A DNA stretch of 64,000 nt from Aurelia coerulea. Lineage: Eukaryota; Cnidaria; Scyphozoa; Semaeostomeae; Ulmaridae. A model generated the notes under the pieces. It saw only the letters and a list, made by a program, of their open reading frames with translations. It did no database searches and was not told the DNA's origin. Position numbers and translations under genes: made by a program. This document shows, in pieces, positions 1 through 64,000 of the stretch (its first letter is position 1; the number at the start of each line of letters is the position of its first letter). Location of the stretch: assembly GCA_039566865.1 (NCBI GenBank), contig CM076943.1:43036663-43100662 (forward strand), given 5' to 3'.

Positions 1-2352
1 AGGCCAAACGTTCCCCGATACGCCCTTAGGACATTTGAGTTATGGAATCCGTGCCCCAAAATTACTCAAAACTACTTAGTTTGACTTACTTCCCCGAAAG
101 ATGGACCCTGCAAGGCATTTGCGCCTATTTTGCATGAGAACGAGACTTTGACATTAAGAAACAATGCTCATTTGCTGGGTTTTACTTCTTTTTTCTCTTT
201 ATGTGGACAAACCACGCTCGCTTATTTCGCAGAATGATGGCCGCTAATGCAGTTCCGCACACTTTGCTTTAAACCTAACAAAACCCTATAGGTGTGTGAT
301 ATACTGCATTAGTTAGCCCCCAATGCTAATGCTGTGCCTATTTATTCCCTCCAACAAATGGAATACTCTCATGTTGGCTATGAATGTTCTTATTTAATAA
401 TCTGGGGGGGGGGGCGGTAAACTAGGTCATCATATTTATCATTTACAACAGTTTTACAACTAAATCGCATAATTTCTCGGTCCACCGATTGGCTTAGAAT
501 ACAATGATGATTGTTAGGGTAAACTCTCGCTTTGAGAGTCTACACAAAGAATGATGCCTCACACTTCCAGCTCATTCACCAAAATTAGTATTGGAAACGA
601 TGCTCTGGTCCAGTGCAGCAATGCTATAGAAAAAGACTCACCCTTCAATGCATTCCTTGATTTGTTTTCATGCAACTCAGAAGCAAGGATTTGGCCTACA
701 CATAGTAGCAAGTGAAATAGATTTGAAGCTGTGAGACTTAACCCTATCCAGGCTGGGCTTTTTGAGCTACTAGAAGACTGGGGGGGGCACCCCCTCTCTA
801 AAATCGCCATTCCTTCACTTACGAAGACGAAACTCACCATGCAGGTAGCCGTACTTATGATCTATCATTTCTAATAAAAAAATTTCTAAAAATAGACATG
901 ACGTCATAATTATTCAAGACCAACTGGCACGTGTCCACGAAAAAAATGGAAAAAAACAACTTTTTTTTAAATCTTTATAATTTTCTAAGAATGATTCATG
1001 AAACCAAATTATGCCTATCAAAGCATTGTTAGAAGGTGAAAATATACTTATAAAGTGAAAAATTTGATTTTCGCAAATTCAACATGGCGGAAAAAGAGAT
1101 TAAAAATCTTGTTTTTCTGAAAAATGACAAATGCAGCCATATTAGAGAATTTCTCCATAGTTTACAATGAAAACTACTTTGATGATAAGTGATCGTTGCA
1201 TACTTCGTTTTTCCTTCTGAAACTTTTGTTTTGATTATTGCAAATCCCAGTAGTAAGCAAATGAGTTGGAAGGAAGAAGGAAGGGGGAAAAAGGGGGTTG
1301 AGGATAGTTATTTAGTGAAATTTTGATAATATCTTGACAAACTAAACACTTTCAAGTCAAAAAAGTCTCACTGTAAAACAGATTCTCAAGATATGCATGA
1401 AAACTGATCGTTAATAGTACTATGTGAGGATACCCCCGGGAAATCTTATACCGTTTGCGGCCAATGATGCACAAAATTCAAACAAAATTACACAGCTTAG
1501 GTGGAAACAACCCTGTTGATCAGTTTTAATCTATTTATTGCCGCTGTAAAACATTTGGGGTCGAAATATCCTTGCAGAAAGTGCGCAAACTAATTTTTGC
1601 CATTTTCTTAAAGATGACGTCATTGATAAGGTCACGTGACACATAAGTGTTCTATTGTTCTTGGAAAAAATTAAAGAGACCTTACAGATTATAAGTTCAC
1701 AAATGAAAAAGGATATTATCAAAGGACTATGAGGTGATCTGGAATTACATCCATAAGCAGCGTACCTAAAAGTTGGCCTCGACCACTCTGAAAAAAACAG
1801 CCACCCCCCGGCCCCCTGAATTTTTTTTTCAAAATTTCGCACAAATTCACACTTCAAAAGGATAGAAACTAAAAGTCAAAAAATCATTTCCTGGTTCGTT
1901 GAACCAATTTGGAGCAGTGCTCAGTTAAGTAGGTGGGGGGGGGGGCTGAATGAGCCCCCCCCCCCCAGTCTGGATATGGTTAAAACTGAGAGAGACGCCA
2001 AATTTACAATAGATCTTCCAACTACTGTAGCTGCGAGCAGCGAGTTGGACAGGGTTTCATAGTTGCAAGTGAATGCAAGTTTTCCAACCTGGAACACAAA
2101 GCCTTTGACATTGTTTACCAAATTAAACAAAAATTCAAACAGAAGCTCCCATATTGCAGTCTTTCTGTACTCTGGTGATTCCTGTGAAAAATTTCATTCA
2201 TTTATTACAAATGAAGATCTGAGATTGTATACAGCTAAAAATAAGATTCTTTTGGGAAAAATAAATGTAGAGATTTTCTTTATTAAAATCAGTCATACCA
2301 ATGTGGAGTAAAATGTTATTTTGCTTGGAAGTTATTTAGAACCTACTGACGA
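1..2352. other. Intergenic, no gene recognised
   Basis: No open frame here resembles a known protein and none has convincing coding character. The stretch is AT-rich with long homopolymer G and C runs (about 405-416, 780-786, 1935-1946 and 1956-1967). The G-run and C-run pair near 1935-1967 could form a short inverted structure, probably the end of an old repeat. I see no RNA gene or dependable regulatory site. Confidence 0.5.
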
Positions 2353-2937
2353 CAGGACATATAGCCTGACAATCTGACATTCAGCCTAATGTTTGTTTTC
2401 TCAATGGATTCCTGTAGAGGAGGGCTCAGGCTTTCAAAATCTGCCAGGTGACTTTTATGAAAATGCCTAAATGTCACGTGATCGATGACGTCATTTAACG
2501 GTCAAAAACCGGACAAAATCCTCTATTGCTCTTACCTGGTGCGTTATTTTTGAATGAAAATCGCATATTCAGACTCGCCATAAGACAAGCTTTCGTTTGA
2601 TGTATATTTAAACAAGATTTGCCGACATCAGCAATTTCCATTATGACGTCATCAAAAGCTTACTTAACAAGGAAAATCATTTTTTGAGTGTAGAGTACGT
2701 CAGACAGTTTCGTCTTTTGAGATTCCAGGGACATTTAGTTCAACAAATCACAGCTGTGTAGATCTATAACACATCATTGTTTAAAACCCATTTAAACAAG
2801 GCAACCAGTACAAGAATATAATCATTCTGATAGGTGGATTTCACCATCTGAGAGTCAGACAACGTTTGGTCTACAAACGACACACATGGGTTACAGGGAC
2901 TGGTTTAACTACTATCGGTGTATTCTTAAAGAAGCAT

Positions 2938-3128
2938 TAAAGTTGAAGGTGAAGTTGCGGTTTTTAGCGCCATGCGCAGGGATCACAGAAGTAGCTAAGC
3001 TCTAATGGAGTCTGTGACCCCTTGTCATGAAGCCCAAGTGTTGGGCGCCCTCCCGGGTATCCAACCCTGTCCGCCTGACTGTTCCGGCTGCAAAGTCAGA
3101 AGATTACATCACTGCGGCACAACACCTT
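2938..3128 (-). repeat. tRNA-derived SINE, copy A
   Basis: Read on the minus strand this begins GAAGGTGTTGTGCCGCAGTG and ends in a TTCACCTTCA tail, as in the two plus-strand copies at 4157 and 5197. The head is tRNA-like, with positions equivalent to polymerase III A and B boxes; both boxes are better preserved in the other copies. The body contains the family's conserved GTGACCCCTTGTCATGA and CGCCATGCGCAGGGATCAC segments in reverse orientation. It lies at the upstream edge of the decayed gene in the long-TIR element. Confidence 0.75.
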
Positions 3129-4156
3129 CAATTTGGTGCCCTTGTTCAACTTTATACTGAAGACATCACCACATTACGAAACAATGGATGAAGAGCTTCT
3201 CGTGAATTTGGTTGCACTTAGGCAGAATCCCTCATGTACACTAGTTGAAAAAGTGGTAGCACAAGAGAGTTTCAAAGACCTCTTCACAGAGATCACAATT
3301 ACCAATGGAGGAACAAAGAAAACTATGACTGTTGCATTTCTTCAAGATGTTTCTATGTAAGCCTTGGTGTCAGCAGTCCATGGCAACTCTCTTGAAAAGT
3401 ATACACAAGCAGAGAGAGGCATGCTGCGTCTCGTGTTTGTGTTCGACCACCAGAACTATGCACGTTATTTGTCCTGTCAACATGTGATTCTGACTAATCT
3501 CAAATCAAACAAGCACGCTGCCTATGAGTATGAAGACCTAAGAATTTGAGGGTTTCGTGCAAACTATTCTGGTGAAAAATTTGCAACCGTTCATGGTGAT
3601 TTGGTGACCGAAACTTTAACCGAGAAACAAAGGGAGCAGCTGACCCATTCAGATATGGGTATAACACAGAGAAAAGTCTCGCTCCTACAACACTGATCCA
3701 TTTTCAAATGGTCCGGCCAAAGTTATATGCACTGGTACCGAAATGGATATGAGGGTTGTTGGAGATGTTCTTGGAAGTGAAAGGTTCAAAGAATTTGAGA
3801 AGAATTGTCTTGTCGATGGTAAAAAGAGCTTCTTGTCACCTATCAAGAAACTAAAGTTGCAAACTGGCATAGAAAGAGCAAAGGAAACACACTATCGAAG
3901 AAGCATTTGCTTTTCCAATCACAACCATACTTTAAAAAAAAAACCATACTTCCAAGTCTTGCTTCTCCTGATGGTTCACTACGAAAAGGAGATGAAGCTT
4001 TTCTTCAGAATTTCATGATCAAGGATAAAATTCACCTGCAAAAACGTCACCATACAACGCCAGATGGATCATTGATGGAATGGCCTTATTTCGCAGCATC
4101 AAACCCAAAGAAACGTACCGAAATAGGTTCAAGAGCGTTCTTCAATGAGCTAATTG

Positions 4157-4353
4157 AAGGTGTTGTGGCGCAGTGGTGTAATCCTCTGACTTTGCAGCCA
4201 GAACAGGTAGGCGGTAGGCGGACAGAGTCCGATTAACGGTAGGGCCTCGCCACTTGAGCGTCATGACAAGGGGCCACGGACTCGATTAGCGCTTAGTTAC
4301 TTCTGTAATCCCAGCGCTTGGCGCTAAAAACCGCAACTTCACCTTCACCTTCA
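4157..4353 (+). repeat. tRNA-derived SINE, copy B
   Basis: The head has a good A box, TGGCGCAGTGG, at 4166-4176. The tract CTGACTTTGCAGCC follows, then a degraded B-box region. The copy ends in a repeated CTTCACCTTCA tail near 4340-4353. It interrupts the decayed gene of this element. It shares the body GGGGCCACGGACTCGATTAG and the CCCAGCGCTTGGCGC segment with copy C. The B box is damaged here by a small duplication (GTAGGCGGTAGGCGGA), so this copy is unlikely to be transcribed by polymerase III. Confidence 0.8.
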
Positions 4354-5196
4354 ATCCTCCCTCCCTTTGATGCAACAGCACCAAAGCCAGCACAAGGCAG
4401 AAGAGAGGAGAGTCCTCGAGGCGGGTGCATATAGAAAGTTTAAAGCAAAAGATGCCCCCAGGTAAAAATTGGCAAGAATCTTTCAACAATGATGCAAACA
4501 AAGAGAATCTGAAACAAATAGCTGCCGAATTATTTCGAAGTGCATAGGAGCGTAACCTCCTTTCGATCCCATTGATCATAAGTTGTAGAGAGAATGCGTG
4601 GAAGATCTCAAAAGCAAAATAGAAGTCCTGCCAAGATGTAACCATAAAGAGGCTGATACCAGAATACTATTGCATGCTAACTCGAAAGACACACCAGTTG
4701 CTGTTGTTGATGCCAAGGACACTGACGCATTCGTTCTACTTGTTCTTGCAATGCAAAAGTGCAAGCCCACAAATAAATGGAGTATGTGCATAGAAAACGA
4801 GAAATTCGTCAAAGTTTGAAACATCGTGGAAAAGTTCGGTTCCAAAATGTGTTGTGTTCTGCCACAGGACAGGTCCATGCTATCACGGGATGTGATACAA
4901 TTGCATACGAGTACAATGTTAGGAAAGTTAAAGTGATGAAAAAGATAGCAAGGAGCGAACAACAATGTGTGCAATACAAGACATTGGCCGTAATGAGAGT
5001 CTCTCGCAACAAGTTATGGCTGACGCAAAGACATTCGTGCAAACGGTAATGTAAAGTGGAAAACCTCATGAAGGCTATTTGGATACATGAATACCCATTA
5101 ATCAAAATCTGAAAACAAAATCATCTGCAGCAGTTCCAGCTGACCCAAATCAATTTGGGAAGAGTTGCAGCGTGTCAACTTAACATATCTATATAT

Positions 5197-5378
5197 GAAG
5201 GTGTTGTGGCGCAGAGGCGTAATCCTCTGACTTTGCAGCCAGAACAGTCAGGCGGAGTGGGTTCGATACCCGGTAGGACCCCACCACTTGAGCGTCATCA
5301 CAAGGGGTCGCGGATTCAATTAGGTCTGCTCTATTTCTGCGATCCCAGCGCTTGGCGCAAAAAACGCAACTTCACCAA
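5197..5378 (+). repeat. tRNA-derived SINE, copy C
   Basis: This is the best-preserved promoter of the three copies: A box TGGCGCAGAGG at 5207-5217 and a near-canonical B box GGTTCGATACC at 5260-5270. The distance between them is longer than in an ordinary tRNA gene without a variable arm. The tRNA-like head is followed by the family body and a CAACTTCACCAACTTCA end. It is not annotated as a tRNA gene because the acceptor stem does not close and the body continues as a SINE. Confidence 0.8.
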
Positions 5379-6206
5379 CTTCATATCTTATTTGGCTAAG
5401 CTGTTTAGATGCCACTGTTGCAAGACCAGATCCAAACGCCTCCGGTTGGTAGGTTGATATTACGAAAAACCTCTACTGTTTGATGCCTAAATGGTTCACC
5501 ACAGATAAAGCGCTCAAGACCTGTGACGCGAAGGCGTCTTGGGCAGCCTACAAGAGAACCTGGATATTCTACAGATTCAGAGGCACAGTCAAATACAGAT
5601 GTTGGGAATGTTTTTTAATTCATGTTCAGAATGGGAGCAAGATTTCACAATTTCCGAGGAAGAAATGATTGATTCCTCAGATAGTGACTACCTTCCTTGA
5701 ACTTTGACAACTGTGGATCACAACAGTGGAAGTTTTAATGTTAAGTAGTTCCAGAAACAGGAACTGGTCTCAAAAATATAGAAAAATGCTCATATAATTT
5801 ACTCTGGCTTTAGAATACAGATACCTTTAATTCTCTTGAAACATTATCACAACGAGTCACGTTAACTTTCAAAAGGACAAGTCTTTTCCTTGTCAAGCAA
5901 ATTTGTGATGACGTCATAATAGAAAATGCTGATGTCAGCAAATCTTGTTTAAATATACATCAAACGAAAGCTTATCTTATGGCGAGTCTAAGTATGTAAT
6001 TTTCATTAGAAAATGATGCACCAGAGAAGAGCTACAGAGGATTTTGTCCGTTTTTTACCGTTGAATGACGTCATCGATCACGTGACTTTTAGGCATTTTC
6101 AAAAAAGTCACCTGGCAGATTTTGAAAGCCTGAGCCCTCCTCTACAAGAATCAGTTGAGAAAACAAACATTAGGCTGAATGTCAGATTGTCAGGCTATAT
6201 GTCCTG

Positions 6207-7107
6207 CCCGTAAATGATGTGCAAGAATTAAGGACTCCTTGGCAGCTCTGTGAATAAACTTGGAACTCTTTTTGTTTCTACATTCAGGATCAGCTCTAAA
6301 GCATCAGAGTGCTACTGAATCGGAGATCAAATCAATAGTAGCAGATCACTTGAAATATGCTCCGTACACGAAAGGCGGGAAAAAGGACTGATAATTCGAG
6401 GACATTTGTGTATTTAGTGTAAGGTAACTCTGCTTTGCATTCTGATGAGCACAAACACGGAAAGCTGATTTTAAGACATCCTTCTCTTCAGAAATTAATT
6501 GACTGTGGGACCAATCTGTCTGTCTAACAAGGTTCTTTAAAATGTATGGTATTTACCACTAACATGATATGCCAATTTGAAGGCAAAGCTTGTCTACATT
6601 TTCAGAAATGAAGTTCTAAATATTGGTATTTTAGCTTTCTCGACAGCAAACTCAAGAAAAACTATTATCGATAGAAAAATGCTACAGAATCGGTGCGGCG
6701 AAGCGCTCTTTTGTGCGTGAAACATGTCATAATTCTGTTGAGATTGAGAATGTAGCATTTTTCATGTGAATCTGCTGTTTGATACCTTGATTTAGTCCGA
6801 AGGCATGAAAAATGTAGAATGCGTAGAACTATAGCTTCATTCAATACCATTTCGCAACTGCTTTTCAATTCGCAGGGGATCCAATAAAATATTGTTGATG
6901 GAAAGATTTGAAAGGAAAGTTATCGATTTCTCTAAGGAATGTGCAATCATTTTATGCATTCTTGCAAACTCACAAATTTGCCTATTGATAATCTACATAT
7001 TTGTTTCTCTAGTATTGTTGTCAAGTAGGCTACCAAACTTAGAACTTTGTTGCAGAAATCTAGCCAACCTTTTGCCTTCAAATTTGGCATGTGTCACCAT
7101 GAACATA
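6207..7107. other. Intergenic, nothing recognised
   Basis: No protein similarity, RNA gene or clear repeat structure could be supported. The region is AT-rich spacer between two long-TIR elements and ends at the TA that begins the next element. Confidence 0.5.
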
Positions 7108-7847
7108 CCGGGTGTCCCAAAAAGAGGTAACAGATTTGATTGGGGCTAGCGATAAGAATTTAAGTTGAATCGACCCCTGATAAGTTTTGAAGTACTCTTA
7201 GATAGTTAACTTGAAAATTGATACCTTATTTGCTGATATTGGTGCATAAAAAGTTGGAATATTAATCTTGAAAGTCCAAATTGGCCTCCTACTCCAAACC
7301 AGAGCTCTCGGGGTTTGGCCTAAGCTGTTAACTCGCTGTGCTGTGGAATCTCCTCAATCATAGCCAAGTACAAACAAGAAACCTCGTGCTTAGGAACACA
7401 TTTTAGTGGAAATCTGACTCTGAACTTTACAATCAGCAAGAATTTAGCCCGAAGAGACCCCTTTCTTGATTCTGCAAAAACTTTGAATTACACCTGCCTG
7501 AGAAAAGCTATTCATCAGCGAAATAAGTCCCGTAGGCTTTAAGAGGGGTACTTCGGGGGGGGTCCCAATACCGCAATACCGCACGAAAAGGACACCAAAT
7601 ACCGCAATACCGCATCAAAAAATAGCAAAATACCGCAAACGCTGGAAAACTACAAACAACGCTGTCAATACAGTATACAGGTCTGTTGTAGCAGTTTGAT
7701 TCCGACCTAAATCCACTTTCCTTCTCAGAATTTGTTGTTTGGTCTATCAGATCGTAGTTAGACGTTTTACAGACAAAAGTGTGACGTGAGAACGACGGGA
7801 AAAGTTTCATTGATGTGCTTTCAGTAAAACTGTATTGACGGCAGAAA

Positions 7848-8716
7848 TTACGAATACATAGAAAATATCATTGTTTTGAATATCAATTCTGCTACATAAG
7901 GGATGACTTTTTCGCGAATACGAGATAAAAAGTTTATCCTGGCTGAACCTTTTTTGTACAAATTTTCTAAATGTCGATGAAGGTTCAGATGGTTATCCAA
8001 ATCTACACCAAGGTACTTGGATGATTTTGTCTCATTAATAGTTTGATTGTAGATTTTAATGTCCACGTTTGGCAGTTTGGGCAACTTTTGATGTGATCCA
8101 TACAGCACAAATTCAGTTTTACCTTTTTTCAAGTTAATGAACAAGTTATTTTCATCAAGCCAGTCTGCAACTTTTTTGCAGTTCACTGTTAAGTAAATGT
8201 TCTATTTCATTTGAGTTCTTTCTTCCATAATATAAAACAGTATCGTCGGCATATAATATAATGCCAGCATCATCAGTGAGCGGAATATGGATGTCGTTGA
8301 TTATCAGCCCAAAGAGAAGGGATCCCAGGATGGATCCTTGTGGGACAGCACATATAACGTTTTCTTCGCATGAGCTGGTGCTATCAAAAGATTTCTTATT
8401 GTTTCATATAAAAGAGATAATCACCTATCCATTGTAATTCCACATCATCTATTCCATAACTTGGCAATTTTTCCAGCAAGGTTGCATGACGTACTGTGTC
8501 GAAGGCTTTACGGAGGTCAATATAGACAGCACCACTAAGTAGCCCTTTTTCAACGTTCTGTCTAAACTTTTCTGACAGAAAGGTCACTGCATGTTGCGTA
8601 GATGTCCCTTGTCTAAACCCAAACTGATGTGGGCACAACAGGCCGTTCGATTCAAGGTGCTGGGACAGTTGATTATAAATGATCTGATAACTTTTGATAG
8701 AGCAGGAATTACCGTT
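7848..8716 (-). pseudogene. LINE reverse transcriptase fragment (CR1/L2/Jockey group), dead
   Basis: Reading leftward from about 8716, the translation runs through HQFGFRQGTSTQHA and DLRKAFDTVRH (palm motif A). The next piece, broken by a stop near 8396, has VPQGSILGSLLFGL and the catalytic box YADDTVLYY around 8240-8260. It ends with a thumb-like region (KYLGVDLDNHL) in the frame from 8186 down to 7848. All catalytic aspartates are readable, but stops and frame changes, and the absence of endonuclease and 3' end, show this is a truncated relic. It lies back to back with a plus-strand LINE fragment that begins at about 8752. Confidence 0.8.
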
Positions 8717-8751
8717 ATAGGCGTATAGTTGTCCAACCTAGATAATGTCCA

Positions 8752-9896
8752 ACCTAGATAATGACCAAACTACTGTTGGAGCAATATTGATGGATTTATC
8801 GAAAGCTTTCGACAATCCCGCATGATTTGCTTATAGCAAAACTCGATGCATATGGTTTCGAGGAAAATTCTCTGGTCTTTATTTATTCCTATTTAAAACG
8901 GCGCAGACAATCGGTTCGAATAAACAATGTTTGCAGAAACTATCAATCTGTTTTATCAGGGGTTCCACAAGGATCCGTCTTAGGCCCTATTCTTTTCAAC
9001 TCCTATATCAATGACCTGTTTCATTTCATCAAAGAAGCATCTCTTGTCAATTACGCAGATGATAATACTTTATCTTATTTTTCCAATAGTCTCCCACAAC
9101 TAATTGACGTGTTCGAAAAGGAGGCATGCATTGCTCTCATATGGCTCGATCGAAATGAAATGATCGCTAACCCAGAAAAATTCCGCGCACTTCTCGTTAA
9201 AAAAGATCTATCGGACACCACTGGGCATAGTATTTCTATTCAAGGGAAAAAGATTAAATCTGAAGCTTCGGTAAAGTTGCTTGGTGTAAATCTCGACCAA
9301 AAACTAAACTTTGACCTCCACATATTTGATCTTTGCAAAAAAGCAGCCACCCAGCTAAATGTACTGAAACGACTGAAATCATTTCTTGGCTTTGCGGAGA
9401 AAAAGGTACTCGTCCAAAGCTTTGTCTTTTCTAACTTTAACTACTGCCCTTTAGTATAGTTTTTCTCATCCTCTAGATCTATGGATAAGATCGAAAAAAT
9501 ACAGGAGAGAGCAATTCGATTTCTTTATGATGACCATACTTCTTCTTATGAAGAACTACTTGGAACTAATCAGAAAAATGCACAATGCATGTAAATAGGC
9601 TTAGATACCTCTGCATTGAGATTTTCAAAACTGTAAACTAGCTAAATCCTGCATTCATGCAAAATATTTTCGAAACAAGAACCTCCAATCGACCTTCACG
9701 TCGTCAAAATGATTTGCAGCACTATAGGTCCAACCAAACAACGTTCGGTTCAAGTAGTCTCAGGTCTTTTGGGCCGCAGATCTGGAATCGTCTGGCAGAT
9801 GATATAAAATCGGCAGAAAATCTGGTCCAATTCAAAAGGCTTATCAAGAGCTGGGATGGGGCCACCTGCAGATGCAATGTATGCCTTCGAAATTAA
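8752..9896 (+). pseudogene. LINE reverse transcriptase fragment, plus strand, dead
   Basis: Palm motif A (MDLSKAFDN) is readable from about 8790, with one frame defect before 8827. The frame 8827-9459 continues with SGVPQGSVLGPILF, the active-site box YADDNT and the thumb KLLGVNLDQKLNF. It stops at 9457-9459, where the family normally continues with a tryptophan. Further C-terminal pieces lie in 9460-9600 and in 9657-9896 (ending FKRLIKSWDGATCRCNVC). A short CA-repeat tail follows at about 9999-10011, which may be the LINE 3' end. The group is CR1/L2/Jockey-like; the 5' half is missing. Confidence 0.8.
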
Positions 9897-10948
9897 TCCT
9901 GTAATGATTTATTTAAAACATTTATTAATTTGTATTAAATAATAGAATTAGACTAGTTGCTATTGTAGCTAAAATTTTTCGATTTAAAATAAAAGATACA
10001 CACACACACACAACATTGTCGGATTGCCTGATTTGAAAATAGGGGTGATTTTCCCACATCTAAAGTTTTGATTGTTGCAAATATTTTGACTCTTTTTCTT
10101 CAGATAAAAATGTTGCGTGCTCTCCTCCGCAGGTACCTTTTCAAGGTTGAGCGGGTGGGGCACGCACAAGGAGAGAGAGATAAGCGACTTCCCTCCCCTG
10201 CGTTTTTCTTTGCTCTATCAATTCTTATCGAAGGTGCTTTGTTCTTCAACAGGAAAATGGCATTACATGAATTTTGGATGTTAGTTTTCGTACAATACCG
10301 CATACCGCGCTGTGAAAGCTCGATACCGCAATACCGCAAGTTTTTCCCATCATTACCGCAATACCGCACAAAATTTTCCCCCGATACCGCAATACCGCAA
10401 ACCCCGAAGTACCCCTCCTTTAACACTTAGACTATCTTGCAATCTCCATTGCTTGAATGAAATGTTTTTCCATCATCTCTCACGTAATTATTAGGAAACA
10501 AGCAATCGTATATGCCCAAGGGAACATAAAAAATACTCATTCGTGCTTGGCTTGGTGTACTTTTGTAAACTCATTTTGACTGGAGAAAAATATTCCTTTG
10601 TGACTATATTCATTAATTTGTTTGTTAGTTTTCAGTGTTTTACGTTCTTTTCAAAAGGGTGCCCAAAGGACCGATCCTTGTCCAAAAATGTCTTTGACTG
10701 AGGAGATTCCCCTAACCAGCGCGTTAGCAGTTTAGGCCAAACTCCTAAAGCTCTGGTTTGTAGTCGGACGCAAATTTTGGCTTTCAAGATTAATATTTCA
10801 ACTCTCGATGCGCCAGTATCAACAAACGAGGTATTAATCTTCAAGTTAACTATCGAAGAGTACTTCAATACTTATTTGGGATCGATTCGACTTATACTCT
10901 CATCGCTAGACCCCATCAAATCTGTTACCTTCTTTTTGGGACACCCGG

Positions 10949-11268
10949 TATATTGTTAGTGGTAAAACTGCTTGATTAAAATCTTCAGATTTGAGGGGTA
11001 GATGATGAAGGCCTTTACAATACTGTCAAATGAGCATTTTCCAAAGGTGCAAAAACAAGCAAGTTTGTTTACAGTTGTCTACAGACAATCTCTCAATTGC
11101 CAATCACACAAATTTTTCAATATTTTTCTCAAAACGAAAGTGCTATTTTTAAAGTTGAACTTTCGACTCTCCTAGAGAAACAAATGAAGATTCACATGTA
11201 GTAAGATTGCAGAGACATTGGTGAATTTTTAGAAATAACTTTATTATGGATTCACCCATCATAGAGCC
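10949..11268. other. Spacer between repeats
   Basis: AT-rich sequence without a recognisable gene or repeat. It separates the long-TIR element from the small-element cluster that starts at 11269. Confidence 0.4.
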
Positions 11269-11631
11269 CGAGGGGTGATTCACTCCTGAAAAGGGTGTAC
11301 AAGATTTTGAGATTTTGAAAAATCCCATGATAAAACGAGAGGTTTTGGGATTTTTCGGGATTTTTGATGAGATTTCAGGATTTTTAAAAATCTGTTTTTC
11401 CATTCCGACAAATGGTAGGAACCTAATGATTTTGGGATTGTTGGAACATTTAGCAGCTACAGCAGCAGCATACAGAGTTTGTTCGAGTTTGTTCTTGAAA
11501 TAAAGGCGCATACTAAGTTTATAGAGTTGGATTAGAACATCTCTAGAGACATATCTGGACAGATGCTTCATCCATTTACCTCAAATGTCGGGAGAGATAG
11601 AAACACCATTGGGTCTTGTTCAATGTGAGGG

Positions 11632-12092
11632 CATGAGCGATAGGACACCAAGTGTGTGAAAGTTTTATTGGTAGCGAGCCACCTTAACTAATTGTTTTTT
11701 GTGTTATTACATATTTTTACTTGGTAGTGAGCCAGCCACCTTATCACTGTTTCGTCATTTTGAAATTTTTGTCAGTGAGCCACATTAAGTGCAGGTCCAC
11801 CTTAACCGCAAAAACTCCATGGAGATTTTACGGTTAAGGTGGATCTGCACTTAAGGTGGCTCACTGCCAAGTAAAAATAGGTAGCAACACAAAAAAGGTG
11901 GCTCCACGGAGGTTTTACGGTTAAGCTGGATCTGCACTGAAGATGGCTCAATAAAGTGGCTCACTAACTACCAAGTAAAGATAGGTAAAAACACTCAAGA
12001 AACAATTGGTTAAGGTGCCTCGCTACCAACAGAACGTTAAGGTGGCTCGCTACCAATAAAACTTTCACATACTTGGAGTCCTATTGCTCATG
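11632..12092. repeat. Palindromic MITE with GTGAGGG duplication
   Basis: The ends are inverted copies: CATGAGCGATAGGACACC on the left and GTCCTATTGCTCATG on the right. They continue inward through TGAAAGTTTTATTGGTAG and CGAGCCACCTTAA. Direct repeats GTGAGGG lie just outside (11625-11631 and 12093-12099), a plausible 7-8 bp target duplication. The interior is built of repeated GGTGGCTCACT motifs in both orientations, so much of it can fold on itself. A related copy is at 57432-57809. Confidence 0.7.
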
Positions 12093-12248
12093 GTGAGGGA
12101 TTCCTTTTTGAAAACCGAGGGGTGATTCACTCCTGAAAAGGGTGTACGAGATTTTGAGATTTTGAAAAATCCCATGATAAAACGAGAGATTTTTGGATTT
12201 TTCGGGATTTTTCAAGAGATTTCAGGATTTTTAAAAATCTTTATGAGG

Positions 12249-12454
12249 TTGAAAAACTCCATGGCGATTTTACGGTTAAGGTGGATCCGCACTTAAGGTG
12301 ACTCACTGCCGAAAATTTCAAAATGACGAAACAGCGATAAGGTGGCTCACTACCAAGTAAAAAAGGTAAAAACACACAAAAACAATTGGTTAAGGTGACT
12401 CGCTACCAATAAAACTTTCACACACTTGGTGTCCTATTGCTCATGGTGAGGGAT
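12249..12454. repeat. Partial second copy of the GAGCCACCTTAA-type MITE
   Basis: This segment repeats the right half of the 11632-12092 element, including ACGGTTAAGGTGGATC, the GGTGGCTCACTACCAAG block and the terminal GTCCTATTGCTCATG. It is followed by the same flank (GTGAGGGATTCC). It therefore arose by a local duplication that included flanking DNA, not by an independent insertion. Confidence 0.6.
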
Positions 12455-12926
12455 TCCTTTTTGAAAACAAAAATTCTACGTAGAGTCAATCTACCTCATT
12501 TCCAGTGCTCATAAAAGCAAGAAAAAAATGCAAGAATATTTCGATTGGCAATTGATTGAAATTTGATTCCTTCAAGGCTTTGAATTTTCCGAAATTGTGC
12601 GAACTCTTTCGGTTATTGCGAAAGATTTTGAGATTTCAAGGCTTTTTCTTCAAGATTCCAGGATTTTTTGAAAGATTTCGAGATTTTTATAAGATTTCTT
12701 AGATTTTATGACTTTTTTCTAAAGATTTTGAGATTTCAACAATTTCATAGAGATTTCAGAGATTTTTTTTGGTAATTTGTGAAAGGTGTACGAGATTTTT
12801 AGGAGTGATTCACCCCTCGGATAACCAGATGTATCTTATGTTGTACAAACGTCGAAACAACGATTACTAAACGTTTAATCAACGATGAACTTGTAACGTG
12901 GAGGTAGTACTCTTATTGGTCTACAC

Positions 12927-13705
12927 GTACACGTTTTTTTTTTATAAGAAACTGGTTTATAAGAAACTAGTACCACGATGACCAAAAATTTAAGAAACTC
13001 TAGTACTACGCTGAAGAACAGTTAAGAAACTCTAAAACTTTATTTCTGTATGTCTCTCTAACAAAGGTACATTCGTCTTTTCTTGACTTTTAACTCCAAA
13101 ATTGGTAAATTTCTGCCTTGGTGTGCATGGCTTCTCCTTGATGACAATGTCAATGCAAAATGGAAGCCCTTTCTCGAGAAGAAGGCTCAACTTCGAACAA
13201 TGCCGCAATTTTAGGCCCAAAAAAATAAGGAACTAATTAAGAAACTTTTACTACTAAAACACCGAAATTTTCATGCGAAATTAAGAAACCTTTAGTACTA
13301 AGTTCTGATCAAAGTTTCTTATAAAAAAAGAACGTGTATTTCTTTTTATAAGAAACTGCCCATAAGAAACTCAACTCTCAGATCGCCAAAAAATTAAGAA
13401 ACTCCGGAGAATAAAAGTTAAGAAACTATTTACTTTGATAAAGGAAATTATTGACAAATTTTTTTTTTCTTTCATTTGCTTCCTGTATCATATTACTCAT
13501 AGGTACTTGAGTAATATCTAAACATCAGAAAGGCTTAAAACATTGTTTTGAAATGTTCACGATGGGACAGGTAATGAACATGAAGATTGTTATGAGAACC
13601 TGTAAGAAACTCGTAAGAAACTTTGAGTACTCAAAATCTGATAATTTTAAGAAACTTTCAGTACTTGGCCAAATTCTTAGTTTCTTATAAAAAAAAATAC
13701 GTTTA
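12927..13705. repeat. Two adjoining MITEs with TTTTTATAAGAAACT ends
   Basis: The block starts with a T-run followed by ATAAGAAACTGG (12936-12955). An inverted counterpart lies near 13312-13335. A second unit begins straight after (TTTTTATAAGAAACTGCCC at about 13343) and closes with the inverted form at about 13679-13705. The motif TAAGAAACT with variable spacers recurs throughout. A related half copy is at 30411-30545. The composite splits a LINE fragment that resumes at 13706. Confidence 0.6.
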
Positions 13706-13915
13706 TAATTTGATCTATCTGTTTGTACTCCTCTCTTATAGCCCGCAGAAACATCGGCTACCTTGAGATCGTTAGGAAAGCTGCAGTTATTTATTGCTGC
13801 ATTAACGCAGTCTGTTAAGTACGGGACCAAAATGTCTTTGCTATTTTGTAGTGTTTTCACTGGTATGTTTCCGCTGTTAGATTTACTGGGATCGATTAAT
13901 GTCCACATCAGAGTA
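13706..13915 (-). pseudogene. LINE fragment, N-terminal part of reverse transcriptase
   Basis: On the minus strand, about 70 residues read IPVKTLQNSKDILVPYL, then FPNDLKVADVSAGYKRG and SNYK. This is the conserved lead-in to the fingers domain of CR1/L2/Jockey-type LINE reverse transcriptases. The reading is cut off by the MITE block at 13705, so only this piece survives. No catalytic motif is present. Confidence 0.65.
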
Positions 13916-14671
13916 GAAAGTAGGGTTACCTGGTTACCTTAAGTCATAAATTGTCAAAGTCTATCTTGGGTGCGATTTATCGTGGCCTGTCAAAAGTGGA
14001 CAGTGTTGTTGGTGCACCCGGAAGGCAACTCCAATAACTTCTCTTCTGATGCCTATAAAATTCTATGAAGGTGGTTTGAATTGATATGTTTTTCACACAT
14101 TACAGTATTACCAACAAAGGATTTCACACCCCAAGAGAATTCAGGGTGAATTCCTAAAATATTTCAAGGTAGGGCCCCTGAAATGGAGAGTTTCTTTTAT
14201 CACAAAGAAGTTTGTCAGAATTCAACGAAGTTGTGAATTTATCAGAATTCAAAGAAGGTAGCCTCTAGGTTGACAATTTTTTTAAAAGCTTTCAAAATAT
14301 TTAGACCATGGAGATGCAAGTATGTAAACCATGTAGACTCATGTTGCAATTGTAACAGATGGTTGGAGCAATTGTTACATATCTTTAAAATCATCACTGA
14401 TGATTATTGCATGATTCTGCTTTTTCCTTGCACAAAATGTAGTACCAGGTGGCAGATTATTCGTGGCTTTCAAAAGAACAAATTAAAATTAGATCTACTT
14501 TTTATTTCTTTGCAAATTTGGATGCATGCGTTGAAAAAATTGAATCTTTTGAGAAAAAAATGTTCTTTGTTCACAAATTTCAATTAGTGCATAGACGCAC
14601 ATAGTTCGAGCAGATTAGAAGCTCGAGCACAGCTGATTTTGTCACTTCTTTCCTCCATAGACTGCCCGAAC
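13916..14671. other. Upstream region of the ZP gene with an old repeat end
   Basis: Around 13968-14025 is a diverged end of the GGTGCGCCAAA-type long-TIR family seen complete at 36023-36906 (shared TATCGTGGCCTGTCAAAAGT and GTGCACCCGG). The remainder is AT-rich. It must contain the promoter and 5' leader of the gene starting at 14672, but I see no clear TATA box or initiator and do not assign one. Confidence 0.45.
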
Positions 14672-14762
14672 ATGTCTTACTGCAACTTCGTAGATCTGAA
14701 AAAGTCATTATTCCTTTTATCTTGCTTGATGCTGATTGGAGTGAACTTGGCTGTTCCATACG
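14672..14762 (+). CDS. ZP gene exon 1: start and signal peptide
   Basis: The ATG at 14672 opens MSYCNFVDLKKSLFLLSC and a hydrophobic stretch ending NLAVPY, a classic secretory signal. The exon ends after the first base of codon 31, with donor GTGAGC at 14763. The phase matches exon 2 exactly, making the joined codon a glutamate. An untranslated first exon further upstream is possible, since CCTCCATAG just before the ATG resembles an acceptor. Confidence 0.85.
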
Positions 14763-17700
14763 GTGAGCTTTTTAGGGTTTTTTGTTCGCATTAGTAATTT
14801 CTATTTTCAAAGACCCTGTTAAACCATCGACCACAACGACCAATGCACCAACCACATACCACCGATCACACTTACACGCCGATCAAACCCACCCATGAGT
14901 GGTAGGAGACTGCTGTGTTAGCCTAAACACTGCAATCGCCAAGAAACGTATTCAATTAAACTTACTCTTTCGTATTTATTGCGTTCGGCCTAACATTCTG
15001 ATCTCCTGCGGGTGCCAGCATATTGCATTAATCCTACGCATGCGTATTTAGTGAGCGTTGGAGAGTTCCCAGTAACTCATTCCGAGGCACACAATCAACA
15101 CTTAATACGCATGCGTAGGATCAATGCAATATGCTGGCACCCGCAAGAGATCAGAATGTTAGGCCGAACGCCATAAATACAAAAGAGTAAGTCTAATTAA
15201 ATACGTTTCTTGGCGATTGCAGTGTTTAGGCTAACACAGCAGTCTCCTACCACTCATGACCCACCACGGACCAAAAAACCACTTACCTCCAACCATAACT
15301 GTCACTGATCACCGACCCACATACAACAACCGACCATACACCATATACCACCAACCAAACCTACAGACCGACCAAACCAACCACGGACCAAGAAAACCAC
15401 CTACCATCGACCATAGCTGTCACTGACCACTGACCCACAGACAACAACCGACCATATACCATCAACCAGAACTTACACACCGACCAAACCAACTACGGAC
15501 CAACAAAACCACCTACCATCGACCATAGCTGTCACAGACCACTGACCCACATACAACAACCGACCATATACCACCGACCAAACTTACACCCGACCAAACC
15601 GACCACGGACCAACAATACCACTTTCCATCGACCATAGCTGCCACTGAATTCCGACCCACAGACAACAACCGACCACACCAAACTAGCCTGCGTGCAGAC
15701 TCAACTCCTCGAAAGTATAGAGTCTGCGCAACAAAGTCCATTTAGCCTTTCCCGCCTCGATATGATGAATGACCGCGCGATATTTCTTTTGTTAATCTCA
15801 TTGTTTTTGGACCAATCAAGCTAACTTCTCAAGAAAGTTTGAGAAGCGAATGAGCATTTTGATTGGTTGAAAAATGAGCTCATTGTTTGATAAAGTAGCG
15901 TAATGCGGATTATGCCGCGCGGTCGATAGTTCTCTAAGATGGCGAAGTTCGAAGCTGTGGGGAGACAGGGGAGATCTTCCTTGCAATGTTCAAGGCAGGG
16001 CAAGAGTATTTCAGCGTTCATCATGGCATTACAAGCTTGCTTTGAAGATCGATTCAAGGTTCTGATATGTTTTTTCAATGGAAGGACTTCTTCAAGACCT
16101 TGCACTGCACAGACAAGACGAGAGTTGCGAGAAGTGAAAAACAAGCCAAAATAGTCGCTGTTCGTTTTCATTTTAGGCCATGCCTTCCTATCTTGATTGC
16201 TGATTTATTATGGACCGCATTGCTTGAACTGATAACTTTTTGGTTCTTAGCTGCAGACTTTGATATGAGGCAGTAATCACAGTAGCTAAAATCCACATAT
16301 CGCTCGGTCCTCGGAAGCAAAGCAGGAATGCTTCTTTCTCACCTGAGTGAATGCTTGCTAAAGGCAGATTTATGACAAAAATTCCTTTGCATTTTCAAGT
16401 GACAGTTGTTGTGTTACATTCGATGAAGTTCACTGAAATGGGTCTTCATGTTTTGATTGCCATAAACTAGCTGAAAGGCATCCAAGTTGTGTGAATGGAT
16501 TTTATAAAGAATTTTACTTCAAAGACCTTATTTGCCCAGGTGTTTTTGTGTGTTAAAAGAAAATTTTCTTGCAAATGAATTTGTAATTTTTAAGCAGCTG
16601 CTCCCAGCTTTAGTCTGGTGCTTTTTCATGGTATAATGCCTGCTAAAAGTCCTTGGAACATTATAGGCCATTTCTTGATAATCCACATTTCTATCCATAG
16701 CGAATAGTTTCAGCACCCCCTCACCCCCAAAACAATGTTGATTTGCAAGATTATTGTTGCAGGATTCCATCAGAGTTCTGTTATCCCCGTTTTATCATGA
16801 CAGAGCAACACATATGGTCTGCTTACCTTCGACCATAGCTGTCACTGACTACCGACCCACAGACAACAACCGATCATATACCATCGACCAAACTTAAGCT
16901 TTGGTCAAACGCATCCAACATTTCATCCAACATTTCCACCAAAAAAAAATTAAAGTTTGCCGATGTTTATGAGGGGGTGGTCAAACGCATCCAACATTTC
17001 ATCCAACATTTCATCCAACATTTCCTTTATCGTACATCGCCTGCGCAGCAACGTGTTTACATCAATTAAAAAAGGCGAGAAAAACAAAAAATGAAATGAG
17101 CAAAGATGGCCGACTTCCAAAGCAACATGTTGAAATGGAAATTAGTTGCAGCCATAGTACTTGCTACCATCATTGACGAGACGGAAGGTAGAGGGTGGAA
17201 AAGAGGGAAAACCAGAGAGTGGATGAAGAGAAGGGAAGAACGTGGATACTGCAGTACCATTGTCCGTGAGTTGCAAATCGAGGACTGTGCAAGTTACAAA
17301 GAAATTATGAGAATGAAGCATGAACAGTTTTTTGGAAATTTTAAAGCTGATAGAGAAAGACATCACCCCACAGCAAATACTTGGTGGGCAAAAAGTGAAG
17401 AGTCCCATGTCAAGACTGACGTTAAAGGACAAGTCCGGGGTTGGAACGATTGATGATAAAATACAAGATAATACTGCTATGAATGATTATGATTCTTTTT
17501 TCCACTATCTTTGGTCTTCTCCTTGTGAAATTACGTATTCAAATAAGCAATTTGAGCGAAATGACGTCATATTAGCCTGTGTTCCAGACCACTTGAGAAG
17601 GAAAGTGGTCTGTGTAACCAAGCACTAATCCGTGTTCACAAATTTTCTTCGGAATCTGAAGAAAAATTAATATATGCAACTAATAATTCGCATAATCACT

Positions 17701-20700
17701 ATTTGTTTTGTTATCAAAAGGAAAAGCCTGTCTCATGTGAAGAACTCACATTACAATACAAAGAATAGAAAATTTCAATGTCTGCTAATCCTATTGACTT
17801 TTTACGTTGAAAGAATAGGAGATTTGAATGCCTGCTAATCCTACTGAGTTTTTACGCCCGTGCAAAGTGATAACGATCAGCCCTGGTTTGTTTCAAACAC
17901 ATATGTTCACAAAGACATGCGTTGTGTTGATCACTGACTTCATTGCAGCCAATCAGATCCGTGAAAGAATGCCCTTAATTATTTCGCAATTCAATTCATC
18001 GTCTGAACACGGATTAGTACTTGGTTACACAGACCACTTTCCTTTCCAAGTGGTCTGGAACACAGGCTACGTCATAGCGGACAAACGAAAACGAGGCTAT
18101 GCGATTGTTTTTTCGCCTCTTAATGGCTGCTAGTCTCTTTATCGTGTACTTATGCATTGAAAATGGCATGAGAACACGATAAAGAGGCTTGCTATGATAA
18201 AGAGGCGAAAAATCAATCGCACAGCCTCGTTTTCGTTTGTGCGTTATGACGTCACTTCGCTAAAATTGCTTATTCGAAAATGCAATAAAATTTAATTTGG
18301 AGCACAATTTCCATTCAAACATAAACATTATGATAAATTACATCAAATAGCGCTACCCTCCAAAATATCTTTGCAAAATATTGCAATTTAGTTAAGTTTT
18401 TGCGAAAATTTATATTCGAGAATTGGCGATTTTGACAGAGTTAGTTCCGGAAAATTGTCTCCCTCCCCCTCATTTGTCAGAATATTTTTATAAAACTTCT
18501 TGAGTCGCTGCACAAAAAGTAGCAGCAAAAAGTCAGAAAGTTTCCAGGCAATAATTGTTCGCAGGCAATAATTGGTTATGTGACCACGCCCTTGAGACGC
18601 TCGAAAATGGGGAACACCCTATTTAGTTATATCTTGAATCGTAAACATGGCTAGAATGAGCACAAAATAGGCAAGATGTTTTGTTGAATTTGTATTGAGA
18701 ATTTATACCCAATTGAGAACATGCATGTAACTTAGAATGCCTCTCCCAACATTGGTCAAGCATTTCTTAGGGAGCCAAAACATTGCTCTACCAAACCTCG
18801 AGAAAACCATTCTCTCCTTGCTTTTCACTAAACTCAAAGACCACTGCTTGACAGATCTGCCTGACCCTCCCCCTTCCCCCCCCCCCCCCGCCTAAGATAC
18901 AAAGTTTATTGCATATTTGTACGAACCTCGAGGCCAAACTTTTTGAAATGTGGGGTGACCTGACCCCCTCATTCCCCCCTTTGGGTATGCCACTGTCACT
19001 CTGATAATCGTCCTGTTTTTACCAAACCGAGCGAATTATGTTTTTACAGCCAGTGAAAATTCAACATCACTTCAATCGTCACATCTCACTCGACAGTGCT
19101 GTACATTTATGTCAATAAACAATTTTCACTTCAGGTCACTTCTAATTAAACTAGAAATAGCTCTCGCTAGGTTTGCCCGCAAGATACGTAGGTTATTTTA
19201 ACTTTAAGGGAAGAAATGTTTCAGGAAACATTTTGCCTTTTTTGTGTTTTTGGTCAAAATTTGTAAAATTTAGCCTGCGCGGTAGACTGGCTACACAATC
19301 TCTGTATGCTCCTTAGAACTGATTTGTCGCTAATACAAAGACTTTTTGTCAATCAGTGTCTGAAATCGGACTAACTTGATAGCCTCGTTTTCATAAGCGC
19401 TACATTCGTAAAATGCGGACCACGGAATTCATATTTTGGTTGTTGTTGCTGCTGTGATCAGTAATCATCAAAGTATGACTCTAGAAAAAAACACATTGAT
19501 ACCAAGTTTTATTCATATGAATTTGAAAGAATTTTAGACAGTTTATGACTCTGACAAAATTGAGCATGGACAGTGAACACAAATTTGAAATTTCAGAGGA
19601 GTTCAGAGTGACAAAAGATAAAGGAATCAAAGACTTGACAAGATTAGACATTACATCATCATTATACATTATCATTAGCAATCAGTTAAGTGGTATCTGA
19701 AGTACAAGGAATTTTCAAGGGAACTGTTCTTTATATCTGCTCCAAGTGATTTGCTGCATCAGATAGACAATCTCTCTCCAAGAAAAGTGCCATCTAAATG
19801 CATACTGATTCAAGGTCTGATAATAATGAAGCAGGTATCTTGCTTAAAAGAAACCCCTATGGATTAAAAACATCAACATCAATATGATGAAGTAATATGG
19901 TTGGATCACATATGGAACTTCCATAGTAAAGGTACCTGGGGATTTTTGGTCATGTTCACAAAACACCATAAAATTGTTTTACTAAAATATTTAAAGATTA
20001 TTAAATTGTTTTATTTGGCAAATCAAATGCATTCAAACCAAAACAACTGTTACGGTGATAAAGTACAACAGCCCAACATTGCCAAAAACATGCTTGCAGT
20101 TAGATAATATTAGAAATTGAAGTACACGAGCCAAATGTAAGCGAAAAAATCACTAACCTGAACTTAGACTAGGCCTACACTACACTGCAGTGTACTGACA
20201 CACTGACACTCACTGCTGTCTTGAAAATGCCTCTCAAGTATTGCAACAGCATTACATTTTGCCATTTCCTGTTAGAGCACAAACAAATAGCTCTTCCCAG
20301 TGCGCTTTATCATGCCAAAAGGCTTGCTAAATTCCTTCAGCTTCATTTGCTTCTGGTCTTCAAGTCGATCAAGCTGCGACGACAGCGCCGGTCGCCATTG
20401 CTTCTTCTTGAAAAACTCTGACCAAACAGGCATCTACTTCTAAGGGAGGTTTTCCAGTAAAAATAAGTAAAGAGAGGAAAAGTTGATTGGCTACAAAAAA
20501 TGTACCATTGTTTTATCCGAAATGCTCCAATCAGATTACAAACCGGTTTTTCGTTCTGAAAATTCCGATTTGAGACACTCTCTGGCAACTAGTCCCTCAC
20601 TGAGCTGGCCATCAGCAACAACAACAACAACAGCGAAATTTGAGGTTCCCACAAATCATTTATTTTCAAAATATTCGCATTTTGTCCAACTTGCAAAATT

Positions 20701-23700
20701 CCTTCCTGTGAAAGGTTTGTCCCTCAGAGGGCTTATTTAATTCCATACACTCCAGAGGGGGGCTTAAAAGAGAGGGGGTTTATTAGAGAGGGGGGATTAT
20801 TCACAAAATTAAATGACAACGATATATATGATAGCTTTTTAGTCCTTTTTAGCCATTTTTTGCGGATTCAACATACAATCTTATGAGTCAAATACATAAA
20901 TTCGACACAGTTTTATCTCAAACCATATCAAAATTAACATGCCAACTTAGTTAGCTCAATGAATGGAAAATCTTTGGAAATTGATATAAATGGGGGGGGG
21001 GGGGCTTAATAGAGAAGAGGTCTTCTTCAAAATTTTGGCTTAGAGGGCAGGGGCTTATCAGGGTCTGAAAAGGGGTTGGTGCAAAGTTTTAGCCCATTTG
21101 GCACTGTTTGACATTTTATCACAAAACCGATCCCAAAATCAAGTTCTGGGGGCTAGAAATGGGGCCTGCGGCAATTTTTAGCAAAGTCAAAATCTTTTTA
21201 ATTTTTTTGTCATTCTTGGACCAAAACTTGAAAACTTGGGACCCAGCACCTGAGAGGGAGAATAGGTAAATGCATGGTATTTGTGATCAACGATATACTC
21301 ATTTAGAATCAATATTTTTGTGCTATGTTTTGATCGTTGTAATTTGAATGCTTTCTTCTTCCATAGAGTCAGGGAAGTGTGTAGATAGCGTTTCCGATTG
21401 TGTCACAATCCCGCACGATCAGTGCGACCAAGTTTTCGGAAGTTCTCCTGTTCCTGCTAGATTGAAATGCCGTTTATCATGTGGAGTTTGTCAACGTAAG
21501 TCATCTTCTTGTTACAAATACACTTACTCTTTCTATAACTCTCCAACTTGCAAACCTATGAGTTAATTAGCAACAGCTATGATCTTATTTTTGCTTAGTA
21601 GTTGAAATTGCATGCTTAGGTGGCCCCCCCCCCCTCCCCCATATTTTTGCGTGATGCGTTATTGGCCATATTTCATGCGTGAAATCGTGAAATTTCAATT
21701 TTTTTGTGCGTGATTTCGTGAATTACGATTCCTGTGTGAAGCGTGAAATACGAGTTTTTCTTGCGTTATGCCGTGAAAAGGGCTGTGGCAATGCGTGAAT
21801 TTGTGAATGAAACTGTAGGGTAAGACGGGGTAAAGTGAACTACGGGGTAAAGTGAACTACTCAGAACATTCGCGCTTCTCTCCAAAAGTAAACATGCAAT
21901 GATAAAACGTGATTTATGCCCAATGCTTTGGTACATGTGCTCACAGAAAATGAAAACATTTTTTGCAAAATAGTTCTTTCTGTTGTTGCAAAAAATCCCT
22001 TTTCCCGAGGCAGTAGAAACAACCTCGGGAAATTATGGTTTATAGGTTTGAGCTCCTATCTTTGGTCTTAATTTTTTACCCCTAGACGAAATTCATTTCT
22101 ATAATTGTTTTGATCGATTTGAAGCACATGCCATGTGTTTACTTTTTCCAAAAGGAAAGGGCCAAGAAAGCCTTTTTTGTCAGCTAACATAATATTTTAA
22201 AAGATCTACTGTTCAGTCGATATTTTGCTTCGACCGGGGTAAAGTGAATGTTCAGAAGACAAACAATCGATACACTCATTTTTGTAATTGTCCGTTGGGA
22301 CAATACTTGTTTTTCGAAAAACCTGTTTACGCGTTTAGAAACAATAGTTGTTTACGCAAAGTTGTTTTTAATTAAAGTTGTTTACCAAAAATCGGACAAA
22401 AGATGTTTTTGCCAAGAAAGTTGTTTGCGTTAAATTGGACAATGGTTAGTTAATAGATAGTGTTAATGAGTCTTTAGAGGACAGTATTTATTAATGCCTT
22501 GCGTAATGGACAGTGAAACTAGTGACAATATTTTGAAGTTGTTTACGTCGTTAGAACAGTATAAATTAGGTTCGTATTCGTAGTAAGTTAGTTATTTTTT
22601 AGCCTTCGGGCTGAAAGGATCAAAAGTCGCGGACGGTCTTCCAAACATTTGGTAGCAGAGGGTAGTTGTTTGCCGTGGACAAATTTGGACAAAGGAAGGC
22701 CAATTGACGAGAAACATGACTTCAAACGCAGGTGAAGAAGGAAGGACAGAAGATAGAATCGGGAGAGGGGACGACGTGGAAGATTTGGAAGAAAGTTTGG
22801 AAAGCTTGAAGCAAGAAAAAGCAAAAGCAAAGTCGGCGTTCACACGTGCAAGAAAGCAGTTGTTGGAACTGGTGGAAGAAATGGATCTACCAAGCAGACG
22901 TCAGGTTCGAGATGGGCAAGCGAAATTGGACAGCACACAAGAAAGGGCACTGAAGATCATGATCGCACTGTCAGAGCACTATCAATGGCAGAAGAACGCA
23001 AGAGCAAGACAAAAAGTCACTCAGGAAATGGAGCAATTGGTGCAAGAATTCGAAGAGGCACACAACAGAGCGCAGGAGTATCTGGATGAACGAAGAGAAT
23101 CAGAATCAAGTAAGACAGCGGGATTTTACAACCCACGAGAGCATCGAAAGGTAAGCCTTGGGGCACCTAGATTTAATCAAGAGACTTATTTGCCATTTCA
23201 GGAAGCGAGATTTGAATCTTCTCAATTTCACAATAATTCTGAGCGACAAGAAGAGATTCAGCACAAGTCAACCAATGCTGGTGTTGGCGCGAAAAGAAGT
23301 CAGTTTCCAATGACCCCGGAGGAACATTCACAACAACAGTCAATCAGATTTGGTGGTGATCACAGACGATCTGAGCGATATTCACACGAAGAGTCACTTG
23401 GTCAGGACATGTGGAGACAGCTGCAGCGTGTTGCAATTCCCGTTTTCTCTGGTGACAAACGAAAGTATGAGAAGTGGAAAGCTGCATTTCTGGCCTGCAT
23501 TGACGGAGCTCCTGCGACTCCTGAATACAAGCTGCTGCAGTTGAGGCAATATCTATCTGGCGTTGCATTGGAAGCGATCGAGAATCTTGGCTTTTCTGGA
23601 GCTGCATATGAAGCTGCAAAGGACAGATTAGAGCGAAAATTTGGTGGCAAGAGGAGGGAAATCGCAATTCACTTGGAGGACATGGATAATTTCAAACCAG

Positions 23701-26700
23701 TGAGAGATGGATGTTCAAAAGACATAGAGAAGTTTGCAGATCTACTTGATGTTCTTGTGGTGAATCGACTGGAGAGTGGACGTCACGACGAATTGGGAAA
23801 TGGGTCTCCAGGAGCGGATCCAGACAGGATTCACAGGTTTCAAAAACCCGGTCAGATAATTCGTGAAAATAGACTCCCATTTTCACAAATATATGGTTTT
23901 CTGCAAGTCGATTGCCAATGAGATTCCCTTCCAAACGATTTCTTGGTGATTGCGGTGGCGCCTTTTTATGGATGTGAAGTGCGATCTTTGAAAAGGGAGG
24001 CAAATATTGGCAAACATGTGGTGAACGAATTACTGCATACAGACATGATACTGGCCCTTGTTTTGCCCTTTGACTTGTTTCGCGGAAACAAAAGCAAACG
24101 GATTAGATAAGTTTCCTCTTCAACAATGGAGGATTTATCCAGCCGCGTCAGTATCTGTTGGATTGCACAATTGCATCCATTCATAAAAAGTCTGAAACCT
24201 CTCATCGACGAGTCTGAAACCGGTCACCGCATTGTTCTTGCTGTCGTAAGAGAGTCTGAAACCGGTCACCAAAAGTCGCAAACCAATCAGAAAAAGTCCG
24301 AAACCTGTCTATGTTGTGCAATACACGCAACTGCTGGACTGTGATGAAAAATAGGTGATATCCGTGATCTTTTCCTGCCAAATACAAGCAAATAAAATGG
24401 ATGGCAAAGAAGTGCGATCTTGCTTCGAGACGTTAGAAGCCGTTGAAAAGAGTAACAGGGAGCTTCTTGAACGAAAGGTTGAAGAGGGGAGAGAGGGGAG
24501 GGGAGAGAGGTAAGTTTGTTTTTAAAGGAAAGGATCTGAACCAATGAACTCTACACTGATTCAATCCCAATGCTCGATGAGAATGAATATATTGCGTCAG
24601 GGTGTGTCCACATGGCAGAGGGCGTTCCCCTAAGGAAAAAGGGCGTTGGCCAAAATAAAAAGGGCGTGGTCCCAAAAATTTTCCGGGGCTTCGCCCCCGG
24701 ACTCCCAATAAACCCTGTCACCATAATTCCTGGATCCGCGCCTGGTCTCCCTACATCAAGCTACTGAAGAAACTTCAAGAAACGCTGCTGACCCAGTACA
24801 ATCGATGGATCTTTGAGAATCGAAGAAGAGAATGCGTTGAAACACTGAAGATGTGGGTAATTCAAGAATCTGAATTCTACACAGTTGCAAGAGAGACAGT
24901 GCATGGTGTATCAAGCGAAAGGCGAAATAGTGGATCAAGAAACTTTGCAGGAGAGAAGAAAACCACATTCTTTGGTGCTACTGAAGATAGACAACAAGTG
25001 AATCGTTTTCAAGTAGGTAAATCAGGTGTCACTGGTGGAAAGTATGGTAAGCAGCGGCTGTGCAAAGTGTGCAATGGTAGACATGGAGTATGGGCATGTG
25101 ATGCTTTTCGAAACATGGACATTCGACAGCGATGGAATGTGGCAAAGCAATTCAAATTGTGTTTTCGTTGCCTTGGTGATGACCACAGTGGTAATCAATG
25201 TACTCGAAAGTAGAGTGTGTGATATTCGTGGATGTCAGGAAACACACAACAAGTTGCTACATAGCATGGGTAACAGGATCACTGGCAAGCAAACCAGCAA
25301 TGAAACAAGGATGCCAGAAGCTTCCAATCAACAATCAGTCAGCAGTAGCAGTCAGCAACAGTTGTCGTCGTCAGCCACGGAGGGGGAGCATTTGCAGAGG
25401 AATTTTGCAACACAAACAACGATGGTGTGCTCACAATCAGATGTCAAAGGAGCAACAGCATTGAGAACTATTCCGATTATTTTGAAAAATGGCTGTCGAA
25501 GATTGAAAGTGAACGCACTTCTGGATGATGCCAGCACTCAAACGTATGTGAATGAAGATGTTGCAGCAGAACTTGGTCTCAATGGTACCTTTGAAACAAT
25601 AAAGGTCAATGTTTTGAATGGGGATTGCAAGTCTTTTCAAACCATGCCTGTCGAGTTTGGACTTGAAAGTGTAAATGGCAATGTTGACATCAGAGTGAAA
25701 GCACTTACTGCAAAGAGAGTAACTGGAAACATGAAGGTCATCCAATGGTGACAGCATGCAGATAAATGGCCTCATTTGAAGCACATCGATTTTCCAGACA
25801 CAGGTTTGAGACCTATCGTGGATTTGCTGATTGGTATTGACTACCTTGACCTGCACTATTCTTATGAAGAAGCCAGGGGACAAGAAGGAGAGCCCATTGC
25901 CAGACGAACGCCATTGGGGTGGACATGCGTAGGATGTCCAGAAGGCAAGAACATCCCTGATGCTCATACCAATTTCAGCAAGACGACTTTGTTTACTACA
26001 AGCAGATCTGATGTCGATGAAATCAACTCAACAATGAAGAAGTTTTGGGATATCGATTCAGCTGGGACGTTCACTCAGACAACAGTGGTGGATCCTGATG
26101 AGAAGGCTGCATTGAAAAAAGCTGAGAATTCTTTCAGGTTCATTGATGGTCGATATGAAGTTGGAGTACCATGGAAAGAAGACAGTCATAGAATGGTGAA
26201 CAATCACAAAATGGCGATGAAAAGACTTCAGAACACCGAGAAACGTTTGCTCAAGAACCCAGATGTGATGAAGGCATACGATGAAGTCATTGATCAATAT
26301 TTGGACAAAGGATACATACGAAAGGTTCCAGTCTCTGAGAAGCAACCTGACAGCAAGTGGTATCTTCCTCATTTTGCTATCTTGAAGCCCAACAAAGCGA
26401 CCACCAAGATCAGAATCGTCTTTGATGCTTCAGCAAAGTATGAAGGGACATCCTTGAATGACATGATACATTCAGGCCCGAAACTGCAACGAGGATTGTT
26501 TGATGTTTTGCTACGATTCAGATGTCATCCCGTCGCTGTTGTCTGTAACATTGCTGAAATGTATTTGAGGATTCAGATTCCAGAAGCTGACCGTGTGTAT
26601 CATCGATTTCTTTGGAGAAGATGTGACCAGGACAGAGAACCAGAGGAGTATGAATTCAGCCGAGTGGTGTTTGGTATAACAAGTTCACCGTTTCAAACAC

Positions 26701-29700
26701 AGTTTGTGATTCAAAAGCATGCTCAGTTGTACAGATCAGAATATCCGATGGCTTCAGAAACTGCACTCAAGTCAACCTACATGGATGACAGCATGGATTC
26801 AGTACAAGATGACGAAAAGGGAATTCAACTCTATCATCAACTTGCAGCTCCATGGAACAAGGCAGGCATGCATGCAAGAAAGTGGCTCTCTAATTATCCA
26901 GAAGTTCTCTCTGCAATCCCAGTAGAAGACAGAACGTGGGAAATTGATTTGGACAATGGAGAGCTTCCAACTGTAAAGACTCTTGGAATTCTTTGGCGAG
27001 CAAAAGAGGACATTTTCAGTTTTCACTCAAGCCCACCTGAAGAAAATCAAATCATCACGAAGAGATCGTTTCTGAGAACTATTGCAACATTGTTTGACCC
27101 TCTTGGTTTCTTAGCACCATTCATCGTTAGAGCAAAAGTGGTAATGCAGGAAATCTGGCGACAAGGTTTCGATTGGGATGATGAGCTGGATGGTGAAGTC
27201 AAGTCAAAGATTCAGAGTTGGTAGAGGCCTTCACGAGTTGTCAAATTTTTCAGTGCCAAGATGTCTTCACACTGGCAAGCATAAAGATGTTCAATCAATG
27301 CAATTACACGTTTTCAGTGATGCATCAGGAGAAGCTTATGGAGCTGTTGTTTATGCGAGGTATGTCTACGTTGATCACCCAGCTACTACCACTATTGTCG
27401 CAGCGAAGTCACGTGTTGCACCACTGGCAGCTATGAGCATTCCAAGGATGGAACTAATGGGAGCAGTCACAGGACTTCGATTGGCGGTATCTGTAGCGAA
27501 TGCATTGCAAGTGTCAGTGAAGCAAGTCAAATTCTGGTGCGACAGCATGAACAGACTTTGGTGGATCAGAGGACATAGCAGATGTTTCAAGCCATTTGTT
27601 GCAAATGGTGTTGGTGAGATTCAAAGCATAACAAGCCCTGAGCAATGGAGATATGTTCCCACAAAGGATAATCCTGCTGATCACTTGACAAGAGGGATGG
27701 TAGCATCTGCGTTGGCAAGCAGTGAGCAATGGTGGAAAGGACCAGAATTCTTACAAATGGCTGAGGATGAAAGGCCTAAAAATCAATTTGAGATGTCAAA
27801 AGAAGCAGTAACGGAGCAGAAGAAGTCTGGTCACTCAAAGATGAAGTCCGTAACAGAAAATCATGAAGAGAAGCAATCATTGTTTGCTGATGCAGTAAGC
27901 AAAAAGAAATCTACGACTGGTGAACCAGTGGAGAATAAACTGATGAAAGCGGGCAAGGAGAATTCTTGGTATTTGGATCCTTCTCATTTTTCAAGCTGCC
28001 TTCGACTTACAAGACTTGTAGCATGGGTTTGCCGTTTCTTGGACAACTGTCGAACAGCAAAAGAAGAAAGAATTCATGGAGAATTGACACATGAAGAGAT
28101 CAAAGATGCAGAAATTCACATCATTCGAGACGTGCAGCAAGATGCATTTGCAACCGAATACCAGCAACTATTGAAAGGAAAGCAAATGAAGAGTGACAGC
28201 AAATTGATTGCTTTACAGCCACGAATCGATGAAGATGGACTTCTACGTTGTAATGGAAGATTGAGGTATGCTGACTTTCTGCCATACGATGCAAGATATC
28301 CTATCATTCTACCAAGGAAGAACTGGGTTACAAAGCTGATCGTGAAATTCTATCATGAAAAGGATCATCATACAGGTGGAACGAATCAGACATTGGCAGC
28401 TATTTCGAGTCGTTTTTGGATAATTTCAGCAAGAAATTATGTGATGGGTGTGTTTTCTTGATGTGACGTTGAAGATATCACAGGATGAAGGATTTTCAGT
28501 TGACATGCATAGCTGTCAAGGAAGGGGAGGATGTTCAGAAGACAAACAATCGATACACTCATTTTTGTAATTGTCCGTTGGGACAATACTTGTTTTTCGA
28601 AAAACCTGTTTACGCGTTTAGAAACAATAGTTGTTTACGCAAAGTTGTTTTTAATTAAAGTTGTTTACCAAAAATCGGACAAAAGGTGTTTTTGCCAAGA
28701 AAGTTGTTTGCGTTAAATTGGACAATGGTTAGTTAATAGATAGTGTTAATGAGTCTTTAGAGGACAGTATTTATTAATGCCTTGCGTAATGGACAATGAA
28801 ACTAGTGACAATATTTTGAAGTTGTTTCGTCGTTAGAACAGTATAAATTAGGTTCGTATTCGTAGTAAGTTAGTTAGTTTTTAGCCTTCGGGCTGAAAGG
28901 ATCAAAAGTCGCGGACGGTCTTCCAAACAGTGAACTACCCATGATTTTTGATTTTCTCATATGAACATTAAGTCAGATGAAGAAAACCTATTTAATCTCA
29001 TTTGCTTCATAATTCTGCCTTCAGAAAATCATAATTTGCAGGACAATTTTTCGCTCTGATGACACAGAAATATATTCTGATACCAGCTCCCTGAAAAAAC
29101 TCCAAAAATTTGACAGCCTAAGTTTGACCTTCATTCAAAAATGAGGTTACTGATCTAAGAATTTCATTGGGATTTGATGAAGCAAGTATACCTATCGACA
29201 TAGAAAGGATAAATGGCCATCACTGTGAAATTAGAATATTGATAATTGTCATAGATTTATAACTATTTTTGGTTTTATTTCTGGGTGGAGGTTTCAGGGC
29301 AAAGTGAACTACTTTGAAAATAGTGTTTCTCTTTGTGGTGATTTGGTATTTATATGTAATATAGTATTTTCCAAGTATATTCCCATTATTGTTAATCGAA
29401 TTGTATTCAGGTCTTGCAATCTGACTCGAATTTGTGACTTTAACAATATTTTTTGGTTAATATTTCATCTGCAAAGATCGTTCTTAACGTAGGTCACCGT
29501 TTAATTTTTTTAAATATCATTTTTGTGAAATTTTTGGGTTTATTTCGTTTTTGCATGAGAAGAACTCCTTAGAGTTGCAAAATTAATCATGTTTTCGGGT
29601 TTTACGAGCATCATCTTGGTTTTATCGAACAATTGCTAAGTAGTTCACTTCACCCCGGCCTGGGGTAAAGTGAACTAGGCAGAGCGGTCGCCAAAGAAAG

Positions 29701-32700
29701 CTCTTTTGTGAGACAATGGACAAAGATTTGAAAAAATTTTTTCTTGATAAACTGACCCAAAGACATCATGTCAAAACAACGTTAAAAAGTTTGCCCTCAG
29801 CTACAATATCTTGAGGATATCCTTGAAAAACCTTCAAAATAGTTCACTTTACCCTGTCTTACCCTAAATGATATTGCTATTTTTTCAATTTGGTACGTAT
29901 TAAGCCAATAATAGTTCAATCTCAAATCAATATCGGCATTTCCTACTTCGGTTTTGCTTTCTCTATTTTACTGACGGATCCTTTCCATCATTTTGTTCCA
30001 CACCCCAGACCATGTGCCTTTCTGTAAAAATCTACAATAACTGACTTAAGCAAGCAGGCTGGGCATTGCTGTTAAGTTTCATCATGATGGCTGATAGAGC
30101 TGCAGTTGCAACTCAAAATTTGGCAACAAATTATGCATAAGGCAAGTCAAAATTAGACCAGGAAAAGTTTAGAATCGCGTGTAGCTATTTTAGCGGAGAT
30201 GACCCAAAATGTGGTTGCAGATACAAAGATGGATTTTTGTTTACCTGCAAGAATGACCAACGAGTTTCATTCCTACACGAGGATGTTGTTCAAGCATTTA
30301 CCGGTGCCGAAGAAGAAAGGATGGAACAACGGAATATGCCTTCCACACGTTGTTTACACTACAACTTGCATTGGTTATGTGCCCATATCGACCGCATCGT
30401 TCACGTACACGTATTTTTTTTGTAAGAAACTGCCCATAAGAAACTCAACTCTCAGGTCACCAAAAAATTAAGAGACTCCAGTGCTGAGATATTATATGTT
30501 AAGAAACTATTTGTTTTGATAATGGAAATTGTTGATATATTTTCAATCTATTTTCACTACAGGGTGTCCCAAATAAATTGTGCCCCGTTTGTCTGAAGAT
30601 TGCGACAAGACGGCAAGAGATTCTTGCCAAACTTTTGCATGATGGTGCCCTTCAGATGTTCAATTAACATTTGCCACCATCCCCGTAAAAATCCGTTGAA
30701 AAATGATGAAGGTATACGACCTTCAGCAGACCAAATTTGCCTGACGACTGAAACCAGCAGTCGGTCATTTTGCCTCACTGTTTTGCAGTGATAAGTATCT
30801 TCACGTGAGGTAAGAAATAATTTCTGTGAGTTCAGAAATAGTGGAAGTCTCAAAGGATTATGGGAATTTTCACGACAGCTATGACATTGGAGGCTGCTGT
30901 TTCATTTTCATTCCAAAAAGCTATTTATCGCTGCAAAATAGTAAAACAAAATGACCGACCGCTGGTTTCAGTGATCGGGCAAGTTTGGTCTCCTGAAGGT
31001 CATAGCTCCATCATTTTTCAACGGATTTTTATGGAAATGGTTGCAAACTTTAATTGAACATCTTAAGAGCACCACACTCGTTACTGCTCAGTAAATGAGT
31101 ACCAATGGCAGAATCAATTTCTTGTTTAGCCGGACCAGCTTTACATTTTCGTTTTGGTTGACTTCAACCGCTGCACCAATCAGTACCTGTCCGTGTTGCT
31201 AGGGGCACATGTTGTCTCATCTGTAGTTTTTGTTGAATGTTGATTTATTAGAGCTAGCAAGGCCTAGACCTGCAAAATTTAGCAAGTAGTGTTATAGTCC
31301 TTCAAACAGGGTTCTCTGGCGGGCTTTAGCTGACTTAGATGCTACGTCTATTACTTGCTTGCTCGTGAAATTACAATTTTCCATAGCGTGAATGCGTGAA
31401 AAGCCAAAATAGTGTGCGTGAATGTGTGAATCGCAACCCCTATGGGGGGGCCCCTTAGGTGTGCATAGTCAACTCAACTGGTACAACCATATTGATACTA
31501 TCAACATGAAGATCCTTCAAGCCCCTAGACTTAACAAGTAGCCCCATCTGAGTTACTGTTACTCCGTATGGAGCTGCTGTAGTGTCCAACATCAACGTTT
31601 TGCCAAAATACAAATAGATGAACAAGGCTAGAGTCGGTAGGAAGGGAGCACTTGTCATTTTTGTACCAGGCTTGTGCTGCTGAAGAGGGTATTATTTCAG
31701 CAATGTTGCATCCACAATTTTCAAAATATTTTCTTTGTTACGGGGTCTTAACTGGGGATTTGCAATTTTTGTTTTGTTTTCTTGCCGATTTGCTCCCAAA
31801 CAGGTTAGTCCATTTGAAGAAGATCGCGTAAGAATCTCCTTATGCAGTGGCATATCCCTATTCCAGATCCGATCAACTGTTGCCTTGGAGGCTTTGGCGT
31901 TTGCAAGCTCGCAATGTTTGTCTTCTCTCCTCTGCGAGGTTTCTTTGTTTTTCTTCATTATTTTCATCGTTCTGTGGTCCGCAATCTTGCGAAGGGAGAA
32001 AGGGAACGAACCTTTCCTCCTCTTCCCTCATTTTTTCTGAAGAACCTCATGGAGGAGAGCAATGTTTTTGTGAAAGAAGATAAGGCTCACATCCTTAAAG
32101 AGAATCAACGGAGATAAAAGCCCCGCGTGGAAGGAGTCTGGGTATTCTATTATTAGCCTATTGTATTTGATGATTTTGAGACGTCAGTGGATATTGTTTA
32201 GCTAGAGGAATAATAGCCTGCGTAGGAGTTTTCTTTGTCCTATTTATAGATTGCCTCTACTTAGCTCCGTTGATTCACTTTAATGGTCGCTAGAGCACGC
32301 GTAAATCATCCAATTTCATGCTAATCAACCAAAGGGGGGGGGGGGGGGGGGGGGGTACTCTGGTATATTCAGGATAGGGATGCTCATGTTACTTTTTTGG
32401 GTCTAAAATTCAGGCAAGGATTTTTTTTTGGGTCAATGATTTGTACATTTTTTTGGGTTGAAGAAGTTCTGGCTCACTTTTTTGGGTCTCAAATATGAGA
32501 AAAAGTAAAAAAATTGGGAAAATAAAATTTACAAACAAGTAACAGTACTAAAATTGAAAAATATAAATATCCAAACACATTATGAGAAATCTAATCAGTT
32601 GGAGCACTTTTATCCAGATTTAAGATACTGAATTCATAACTTTTGGGTATGAAATTATTATTATTATTATTAAATATCTATTTAAAGTAGGCTAAAAACT

Positions 32701-35700
32701 GAATAGCTAAATTGCAGCTAATTAAGGCCTACTATTTACAATATACATAATTTACAATAAAACTAAAATTAATATATATTACAGGACAAATCAGAGTTAA
32801 AATCTATCATGTTAGAAACCCAACTTGCGGGATATATACTTTGCAAAGCCTACAGTTGCATGTTCCACCATTCCAACATCTAATTCGTTTTTTGAACATA
32901 GGAAGGCTGTTTAATTGTTTTAGTTCTTGCGGTAAATGCTGCCACAGTTTATTTCCAAGGTAAGTAATGGACTCAACTCCAAAGGACGTAGTTCGTACTT
33001 TTGGCAGTTCAGCGTCATTACCATGCCTTAGGCAGTACCTAATATTTCGTTGCATGAAAATATCCTTCATAAATGGTGGATTCAGACCGCATTTTGTTTT
33101 ATAAATTTCAGTCATGAGCAACTGTAGGTTTCTTACATGGATTGGCACCAATTTAGATTGCTCCAGGAGAAAACCGAAATCATTCTCGTAATCTTTATAT
33201 GCAATGCGTAATGCCCTTTCTTCAATATGATTTATTCTATGATTCAAAGCTCTATCATAGAACATCCAAACAAGAGGACAGTAGCTGAAATGGGACAAAA
33301 CGAACGCCCTCATTAACTGCTGCAGTTTTTCAGTGTCCATGTATCGTGAAATTCGAGCAAGAGCGTGGAGTTTTTGGCTGGCCTTTTTGCAAACAGTCTT
33401 GACGTGTTGCTTGAAAGAAAGTGATTTATCAAAGGTTATACCGAGAAGATTTTCCTCTGAACTTTCTTTCACATAGGCCTCGCCTATTTTAATTGTCGGA
33501 AATATAACTACCGTTATTAAACGTCGGAAAAATTATTTTTTTGGGTTGATGCGTTGTACCCCCGGCCGGAGCATACCTGAGTACACCCCCCTGGGACCAA
33601 GGGACCTACCCTGTAGGCATTGCCTATTGCCTGTACTGTTTTGTGACATAGTACACAGAGTAAATGCTTTAGAGGTTCTTTCGTTACAGTGATTTTCAAA
33701 TTCTAACGTCTGTTAGCGTTGACCAATCAAACATCACGCTGTCTGATTCCCTGTAATCAGCTCGTCTAACAGTTGATCTCGTATTAAATCAACACCGAAA
33801 TTTGAAACCACAAAATCATTCTTACGTCATTTTGACAGGACAGCGATTACTCTCTTTTGATCCTTACTGTAATAAACCATAGAATAAACACAGTTCCTAC
33901 AAGGTAGGCGCCCTTTAAGCAATCAATGAGATGGCCGCTTTCTAGCCCCTGGAGACAAGATTGGTCGTTTGAGGTGAATTTTCTAGTACCCTCGCGAAGA
34001 CTTAAATGGATGCTAAATTACTTCAGTTATTTGCAATGTTTTTGATCAATCAGTTGCAGGGATGTCCGTCCAGAGTTGTTTACATATTTAGGCACATAGC
34101 ATGTTTGGAGCTACCGGGTGACCCAAAAAAAGTGACCCAACGCAATCTGTTATAGAAATAAGTAAGTTGCTGATTGAAAAGCTTCAAACGTTGTTCTGTT
34201 GCTAAAAGACCAGCTTAAGTTATGAGTATGTTTCGCAATTGTTTTCGACACTGCAAATTTCCCGAATTAGCCCTATAGTGGTTGGGTTATCTGACACATT
34301 CTATTTTGGTTGGGAGCAAAACTAAGTTTCCGCAATCCGTGGAACAAAACCAAAGATAGGTTTTAGCCCTTTTTCGGAGGTTTGCTTGTTTACAGCGGGC
34401 CGCCATCTTTGAAAATAGCGTGATCTGATTGGTCAATCCCCAAATCAAAACAAACTTCTCTGTCTATTGAAAACGAAATGTTGCCCTGTTCTCATAATGT
34501 AGGTGAAGTTGTAGACTTGCTCCAATTCTATTTCTTTTTTCGTCAGTGATTCTTCGCTGGTGATTTATAGAGAGGAAATGCGAAGGAGCATGCGACGCCG
34601 GCCTCGTTTTCAATCATCCGTATGCTCCTACCCATTTCCTACCATTATTATTATTTCTTTCTTTAAGGTAACTCTGCTTTCCGCTCTAGTGCACAGCGAA
34701 ATGCCGTTTCGCAAAACCACTCTCCTCAGAAAACAGTTAATTTCTCCAATATCATTCGGCCTATTGAAAAGCGGTAAAAAGGATGTTGTTTTGTATAATC
34801 TGGGCAATCGAAAGATGTATAAATCGCAATGTTTCCGTCAACCCTGGCTTCGCAAATCCTTGCTCAAACCTTTTTGCTGATTTCAGAAAAGTGGATTTAC
34901 CTCCAAAACTACTCGAAAATGTTTCGATTTTTTTTCGCTCAATCTTTAGCTAAGTAGTTGATCTACAACTTTGCCACGTCTGATTGAAAAGCTAGGCTAG
35001 ATTTCCTGCAATCACCTTTCAAAAAACTGCAAAAATCATCGTTTTGTTTACATTTTGACGACGGAGCCCCTTTGATTTTGGAAATACGAGTTTGAGTACT
35101 GAATTGTTCTTCCCATAGGTTGTTCGTAACAATGTGGGTTTCTTAGATTATAGATCAAGTTTCACTGCTGAGGTATCTCAGAATTAAGGTAATCAGGTGT
35201 TTTGGATTTGCACAGAGACTAGAAATGGCATAATCTTTGATACCAACTGCGATGGTACAAGGTTTCCCATCCTAATTCATCATAAAGTGCTCCTGCCCTT
35301 TCATTATATAATGCACAGCTGAAATCATATTTTCACTACTTCCTGATTCGTTGAAAACATTATCTGTCCTTGTTTGGGTTGAGTAGAGGTTTCCAAGAGT
35401 TTTTTTCTTCACTTTCCAAGTAATATGATAAATTGTGCACTCTCACTTAACTAAATTTTGTGTATTTAAAGTTACGAATCTTCAATTTGCAGGATGGTAA
35501 AGGTTTGGGTTTAGTTAATGGTTTAGGTAGTGGTAGTGATAAATAGTTTGAGCGATGTTGTTGCCGTTGCTCTTGCTGTTGCTGTAAATTGATGATAACT
35601 TAAGATGGCGTGATGAGTCTAAATATCAATGCCTGCGACCTTTTCCTTTCTAGCTTGTCCACCGAACAGCAATATAAGCAGCTGCGGTGAAAATTCACTT

Positions 35701-38700
35701 TGCCAACAAACCAGTCCTGGCGCATACAATTGCTCATGTAAGAGTGGCTACAGTGGCGGTTTTAATTGCACTGACATAGACGAGTGTGCAACTGGTCAAC
35801 ATCAATGCAGTGTCAATGCTGATTGTACAAATACCATTGGAAATTATACATGTCAATGTAAATTTGGTTATTTTGGAAATGGAACTACATGTGACGGTAA
35901 GAAAGCCAAAGTTGCAATGTAAAATATCCACTTCGATGTACGTCTGCTGGTTGACCCATTAAAAACTTCAGCTGTTTTTTTAAAAATCACCGACATGTGA
36001 TTATATTGTATCAATCCATGTACCGGGTGCGCCAAAATAAACTATGCACTTTTGGCAGTCCACGATAAATCGTACACTTAACCGATTTTGAAGATTTTTG
36101 ACTTAATCTTTAGCAGAAAGACTGAATTAGATTCTAGGATTTTTTGCAAATTTTACGTTTTCAGTTTTTAGAGCTACGAACGAGTTTCTTAAAATTTTCG
36201 TTTTCGAAAACACTGAAAACGATCAAAAAAACATTGATCAAATTTTCTAAGACTCAACATGAATGGACAAAGAGAAAGCGTTTTCAAAGTGATTTGGGGA
36301 TTTGAAAATTGATTATTGTAAACTTCTGCACGAGAGTTATTTCAACGATTGGCCTGTTGCGAAATTCTGTAGCAGTTACAATAAAATGCTGCCCCAAAAG
36401 CCGTCACAAAATAAAGAATGTAACAAGACTCCATGCTTGCTGGCCTCATGACGCTTCCTCGCTTGTTTTTTTAACCCCCTTGACACAGGAACACAACCTG
36501 CACTAAAGCATAAATTCAATGACATCACAAAAGAAAAGACAGTTCTTTGTTTCCTTGAGAATATTATTACATTTCTCCAAAGATAGTACGAACTTTCGTA
36601 CAGCCGCTTACAATTAATCGATTTCTAAATCTCAAATCACCACGAAAAAGTGTTCTCTTTGTCCATTCATGTCGATTCTTTAGAAAATTTGATCAACGTC
36701 TTTTGATCGTTTTCAGTGTTTTCGAAAACGAAACTTTTAAGAAACTCGCTTGTAGCTCTTAAAACTGAAAACGGAAAAATTTGCGAAAATCCTAAAATCT
36801 AATTCAGGCTTTCTGCTAAAGATTAAGTCATAAATCTTCAAAATCGGCCCTGTGTACAATCTGTCGTGGCCTGTCAAAAGTGCATAGTTTATTTTGGCGC
36901 ACCCGGTACCCTATTTTTCTTATTTATTTACAAAATATCCATCCACGAAAAAACTTCTGTGAGGAAAGAGTTCAAACAAACATTTCTCGAGGTTTTGGAG
37001 TATGCTTTAAAATCTGGTAACTTGTACAAAACACAAATTCCCACAAATGCAAGGCATCTGCAAACTGTGCAATGTATTTAAAGTTAGTTTCATTCTTGAA
37101 ACAAATACGCTGAAAGACGTTTTCAAAATCGGTGACGTAATCAAATTTTTGATACTTTTGATTGCGTTACACTTTCTATTGGGCCACGTGGTCCAAGATA
37201 TATTTTGCCGAAATTACATTGCCACAAAGAGTAGAAAAGGGTAACTGGTGTTACCTTTCTTTCTCTCTCTCTTTCCATTCTCTCAAAATATGTAAGAGAT
37301 CCAAGGTCACTTCAATTTATTTCTATGTTCGCATATCAGCCATTTTTTGCAGTAATTCTACCTCTTCCTTGCAGATGGGTCGAATAGAATTGTTTGCAAT
37401 GAATCTTCAATGACATTGTACTTGGATAACCGGACACAGCTTTATAATGGCTCATTGATAACATTGAATGATACAAGTTGTACTGCCAAATATTATCCCC
37501 AAAATAATGAGTATAGGCTGGTTACTGCGTATGACAAATGTGGTACAACGAGAAGAGAGACATCGACGCATATCATTTATGAAAATGAAGTAACGTGGAC
37601 ATTGGGAAATACTTCTGCAGCAGTTTTCAGAGCAACTGGCAGAAAAACTAAATTTGTTTGTACATTTATCACGGCCACAGAAGGTAAAACCCTTTGCTAA
37701 TTTGAAATCTTTTCGTGAAATTTTACTTTTGATTTGATGTTTATTTCTTTTTTCACGATAGTACGGCTACACTCAACAGTAACCAGACTAGACTCTTTGA
37801 AACTTTGGGGAAGTGCCCTCTCGTTATTCTCAGAACCATATACGCAGGTGACTTGAAACTTGGCACAAGTAACAAACACTATAAGGCAAACAATATGATG
37901 TCATTCGTTTTTGTTTATGCGCGTGGTTAAGTGCTAATGTCACCTATTGTTGCTGAATTATGTATAAAGCCACATGGACTTTATCACGTAGAATCTCCAA
38001 ATCAATAAAACATACAAAAATGAGATTTGAACAAGAGAAAAATTATATCCTTGCAATTCTTGTTTTGAAATTTTTACTTCATACCACTAATGTTTTTGCT
38101 GATGTTAGCATTAATCTATTTTGTATGGGTATGTCACGTGACCTGTGAGTCCTGAATGTGGCTAATAGATAATTAGTAGAAGTCAGGGAGGCTGGGGGAC
38201 ATAGCAAATGTCGTTTAAAACGCCGCAAATAAAACCTTTAGGGGGTTGGAATCCACCCCCCCCCCATATGATTAGGGTTAAACGGGGTCTATATTACCAT
38301 TGGTCACACATTGCAAGATTTGTTTTTCGACCAGAAAGTTTTAGAAATGAAAGATTTTATTCATTTGTTTCACTTAACAAGCATTTTATTCCTTTTAGTT
38401 GGTCATGGAACATTTACAGTGTCACTGTCCATGTATCAAAACAGTACGTTCAGCACACCACCAAACATTTTCCCTGTCGCTGTTAGATTGGACCAAAGAC
38501 TTTACTTCGAAGTGCAGGTTGGCACAAGGGACACTTCCCTTGTTCTTTTGATTGAGAAATGTTCTGCAACGCCAACTACCGATAAAAATCATGCATCAAG
38601 CTACGATCTTATAAAAGACAGGTACGTTGCTCCCAGATCACATTTCATTTCTAATCATAATAATGCCGCTATAACTTGGCGAAGGTTTGTGATAAATGAT

Positions 38701-41700
38701 AAAGATTGTTGAGTGTAGGACCATATTACAAGGACGATATGAGAAGTGAATCGGGCATCGGTCGAAAGATTTGTAGAAGGGGAGTTTGAAAACTGAAAGT
38801 ATTTTCCGCGTTTCAGGTAAGAAAAGGAGGCTTTTGTTCCCTGAAAGTTCTAACAATCTTCTTGTTTCAACCCGTATCAACATCATCGGAGAGCCTATTT
38901 CCACCCGACTTCAAATCTGCAATCCAACTTCTCGTGAATTGCATCATTTTTGTAATATTTACCAAAGATAAAACCCTAGTGGTATAGTGGCCTTTACTTT
39001 TTCAAATTAACCTAGTGTAACTCGTATTTTGACAAATTTTCTGTTACCTATCTGTTGAATATGACAAATAGCCTTAGAAGCACATGATACCAACATGCAT
39101 CCTTCAAATTTCAATTCAGAGGGATTTTGCTCTCAGATTATGTATGATTGATGTTGGTGCAATTTGAAACAAAATTTTGCAAGAATTCCTAGGCAAGCCC
39201 CCTTCTTTCATTTGTCAGCTGAAAACATTTTTTGATCCATCATAGTCCTAAAATTAGATCAGTTGAAATATTTGAGCCCCAACGTACGTTCACAAGACGA
39301 ACACGCAAAAAGGACGAATCCTCCTGCATATTATGAGGTTTGCTATCATGAGTTGATCTTTAGGCCATTACACAATTTTGCATAGCACCAAATATGTGTT
39401 CAAGAAATATTAAAGGGAGTGAGCAAAGCATAGGTTCCAAATCTTTAAAAAGGCTGGTGTAAAATTGAGTGACCTATGCGTAATCACGCAAGGAACCAAC
39501 ATTGTAAGGGGGAGGGGGGGAGAGCTGAGCAAAAATATGTGATTTTTTTCAAGAGTTTTGGCAAGGATTGTCCGAGAGGGCAATTTTTGAAAAAGTTCAT
39601 CAATCTGAACCAAAATTGGCACAGGTGTACAGTTTTGTGTACTTATCAACATGCAGGTGTAAAAAATTATCTCAAAACGTTTATGATGAAATTATGACGT
39701 CATCGATATGAGAAATGAAGGAATTGCAGGGCTCTTACGGAAATGATGGAGTTATAACTGCAGGAAACTTGTCACGTGACGGGAAATACTTGCAATACAT
39801 GGGGAAAAGAGTTTTACGCGTGTTCTCATGGAAAGTGGCAAAGTACACCAAAAACATAGGTCTAACGGCGTGTACAACTTCCATAAAATAGTGGTCCCCT
39901 GCAATTCATAGGAAATGGGTGAAAGATGTAGGTAAAAGTGGAGCATTTATGCAAGGTTCTTCCATGGTGGCACTGGAACGGGCTGCGTCACGATTAGTTT
40001 GTGATGTCAGATTAGTGCGTGTAGAAAAGTTAGCTAATAATACGTTAAACGAAGGAGAGAGCTATCAGTTTTAAGAAAGATGGCTAAAAGTGCGGTAAGG
40101 AAAACGAAAGCGATAGATCCGAAAATTCGAGCCATGGCCTATGTTCTGCGGAGAAATGGCACGAAAATGGCAACGATTGCGAAAAAATTGCATATCTCCG
40201 TGGCAGCAGTGTATCGGTGCTGGAAAGATGGTGAGCTCTCTTGCAAGGGTGAAAAGCGGGAGAAGATCTGTAAAGGCGGTAGGCCAAAGAAACTATCTGC
40301 AAGAACAAAGGCACGGTTCATACGGCAATTTTCAAAAGCAAGGGAGAAAAATGTGAATGTAAAAGTGATGGATGTGGTTAAAGAAGCAGAACTTCAAGGG
40401 CTAGCAAGCTACCGCACATTTGCTCGTATTTTGAACTGTGCAGGATTTAAACATCTGCAGCCAAGGAAAAAAGGTCTCCTATCGTGCAAAGACAAGCAGG
40501 CAAGACTGCAATATGCCCGGAAGATGCTAAGGAAACACCGCAGTAGTTTCTGGACCGAGGACATTGCCATGTATTTAGATGGGGTGTCTTTTGTTCACAA
40601 ATTTAACCCATTTCGTGACGCAAAGACACCAAGTGGGAGGGTGTGGAGGAAAGCAAGCGAAGGATTGCAATGGACGACGAAAGGGAGCAAGAATTTGCCT
40701 GGGGGGCGTCGTGTATATGTGCTGGTTGGAATTAAATTTGGAGTGGGGGTAACATTGGTGAAAACTTACAAGCACATGACTGGGAAATACTTCGCAAATT
40801 TTGTAAAAAATGACCTTGAAAAGGCTCTGAAAAGAGGCAAGGTGAAAGACAGAAAAGCTAAGGGCATGAAGTATTTTGTAATGGACAACGACCCCTGTCA
40901 GAAAAGTGCTGCTGCTAAGTCTGCATTGAAAGAAATTGGAGCAAACGTCGTAGAAATCCCCCCACGATCACCTGACCTCAACCCAATCGAAAATGTTTTC
41001 CACAATGTTCGCCGTGAGTTACGGAAACAGGCCCTGGAGCAGACACTTGTCCACGAAGATTTTGCAGCATTCGAGAAACGTGTCGTTGCGACCCTGCATA
41101 ATTTTAGTCGTCAAGTCATTGACAGAACAATTGAGAATATGGACACACGATTGAAAGCCATAGTTCAAAACAAAGGCTATAGAACGAAGTATTGAATTTT
41201 AAATGAACATTTTGTATAACGAGATATTTACATAGCATTATTTTCTCTTCATGTATCGTAATCTTTTGTTTATGAACAATTGTTTATGAGCTAAATGATG
41301 CGTTTAATGTCGTAACGTCTCACTGTACACGTAATGAGCCTTCTGGTGTAAGGTTTCACGATTGACACATCGATTGACAGGCGTACGTTTCAACCCTTTC
41401 GCCCCCCGGAGACTGCTCTTTCTAAAAATATTTGTTACAGAGGGGTGTTCATTATCGTAACCTATCTGCTGGGCTCATTGGTAAACGCCTATTAATAATG
41501 AGTAGCGCAGAAAAGTGGGCTGTAACGATTGACACAGCACTGGTAAAAAGATATTTGATGCTCAAGTTCTTTTTAGGAAAATAGGTTGACACTTGTTATG
41601 AGCCCTGTAACTTTGGCGTACGCCAAATTGTAAACTATCTGAGGATGTTAGTACACTGTTTACGTCTTTGAACAGTTGAGAAGCTGAAAAGAAGCTAACT

Positions 41701-44700
41701 TGCACAATTCAACATCGAATTAAAGGAAGATTCCTTCTACTGTCAATCGTTGTGTCAACCGTTGTGTTACTTGTTGCCTCAATTTTGGGGAGCATTTTCA
41801 TGCGCCTGTGCAGTTGAAGTCACATGACCGTCCAGCAAGAAATGGGAGAAGCAGTACGCGCATGGCTGAATGCACTTTTGCTTCTCAATTTCTATCTGAT
41901 GACGGAATTCAATGTGTCTCCAACGCACGCGCATCATTTCACTCTCTCGGTCATCAATGGAACCTCCCTTTACATACAAAATTGGCCCTTTAGACGTGCA
42001 GAATACTGGGGTATCACTTTCAAGAACTATGTCCTTTGCAAAATGAGTTTTGGGTGTAGACAAGTGCATTGGTTGTCCCTCTAAAAGAAGAAGGAGATCT
42101 GCCCAGGGTATTATGATTGGATTAAATCTGAAGTCATTGAATATTATAACTTCGGCAGTCTCCACACCCATTAGTGCATAGGTGCATGTAGCTGGATTCA
42201 CAAAGCATTTATATATTATTCGTAGCGGATCAAGAATAAATGTCTTTCCACAATTGGCTGGTCCAGTTATAAGGATGTTACGTCCCTTTCCGCGCCCCTT
42301 TTCCAACAAATCGACAAAAGCATTCTTGAATTTCCCAGCATCCATGTGATTGAGCTGCAAGATCTCCTCTGCACACTCACGCCATTCTCCGTTACAAACA
42401 CAATCAGCATTTAATGCATTATTCAAAATATCCATTCTTGATTGTCGCGCTCTCTCTATATTCTCTTCCGCAGTCTCAATTGCCCACACCGTCTCTATCA
42501 GTTCAGACACCGCCTTCTCTGATTTTGCAAGCAAGAAATCATACAGCAATGCGTCCCCTTTCCTCTGTTTGGTGTCTTTTGCAAGTGCCATTAGTTCCAG
42601 CCTCGATCTGACGTTTTCGTTCAAAATAAGATCGGCTACATCCTTGTTTGTATAACGTGTAGCTTTGGCTTTACGTCGTTTCTTTGCACTGCTGGCTCTC
42701 AATGTTTTAGGCGGCTGTATCTTCTTTGGATGGCCTGGACTACACACGAAATGTTTATCGTACTTTTTTGCATATTTATATGCAGTAAAATAGCATTTGT
42801 GTCCTGAAAAATGGACGCTGATGCCGTGTGTTTTTCCAATGTGCTCCTTCACCTTCTTCCAGCGCCTCTGCTTTCCTAGCAATATGGCTAAATGGAAATG
42901 TTTCCCGCCATCTTTGTGTTCTTCCATGCTGCAAGCCCATTGCTTTACGTCTACAAGCCCTGTTACTTGGAACGCACTCACAACTACAGCTGCAAATGAC
43001 TGGCGATCAAATCTCTTGACATTTGCACGACTGTATGTGACTAAATATACTTTTCTTGCACAAGTAGGTTGGAACACCGCGGCAAATTCAATGTCCTGTT
43101 CGTCATTCCCCCCTTCACACTCAACTTCAACTTCATTTGTTTCCACATCTATCGACTCTTGAAAAGTATTGGACGCCATTTTCCCAATAATTTACTTCAA
43201 ACTGTCCTCTCATTCGGCAGTTTAAGAATCGTTTACCCTTTTATTCCCGAGTTTTTCTGTATTTAACGAAAATGATTGAAACTTAATGACTTTTCTTATA
43301 ATTGCATGGCCATAATGAAAATGTATACTGTGACCTCATCTCTTCAATTTTGATCTCGCCAACCCACATAGCATCTAACTATACGTCATTCATAAAGTGT
43401 CCCTATTCATGTATCAATACAGTTCTAATCCAGGCATTTGATTGCACCTTTAATTGCTCCTTAGGGGCCAATAACAAGTACAAATATAATTCTAATTGTG
43501 CTCATTGTCTAGAATGATGAAATTCAAATTTGTAACTAATTGGAAAGCCCACTGTTCTCTTAAAATTGAATTATGACGTAGATTTCAACCATGCTATCAA
43601 GGAATTGTGAAAATGGGTATAATATGACGTCACAAATCCAGAACCCTAACAAATAACTGTTTTTTTCCTTCAGTTTCGTGATCTACACTATCGAATTACC
43701 CTGCAGCGCAAAAATCAGCTCAAACGACTGACTTTTAGAAATTCACCCCTTCAGACAATCCTTGCCAAAACAACTTGAAAAAAATTTCATTTCTCTCTTT
43801 TCTTCTCCGACCAAGCATCCAAAATACAGTGCAGGAAACTTCACGCTACTCTTTTCCCTTGCCCCCCTGCCCCCCCCTGAACAATGTTGGTCCGAAGCAC
43901 TGATCACCAGATATCACGAAAATCGCTTTGGCTGCGTTGTTGTGCCCTTGAGAAATGCGTAATCACGCAAGGAACCAACATTGTAAGGGGGAGGGGGGGA
44001 GAGCTGAGCAAAAATATGTGATTTTTTTCAAGAGTTTTGGCAAGGATTGTCCGAGAGGGCAATTTTTGAAAAAGTTCATCAATCTGAACCAAAATTGGCA
44101 CAGGTGTACAGTTTTGTGTACTTATCAACATGCAGGTGTAAAAAATTATCTCAAAACGTTTATGATGAAATTATGACGTCATCGATATGAGAAATGAAGG
44201 AATTGCAGGGCTCTTACGGAAATGATGGAGTTATAACTGCAGGAAACTTGTCACGTGACGGGAAATACTTGCAATACATGGGGAAAAGAGTTTTACGCGT
44301 GTTCTCATGGAAAGTGGCAAAGTACACCAAAAACATAGGTCTAACGGCGTGTACAACTTCCATAAAATAGTGGTCCCCTGCAATTCATAGGAAATGGGTG
44401 AAAGATGTAGGTAAAAGTGGAGCATTTATGCAAGGTTCTTCCATGGTGGCACTGGAACGGGCTGCGTCACGATTAGTTTGTGATGTCAGATTAGTGCGTG
44501 TAGAAAAGTTAGCTAATAATACGTTAAACGAAGGAGAGAGCTATCAGTTTTAAGAAAGATGGCTAAAAGTGCGGTAAGGAAAACGAAAGCGATAGATCCG
44601 AAAATTCGAGCCATGGCCTATGTTCTGCGGAGAAATGGCACGAAAATGGCAACGATTGCGAAAAAATTGCATATCTCCGTGGCAGCAGTGTATCGGTGCT

Positions 44701-47700
44701 GGAAAGATGGTGAGCTGTCTTGCAAGGGTGAAAAGCGGGAGAAGATCTGTAAAGGCGGTAGGCCAAAGAAACTATCTGCAAGAACAAAGGCACGGTTCAT
44801 ACGGCAATTTTCAAAAGCAAGGGAGAAAAATGTGAATGTAAAAGTGATGGATGTGGTTAAAGAAGCAGAACTTCAAGGGCTAGCAAGCTACCGCACATTT
44901 GCTCGTATTTTGAACTGTGCAGGATTTAAACATCTGCAGCCAAGGAAAAAAGGTCTCCTATCGTGCAAAGACAAGCAGGCAAGACTGCAATATGCCCGGA
45001 AGATGCTAAGGAAACACCGCAGTAGTTTCTGGACCGAGGACATTGCCATGTATTTAGATGGGGTGTCTTTTGTTCACAAATTTAACCCATTTCGTGACGC
45101 AAAGACACCAAGTGGGAGGGTGTGGAGGAAAGCAAGCGAAGGATTGCAATGGACGACGAAAGGGAGCAAGAATTTGCCTGGGGGGCGTCGTGTATATGTG
45201 CTGGTTGGAATTAAATTTGGAGTGGGGGTAACATTGGTGAAAACTTACAAGCACATGACTGGGAAATACTTCGCAGATTTTGTAAAAAATGACCTTGAAA
45301 AGGCTCTGAAAAGAGGCAAGGTGAAAGACAGAAAAGCTAAGGGCATGAAGTATTTTGTAATGGACAACGACCCCTGTCAGAAAAGTGCTGCTGCTAAGTC
45401 TGCATTGAAAGAAATTGGAGCAAACGTCGTAGAAATCCCCCCACGATCACCTGACCTCAACCCAATCGAAAATGTTTTCCACAATGTTCGCCGTGAGTTA
45501 CGGAAACAGGCCCTGGAGCAGACACTTGTCCACGAAGATTTTGCAGCATTCGAGAAACGTGTCGTTGCGACCCTGCATAATTTTAGTCGTCAAGTCATTG
45601 ACAGAACAATTGAGAATATGGACACACGATTGAAAGCCATAGTTCAAAACAAAGGCTATAGAACGAAGTATTGAATTTTAAATGAACATTTTGTATAACG
45701 AGATATTTACATAGCATTATTTTCTCTTCATGTATCGTAATCTTTTGTTTATGAACAATTGTTTATGAGCTAAATGATGCGTTTAATGTCGTAACGTCTC
45801 ACTGTACACGTAATGAGCCTTCTGGTGTAAGGTTTCACGATTGACACATCGATTGACAGGCGTACGTTTCAACCCTTTCGCCCCCCGGAGACTGCTCTTT
45901 CTAAAAATATTTGTTACAGAGGGGTGTTCATTATCGTAACCTATCTGCTGGGCTCATTGGTAAACGCCTATTAATAATGAGTAGCGCAGAAAAGTGGGCT
46001 GTAACGATTGACACAGCACTGGTAAAAAGATATTTGATGCTCAAGTTCTTTTTAGGAAAATAGGTTGACACTTGTTATGAGCCCTGTAACTTTGGCGTAC
46101 GCCAAATTGTAAACTATCTGAGGATGTTAGTACACTGTTTACGTCTTTGAACAGTTGAGAAGCTGAAAAGAAGCTAACTTGCACAATTCAACATCGAATT
46201 AAAGGAAGATTCCTTCTACTGTCAATCGTTGTGTCAACCGTTGTGTTACTTGTTGCCTCAATTTTGGGGAGCATTTTCATGCGCCTGTGCAGTTGAAGTC
46301 ACATGACCGTCCAGCAAGAAATGGGAGAAGCAGTACGCGCATGGCTGAATGCACTTTTGCTTCTCAATTTCTATCTGATGACGGAATTCAATGTGTCTCC
46401 AACGCACGCGCATCATTTCACTCTCTCGGTCATCAATGGAACCTCCCTTTACGTACAAAATTGGCCCTTTAGACGTGCAGAATACTGGGGTATCACTTTC
46501 AAGAACTATGTCCTTTGCAAAATGAGTTTTGGGTGTAGACAAGTGCATTGGTTGTCCCTCTAAAAGAAGAAGGAGATCTGCCCAGGGTATTATGATTGGA
46601 TTAAATCTGAAGTCATTGAATATTATAACTTCGGCAGTCTCCACACCCATTAGTGCATAGGTGCATGTAGCTGGATTCACAAAGCATTTATATATTATTC
46701 GTAGCGGATCAAGAATAAATGTCTTTCCACAATTGGCTGGTCCAGTTATAAGGATGTTACGTCCCTTTCCGCGCCCCTTTTCCAACAAATCGACAAAAGC
46801 ATTCTTGAATTTCCCAGCATCCATGTGATTGAGCTGCAAGATCTCCTCTGCACACTCACGCCATTCTCCGTTACAAACACAATCAGCATTTAATGCATTA
46901 TTCAAAATATCCATTCTTGATTGTCGCGCTCTCTCTATATTCTCTTCCGCAGTCTCAATTGCCCACACCGTCTCTATCAGTTCAGACACCGCCTTCTCTG
47001 ATTTTGCAAGCAAGAAATCATACAGCAATGCGTCCCCTTTCCTCTGTTTGGTGTCTTTTGCAAGTGCCATTAGTTCCAGCCTCGATCTGACGTTTTCGTT
47101 CAAAATAAGATCGGCTACATCCTTGTTTGTATAACGTGTAGCTTTGGCTTTACGTCGTTTCTTTGCACTGCTGGCTCTCAATGTTTTAGGCGGCTGTATC
47201 TTCTTTGGATGGCCTGGACTACACACGAAATGTTTATCGTACTTTTTTGCATATTTATATGCAGTAAAATAGCATTTGTGTCCTGAAAAATGGACGCTGA
47301 TGCCGTGTGTTTTTCCAATGTGCTCCTTCACCTTCTTCCAGCGCCTCTGCTTTCCTAGCAATATGGCTAAATGGAAATGTTTCCCGCCATCTTTGTGTTC
47401 TTCCATGCTGCAAGCCCATTGCTTTACGTCTACAAGCCCTGTTACTTGGAACGCACTCACAACTACAGCTGCAAATGACTGGCGATCAAATCTCTTGACA
47501 TTTGCACGACTGTATGTGACTAAATATACTTTTCTTGCACAAGTAGGTTGGAACACCGCGGCAAATTCAATGTCCTGTTCGTCATTCCCCCCTTCACACT
47601 CAACTTCAACTTCATTTGTTTCCACATCTATCGACTCTTGAAAAGTATTGGACGCCATTTTCCCAATAATTTACTTCAAACTGTCCTCTCATTCGGCAGT

Positions 47701-50700
47701 TTAAGAATCGTTTACCCTTTTATTCCCGAGTTTTTCTGTATTTAACGAAAATGATTGAAACTTAATGACTTTTCTTATAATTGCATGGCCATAATGAAAA
47801 TGTATACTGTGACCTCATCTCTTCAATTTTGATCTCGCCAACCCACATAGCATCTAACTATACGTCATTCATAAAGTGTCCCTATTCATGTATCAATACA
47901 GTTCTAATCCAGGCATTTGATTGCACCTTTAATTGCTCCTTAGGGGCCAATAACAAGTACAAATATAATTCTAATTGTGCTCATTGTCTAGAATGATGAA
48001 ATTCAAATTTGTAACTAATTGGAAAGCCCACTGTTCTCTTAAAATTGAATTATGACGTAGATTTCAACCATGCTATCAAGGAATTGTGAAAATGGGTATA
48101 ATATGACGTCACAAATCCAGAACCCTAACAAATAACTGTTTTTTTCCTTCAGTTTCGTGATCTACACTATCGAATTACCCTGCAGCGCAAAAATCAGCTC
48201 AAACGACTGACTTTTAGAAATTCACCCCTTCAGACAATCCTTGCCAAAACAACTTGAAAAAAATTTCATTTCTCTCTTTTCTTCTCCGACCAAGCATCCA
48301 AAATACAGTGCAGGAAACTTCACGCTACTCTTTTCCCTTGCCCCCCTGCCCCCCCCCTGAACAATGTTGGTCCGAAGCACTGATCACCAGATATCACGAA
48401 AATCGCTTTGGCTGCGTTGTTGTGCCCTTGAGAAATGCGTAATCACGCAAGGAACCAACATTGTAAGGGGGAGGGGTAGTTCTTTGAACTGAATGACTTC
48501 AAAGAAATTTTAGCTAATTCTCAATAATTCTACCGTTGGAATTTTCTGATATCTTCAATATTTTCAGAATTAGAGTGTTTTTCTTCTTTTTCAAGAATTC
48601 AAGGAAACTTTTCCAAAAAACTTAAAACCATCGTAATTTGCAAACATAACATGAAATAATTTCGAAGGAAACCATAGTTCATAAATGCCTACAATGTGGT
48701 GTCAAGCAAAAGTCTGTCACTCATCTGGTTTATGATTTAGAAATTTGATGACGTCACATCCTCAAATGAGTTGAAATGTAAGATACACTGTAATTTTGAA
48801 AAATATTCAGAATTTCTGGAAAGTCCAACGGTAGATTTATGGATAAGTATCTAAAGTTTCTTTCAAGCCATTCGATCAGAAGAAATAGGTCATTGAATTT
48901 TACACCCACCTTTTTAAGCCGAGATAAAGATTTGGAACCTATGCTAGTGAGCAATGGTGTATATGCTTCTCTATAAATGAAATAAAAAATACACTCAGAC
49001 ACAGCTTTGTATTTTTGGCTTTCAATTGTTGACAGAAGGTGTGGGGCATCAATTTGAATAGGCTATTTTTAGATTTTTCTGCTCTTTGCAAATGCAAGCT
49101 TTTAACCTTGCACAAACCCTTTAAAGGGATTGTGCAGTGCTAAAAGCTTGCATCTGCACAAAGAAAAACAATCTGAAAATATCCCATTCAAAATTGAAGT
49201 TGCGCACGAGCCATGAACAGTGGATAGCCAAAGAAAGAATGATTTGTCTGAGCGATTTGTTCGTTCTATTTATCGACAAGCCTTTTCACCAATGCATGTT
49301 CCCTTATACTTTTTTTGAAGAATAAAATCATTTGACTTGAAGTGTGTGTAAACAAAACCTTGCCCCATGATTGGGTCTGTTTTTCTTGGTATCTCAAAGT
49401 GATCACATGATTTGAAAGACGTCTCTTGATTGGCTAGATTCCATTCAACATCGCTAAAGGAATGAACAATTTCGTTCGCTCTCGTTGAATATCTTACAGG
49501 CAGTTTAGAAACAAACACATACACACGATGAAACGCTTGTCAGCCACACTGTCGACACACATGCTGCCAAAGATTTTGACCCATGTGTAATCATCACAAA
49601 TGATTCTTTTTACTTTACAGATGTGCTACGGATACCACAGTTCAATTCATTTCTGCGACACCATCACACAAGATGAGATTCAGCTTCGTGTCATTCAAGT
49701 TCTACATGTATGCGCAAGTTTATCTCCATTGTCAAATTCTCATGTGTGGCATGCAATCATCTGACTCTCGCTGCATATCTGGCTGTCAAGGAAACAATAT
49801 TAAAAGAAATCGAAGATCGGTATCGCTGGTATCAGAGGAAGCAGGATTGATGTCATGGGGGAGGAAGGATAGCGAAGAGCAAGAAGTAAAGAATCCTCTA
49901 CTTTCAAATACATACAATCTCAATATTGGACCCTTTGTAGAAAGCAAAAATACATTAACTGGTAAGCCGTTTATTTATCAACGAAATTTTTAGTCTGAAA
50001 TTCGTTTCATTAAATTGTCTATTCACCAGCGATGATCCACTCGTTTCTTGATGGGAAGGGAAGACAAAAGTAACAGAATTTTTAACAAATCAGTTGCCTG
50101 GCTCTCTTTTCTGCATCCGTGTCGATCAATTTGAATGAGAAAGATAACTAAATTCACCATTTTGCACCTGTGTGAATTCTTCTTCAAATTTTCTTGCTGG
50201 TAAATAAATTCATGATGGCCTAAGCAGCATAAACCGGGGATGGATTGCAAAAGAAACAAAGCAAAACAAAGCAAAACAATGTTGTATGCAGAGTTTATTC
50301 AAAGTCAAATTGATTAACAGAGATGCAGATATGAGAGTTGGCATGGCTAACAAATTTTGCTATTCTTGTCTTCCCTTCCCAAAAAATCGATGCACCTTTG
50401 CCCATGGTCTTGTATGCATAGTCCAGTTTCGGATGAGGAACTCAATTCTCTAAAAGTTTTTCAAAGCGACGAGGACTCGCGGCGGGACGTACTTAGTGTA
50501 TTCATCCAACAGGGATGTTTTCACTTTTTTTCTAGCACTGTGTTCGACTGATGACATTCGTCTAAGTTTTGCTCCATTGAATTGAATTATTATATACTGT
50601 TATTGTTTTTGAATCGGAATTGTGTGGATATTTCGCTACATTGGTTCGTTGCTCAGTCCAATTATTATACTGTGAAGTACCTGGTGAGTCAGAAAACAGA

Positions 50701-52120
50701 ATCCCCGCTTGGAAGGCCACTGCTCAATGAATATCAAAGCAATAATATTGAAAAATGTCTTGTTTTATTGCCAATATGTTCAATTAGGTTCATTAATTTA
50801 CCCAGCCTTAATCGGTCATTCCTTCCCGTGGATATGGGTGATTTTCTGCAGAAAGCCCCTTCCAAAAAAACCTGCAAAAACGAATGAAAACAATGAGCAC
50901 ATTTTCCTCCCTAAAATTGATGACACTCACATAAATTCATGTATTTTGTCCTTTTGGGAGAATAGAATCCCCCTGAAAAGGTCATCGATACCAGGGGGAG
51001 GACTTGTTCATCCTCCCAAGAGGGTAGCACGTGCTAAAGCGTTCACAAATCATTGCTGTAAGGCATTGTAAGGCAGAAATGTTAAGGAAATCTGTTCATG
51101 ATTTTGGGCACGTTTTGAAGGTATTTTGAAGAGGCTTTCTGGACAAAATCCTTCATAATTTCAGAATGGAGTAGCCGATTTCAGTCAGGTAAATTTTATA
51201 GTAGATTTGAACATTTCTACCATAAAGCTATATATTTACCGATATCATTGTCTTGATATCCAGGGAGCCGTGACCTTTCAAACGGGGATTCTTTTTTCTG
51301 ACTCACCCAGTATTTTTTTCACCAATCGTTTCTAGAGTCCAGTATAATTTGGAGGAAAAATTCTGGAACCGTGAAAGAAAATTCGTTTCGTGGGCACACC
51401 CACTTATACATTCATAGATGGAGGGGCCCCCTTGAAAACACGCCCTTGCTGAAGGGTGACCCTCCCTATATGATTGAAATGAAATTTACATAATTTAACT
51501 CAAGTACGCCCCCCCCTCCCCCCCTCAGGATGCAGATCATGCTTCGGAGTCACACCTGTCGATCTTACTCATTTCATATGCATATGGAATGTATTCAAGC
51601 TATATTAGAAATGTTGTTTTCCAGGAAACAGATTCTTTTGACGATATCTAATGCTGCGGTGGGGGTATAATAAGTTTTGTGGGGGACATTTTATACCCAT
51701 TTTGTAGCTATTCTTTCGAAAAATACAATCCATGTCTTCGTATTTGATATTGAGGATAGAAAAGATGTAGGCAACTTCAAGGCAAGAAATTAATTACTAT
51801 TATGAACAAGGTTATATTTGTTAACAAGTATTCCCCCTCCCTACTATGCCTGCTTATTATAAACGATCTATTATCAATGCAAATTAATTCAACTTTTAAA
51901 TCATATCATAACATATTCAATCATTTTAGAAAATCGCAAGCCAAGGGATGTCAAAAGTTGGTTTTCCTTCACACATGGCATGGTTCTTCTCAGTGCAGCT
52001 TTAGCCATTGGTATAGGCTTCTTCGTCACAAAGGAAATTGTGGAAAAGACAGGAGGGGGAGAGAAGAAACAACAGGATGGATTTAAAAAGAGGCAGGAAA
52101 ATTTTAATGAAGTATTTTAA
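14672..52120 (+). CDS. ShK-EGF-ZP domain transmembrane protein gene, seven coding exons
   Basis: Joining 14672-14762, 21367-21495, 35654-35896, 37375-37683, 38399-38621, 49621-49961 and 51930-52120 gives 1527 bases, i.e. 508 codons plus TAA. All six introns are GT-AG. Phases are 1,1,1,1,2,1 and agree at every junction. The product has a hydrophobic signal peptide (about 9-27), a six-cysteine ShK domain (35-72), EGF (75-112), DIDEC-type calcium-binding EGF (114-153), a ZP module (162-387), a furin-like KRNRRS site (393-398), one membrane helix (about 461-479) and a basic tail. ZP proteins of this design are secreted through the membrane, cleaved and polymerise into extracellular matrices; that role is inferred from the family. 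The introns hold ~35 kb of transposons. No symbol is assigned because orthology is unknown. Confidence 0.9.
14894..15258. repeat. Near-perfect palindromic MITE inside the satellite
   Basis: Two arms of roughly 160 bases (about 14894-15057 and 15095-15258) are inverted copies with only a few mismatches. They begin CATGAGTGGTAGGAGACTG and pass through CAATCGCCAAGAAACGTAT and TCCTACGCATGCGTA. The loop is about 40 bases. The element sits inside the CCACCGACCAACC-type tandem region, whose units flank it on both sides. No coding capacity. Confidence 0.85.
15259..15690. repeat. Tandem satellite, ~110-118 bp period
   Basis: The landmark CCATAGCTGTCAC or a close variant recurs at 15293, 15411, 15523 and 15633, so the period is about 110-118 bases. 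The units are C/A-rich on the plus strand with internal ACCGACCA and GACCCACAGACAACAACC motifs. Similar unit fragments lie before the palindrome (about 14828-14893) and at 16826-16893. The array has therefore been split by at least two insertions. Confidence 0.75.
15691..16825. mobile_element. Insertion splitting the satellite, unclassified
   Basis: The satellite stops at about 15690 and resumes at about 16826, so this 1.1 kb probably arrived as an insertion. The left end begins AGCCTGCGTGCAGACTC and soon shows a short inverted match (AGAGTCTGCGCA). I cannot find a convincing inverted counterpart or target duplication at the right end. Open frames within it match nothing I recognise. Confidence 0.4.
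16909..17453 (+). pseudogene. PIF/Harbinger-like transposase N-terminal fragment
   Basis: The frame from 17106 reads MADFQSNMLKWKLVA, then RGYCSTIVRELQIEDCASYKE and IMRMKHEQF. In the +1 shifted frame near 17330 it continues LEILKLIEKDITPQQ and a short RLTLK-like stretch. This pattern (RELQIED, then xxMRMxxxxF, then LxxIxxxI) matches the N-terminal region of animal Harbinger transposases as I remember them. The catalytic domain is absent and a frameshift lies near 17340. Upstream, 16909-17030 holds two copies of GGTCAAACGCATCCAACATT, which may be the element's end region. Confidence 0.45.
17541..18280. repeat. Nested MITEs: outer element with ATAAGCAATTT ends
   Basis: The outer ends AATAAGCAATTTGAGCGAA (from 17541) and the inverted form finishing near 18276 include TGACGTCATA on both sides. 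Between them lie two further inverted-repeat elements. One is at 17573-18069. The other is a palindrome at about 18083-18240 whose arms contain GACAAACGAAAACGAGGC, GATTGTTTTTTCGCCTCTT and TCTCTTTATCGTG. No transposase is present. Confidence 0.7.
17573..18069. repeat. TA-flanked MITE with GCCTGTGTTCCAGACCAC ends
   Basis: The left end GCCTGTGTTCCAGACCACTT at about 17575 and the right end, its inverted copy closing at about 18068, continue for ~65 bases (GGAAAGTGGTCTGTGTAACC, then CACTAATCCGTGTTCA). TA lies at each outer edge. The terminal repeat itself contains a smaller palindrome (CCAGACCACTT / GGAAAGTGGTCTG), so each end can fold separately. Confidence 0.75.
18281..21362. other. Intron 1, remaining AT-rich sequence
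   Basis: No gene is recognisable. There are homopolymer tracts (C-run near 18878-18890, G-run near 20993-21004) and GGGGCTTA-type sequences at 20757-20800 and 20993-21075. The latter look like ends of a small element but give no clear inverted pair. The stretch around 19440-20740 has several open frames without any protein family I know. Confidence 0.4.
21367..21495 (+). CDS. ZP gene exon 2: ShK-type domain
   Basis: Acceptor ATAG at 21363-21366; donor GTAAGT at 21496. The 43 residues hold six cysteines at protein positions 35, 42, 50, 65, 69 and 72, with the CVD start and the CxxxCGxC finish of ShK domains. ShK domains occur both in ion-channel toxins and in many extracellular proteins and enzymes. 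Here the domain belongs to a membrane protein, so a toxin role is not indicated. The exon is separated from exon 1 by 6.6 kb and from exon 3 by 14.2 kb of repeat-filled intron. Confidence 0.88.
22249..22647 (+). repeat. 5' LTR of the plus-strand BEL element
   Basis: Begins TGTTCAGAAGAC and ends CTTCCAAACA (TG...CA). It is 399 bases against 398 in the 3' LTR; they differ at only a handful of positions, for example ACAGTGAAACT versus ACAATGAAACT and one base missing in the GTTTACGTCG tract. A TATA-like AGTATAAATTAGG lies at about 22557, some 90 bases before the LTR end. Confidence 0.93.
22650..22665 (+). other. Primer-binding site, initiator tRNA-Met type
   Basis: TGGTAGCAGAGGGTAG starts two bases after the 5' LTR. 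It matches the complement of the 3' end of animal initiator methionine tRNA at 14 of 16 positions by my comparison from memory. This would prime minus-strand DNA synthesis. Confidence 0.65.
22716..23809 (+). pseudogene. BEL gag, N-terminal part with coiled coil and DUF1759
   Basis: The likely start is the ATG at 22716 (MTSNAGEEGRTED). Residues ~20-60 are a charged heptad-rich coiled coil (LEESLESLKQEKAKAKS). From about 23430 the frame carries the DUF1759 capsid-like region: IPVFSGDKRKYEKWKAAF, then LLQLRQYLSGVALEAI and RLERKFGG. The frame is intact until 23809, where a hAT-like element interrupts it. The coding sequence resumes at 24744 with PYIKLLKKLQETLL-type sequence. Confidence 0.9.
23810..24743. 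mobile_element. hAT-like MITE inserted in BEL gag
   Basis: The ends AGGAGCGGATCC and GGATCCGCGCCT are inverted copies of the CAGGxGCGGATCC type common in hAT elements. The flanks repeat GGTCTCC (23803-23809 and 24744-24750, eight bases with one mismatch). Removing the insert restores a continuous gag frame across the junction, which confirms the boundaries. The interior (~930 bp) holds repeated AGTCTGAAACCGGTCACC words at 24180-24310 and no transposase. Confidence 0.85.
24751..25751 (+). pseudogene. BEL gag end and protease
   Basis: From 24751 the frame runs through a region ending in zinc-knuckle cysteines (CKVCNGRHGVWAC, then CFRCLGDDHSGNQC) at about 25062-25200. It breaks by frameshift/stop at 25211 and continues in the frame containing SRVCDIRGCQETHNKLLH. 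The retropepsin core follows as ALLDDASTQTYVNEDVAAELG near 25512-25575. The usual glycine after the catalytic aspartate is replaced by alanine (DDAS rather than DDGS), likely a lesion. A stop at 25749 then separates it from the reverse transcriptase frame. Confidence 0.85.
25776..27224 (+). pseudogene. BEL reverse transcriptase
   Basis: The 482-residue frame has DLLIGIDYLDLHY, then TPLGWTCVG (BEL linker), VFDASAKYEGTSLNDMI, VFGITSSPFQTQFV and the active-site box TYMDDSMDS. Motif A reads VVCNIAEMYLRI, where the family has a catalytic aspartate in place of the asparagine. That change alone should kill the polymerase. The frame ends at 27222-27224 shortly before the RNase H region. Confidence 0.9.
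27262..28461 (+). pseudogene. BEL RNase H and truncated integrase
   Basis: RNase H is recognisable by HVFSDASGEAYGAVVYARY, then SIPRMELMGAVTGLRLA, KFWCDSMN and TKDNPADHLTRG. The integrase zinc-binding segment follows (KLIVKFYHEKDHHTGGTNQTL) and the frame stops at 28459-28461 after VMGVFS. Only about 70 bases separate this from the 3' LTR. The DDE catalytic core and the C-terminal DUF5641 region are therefore deleted. Confidence 0.88.
28532..28929 (+). repeat. 3' LTR of the plus-strand BEL element
   Basis: Same TGTTCAGAAGAC...CCAAACA boundaries as the 5' LTR, preceded by the purine tract AAGGAAGGGGAGGA at 28518-28531 and followed by the GTGAA target duplication. Confidence 0.93.
30411..31110. 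repeat. Remnants of two small inverted-repeat elements
   Basis: 30411-30545 matches the second TAAGAAACT-type MITE seen at 13337-13530, without its right end. From 30563 a GGGTGTCCCAAATAAATT end begins a ~500-bp element. Inner arms at about 30716-30775 and 30947-31010 are inverted copies (shared GACCTTCA, CAGACCAAATTTGCCTGA and CTGAAACCAGC blocks). The right terminus is not preserved. Confidence 0.5.
31462..32333. other. Intron 2, no gene recognised
   Basis: Open frames on both strands between 31692 and 32117 overlap each other and show no motif or family I recognise. No repeat boundary is clear until the G-run at 32334. Confidence 0.4.
32334..33592. mobile_element. GGGGGTACTC-ended element carrying a LINE 3' end
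   Basis: A 22-base G-run at 32334-32355 leads into TACTCTGGTAT. An inverted counterpart (ATACCTGAGTACACCCCCC) lies at 33573-33591. Both shoulders have TTTTTTGGGT words, five in 32391-32490 and one near 33538. The core is occupied by a LINE fragment that appears to have inserted into this element. No target duplication could be fixed because of the homopolymers. Confidence 0.5.
32650..33507 (-). pseudogene. LINE 3' end (CR1/L2/Jockey group), 5' truncated
   Basis: The minus-strand frame 33472-32807 (221 residues) is uninterrupted and covers the C terminus of the polyprotein: ENLLGITFDKSLSFKQHV, then AFVLSHFSYCPLVWMF, HIEERALRIAYKDY and the end FKKRIRCWNGGTCNCRLC. The catalytic YADD box is upstream of the truncation and absent. 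Downstream of the stop is ~150 bases of 3' UTR and an AAT-repeat tail (32656-32673 on the plus strand as ATT repeats), as in LINEs that end in a microsatellite. Lack of damage suggests a fairly recent 5'-truncated insertion. Confidence 0.88.
33593..35653. other. Intron 2 remainder with one half repeat
   Basis: At about 34114 a TA followed by CCGGGTGACCCAAAAAAAG resembles the ends of the CCGGGTG long-TIR family (7108, 36023), but no matching right end is found. Elsewhere the sequence is AT-rich without recognisable genes. A short pyrimidine tract precedes the exon 3 acceptor at 35653. Confidence 0.4.
35654..35896 (+). CDS. ZP gene exon 3: two EGF domains
   Basis: Acceptor CTAG at 35650-35653; donor GTAAGA at 35897. 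It encodes 81 residues. The first EGF domain runs from C75 to C112 (six cysteines: 75, 84, 90, 100, 102, 112). The second begins DIDEC (114-118) and ends at C153, with the calcium-binding consensus including the aspartate/asparagine and aromatic positions (IGNYTCQC). Both domains on one symmetrical phase-1 exon is typical of shuffled extracellular modules. Possible N-glycosylation sites include N80, N111, N137 and N149. Confidence 0.92.
36023..36906. mobile_element. 884-bp TA-flanked MITE with ~300-bp inverted repeats
   Basis: The ends CCGGGTGCGCCAAAATAAAC (36023) and the inverted copy finishing at 36906 are flanked by TA on both sides (36021-36022, 36907-36908). The arms match for about 300 bases with modest divergence. 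Shared blocks are TGACTTAATCTTTAGCAGAA, TTTCGTTTTCGAAAACACTG and CATGAATGGACAAAGAGAA. The unique centre is only ~280 bases. It lies in intron 3 of the ZP gene. A diverged end of the same family is near 13970-14025. Confidence 0.9.
36909..37370. other. Intron 3, right part
   Basis: No gene or repeat boundary recognised; a pyrimidine-rich tract (CTTTCTTTCTCTCTCTCTTT) near 37253 and the acceptor region follow. Confidence 0.4.
37375..37683 (+). CDS. ZP gene exon 4: ZP-N half
   Basis: Acceptor GCAG at 37371-37374; donor GTAAAA at 37684. The exon encodes residues 155-257. After DGSNRIVC comes SSMTLYLDNRTQL, then LNDTSC, YDKCGTT and YENEVTW. That is the cysteine and hydrophobic spacing of the ZP-N immunoglobulin-like polymerisation subdomain. 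The donor is a weaker match than the others (GTAAAA), but the phase and the domain continuity into exon 5 support it. Confidence 0.88.
37684..38398. other. Intron 4 of the ZP gene
   Basis: Fully intronic, 715 bases, AT-rich, with a short C-run near 38255. No repeat structure or separate gene is evident. Confidence 0.5.
38399..38621 (+). CDS. ZP gene exon 5: start of ZP-C half
   Basis: Acceptor TTTTAG ending at 38398; donor GTACGT at 38622. It encodes residues 258-331 plus two bases. The protein contains FTVSLSMYQNSTF, then RLYFEVQV, LVLLIEKCSATPT and YDLIKDR, the order seen in ZP-C subdomains, where the cysteine in CSATP pairs further downstream. The exon ends in phase 2, the only change of phase in the gene. 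The following 11-kb intron contains the Rep/transposase dimer. Confidence 0.88.
39477..39517. repeat. 41-bp terminal direct repeat, copy 1 (left end)
   Basis: Starts with the perfect hairpin TGCGT-AATC-ACGCA directly after the target TA, continues through ACCAACATTGT and ends in GGGGGAGGGG. Identical copies are at 43956-43996 and 48436-48476. Confidence 0.93.
40080..41195 (+). CDS. Tc1/mariner/IS630-type DD34E transposase, unit 1
   Basis: 371 residues, one uninterrupted exon. Residues ~12-50 form a helix-turn-helix (KIRAMAYVLRRNGTKMATIA, then SVAAVYRCWKDG). A basic linker with GRPKK (67-71) resembles the AT-hook/GRPR motif of Tc1 transposases. The RNase H-like core has D167 (MYLDGVSF), D269 (FVMDNDPCQ) and E304 (SPDLNPIENVF): 34 residues separate the second and third, the DD34E spacing of Tc1-like enzymes. 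The protein should cut at terminal inverted repeats and insert at TA, which agrees with the TA flanks. Where many Tc1 enzymes have histidine after DNDPC there is glutamine. It differs from the unit 2 copy only at residue 240 (Asn here). The length is normal, so it is probably functional. Confidence 0.93.
   Translation: MAKSAVRKTKAIDPKIRAMAYVLRRNGTKMATIAKKLHISVAAVYRCWKDGELSCKGEKREKICKGGRPKKLSARTKARFIRQFSKAREKNVNVKVMDVVKEAELQGLASYRTFARILNCAGFKHLQPRKKGLLSCKDKQARLQYARKMLRKHRSSFWTEDIAMYLDGVSFVHKFNPFRDAKTPSGRVWRKASEGLQWTTKGSKNLPGGRRVYVLVGIKFGVGVTLVKTYKHMTGKYFANFVKNDLEKALKRGKVKDRKAKGMKYFVMDNDPCQKSAAAKSALKEIGANVVEIPPRSPDLNPIENVFHNVRRELRKQALEQTLVHEDFAAFEKRVVATLHNFSRQVIDRTIENMDTRLKAIVQNKGYRTKY
41196..41778. 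other. Convergent intergenic region, unit 1
   Basis: This 583-bp spacer lies between the stop codons of the transposase and Rep genes. It contains several CGATTGACA-like words (about 41359, 41373 and 41527) on the plus strand and an ACGATTGACAC...GTCAATCG inverted pairing with 41743. No AATAAA is evident on either strand close to the stops. Confidence 0.5.
41779..43179 (-). CDS. Rep protein: HUH endonuclease and SF3-type helicase, unit 1
   Basis: 466 residues without introns, start ATG at 43179. The N-terminal domain has rolling-circle motif I (YLVTYS, 45-50), motif II KHFHLAI with the HUH pair H94/H96, and motif III YAKK with the likely nicking tyrosine Y136 and K139. The helicase domain has Walker A GPANCGKT (306-313), a Walker B-like VIIFNDF (344-350) and a sensor-like PVFCTSK (391-397). 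A conserved DDRESEMMRVRW stretch follows. This architecture is that of CRESS-DNA virus Reps, which nick an origin hairpin and unwind DNA for rolling-circle replication. Walker B lacks the first acidic residue and motif C ends in lysine where asparagine is usual. The Rep differs from the unit 2 copy only by a synonymous change. Whether the source was a virus or a plasmid-like replicon is open. Confidence 0.9.
   Translation of the reverse strand: MASNTFQESIDVETNEVEVECEGGNDEQDIEFAAVFQPTCARKVYLVTYSRANVKRFDRQSFAAVVVSAFQVTGLVDVKQWACSMEEHKDGGKHFHLAILLGKQRRWKKVKEHIGKTHGISVHFSGHKCYFTAYKYAKKYDKHFVCSPGHPKKIQPPKTLRASSAKKRRKAKATRYTNKDVADLILNENVRSRLELMALAKDTKQRKGDALLYDFLLAKSEKAVSELIETVWAIETAEENIERARQSRMDILNNALNADCVCNGEWRECAEEILQLNHMDAGKFKNAFVDLLEKGRGKGRNILITGPANCGKTFILDPLRIIYKCFVNPATCTYALMGVETAEVIIFNDFRFNPIIIPWADLLLLLEGQPMHLSTPKTHFAKDIVLESDTPVFCTSKGPILYVKGGSIDDRESEMMRVRWRHIEFRHQIEIEKQKCIQPCAYCFSHFLLDGHVTSTAQAHENAPQN
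43180..43955. other. Rep upstream region and right inverted repeat, unit 1
   Basis: Contains the presumed Rep promoter (AT-rich, reading leftward), a TATGACGTCACA CRE-like site at about 43622, and the C-rich right inverted repeat with ACAATGTTGGT at 43881-43891. A TA at 43912-43913 follows after CACTGATCACCAGA. The 44 bases 43912-43955 between this TA and the next unit may be leftover flanking DNA from an earlier site. Confidence 0.55.
43956..43996. repeat. 41-bp direct repeat, copy 2 (dimer junction)
   Basis: Identical to the left-end copy, here preceded by GAGAAA rather than by TA. It marks the head-to-tail joint of the two units, so only the outer ends of the dimer carry the target duplication. 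Confidence 0.93.
44559..45674 (+). CDS. Tc1/mariner/IS630-type DD34E transposase, unit 2
   Basis: 371 residues, identical to the unit 1 transposase except Asp at residue 240 instead of Asn, plus one synonymous C/G difference near 44717. The change lies between the first and second catalytic aspartates, in KYFADFVKND. All catalytic residues (D167, D269, E304) and the helix-turn-helix are intact. Family comparison would be needed to say which residue is ancestral. Confidence 0.93.
   Translation: MAKSAVRKTKAIDPKIRAMAYVLRRNGTKMATIAKKLHISVAAVYRCWKDGELSCKGEKREKICKGGRPKKLSARTKARFIRQFSKAREKNVNVKVMDVVKEAELQGLASYRTFARILNCAGFKHLQPRKKGLLSCKDKQARLQYARKMLRKHRSSFWTEDIAMYLDGVSFVHKFNPFRDAKTPSGRVWRKASEGLQWTTKGSKNLPGGRRVYVLVGIKFGVGVTLVKTYKHMTGKYFADFVKNDLEKALKRGKVKDRKAKGMKYFVMDNDPCQKSAAAKSALKEIGANVVEIPPRSPDLNPIENVFHNVRRELRKQALEQTLVHEDFAAFEKRVVATLHNFSRQVIDRTIENMDTRLKAIVQNKGYRTKY
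45675..46257. other. Convergent intergenic region, unit 2
   Basis: Same 583-bp spacer as in unit 1, with no difference that I found. Confidence 0.5.
46258..47658 (-). CDS. Rep protein: HUH endonuclease and SF3-type helicase, unit 2
   Basis: 466 residues, protein-identical to unit 1; one synonymous difference (TAT versus TAC for the tyrosine in ILYVKGG, near 46453). HUH motif H94/H96, tyrosine Y136, Walker A 306-313 and the remaining motifs are all retained. Two intact copies, when every other transposon protein in the window is broken, argue for recent arrival and for recent selection on the element. Confidence 0.9.
   Translation of the reverse strand: MASNTFQESIDVETNEVEVECEGGNDEQDIEFAAVFQPTCARKVYLVTYSRANVKRFDRQSFAAVVVSAFQVTGLVDVKQWACSMEEHKDGGKHFHLAILLGKQRRWKKVKEHIGKTHGISVHFSGHKCYFTAYKYAKKYDKHFVCSPGHPKKIQPPKTLRASSAKKRRKAKATRYTNKDVADLILNENVRSRLELMALAKDTKQRKGDALLYDFLLAKSEKAVSELIETVWAIETAEENIERARQSRMDILNNALNADCVCNGEWRECAEEILQLNHMDAGKFKNAFVDLLEKGRGKGRNILITGPANCGKTFILDPLRIIYKCFVNPATCTYALMGVETAEVIIFNDFRFNPIIIPWADLLLLLEGQPMHLSTPKTHFAKDIVLESDTPVFCTSKGPILYVKGGSIDDRESEMMRVRWRHIEFRHQIEIEKQKCIQPCAYCFSHFLLDGHVTSTAQAHENAPQN
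47659..48435. other. Rep upstream region and right inverted repeat, unit 2
   Basis: Equivalent to 43180-43955, with one extra C in the C-run near 48351. The inverse motif ACAATGTTGGT is at 48361-48371. Confidence 0.55.
48436..48476. repeat. 41-bp direct repeat, copy 3 (right end)
   Basis: A third start of the unit, cut after GGGGGAGGGG and followed at once by the target TA (48477-48478). The element therefore ends with a truncated left end and not with its right inverted repeat. Confidence 0.93.
48966..49620. other. Intron 5, right end
   Basis: A short inverted pair around AATGCAAGCTTTTAACCTTG / GTGCTAAAAGCTTGCAT (about 49089-49155) is centred on a TTTAAAGGGATT segment; it is too small to classify. 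No gene is recognisable before exon 6. Confidence 0.4.
49621..49961 (+). CDS. ZP gene exon 6: end of ZP-C and cleavage site
   Basis: Acceptor TTACAG ending at 49620; donor GTAAGC at 49962. It continues the ZP-C fold with MRFSFVSFKFY, then QVYLHCQILMC and CISGCQG (cysteines at about 369, 374, 383 and 387). It then gives KRNRRS at 393-398, matching the furin-type consensus cleavage site that releases mature ZP proteins. The remaining part (about 399-445) is a polar linker towards the membrane. Confidence 0.9.
50680..51310. mobile_element. 631-bp TA-flanked MITE with GGGTGAGTCAGAAA ends
   Basis: The left end CTGGTGAGTCAGAAAACAGA at 50680 and the right end, the inverted form closing CTGACTCACCCAG at 51310, are both bordered by TA (50678-50679, 51311-51312). 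The inner part includes ATCCCCCTGAA and CATCGATACCAGGGGG. It lies in intron 6. A second, left-truncated copy is at 54301-54809. No coding capacity is assigned. Confidence 0.8.
51313..51927. other. Intron 6, right part
   Basis: No gene or repeat is recognised. A C-rich run lies at about 51508-51525 and poly-pyrimidine sequence runs up to the exon 7 acceptor. Confidence 0.4.
51930..52120 (+). CDS. ZP gene exon 7: transmembrane helix, tail and stop
   Basis: Acceptor TTTTAG ending at 51929; stop TAA at 52118-52120. It encodes residues 446-508. The segment HGMVLLSAALAIGIGFFVT (461-479) is a single membrane-spanning helix near the C terminus, as expected for a ZP precursor. It is followed by a charged cytoplasmic tail ending NEVF. 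No convincing poly(A) signal lies close downstream; the nearest AATAAA I see is at 53159, and a repeat lies in between. Confidence 0.88.
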
Positions 52121-52421
52121 CCCTATGAATACCGGTTTTTCGACCTCAATGGTACCGGGGGGGGGGGGGGGCGCTAAGTACCCCTCCATAAATTCGTCAA
52201 TATTACATATATGAGTACGAAACTTGGTACAATGGTGTACATTACCAAAAGCTGCACATTTGTCTACTTTCTTAATTTTCCTTACATCCATAACATCACT
52301 ATGACGTCATAATTGAGCGAAATGGCAATATTTGCTCACTATTGGCAACATTTAGATTTTTATTTGGTAATTTTTTTCTTGCTGTTACTAGAATGTATCA
52401 CAAAGCATCAACAAGTAAAAA

Positions 52422-53893
52422 CAGGGGCGGCGCTGAGGGGTATTCAAGGTATTCACTGAATACCTATATTTTTGCAAAGATTTCTTAATATTTTTAACCT
52501 TCGAAAATAAGTTTCCTGCAACAACCCTATGTGTGGAGTAGATGCTGAATTTGGTGAAAGAACCCTTTTATGATGTCAGAAATGACGCACTGACTATATT
52601 TATTTTCCATTTTGTCTCAAAGAAAGAGGATAATTGCTCGCTAATCCGTTGAGGAATTTGTTTCTAAGAGAATATGATAGGCTATTGATATCAGGGATTA
52701 TTGGCCGCGAGGTATTCAGAGGCCATCGTGAATACTAACTCTTTGTTTCCGTCGCCCTCTGTGACGTTGACAGCCATTGAACATTCGGCCTCACAACAAA
52801 GAGTTTCTAAACTGAACATATTCAGTTTTCATTCTGAATACTACGGGGAGGTTCCCTTGTGTCTTCGCTTTCAATGTCCGTTGTCAGGGACGTAGGAAGG
52901 ATCTCAAACTTGAGGGGGCACGACACTTCAAGGGCACTTTTTTCATTAAGCTAAAGGGGCACTTCCTGAAAATAAAAAGGGCACTTCTTTGTTTATTGCA
53001 AAATCTTGGGGGGGGGGGGGCACGTGCCCCCAGTGCCCTCCCGGTTCCTACGTCTCTGTCCGTTGTGTATGATGGATTGGGTTTTAGGAAACGACTCGTA
53101 GCAAGTATCGTTGGGGTCAGAGTTGGGGTTTTTCTCAATTTCATTTATTTGCGATCGGAATAAAGAAATCAGCTCACTCACAAGCAGCTTCCATTGATAA
53201 GGTAGAAGGCCAATAACAACGTACATCACATCAGTGTAATTTATAGCTATCGGTTTGAAGGGTCCATGATCATGCGAGTGCGAGTTTCTAATATCTTGAA
53301 AGAAAAAACGTTCAAATTCTCTTAGATTTACTTTATGAAACGTTGAATGCCACTAAGGAATGTAGCAGAGAGCTTCAGAATCCAGACAAGATCATATTTG
53401 GAGGATTTTGAGAAGGTGGAGATCCCTCTTACGGGGCCATGGTATTCAGGTCGAAATCTCAATACCTTGCCTTTTTGGTGGCTTTCCAGAGGCGGCAAGT
53501 CTCCGCGTGTTTTGATTGCATCATGATATCTGATAATAACTTTAACCCTTGCGGTTTAAAGCCCCAGTCCCTTTCTCTTCCTCCTGTTCTGTTCGTTCAT
53601 CTGTCGTGGGTTTCCGAAGCACGAGGGATTTTCCTGGTCTTTTTCAAAGTTAAAAGACTTCACTAGTAGGCTTTAACTACTTTTGACATGTGATATGCTA
53701 CTACTTTCTGTTGTACAATGATTCCAGGAGAGAAACCTTTTCCACGAACAACTTATGAAAGGCTCTTTGCGACGTTTTAGAATACCTTAAAACCAATTTT
53801 TTCAGGGTAGGGGCATGCCCTGCACCCCTCTCGAGAGAGGGCCCTTTTCCTACAATTTGAATACCTATTTATTTTTGGTCCCAGCCGCCCCTG
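52422..53893. mobile_element. hAT-like element with CAGGGGCGG ends
   Basis: The left end CAGGGGCGGCGCTG (52422) and right end CCAGCCGCCCCTG (closing 53893) are inverted copies of the typical hAT terminus. Both are followed inward by GTATTCA words (GAATACCTAT on each side). I could not find a matching 8-bp duplication outside, so one flank may have changed. A smaller hAT MITE (52885-53058) sits inside. No transposase frame is recognisable. Confidence 0.6.
52885..53058. mobile_element. 174-bp hAT MITE with perfect 8-bp target duplication
   Basis: Ends CAGGGACGTAGGAA and TTCCTACGTCTCTG; the direct repeat TCCGTTGT lies on both sides (52877-52884, 53059-53066). The interior has GGGGGCAC/GTGCCCCC repeats and a 12-base G-run at about 53009-53020. 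A clean, recent non-autonomous insertion. Confidence 0.9.
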
Positions 53894-54300
53894 CCCCATG
53901 GCCAATAGAAAAGACACGCAACGTTAAACTACATACAATGTACACTGCGAATTATTAAAACCTAATGGATACTATATATTAGATTCTGTCTAATATTAGA
54001 TGTCGGGTCAGGTTTGTGATGAAATTTAAATGTCACGAGCGCAGCTCCTCGTGGGTTTGAGGTCGCAAACTATGCCCGGCATCCAATGTGAAACAGAACT
54101 TACAAAGAAACAGAACATTTAAGTCAAGGGATTTCGTGGTTGCTTGGTACTGAAGTTACAAAAGACTTTTGGTCAAACCGACCAGTTTGGTGAATGAAAC
54201 GTAACATCAATTCGAGTATATTTCTGTTCAAATCATTAGAAAAGTCTTGATCACCATATATTAAAAGCTGCATCAGAGCATCATTTGAAAGATCGGTCCT
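53894..54300. other. Intergenic, nothing recognised
   Basis: AT-rich sequence between two repeats with no gene or site that I can support. Confidence 0.4.
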
Positions 54301-54809
54301 ATGTTAAATTAGGTTCAGAAATTTACCCCTCTTTAATCGGCCATTCCTTCCCGTGGATATGGGAGATTTTTTGCTGAAAGCCCCTTCCAAAAAACCAGTG
54401 AAAACAATGAAAAGATTTTCCTTGGGTTTCCTTCCTAAAAATGATAATACTCGCGTGCATTCCTATATTTAGTCAATTTTGGGACGATTGAATCCCCCTG
54501 AATAGGTTATTCATACCAGGGGGGAGACTTATTCATCCTCCCAAGAGGATAGCGCGTGCTAAAGCGTGCAGAAGTCATTGCTGTAAGACCCATATTTATA
54601 TTTTGGGGACCTTTTGAAGCTTTCTTGAAGAGGCTTTCTAGAAAATACGTCATAATTTTAGAACGAATTGGCAGGTTCAGTCAGGTAAATTTTAATATGG
54701 TTTTGAACATGTCTACCATTAAAAGTAATATATTCACCGATATCATCGTCTTGATATCCAGGGAGCAGTGTCCTTTCATAAGGGGATTCTTTTTTCTTGA
54801 CTCACCCGG
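54301..54809. mobile_element. Second copy of the intron 6 MITE, left end missing
   Basis: Matches 50775-51310 in the same orientation: AATTAGGTTCA, then CCATTCCTTCCCGTGGATAT, AAGCCCCTTCCAAAAAA and the right end CTGACTCACC-like with TA at 54810-54811. About 95 bases of the left end are absent. Divergence between the copies is substantial, so they are old insertions of one family. Confidence 0.75.
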
Positions 54810-54811
54810 TA

Positions 54812-55452
54812 TTTATATCATATATTAACTAATTGTTTACGTCGGTATGTCATTGTTTCATTTAAACCCCTAATTACTGATGCATAACGAGTACAGATTT
54901 TGCCAATTTAAGATTATGTAATACTTTTTTTAATTATTTTATTTGTTGAAATTGCTGACGCCATTAAGAATGAATAACACTATACACCATCTGAAAGCTC
55001 TCATCAAGAGCTATCGTTTATTTAACTTTCTAGCCTACCACATGTTGAAAAGAGATTGGTCACGTGATCACTGTCTACCATTTTGGAAAAAGTTTACAAA
55101 TTGCAATTAGTCTACACTGCATCAAGTAATCTTTGCCACCTTTGTGCCCCCCCCCCCCCTCCGGTAGTAATAGGGTTAACTCGATCCAATGTATTAAGCA
55201 CCTCACAAGCACAGACCTTAGTAGTTGCGTTTTGCTGATAGATTGGGCAAAATCAGCTAAAGTTTTGTTTTACCAATACGAAGTCATGTGACCATACTCT
55301 TGAAAATTTTCAGTATTATACGACTTTTTGCATTCATGGCACAAGCTTTCATTGCGCAAAATATGTCAAACAATTCAAAAGAAGTTTCATCAAGAGCTTG
55401 ATTACATGATTTTAATTGGATGTGAACAAGCCTAAGCCGATTTTGTATGTTG
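54812..55452. other. Intergenic, nothing recognised
   Basis: No supported feature; C-run at about 55147-55158 and AT-rich sequence. Confidence 0.4.
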
Positions 55453-55460
55453 GTATGAAT

Positions 55461-55893
55461 CAGGGCCGAAGCCAGTGGGGGGGGGGGGGCTGGGGGAGCG
55501 AAACGCCCCCCCCGACGGCTATTTGTCGGAAATTTTACTCCACCCGTCGGATTTTTTGTTTTGTTACAGGCCCACATTTAGAAGATTTTACTGGGAAAAT
55601 GATGCATAGAACATGAATTTATTGACTTTCGAGGATAAATTTTGACATGAATTTTGAATCCACAGCATTTTTTCCTTCATGTTGACCAATTTTGAAGGCG
55701 CCAACGTTGAAACTACAAAATTATTCCAAAGTATAGTCATTAAAGGAGCACATCAGTCCTTTGGTGCATGTTTTAACGTATGTTCCTAAAATTGGGGTTG
55801 TTGCTGTTGTTGTTGTTGATTTTAGAGCGTTGGAAAATGTTGGTTCTTTGCCCCCCCCCCCCCCCCTAAGAATTAAGGCTGGTATCGGGCCTG
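55461..55893. mobile_element. 433-bp hAT-like MITE with 8-bp target duplication
   Basis: Direct repeat GTATGAAT at 55453-55460 and 55894-55901. The ends CAGGGCCGAAGCCAG and CTGGTATCGGGCCTG are imperfect inverted copies. Long G and C runs lie just inside the two ends (about 55479-55489 and 55852-55866). Confidence 0.88.
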
Positions 55894-56240
55894 GTATGAA
55901 TTCTAGTTACTGTATCGTTTTGAATCTGTATATTCTTAGTTTAATTGCACAAGGCGTCTCATAAAGATTCCCTCAGTTTTTAAATGTAATTCTATCATTT
56001 CGGGGAGTACAGTAGGAAAAGGGGCGATTTTAAGATACTGAAACAACAAGGACAGATTTTATAAAACAGTGCCACGAGTTGCTTTTGATTGACACCGGAA
56101 TTCAAAGCGATTTGCGATCGCAGACAAAGAAAATTCTCTGAACCAATAATTAAAACAAACAAAAGCCACAATGGCAGTATTCATCAATACGGTACTGGAC
56201 CACAGCTTTTGACTTACTTTCTATAATCGACAGTTATCAA

Positions 56241-56840
56241 ACAAGGGCAGATCTTGTAATACAATAGCATGAGTTACTTTTGTTGACACCTCAGTTCAAA
56301 GCGATTAGCGATCACAGACAAAGGAAATTATCTCAACCAGTAATTCAAAACAAACAAAGCCGCAAAAGTTTCTTTGAAACCCGGGTAGCTAGCTCGCTCG
56401 TTGTACATTCCAGAAATGGGTTTTAAGGGCAAACATGAGCATAGATCGAAAGAAGAAGGATGCATCTACAAATTTGCCGCGGGCATTTTCTTTGTTTGGT
56501 TCACAAGCCGTTTAGGAGGCGATTCAATTCTCTTATTTTTTTGGGTGTTATCAAAACATTTACTGCTCAGCCTCTGGACCAAAGAAATAAAATGCCCGCG
56601 GCAGATGTGTTGATATATCCTTCTTCTTTCGATCTATGCTCATGTTTAACCTTAAAAATAATTTCTGGAATGCATAACGAGCGTGCTAGCTACCTGGGTT
56701 TCCGAAAAAACTTTTGGGGCTTTGTTTGTTTTGAATTACTGGTTGAGAGAATTTCCTTTGTCTGTGATCGCTAATCGCTTTGAATTGAGGTGTCAACAAA
56801 AGCAACTCATGCTATTGCATTACAAAATCTGCCCTTGTTC
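56241..56840. repeat. Large fold-back repeat, ~260-bp arms
   Basis: The arm 56241-56500 is the inverted copy of about 56583-56840. Shared blocks are ACAAGGGCAGAT, TTGACACCTCA, AAGCGATTAGCGATCACAGA, GAGCATAGATCGAAAGAAGA and GCCGCGGGCATTTT. The loop is ~80 bases. A partial third copy of the outer arm, in the left-arm orientation, is at about 56040-56180 (AAGCGATTTGCGATCGCAGA, CCAATAATTAAAACAAAC), so the unit may have been longer. Several open frames across it are by-products of the palindrome. Confidence 0.8.
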
Positions 56841-57431
56841 AGTTATCAAGGAAAGTCATGTTCTTTACAAAAAGAAACGCATTCCTGCATGTCTTCGATC
56901 AATGCAGGCATTTCAGCAAACATGAAGAAGTCAACCTTTATCTTCAGCTTTCGAGGAAACCCAAAAGGTGATCTCACTAAAGTACACCAAGGAGCTGGAT
57001 GGGCGCTTTTTCGTCTGTATACTTCCTGGGAATACTTTAAACCCACATTGATATGTTAAAGTTGCTTCATTCTTCGCAAGTTTAGCATGCACTCAAATTT
57101 GTGTGTCTTCTCTAAAACAGGGGGTGCTCTCTCCTCGATTAGATTATCCATTGAGAGAGCCCCCTCCTTATATTAAGAAATTCCCTGCATACAATTTTGT
57201 TTTGTTTCTATCGCCTATATTATAAGCATTTATATTTATCTTGATTTACATTGTTATTTACATATGACTGATTATAAACTTGTTTGCATATGGTGGAATT
57301 TTTAAAATGAGAAACTGAACGAAACTGACGGGGTTGATTCAAGGAATAAACCAACAAAGTACGTTGTTTCCATAATCTGCCTTTAGATAAGATGCGTTTA
57401 TTCTCTGCTGCATAATTCTCAGGAATTTCAG

Positions 57432-57809
57432 CATGAACGATAGGACACCAAATGTGAAAGTTTTATTGGTAGCGGGCCACCTTAAAATTAGTTGACGGAG
57501 ATAAATAGCCACCTCCGGGCCTGCATATACAGGGAGCTGGGCAAGCTAAAAATAGATCTTGTTTCTTAGCCAATGAAAATTGAGAACTCTTGTCGTGATC
57601 ACCACTTTCAGGTGATCAGGCTTTCATGAGGTTGATGATTAAGGTGGATCTGCACTTAAGGTGGCTCATTACTGAAAATTTCAAAATGACGAAGCAGCGA
57701 TAAGGTGGCTCACTTCCAAGTGAAAATTAGGCAAAAACACACACAAAACAATTGGTTAAGATGGCTCACTACTAATAAAACTTCACACTTTATGTCCTAT
57801 CACTCATGC
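57432..57809. repeat. Copy of the ATAGGACACC MITE, split from 11632 family
   Basis: Ends GCATGAACGATAGGACACC (about 57431) and GTCCTATCACTCATGC (closing 57809) are inverted. Inside are the family blocks TGAAAGTTTTATTGGTAG, GGATCTGCACTTAAGGTGGC and GCGATAAGGTGGCTCACT. The central part (about 57490-57630) is unrelated to the 11632 copy. The BEL LTR begins three bases after the right end. Confidence 0.7.
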
Positions 57810-57811
57810 TT

Positions 57812-58240
57812 TGTCAAAAAAGGTGCGCTTATTTTTAATCGAAGGTATAAAGAACTGCTCCATAAACAACTCACAAGTAGAATTGGTAGGCTCTCATAAG
57901 GTTTCTCATCATCTCATCAGGTTTCTAAGGCTCTCTTCTAGTGCAACGAATAACTAATAAAAACTATTTACAATATGTATAAGTAGAGGACTGTATATAA
58001 TATTCTCTCCATGGAAGATGTTGTAGTAAAGGCTCGAACTTCTTAATATTTATTTTATCACTTGTTTAGGCTCAAACTCCAAGATTCATATCGCGTGTTT
58101 TCTTCAGACTTTAGGCTCGGAAATCATGCCCCTATTCAGGCAAAGAGATTTATTTACAGCCCCCTACACGTAAGCCAATATCAATATTTACGTAAGTTAA
58201 TCTAACCCGGGGGTCATCACAAATTACAGTTTATCTCACA
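57812..58240 (-). repeat. 3' LTR of the minus-strand BEL element
   Basis: 429 bases, starting TGTCAAAAAAGG and ending TTATCTCACA on the plus strand. On the element strand the LTR is preceded by the purine tract AGGGGGGAG (58241-58249 complement), the polypurine primer. Confidence 0.9.
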
Positions 58241-58252
58241 CTCCCCCCTTGA

Positions 58253-58975
58253 TCAATCTGGGTCTGATTGATCAACAATAAGTCTACGCAACAAGTCAGC
58301 ATTCTGCGCTGCTAGCCTTCTAGGGGGTCTAGCAGGCTTCTCTTCCAGAATCACTTCATTGTTCTCTTCATCAACTGGTAAGGAATGAATGTTCTTACCT
58401 TGCTCCTTGTGATTTACCTCAATCGGGAACAATGACTGAATTGGTCTTCTAAGTCTTGTAAGTGTCCCTCTGTTGTTGACAACTCTAACCTTAGCACCCC
58501 TGATTTCTTTGTCTTTACTGGGAATCAACTCCTCCACAACTGCTACTTTCCACTCTCCTCTGCAACAATTTGGATCTTTTACAATAACAATGTCTCCAGA
58601 ATCAATGTTTCTTCCCTTTTCATTGACCTCTCTCGAATGATGGTGTTCTCTCAAACTCAGTAAATATTCGTTACTCCAGCGTCGCCAGAAATGTCCTAGA
58701 AGTGTGCGTAGATAACGAGCACGCTTCTCTACAACACTGGCGTCATATTCATCTTCTTCATCAAACTCGTCTTGACTTGGGAGTGTAAGAATGCGTCTCC
58801 CAATTACAAGATGAGCTGGAGTTAAGGGTTCTTCAAAGTCCTCAGGGTTGAGATATGCTAATGGTCTGGAATTTATTGTCCCTTCCACTTCTGCTATGAC
58901 TGTCGTCAGCTCCTCAAAGTCCAATCTGGCTCTTCCAAGAATCTTGCGCAGCAACCGCTTCATCAATTGTACCAT
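58253..58975 (-). pseudogene. BEL integrase C-terminus and DUF5641
   Basis: Begins just after an in-frame TAG (58984-58986) that replaces the tryptophan of the family's WGGYYER-type motif. The glutamate of YYERMVQL is the third catalytic residue of the integrase. Then follow INSRPLAYL, the DUF5641 part (LTPAHLVIGRRI, FWRRWSNEYLLSLREHH) and a tail ending LIVDQSDPD. The frame is the same as 58997-60415, so one base change separates them. Confidence 0.9.
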
Positions 58976-58996
58976 ACGTTCGTAATACCCACCAAA

Positions 58997-60415
58997 CTAT
59001 GCCGCTCTCTCTAAGATGAATCTCCAAATTATTTTCTTGTGTGCGACGAACCTCTGAACTTCTTGGGCTTCCAAGATTTTGCCGATTTCTTTGTTTGCGT
59101 TCTTGAAAGTCTTTGCATTATCTGATGTAATTCTCCATGGTAAACCTCTTCTTGCAATAAATCTTCGTAGACATCGAATAAACGCAGCTGTTGATAAATT
59201 AGGTACCACTTCAAGATGAACTGCACGGCTTAACGAGCATGTAAACAAGCAAACATAAGCTTTCTGCATTCCTGCTGTTGTCTTGATGTACAATGGGCCT
59301 GCAAAATCGATTCCGACATCGCAAAATGCTTTTGAACCTTGAACTCTTCCCTCTGGTAAATCAGCAGGTTTTGGCACTCTGTAAGACTTCCCTTGCAACA
59401 CTCTACAAATCATACAACCATGGATCAATTTTCGCACTAATTGTCTTCCTTTAGGTACCCAATAATTGGCTCTTACTTCCGTGAGCGTGTCCTTGACTCC
59501 ACCATGAAACACGTTCAGATGACTATGCTCGACAATCAGCTTAGTAATGTAATGATCCCTTGGTAACAACACAGGAAACTTCGAAGTAAACGGCAAACTA
59601 GATCTGCTAATTCTTCCTCTGCATCTAACAATGCCATTATCCACAAACAAACCAAGCTGCCCCTCTAACTTATGGTAATAATCTTTCTTTCCCTTCAAAT
59701 CTTCCTGTACATCTTTGATCCACAATTTCTCAGCTTGTAAAATATCTTCTGCAACAACCATTGACGAAAGAACAGATTTTTTCAACAGCTTAATAAACTT
59801 CAGCACCAATGCAGTAACTCTAAGCAGCTTTCTCCAAGTACTAAATCTTGTACAATCAATGATGCTTGATAAACGACAATTGCTTTCTTCTGGTCCAATC
59901 AACAATGATGTAACTTTCTTTGGCTGCAATTTAACTTCCTTCTGACATTCTTCTAAGATTTCTTCTTCAGCTACATTTTCTGACATAGAATAACACTCTG
60001 GTGGTCCTCTAAGCCAAGTAGGACCGTCCCACCACAACGAATTATCCGCAATATCAGATGCAAAACAACCCCTGGAACCAAGATCTGCAGGGTTCTCAGT
60101 CCCAGGGCAATGTCTCCACGAATTAATTCTTGTTAACTCCACAATCTCCTTTCTTCTGTTGTACACAAAGTGCTTGTATTCTTTGTCAGATTTAATCCAG
60201 TACAATACACATTTGCTATCTGTCCAGTAATAAACTCCATCAATGCAAATCACAGGCTGCAATGCTTCTTTTACAGCAGATAACAAACGAGCAGAAATCA
60301 AAGCTGCTAATAACTCCAATCTTGGAATAGACATCTCTGGAACAGATAATGGTGCAAGCCTGACTTTTGATGCAACCAAAACTGATCTCCATCCAGCTTT
60401 AGATTTAAAACACAA
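58997..60415 (-). pseudogene. BEL RNase H and integrase core
   Basis: RNase H parts include SIPRLELLAALISARLL, then YYWTDSKCVLYWI and CPGTENPADLGSRG. The integrase zinc motif has H and H in EHSHLNVFHGGVKDTL and C and C in GCMICRVLQG. The core has the catalytic aspartates in DVGIDFAGPLY and WRITSDNAKTF. The frame joins the reverse transcriptase frame through a one-base shift near 60465 in a GTTTTGG stretch. Confidence 0.92.
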
Positions 60416-61977
60416 ATAAACTGCAGCGCAATAGGCCTTCTTTGAAGCATCTCCAAAACATGCAAATAACTTGACTCGATTTCTTCATCTTTCGGCAAAT
60501 AACATCTTTCAACAGCAATACTCACATTTTCCAGATCTTTCAACCATTTTGCAACAAACTCTTGCTCTCCCTCTGACAGTGGTGCGTCCCAATCATACTT
60601 CTTTCTGCACAAATCTTGGAACAGCAATCTTACAGGAATAATAACTGGCACAATCAGACCCAATGGGTCGAATAACTTGGCAGGAAACCTCAAGATATTT
60701 CTTTTCGTGAGCTGTAAATCTCTTCCAAACTCAGCAAGGTAAGCTAATTTCAAAATGATCTTATCTTCATTCAAATCCCAATTCAAACCAAGAATTTTAT
60801 GCTCCTTTCCAGGCTCAATTTCGCTTAGACCTCCCATTGACATTTTTGCAAACGATATGTTTTCCATCTGATCAACTTCAACTTCAGACTTATCAGCAAT
60901 TTCTCTGTTGTATTCAGCAATCTTTCTTGCAACCTCTTCGTCGTTGGTAGCCCATTTCCGTAAATTGAAGCTTCCAGCAGCTAAACACGATTTTACTGCT
61001 TTGAAAAAATCTACCGCCTCTTCTCCATTTGCTGCCCCGCATGTCCAATCATCGATGTAAAACGCTCTAATAACTTTATCAGCCATTTCGATATTCTCCT
61101 TGTAATACTGCCTGACATGAAAATCCAATGTTGCATTCAAGCAGAACGGCGAGCTAGACATTCCAAACAATACAGACGCAAAACGAAATACAATAATCTT
61201 TGGCTCTTCTTCTTCCGCTTCTTTCAGGTTTTCGATCCACAAAAAACGCATTAAATCTCTTTGATCTTCATCCACAGCAATATTCAAAAATGCTTTCTCG
61301 ATATCCGCAGCTAAGCCAACTTTGTATGCTCGAAATCTCAATAAAATATCAATGATGGCCGGAGCCATAGGTGGTCCTACATACAAACATTCATTCAACG
61401 ATGGTAAGGACTTTTCCTCCTTCGAACTAGCATCGAAAAAAACTCGTAACTTTGTCGTAAGTGCATCTTGCCTCTTCACTGCTTGATGGGGTAAGTAATG
61501 GATGTTTCCAGGTTCTGTTTCTGCAGATAAATCAACTCTCTCAATAATACCATCTCTCTCTTGATCTCGAATGATTTTGTCATACGCCTCGAGTGTTTCT
61601 GGGTCTTTGCGAAGACGTTTCAATGAAGATTTCAAACGGGCAAGACTCAAATTGTAATTGTCCGGTAACAAATCGTGGTTTTCTTTAACAGGCAATCTTA
61701 CGCAATATTTGTCACCATCCTTCGATATGTTCTCGATAAACGATCCATGCACTGTGTCTTTCTCTCTTATTCCAACTGACTCAAAATCCCACAACTGCTC
61801 GACCATGACATCTACCCTGTTATTTTCAATGGGTTCAGTTCCCGTTCTCAGCACGTGGGTCGATACGAAATTTGCATTAGCCGATAAACCATCATCTTCT
61901 CCACATGGTACTCTGCCAGACAATACCCATCCTAATTTTGTCTCGTGCGCAACTGGACTGTCGCAGTCTCCCCCCAT
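60307..61977 (-). pseudogene. BEL reverse transcriptase
   Basis: Contains the linker HETKLGWVLSGRV, then FFDASSKEEKSLPSLNECL, motif A AADIEKAFLNI with the catalytic aspartate, VLFGMSSSPFCLNATL and the active-site box FYIDDWTCG. RT motifs are intact, in contrast with the plus-strand BEL. It is shifted relative to the upstream protease frame in a run of Gs at about 61970-61975. Confidence 0.92.
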
Positions 61978-62997
61978 TTTAGCTCTCCAGTGAAGAACCT
62001 TCCGAGGTAGTCAGCGCCAATCAACACATTAATAGGACTGTCACATGACCCATCACTGTAATCCGCTAATTCAATGTTACTTACGTAATCGAAATGTTCA
62101 ATAGCAGATTGAATGTTCTGTGCTGATATTGGTTCACAAATCTTTGACACTGCATATGCTTGTATTTCTGTTGAAAACTGCCCAGAAATACTGCTCAAGG
62201 AGAATCAATTCATGGGGCGTAACCTTCACGTTGTCAGGATTTCCTCCAAAGGCGTTAATCAATAACGGCTTGATTGCTACCGTTGGCAACGACAATTGAT
62301 CTTTAATGTTCTTGCAAATAAAGCTCCTCTGACTCCCCGAATCGAAAATAACACGTACACGAACTTTCTCATTTCCATCGCAACTAATAAATGCTTGAGC
62401 TGTCTGTAGCAAGATGTTGTCTCGCGAGCAAACATAAAGGGCACTTGATGCTGCCTCTTTGACTTCCGGCCTTTCTTCCGATACAACTGTTACATTCGAT
62501 GGCATGTTGTTGTCACAAATGCTTACATGATGAAGTCTGCCACACTGGAAACATTTTCCCTTTGACTCACATTTCCCTGCAACATGATTCTTTCGCAAAC
62601 ATACAAAACAACGGCCTTGTTTCCGCAATATATCCTTCCGTGCTTTCTTATCGGTGATAATGTTGCAACGAGTAGAGGGATGCTCCTGCCGACAATAAGT
62701 GCAGCTCGATACATTAGATTTTCTCCCCTCTGAATATAACACAGCAGCGGTACTGGGCTGACTAGGTGATCTCTTATCAGGCGAATAACTGTGAGCTTCC
62801 GGGATAAACGATGGCAAATCAGCTTGAATACTACCACATCTTTCTCGATTTTCGATCTCTTCTCGTAACAGATCAAGCAAGCGATCAAGATCCCAGCTTC
62901 CATCCTTCATTTGACGACCAATTAATAGACGAACATCTTGTGGAATTTTCTTGAGTAGTACTGGGACAAGAAGGCTTCCATATGCTGATGTTGGCAC
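61932..62997 (-). pseudogene. BEL gag C-terminus, zinc knuckles and protease
   Basis: In the frame 62997-62134, three CxxC-type knuckles are seen (CTYCRQEHPSTRC, CFVCLRKNHVAGKC, CFQCGRLHHVSIC), then a retropepsin with VIFDSGSQRSFI, the DSG triad intact. A frame change near 62190 moves to the frame ending 61932, which carries FSTEIQAYAVSKIC and INVLIGADYLGRFF. The segment follows gag after an in-frame TGA at 63001-63003. Confidence 0.88.
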
Positions 62998-63000
62998 TTT

Positions 63001-63747
63001 TCAAGATTTTAATCCGCGAACATGTACTTCGACCTTGTCGTACAAATTTCTAAGCTCTTTAATGTCTCTCGATGAAAAAACTGGTGGAATGTGAAGTAAC
63101 GCATCATGGTGGCCACTTACTATGACTTGGTTGTCTCCGAATCTTCGTGTAAGTTTTTCAATTGCTTCGTCATAGTTTGCTTCCGTTGTCTGCAACCCTG
63201 CTATGGCAGCTGCAGCTGTTCCCTCAAGCAAATCTCGTAAATAACTGAACTTGGTTATCACATTTAAACTGGGGTCGTCGTGAATGGCACTCTTATAGAT
63301 ATCCCAAAACGTCAACCATTGCGTCACCTCTCCATTAAACTTCTTCAGTTTCAATTTTGGCAATTTTGAAGATGATGAGCTGTCCCTAACACGAATCTGC
63401 GAAGGGATTTCGCGAGAACTTTGCTGCTCCGTTTGAGTTTTCTCTTCGATATTGAGCAACGTTTCATAGACCTTGCGTCTAAATTCTCCCGACTCTCGAA
63501 TCTCTGTCATTAAATCATCTTCATCTTCAGTAAGATCAACGATATCGTCTTCTAAATCTTTAATAATCTCGATTTCCTCCTTTAATGTGATCTTCAACTG
63601 TTTGAGCTTTCGAATTGTGTTTTCATCAAGGTTTTCTAACAACGCAGCGGCCTCTTCCAGCGAACTTTCGACGTAGTTTCGATGGCCTATCCGAATACTG
63701 CATAACTTTGGTAGGCTTTTCTGAGTCTTTTTCTTGGCTTTCGACAT
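63001..63747 (-). pseudogene. BEL gag N-terminus with DUF1759
   Basis: Start ATG at 63747 (MSKAKKKTQKS). An acidic coiled-coil stretch (EEIEIIKDLEDDIVDLTEDE) is followed by the DUF1759 region: LPKLKLKKFNGEVTQWLTFW, then KFSYLRDLLEGTAAAAI and KLTRRFGDNQVI. TGA at 63001-63003 interrupts a frame that continues unchanged on the other side (KVPTSAYG), so only one codon is damaged. Confidence 0.9.
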
Positions 63748-63782
63748 TTCTTAATTTATTTACATCCGGCTCTGTGTGTCCA

Positions 63783-64000
63783 TGTCAAAAAAGGTGCGCT
63801 TATTTTTAATCGAAGGTATAAAGAACTGCTCCATAAACAACTCACAAGTAGAATTGGAAGGCTCTCATAAGGTTTCTCATCATCTCATCAGGTTTCTAAG
63901 GCTCTCTTCTAGTGCAACGAATAACTAATAACAAACTATTTACAATATGTATAAGTAGAGGACTGTATATAATATTCTCTCCATGGAAGACTTTATAGTA
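63783..64000 (-). repeat. 5' LTR of the minus-strand BEL element, cut by window end
   Basis: Starts TGTCAAAAAAGG on the plus strand like the other LTR and matches it with a few substitutions and an added base near 63932. The primer-binding site on the element strand would start TGGACACACAGAGCC (63782 leftward); I do not recognise the tRNA. Confidence 0.88.

What the first reader, a model, noticed from the sequence alone, without database searches (positions are those of the whole stretch)
39477..48476. A transposon-replicon hybrid: DD34E transposase plus CRESS-type Rep, integrated as a tandem dimer
Seen: two head-to-tail ~4.48 kb units, each with an intact DD34E transposase and an intact HUH/SF3 Rep, convergent. 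Known: Tc1-like enzymes cut and paste at TA; Rep proteins replicate circles by nicking an origin hairpin. Inference: the element may excise or circularise, amplify by Rep-driven rolling-circle replication into concatemers, then reintegrate at TA using its transposase. I do not recognise this as a standard named transposon superfamily. It may be a previously undescribed group or a little-known one.
Basis: partly seen in the sequence, partly recalled or inferred. Interest (0 to 1): 0.95.

Follow-up and report, generated by a model that had tools for sequence, protein, structure and literature searches.

The report
Jumping gene carrying virus-like replication protein
This is a mobile DNA element that encodes both a cut-and-paste transposase and a virus-type replication starter, sits in the genome as two copies in a row at one insertion site, and has relatives in corals and sea anemones, suggesting a transposon that may copy itself as circles before it integrates.

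Summary
Window 39477-48476 (9,000 bp) holds two head-to-tail 4,479/4,480-bp units plus 41 bp of a third, differing by three substitutions and one C-run indel. Each encodes an intact 371-aa DD34E transposase and, convergently, an intact 466-aa HUH + SF3-type Rep. The whole block sits at one TA: the joined flanks match the other arm of the inverted repeat it interrupted, implying a TA duplication. Bipartite inverted repeats enclose both genes. Homologues of both proteins are numerous (346 Rep, 595 transposase hits). Exact contig-length matches put both on one contig in at least two clear short cases, and their trees split alike. The four organism-named relatives are anthozoans. Rep relatives were not confirmed in IMG/VR or prokaryote genomes, nor transposase relatives in IMG/VR. 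Best reading: a DD34E transposon whose Rep replicates circular or concatemeric copies that the transposase inserts at TA. TA insertion is fairly well supported; replication is inferred from Rep, the terminally redundant array and candidate Rep sites. The host genome could not be searched. A broken Rep-plus-transposase element from truffle is published (PMC3198968), so I rate this a new variant of a known kind.

The parts
39475..39476 (.). left TA of the target-site duplication
   Evidence: flank joining against the other inverted arm
39477..43955 (+). unit 1 (4,479 bp)
43956..48435 (+). unit 2 (4,480 bp, one extra C)
48436..48476 (+). 41-bp partial third copy; makes a 41-bp direct terminal repeat with 39477-39517
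48477..48478 (.). right TA of the target-site duplication
40080..41195 (+). DD34E Tc1/mariner-type transposase, unit 1 (371 aa)
   Evidence: DDE_3 5.7e-14; Mos1 and Sleeping Beauty folds; DD34E
41779..43179 (-). HUH + SF3 helicase Rep, unit 1 (466 aa)
44559..45674 (+). transposase, unit 2 (one N240D difference)
46258..47658 (-). Rep, unit 2 (identical protein)
39495..39534 (+). left outer inverted-repeat block (partner 43852-43891)
43852..43891 (-). right outer inverted-repeat block of unit 1
39543..39593 (+). left inner inverted-repeat block (partner 43733-43783)
43733..43783 (-). right inner inverted-repeat block of unit 1
39477..39490 (.). 5-bp-stem hairpin TGCGTaatcACGCA at the insertion's left edge; the pattern recurs at 43956 and 48436 and nowhere else in the window
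41358..41762 (.). candidate iterons: 4 CGATTGACA and 2 GTTGACA copies, in both orientations, between the convergent genes
41612..41627 (.). perfect 16-bp palindrome TTTGGCGTACGCCAAA in the same intergenic region
   Evidence: seen in the sequence printed

Best explanation
An autonomous two-gene DNA transposon. Step 1 (fairly supported): a Mos1/Sleeping Beauty-type DD34E transposase acts on the bipartite inverted repeats and inserts the element at TA. Step 2 (inferred): a Rep with a geminivirus-like HUH nuclease and a parvovirus/papillomavirus-like SF3 helicase recognises repeated motifs or a hairpin in the element, nicks it, and drives rolling-circle-type replication of a circular form into head-to-tail copies. 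Step 3 (inferred from this locus): a terminally redundant dimer (2 units + 41 bp) entered one TA as a single block. Rep would thus supply copy number that a cut-and-paste transposase lacks, and the transposase would supply integration that a replicon lacks. No third long ORF of capsid size was seen, so it is a transposon rather than an evident virus.
Against: No second copy, circle or junction read was seen. The outermost ends are direct repeats, so it is unclear where the transposase cuts; the outer inverted blocks start 18 bp (left) and 64 bp (right) inside the unit edges. Outer and inner blocks do not resemble each other beyond chance. No CRESS nonanucleotide was found. Motif C lacks the Asn I recall as usual for SF3. 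The iteron and hairpin tests were chosen after looking; at 7-mer level the count was reached in 33 of 500 shuffles, and ten comparable 5-bp stems exist in the unit. A second stretch, at the Rep 3' end, folds almost as stably as the junction.
Confidence: 0.55

Rival explanations
1. A DD34E transposon with a passenger Rep. A monomer with 41-bp terminal redundancy inserted once; the dimer arose later by unequal crossing-over or replication slippage, so Rep-driven concatemers are not needed.
For: Two near-identical units in tandem are equally expected from a recent duplication in place.
Against: The 41-bp terminal redundancy still needs a circular or multimeric source or another special event. Rep active-site residues are conserved in nearly all of 120 homologues, which argues for use.
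Confidence: 0.25
2. An endogenous ssDNA-type virus or capsid-less replicon that took up a Tc1-type transposase for integration, rather than a transposon that took up a Rep.
For: Rep folds like viral Reps. Viruses with borrowed transposases exist, such as vespertilioviruses (PMC6668415, passage) and Teratorn (PMC10175614, passages).
Against: No capsid-sized third ORF in the unit (a spliced gene is not excluded). No relative was confirmed among 54, 25 and 117 pattern matches in IMG/VR. 32 of 120 Rep and 37 of 119 transposase homologues list a contig of 100 kb or more, as chromosomal elements would.
Confidence: 0.12
3. Chance neighbourhood or nested insertion: an ordinary Tc1 element and a separate endogenous Rep, duplicated together.
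For: The window is rich in other mobile elements. One short inverted pair (41591-41605 with 43465-43479, 15 nt, 87%) brackets Rep alone.
Against: That pair is as short as the other chance-level pairs listed, and none brackets the transposase alone, while the strong pairs enclose both genes. Both genes occur on one contig in relatives, with matching trees.
Confidence: 0.04
4. The dimer is an assembly artefact joining two alleles or copies.
For: Only 3 substitutions and a C-run indel separate the units.
Against: There is a single clean TA site and a direct unit-unit junction; a 41-bp partial third copy would not follow from joining two alleles.
Confidence: 0.04

Closest known systems
Tc1/mariner (IS630) superfamily DNA transposons
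   Same: DD34E catalytic core, DDE_3, Mos1/SB fold, TA target duplication
   Different: 4.5-kb unit with a second gene (Rep); terminally redundant head-to-tail dimer; inverted blocks not at the outermost ends
Geminivirus-like transposon of Tuber melanosporum (Liu et al. 2011, PMC3198968; passages and section 8 read)
   Same: Rep-like gene and transposase genes in one repeated element
   Different: There: fungal, broken ORFs, 37-bp TIRs, no obvious TSD, transposase type not stated in the section read. Here: intact genes, DD34E, TA duplication, tandem dimer; the four organism-named relatives are anthozoans
CRESS-DNA virus Reps (geminivirus, redondovirus)
   Same: HUH motifs I-III and fold of residues 38-157
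   Different: helicase closer to parvovirus/papillomavirus SF3; motif C Lys; no capsid-sized ORF seen; no relative confirmed in IMG/VR
Parvovirus NS1/Rep and the parvovirus-like repeats of acorn worm, Hydra and planarian (PMC3198968, section 8)
   Same: SF3 helicase fold (the repeats themselves were not compared here)
   Different: geminivirus-like nuclease, transposase present, no coat-protein ORF seen
Helitrons
   Same: HUH-encoding eukaryotic mobile elements
   Different: Helitrons use a Rep fused to an SF1 helicase (PMC6213432, passages) and have no DDE transposase (recalled); here there is a DDE enzyme and a TA duplication
Teratorn (piggyBac-herpesvirus fusion, PMC10175614, passages)
   Same: cut-and-paste transposase joined to a viral replication system
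   Different: 180 kb, other transposase and virus families

Membership tests
Tc1/mariner superfamily | DDE transposase with DD34E-type spacing | tested here: met
   157 of 159 aligned sequences have 34 residues between D and E
Tc1/mariner superfamily | transposase of the Tc1/mariner domain families and fold | tested here: met
   DDE_3 above its cutoff; HTH_Tnp_Tc3_2 below its cutoff (27.6 against 31.5); Mos1/SB folds
Tc1/mariner superfamily | TA target-site duplication | tested here: met
   one locus, by flank joining
Tc1/mariner superfamily | terminal inverted repeats at the insertion ends | tested here: inconclusive
   inverted blocks exist but lie inside the edges; the outermost 41 bp are direct repeats
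CRESS-type Rep | HUH nuclease motifs I-III | tested here: met
   YLVTYS, HFH, YxxK; H94 119, H96 120, Y136 120, K139 118 of 120; fold
CRESS-type Rep | SF3 helicase Walker A and B | tested here: met
   K312 119, T313 118, D349 120 of 120
CRESS-type Rep | SF3 motif C Asn (recalled) | tested here: not met
   Lys in 99 and Ser in 15 of 120; Asn not among the six commonest residues printed, which cover 119 of 120
CRESS-type Rep | origin nonanucleotide in a stem-loop | tested here: not met
   four patterns sought on both strands of the array, none found; another origin sequence is not excluded
ssDNA virus | capsid gene | tested here: not met
   per unit, beside the two genes only ORFs of 86, 101 and 121 aa, antisense to Rep, reach 80 aa within the unit; spliced genes not tested
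Tuber geminivirus-like transposon | sequence kinship of Rep and transposase | not tested
   its sequence was not fetched in any call

The most novel reading that the evidence does not exclude
A distinct class of animal transposon that couples true rolling-circle replication by its own HUH-SF3 Rep with DDE-transposase integration at TA, so that a cut-and-paste transposon becomes replicative through circular concatemers.
Probability: 0.4. Interest if true: 0.93.

Novelty: new variant of a known kind. Interest (0 to 1): 0.78.

Why it matters
Cut-and-paste transposons must gain copies indirectly. An element with its own replication initiator would show another route and a direct bridge between DDE transposons and ssDNA replicons. 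Many relatives with conserved catalytic residues, and Rep and transposase that diverge together, suggest that the pairing has lasted, so the idea can be tested in living cnidarians or in a heterologous excision and replication assay.

Tried and rejected
The genome search on the window's own genome failed as busy all 15 times, so copy number and other insertion sites are unknown. Relatives were not confirmed in viral contigs with the Rep alignments A1 and A4 or the transposase alignment A2 (54, 117 and 25 pattern matches), nor in genome contigs with A1 and A4 (44 and 53 pattern matches). The transposase was not sought in genome contigs. Rep alone matched no PDB sequence at E up to 10; its profile gave only weak matches, the best 0.039. 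An IR/DR layout (outer block like inner block) was tested and not supported. The left and right non-coding parts showed no enriched 7- or 8-mer.

Papers: ten searches; a further one was rejected for a sign in a term. Searches returned nothing. No title or abstract start in the listings describes a Rep plus Tc1/mariner element; one search listed 15 of 76 papers. The nearest is PMC3198968. PMC6668415, PMC10175614 and PMC6213432 were read as passages only.

Linkage count: 8 Rep/transposase pairs shared an exact contig length among the 120 listed of 346 Rep hits and 119 of the 120 listed (595 found) transposase hits, one having no contig length. Four of the eight are in the 1-5 kb range, where 1.3 are expected by chance. 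I dropped the 4,631-bp pair (its transposase is only 43% like the window's) and the 2,691-bp pair (both genes would need 2,754 bp). The two Mb-sized matches show only the same contig, not closeness. 38 further transposases from a third search added none. The window plus seven pairs, the 2,691-bp one still in, gave r 0.945, reached by 44 of 40,320 permutations; six pairs without the window gave 0.871, 7 of 720.

Full report
What is there. Window 39477-48476 is a 9,000-bp block made of two head-to-tail units of 4,479 and 4,480 bp and a 41-bp start of a third. The units differ by three substitutions and one extra C in a C-run. Each unit has two long convergent genes: a 371-aa transposase on the + strand and a 466-aa Rep on the - strand, with 583 bp between their stops. 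All four genes are open. The Rep proteins are identical; the transposases differ by one residue, N240D.

How it sits in the genome. The block is flanked by TA on both sides. Its flanks belong to an inverted-repeat element whose other arm lies at about 48769-48945. Joining the flanks with one TA gives a sequence that aligns through the junction to that arm, without a gap at the join; the arms are diverged and have a 10-base gap and several single-base gaps elsewhere. So the whole dimer behaves as one TA insertion with a 2-bp duplication. The unit-unit junction has no TA, which argues against two separate side-by-side TA insertions. The first 41 bp of the block are repeated at its end. Such terminal redundancy is what a circular or concatemeric source would give; this is inference.

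Shared ends. Two inverted-repeat blocks lie at the two sides of the unit, outside both genes: 39495-39534 with 43852-43891, and 39543-39593 with 43733-43783. The inner block scores 32 against at most 17 in 1,000 shuffles; the outer block's score was reached in 2 of 1,000. Of the 16 inverted pairs listed, one short pair (41591-41605 with 43465-43479, 15 nt, 87%) brackets Rep alone and none the transposase alone; a 23-bp pair, 41358/41740, lies within the intergenic region. The outer blocks face each other across the unit junction, and a 170-nt stretch there has the lowest folding energy of 224 windows in the unit (-34.9), though a stretch at about 41776-41945 comes close (-33.2). A 14-nt hairpin sequence marks each unit start and occurs nowhere else in the window; ten 5-bp stems with loops of 3-5 exist in the unit, so this is mild evidence.

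Candidate Rep sites. The region between the genes has four copies of CGATTGAC; an 8-mer count this high arose in 1 of 500 shuffles, a 7-mer count this high in 33 of 500. Six TTGACA sites lie there against 0.66 expected from the window's density; the other two non-coding parts show no such repeat. They resemble iterons, the repeated Rep-binding motifs of known replicons (recalled). The test was chosen after seeing the repeat, so it is a lead.

Relatives. The protein database gives 346 Rep and 595 transposase homologues, and 1,340 in a transposase profile search; 120 are listed each time. The four whose names give an organism are Porites evermanni (Rep), Exaiptasia diaphana and Dendronephthya gigantea (transposase) and Paramuricea clavata (transposase), all Anthozoa. 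Eight pairs share an exact contig length; I set aside two as doubtful. Of the other six, 14,409 and 6,982 bp are convincing for closeness, 4,497 and 3,915 bp likely, and 2,671,645 and 1,663,187 bp show only the same contig. In the window plus these six, Rep and transposase distances correlate at r 0.949 (15 of 5,040 permutations reach it). In ML trees of 43 Reps and 45 transposases, each family splits by one well-supported branch into two groups, and all seven pairs fall on matching sides. Contig lengths of 3.5-5 kb, near the unit size, are listed by 29 of 120 Reps and 28 of 119 transposases; the transposases have a second crowd at 1.5-2.5 kb (30 of 119), which could be fragments or elements without Rep.

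Mechanism. I think it most likely that Rep replicates a circular form and that the transposase places the product at TA. TA insertion of the dimer block is read from this locus; replication is inferred from the enzyme, its conservation, the terminal redundancy and the candidate sites. A monomer with 41-bp redundancy that later duplicated in place is the main rival.

Known or new. A truffle element with Rep and transposase ORFs was published in 2011 (PMC3198968, section 8 read), so the combination has a precedent, though broken, fungal and without an obvious target duplication. Ten paper searches in the open library (listed under tried and rejected) showed no report of an intact Rep plus DD34E element; most subscription journals, bioRxiv and Repbase were not searched, so it may be known there.

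Noticed in passing
22248-28929: BEL/Pao-type LTR retrotransposon: two 400-bp direct repeats 99% alike flank ORFs with DUF1759, RVT_1 and Peptidase_A17 hits; probably young, with its reading frame in several pieces.
   Followed up: partly
57812-64000: Second BEL/Pao-type element on the - strand with 98% alike repeats at 57812-58028 and 63783-64000, reaching the window end.
   Followed up: partly
39427-39476 and 48477-48945: The block interrupts an inverted-repeat element whose other arm is uninterrupted; this gave the internal empty-site comparison.
   Followed up: yes
11268-12468 and 57428-57809: Short related repeats in several orientations shared between two distant places of the window.
   Followed up: no
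8791-9459: Reverse transcriptase fragment (RVT_1), likely a non-LTR remnant.
   Followed up: no
41779-43179 (Rep residues 440-443): C-x2-C followed by F, near-invariant in the Rep family; possible metal-binding half-site, unexplained.
   Followed up: partly
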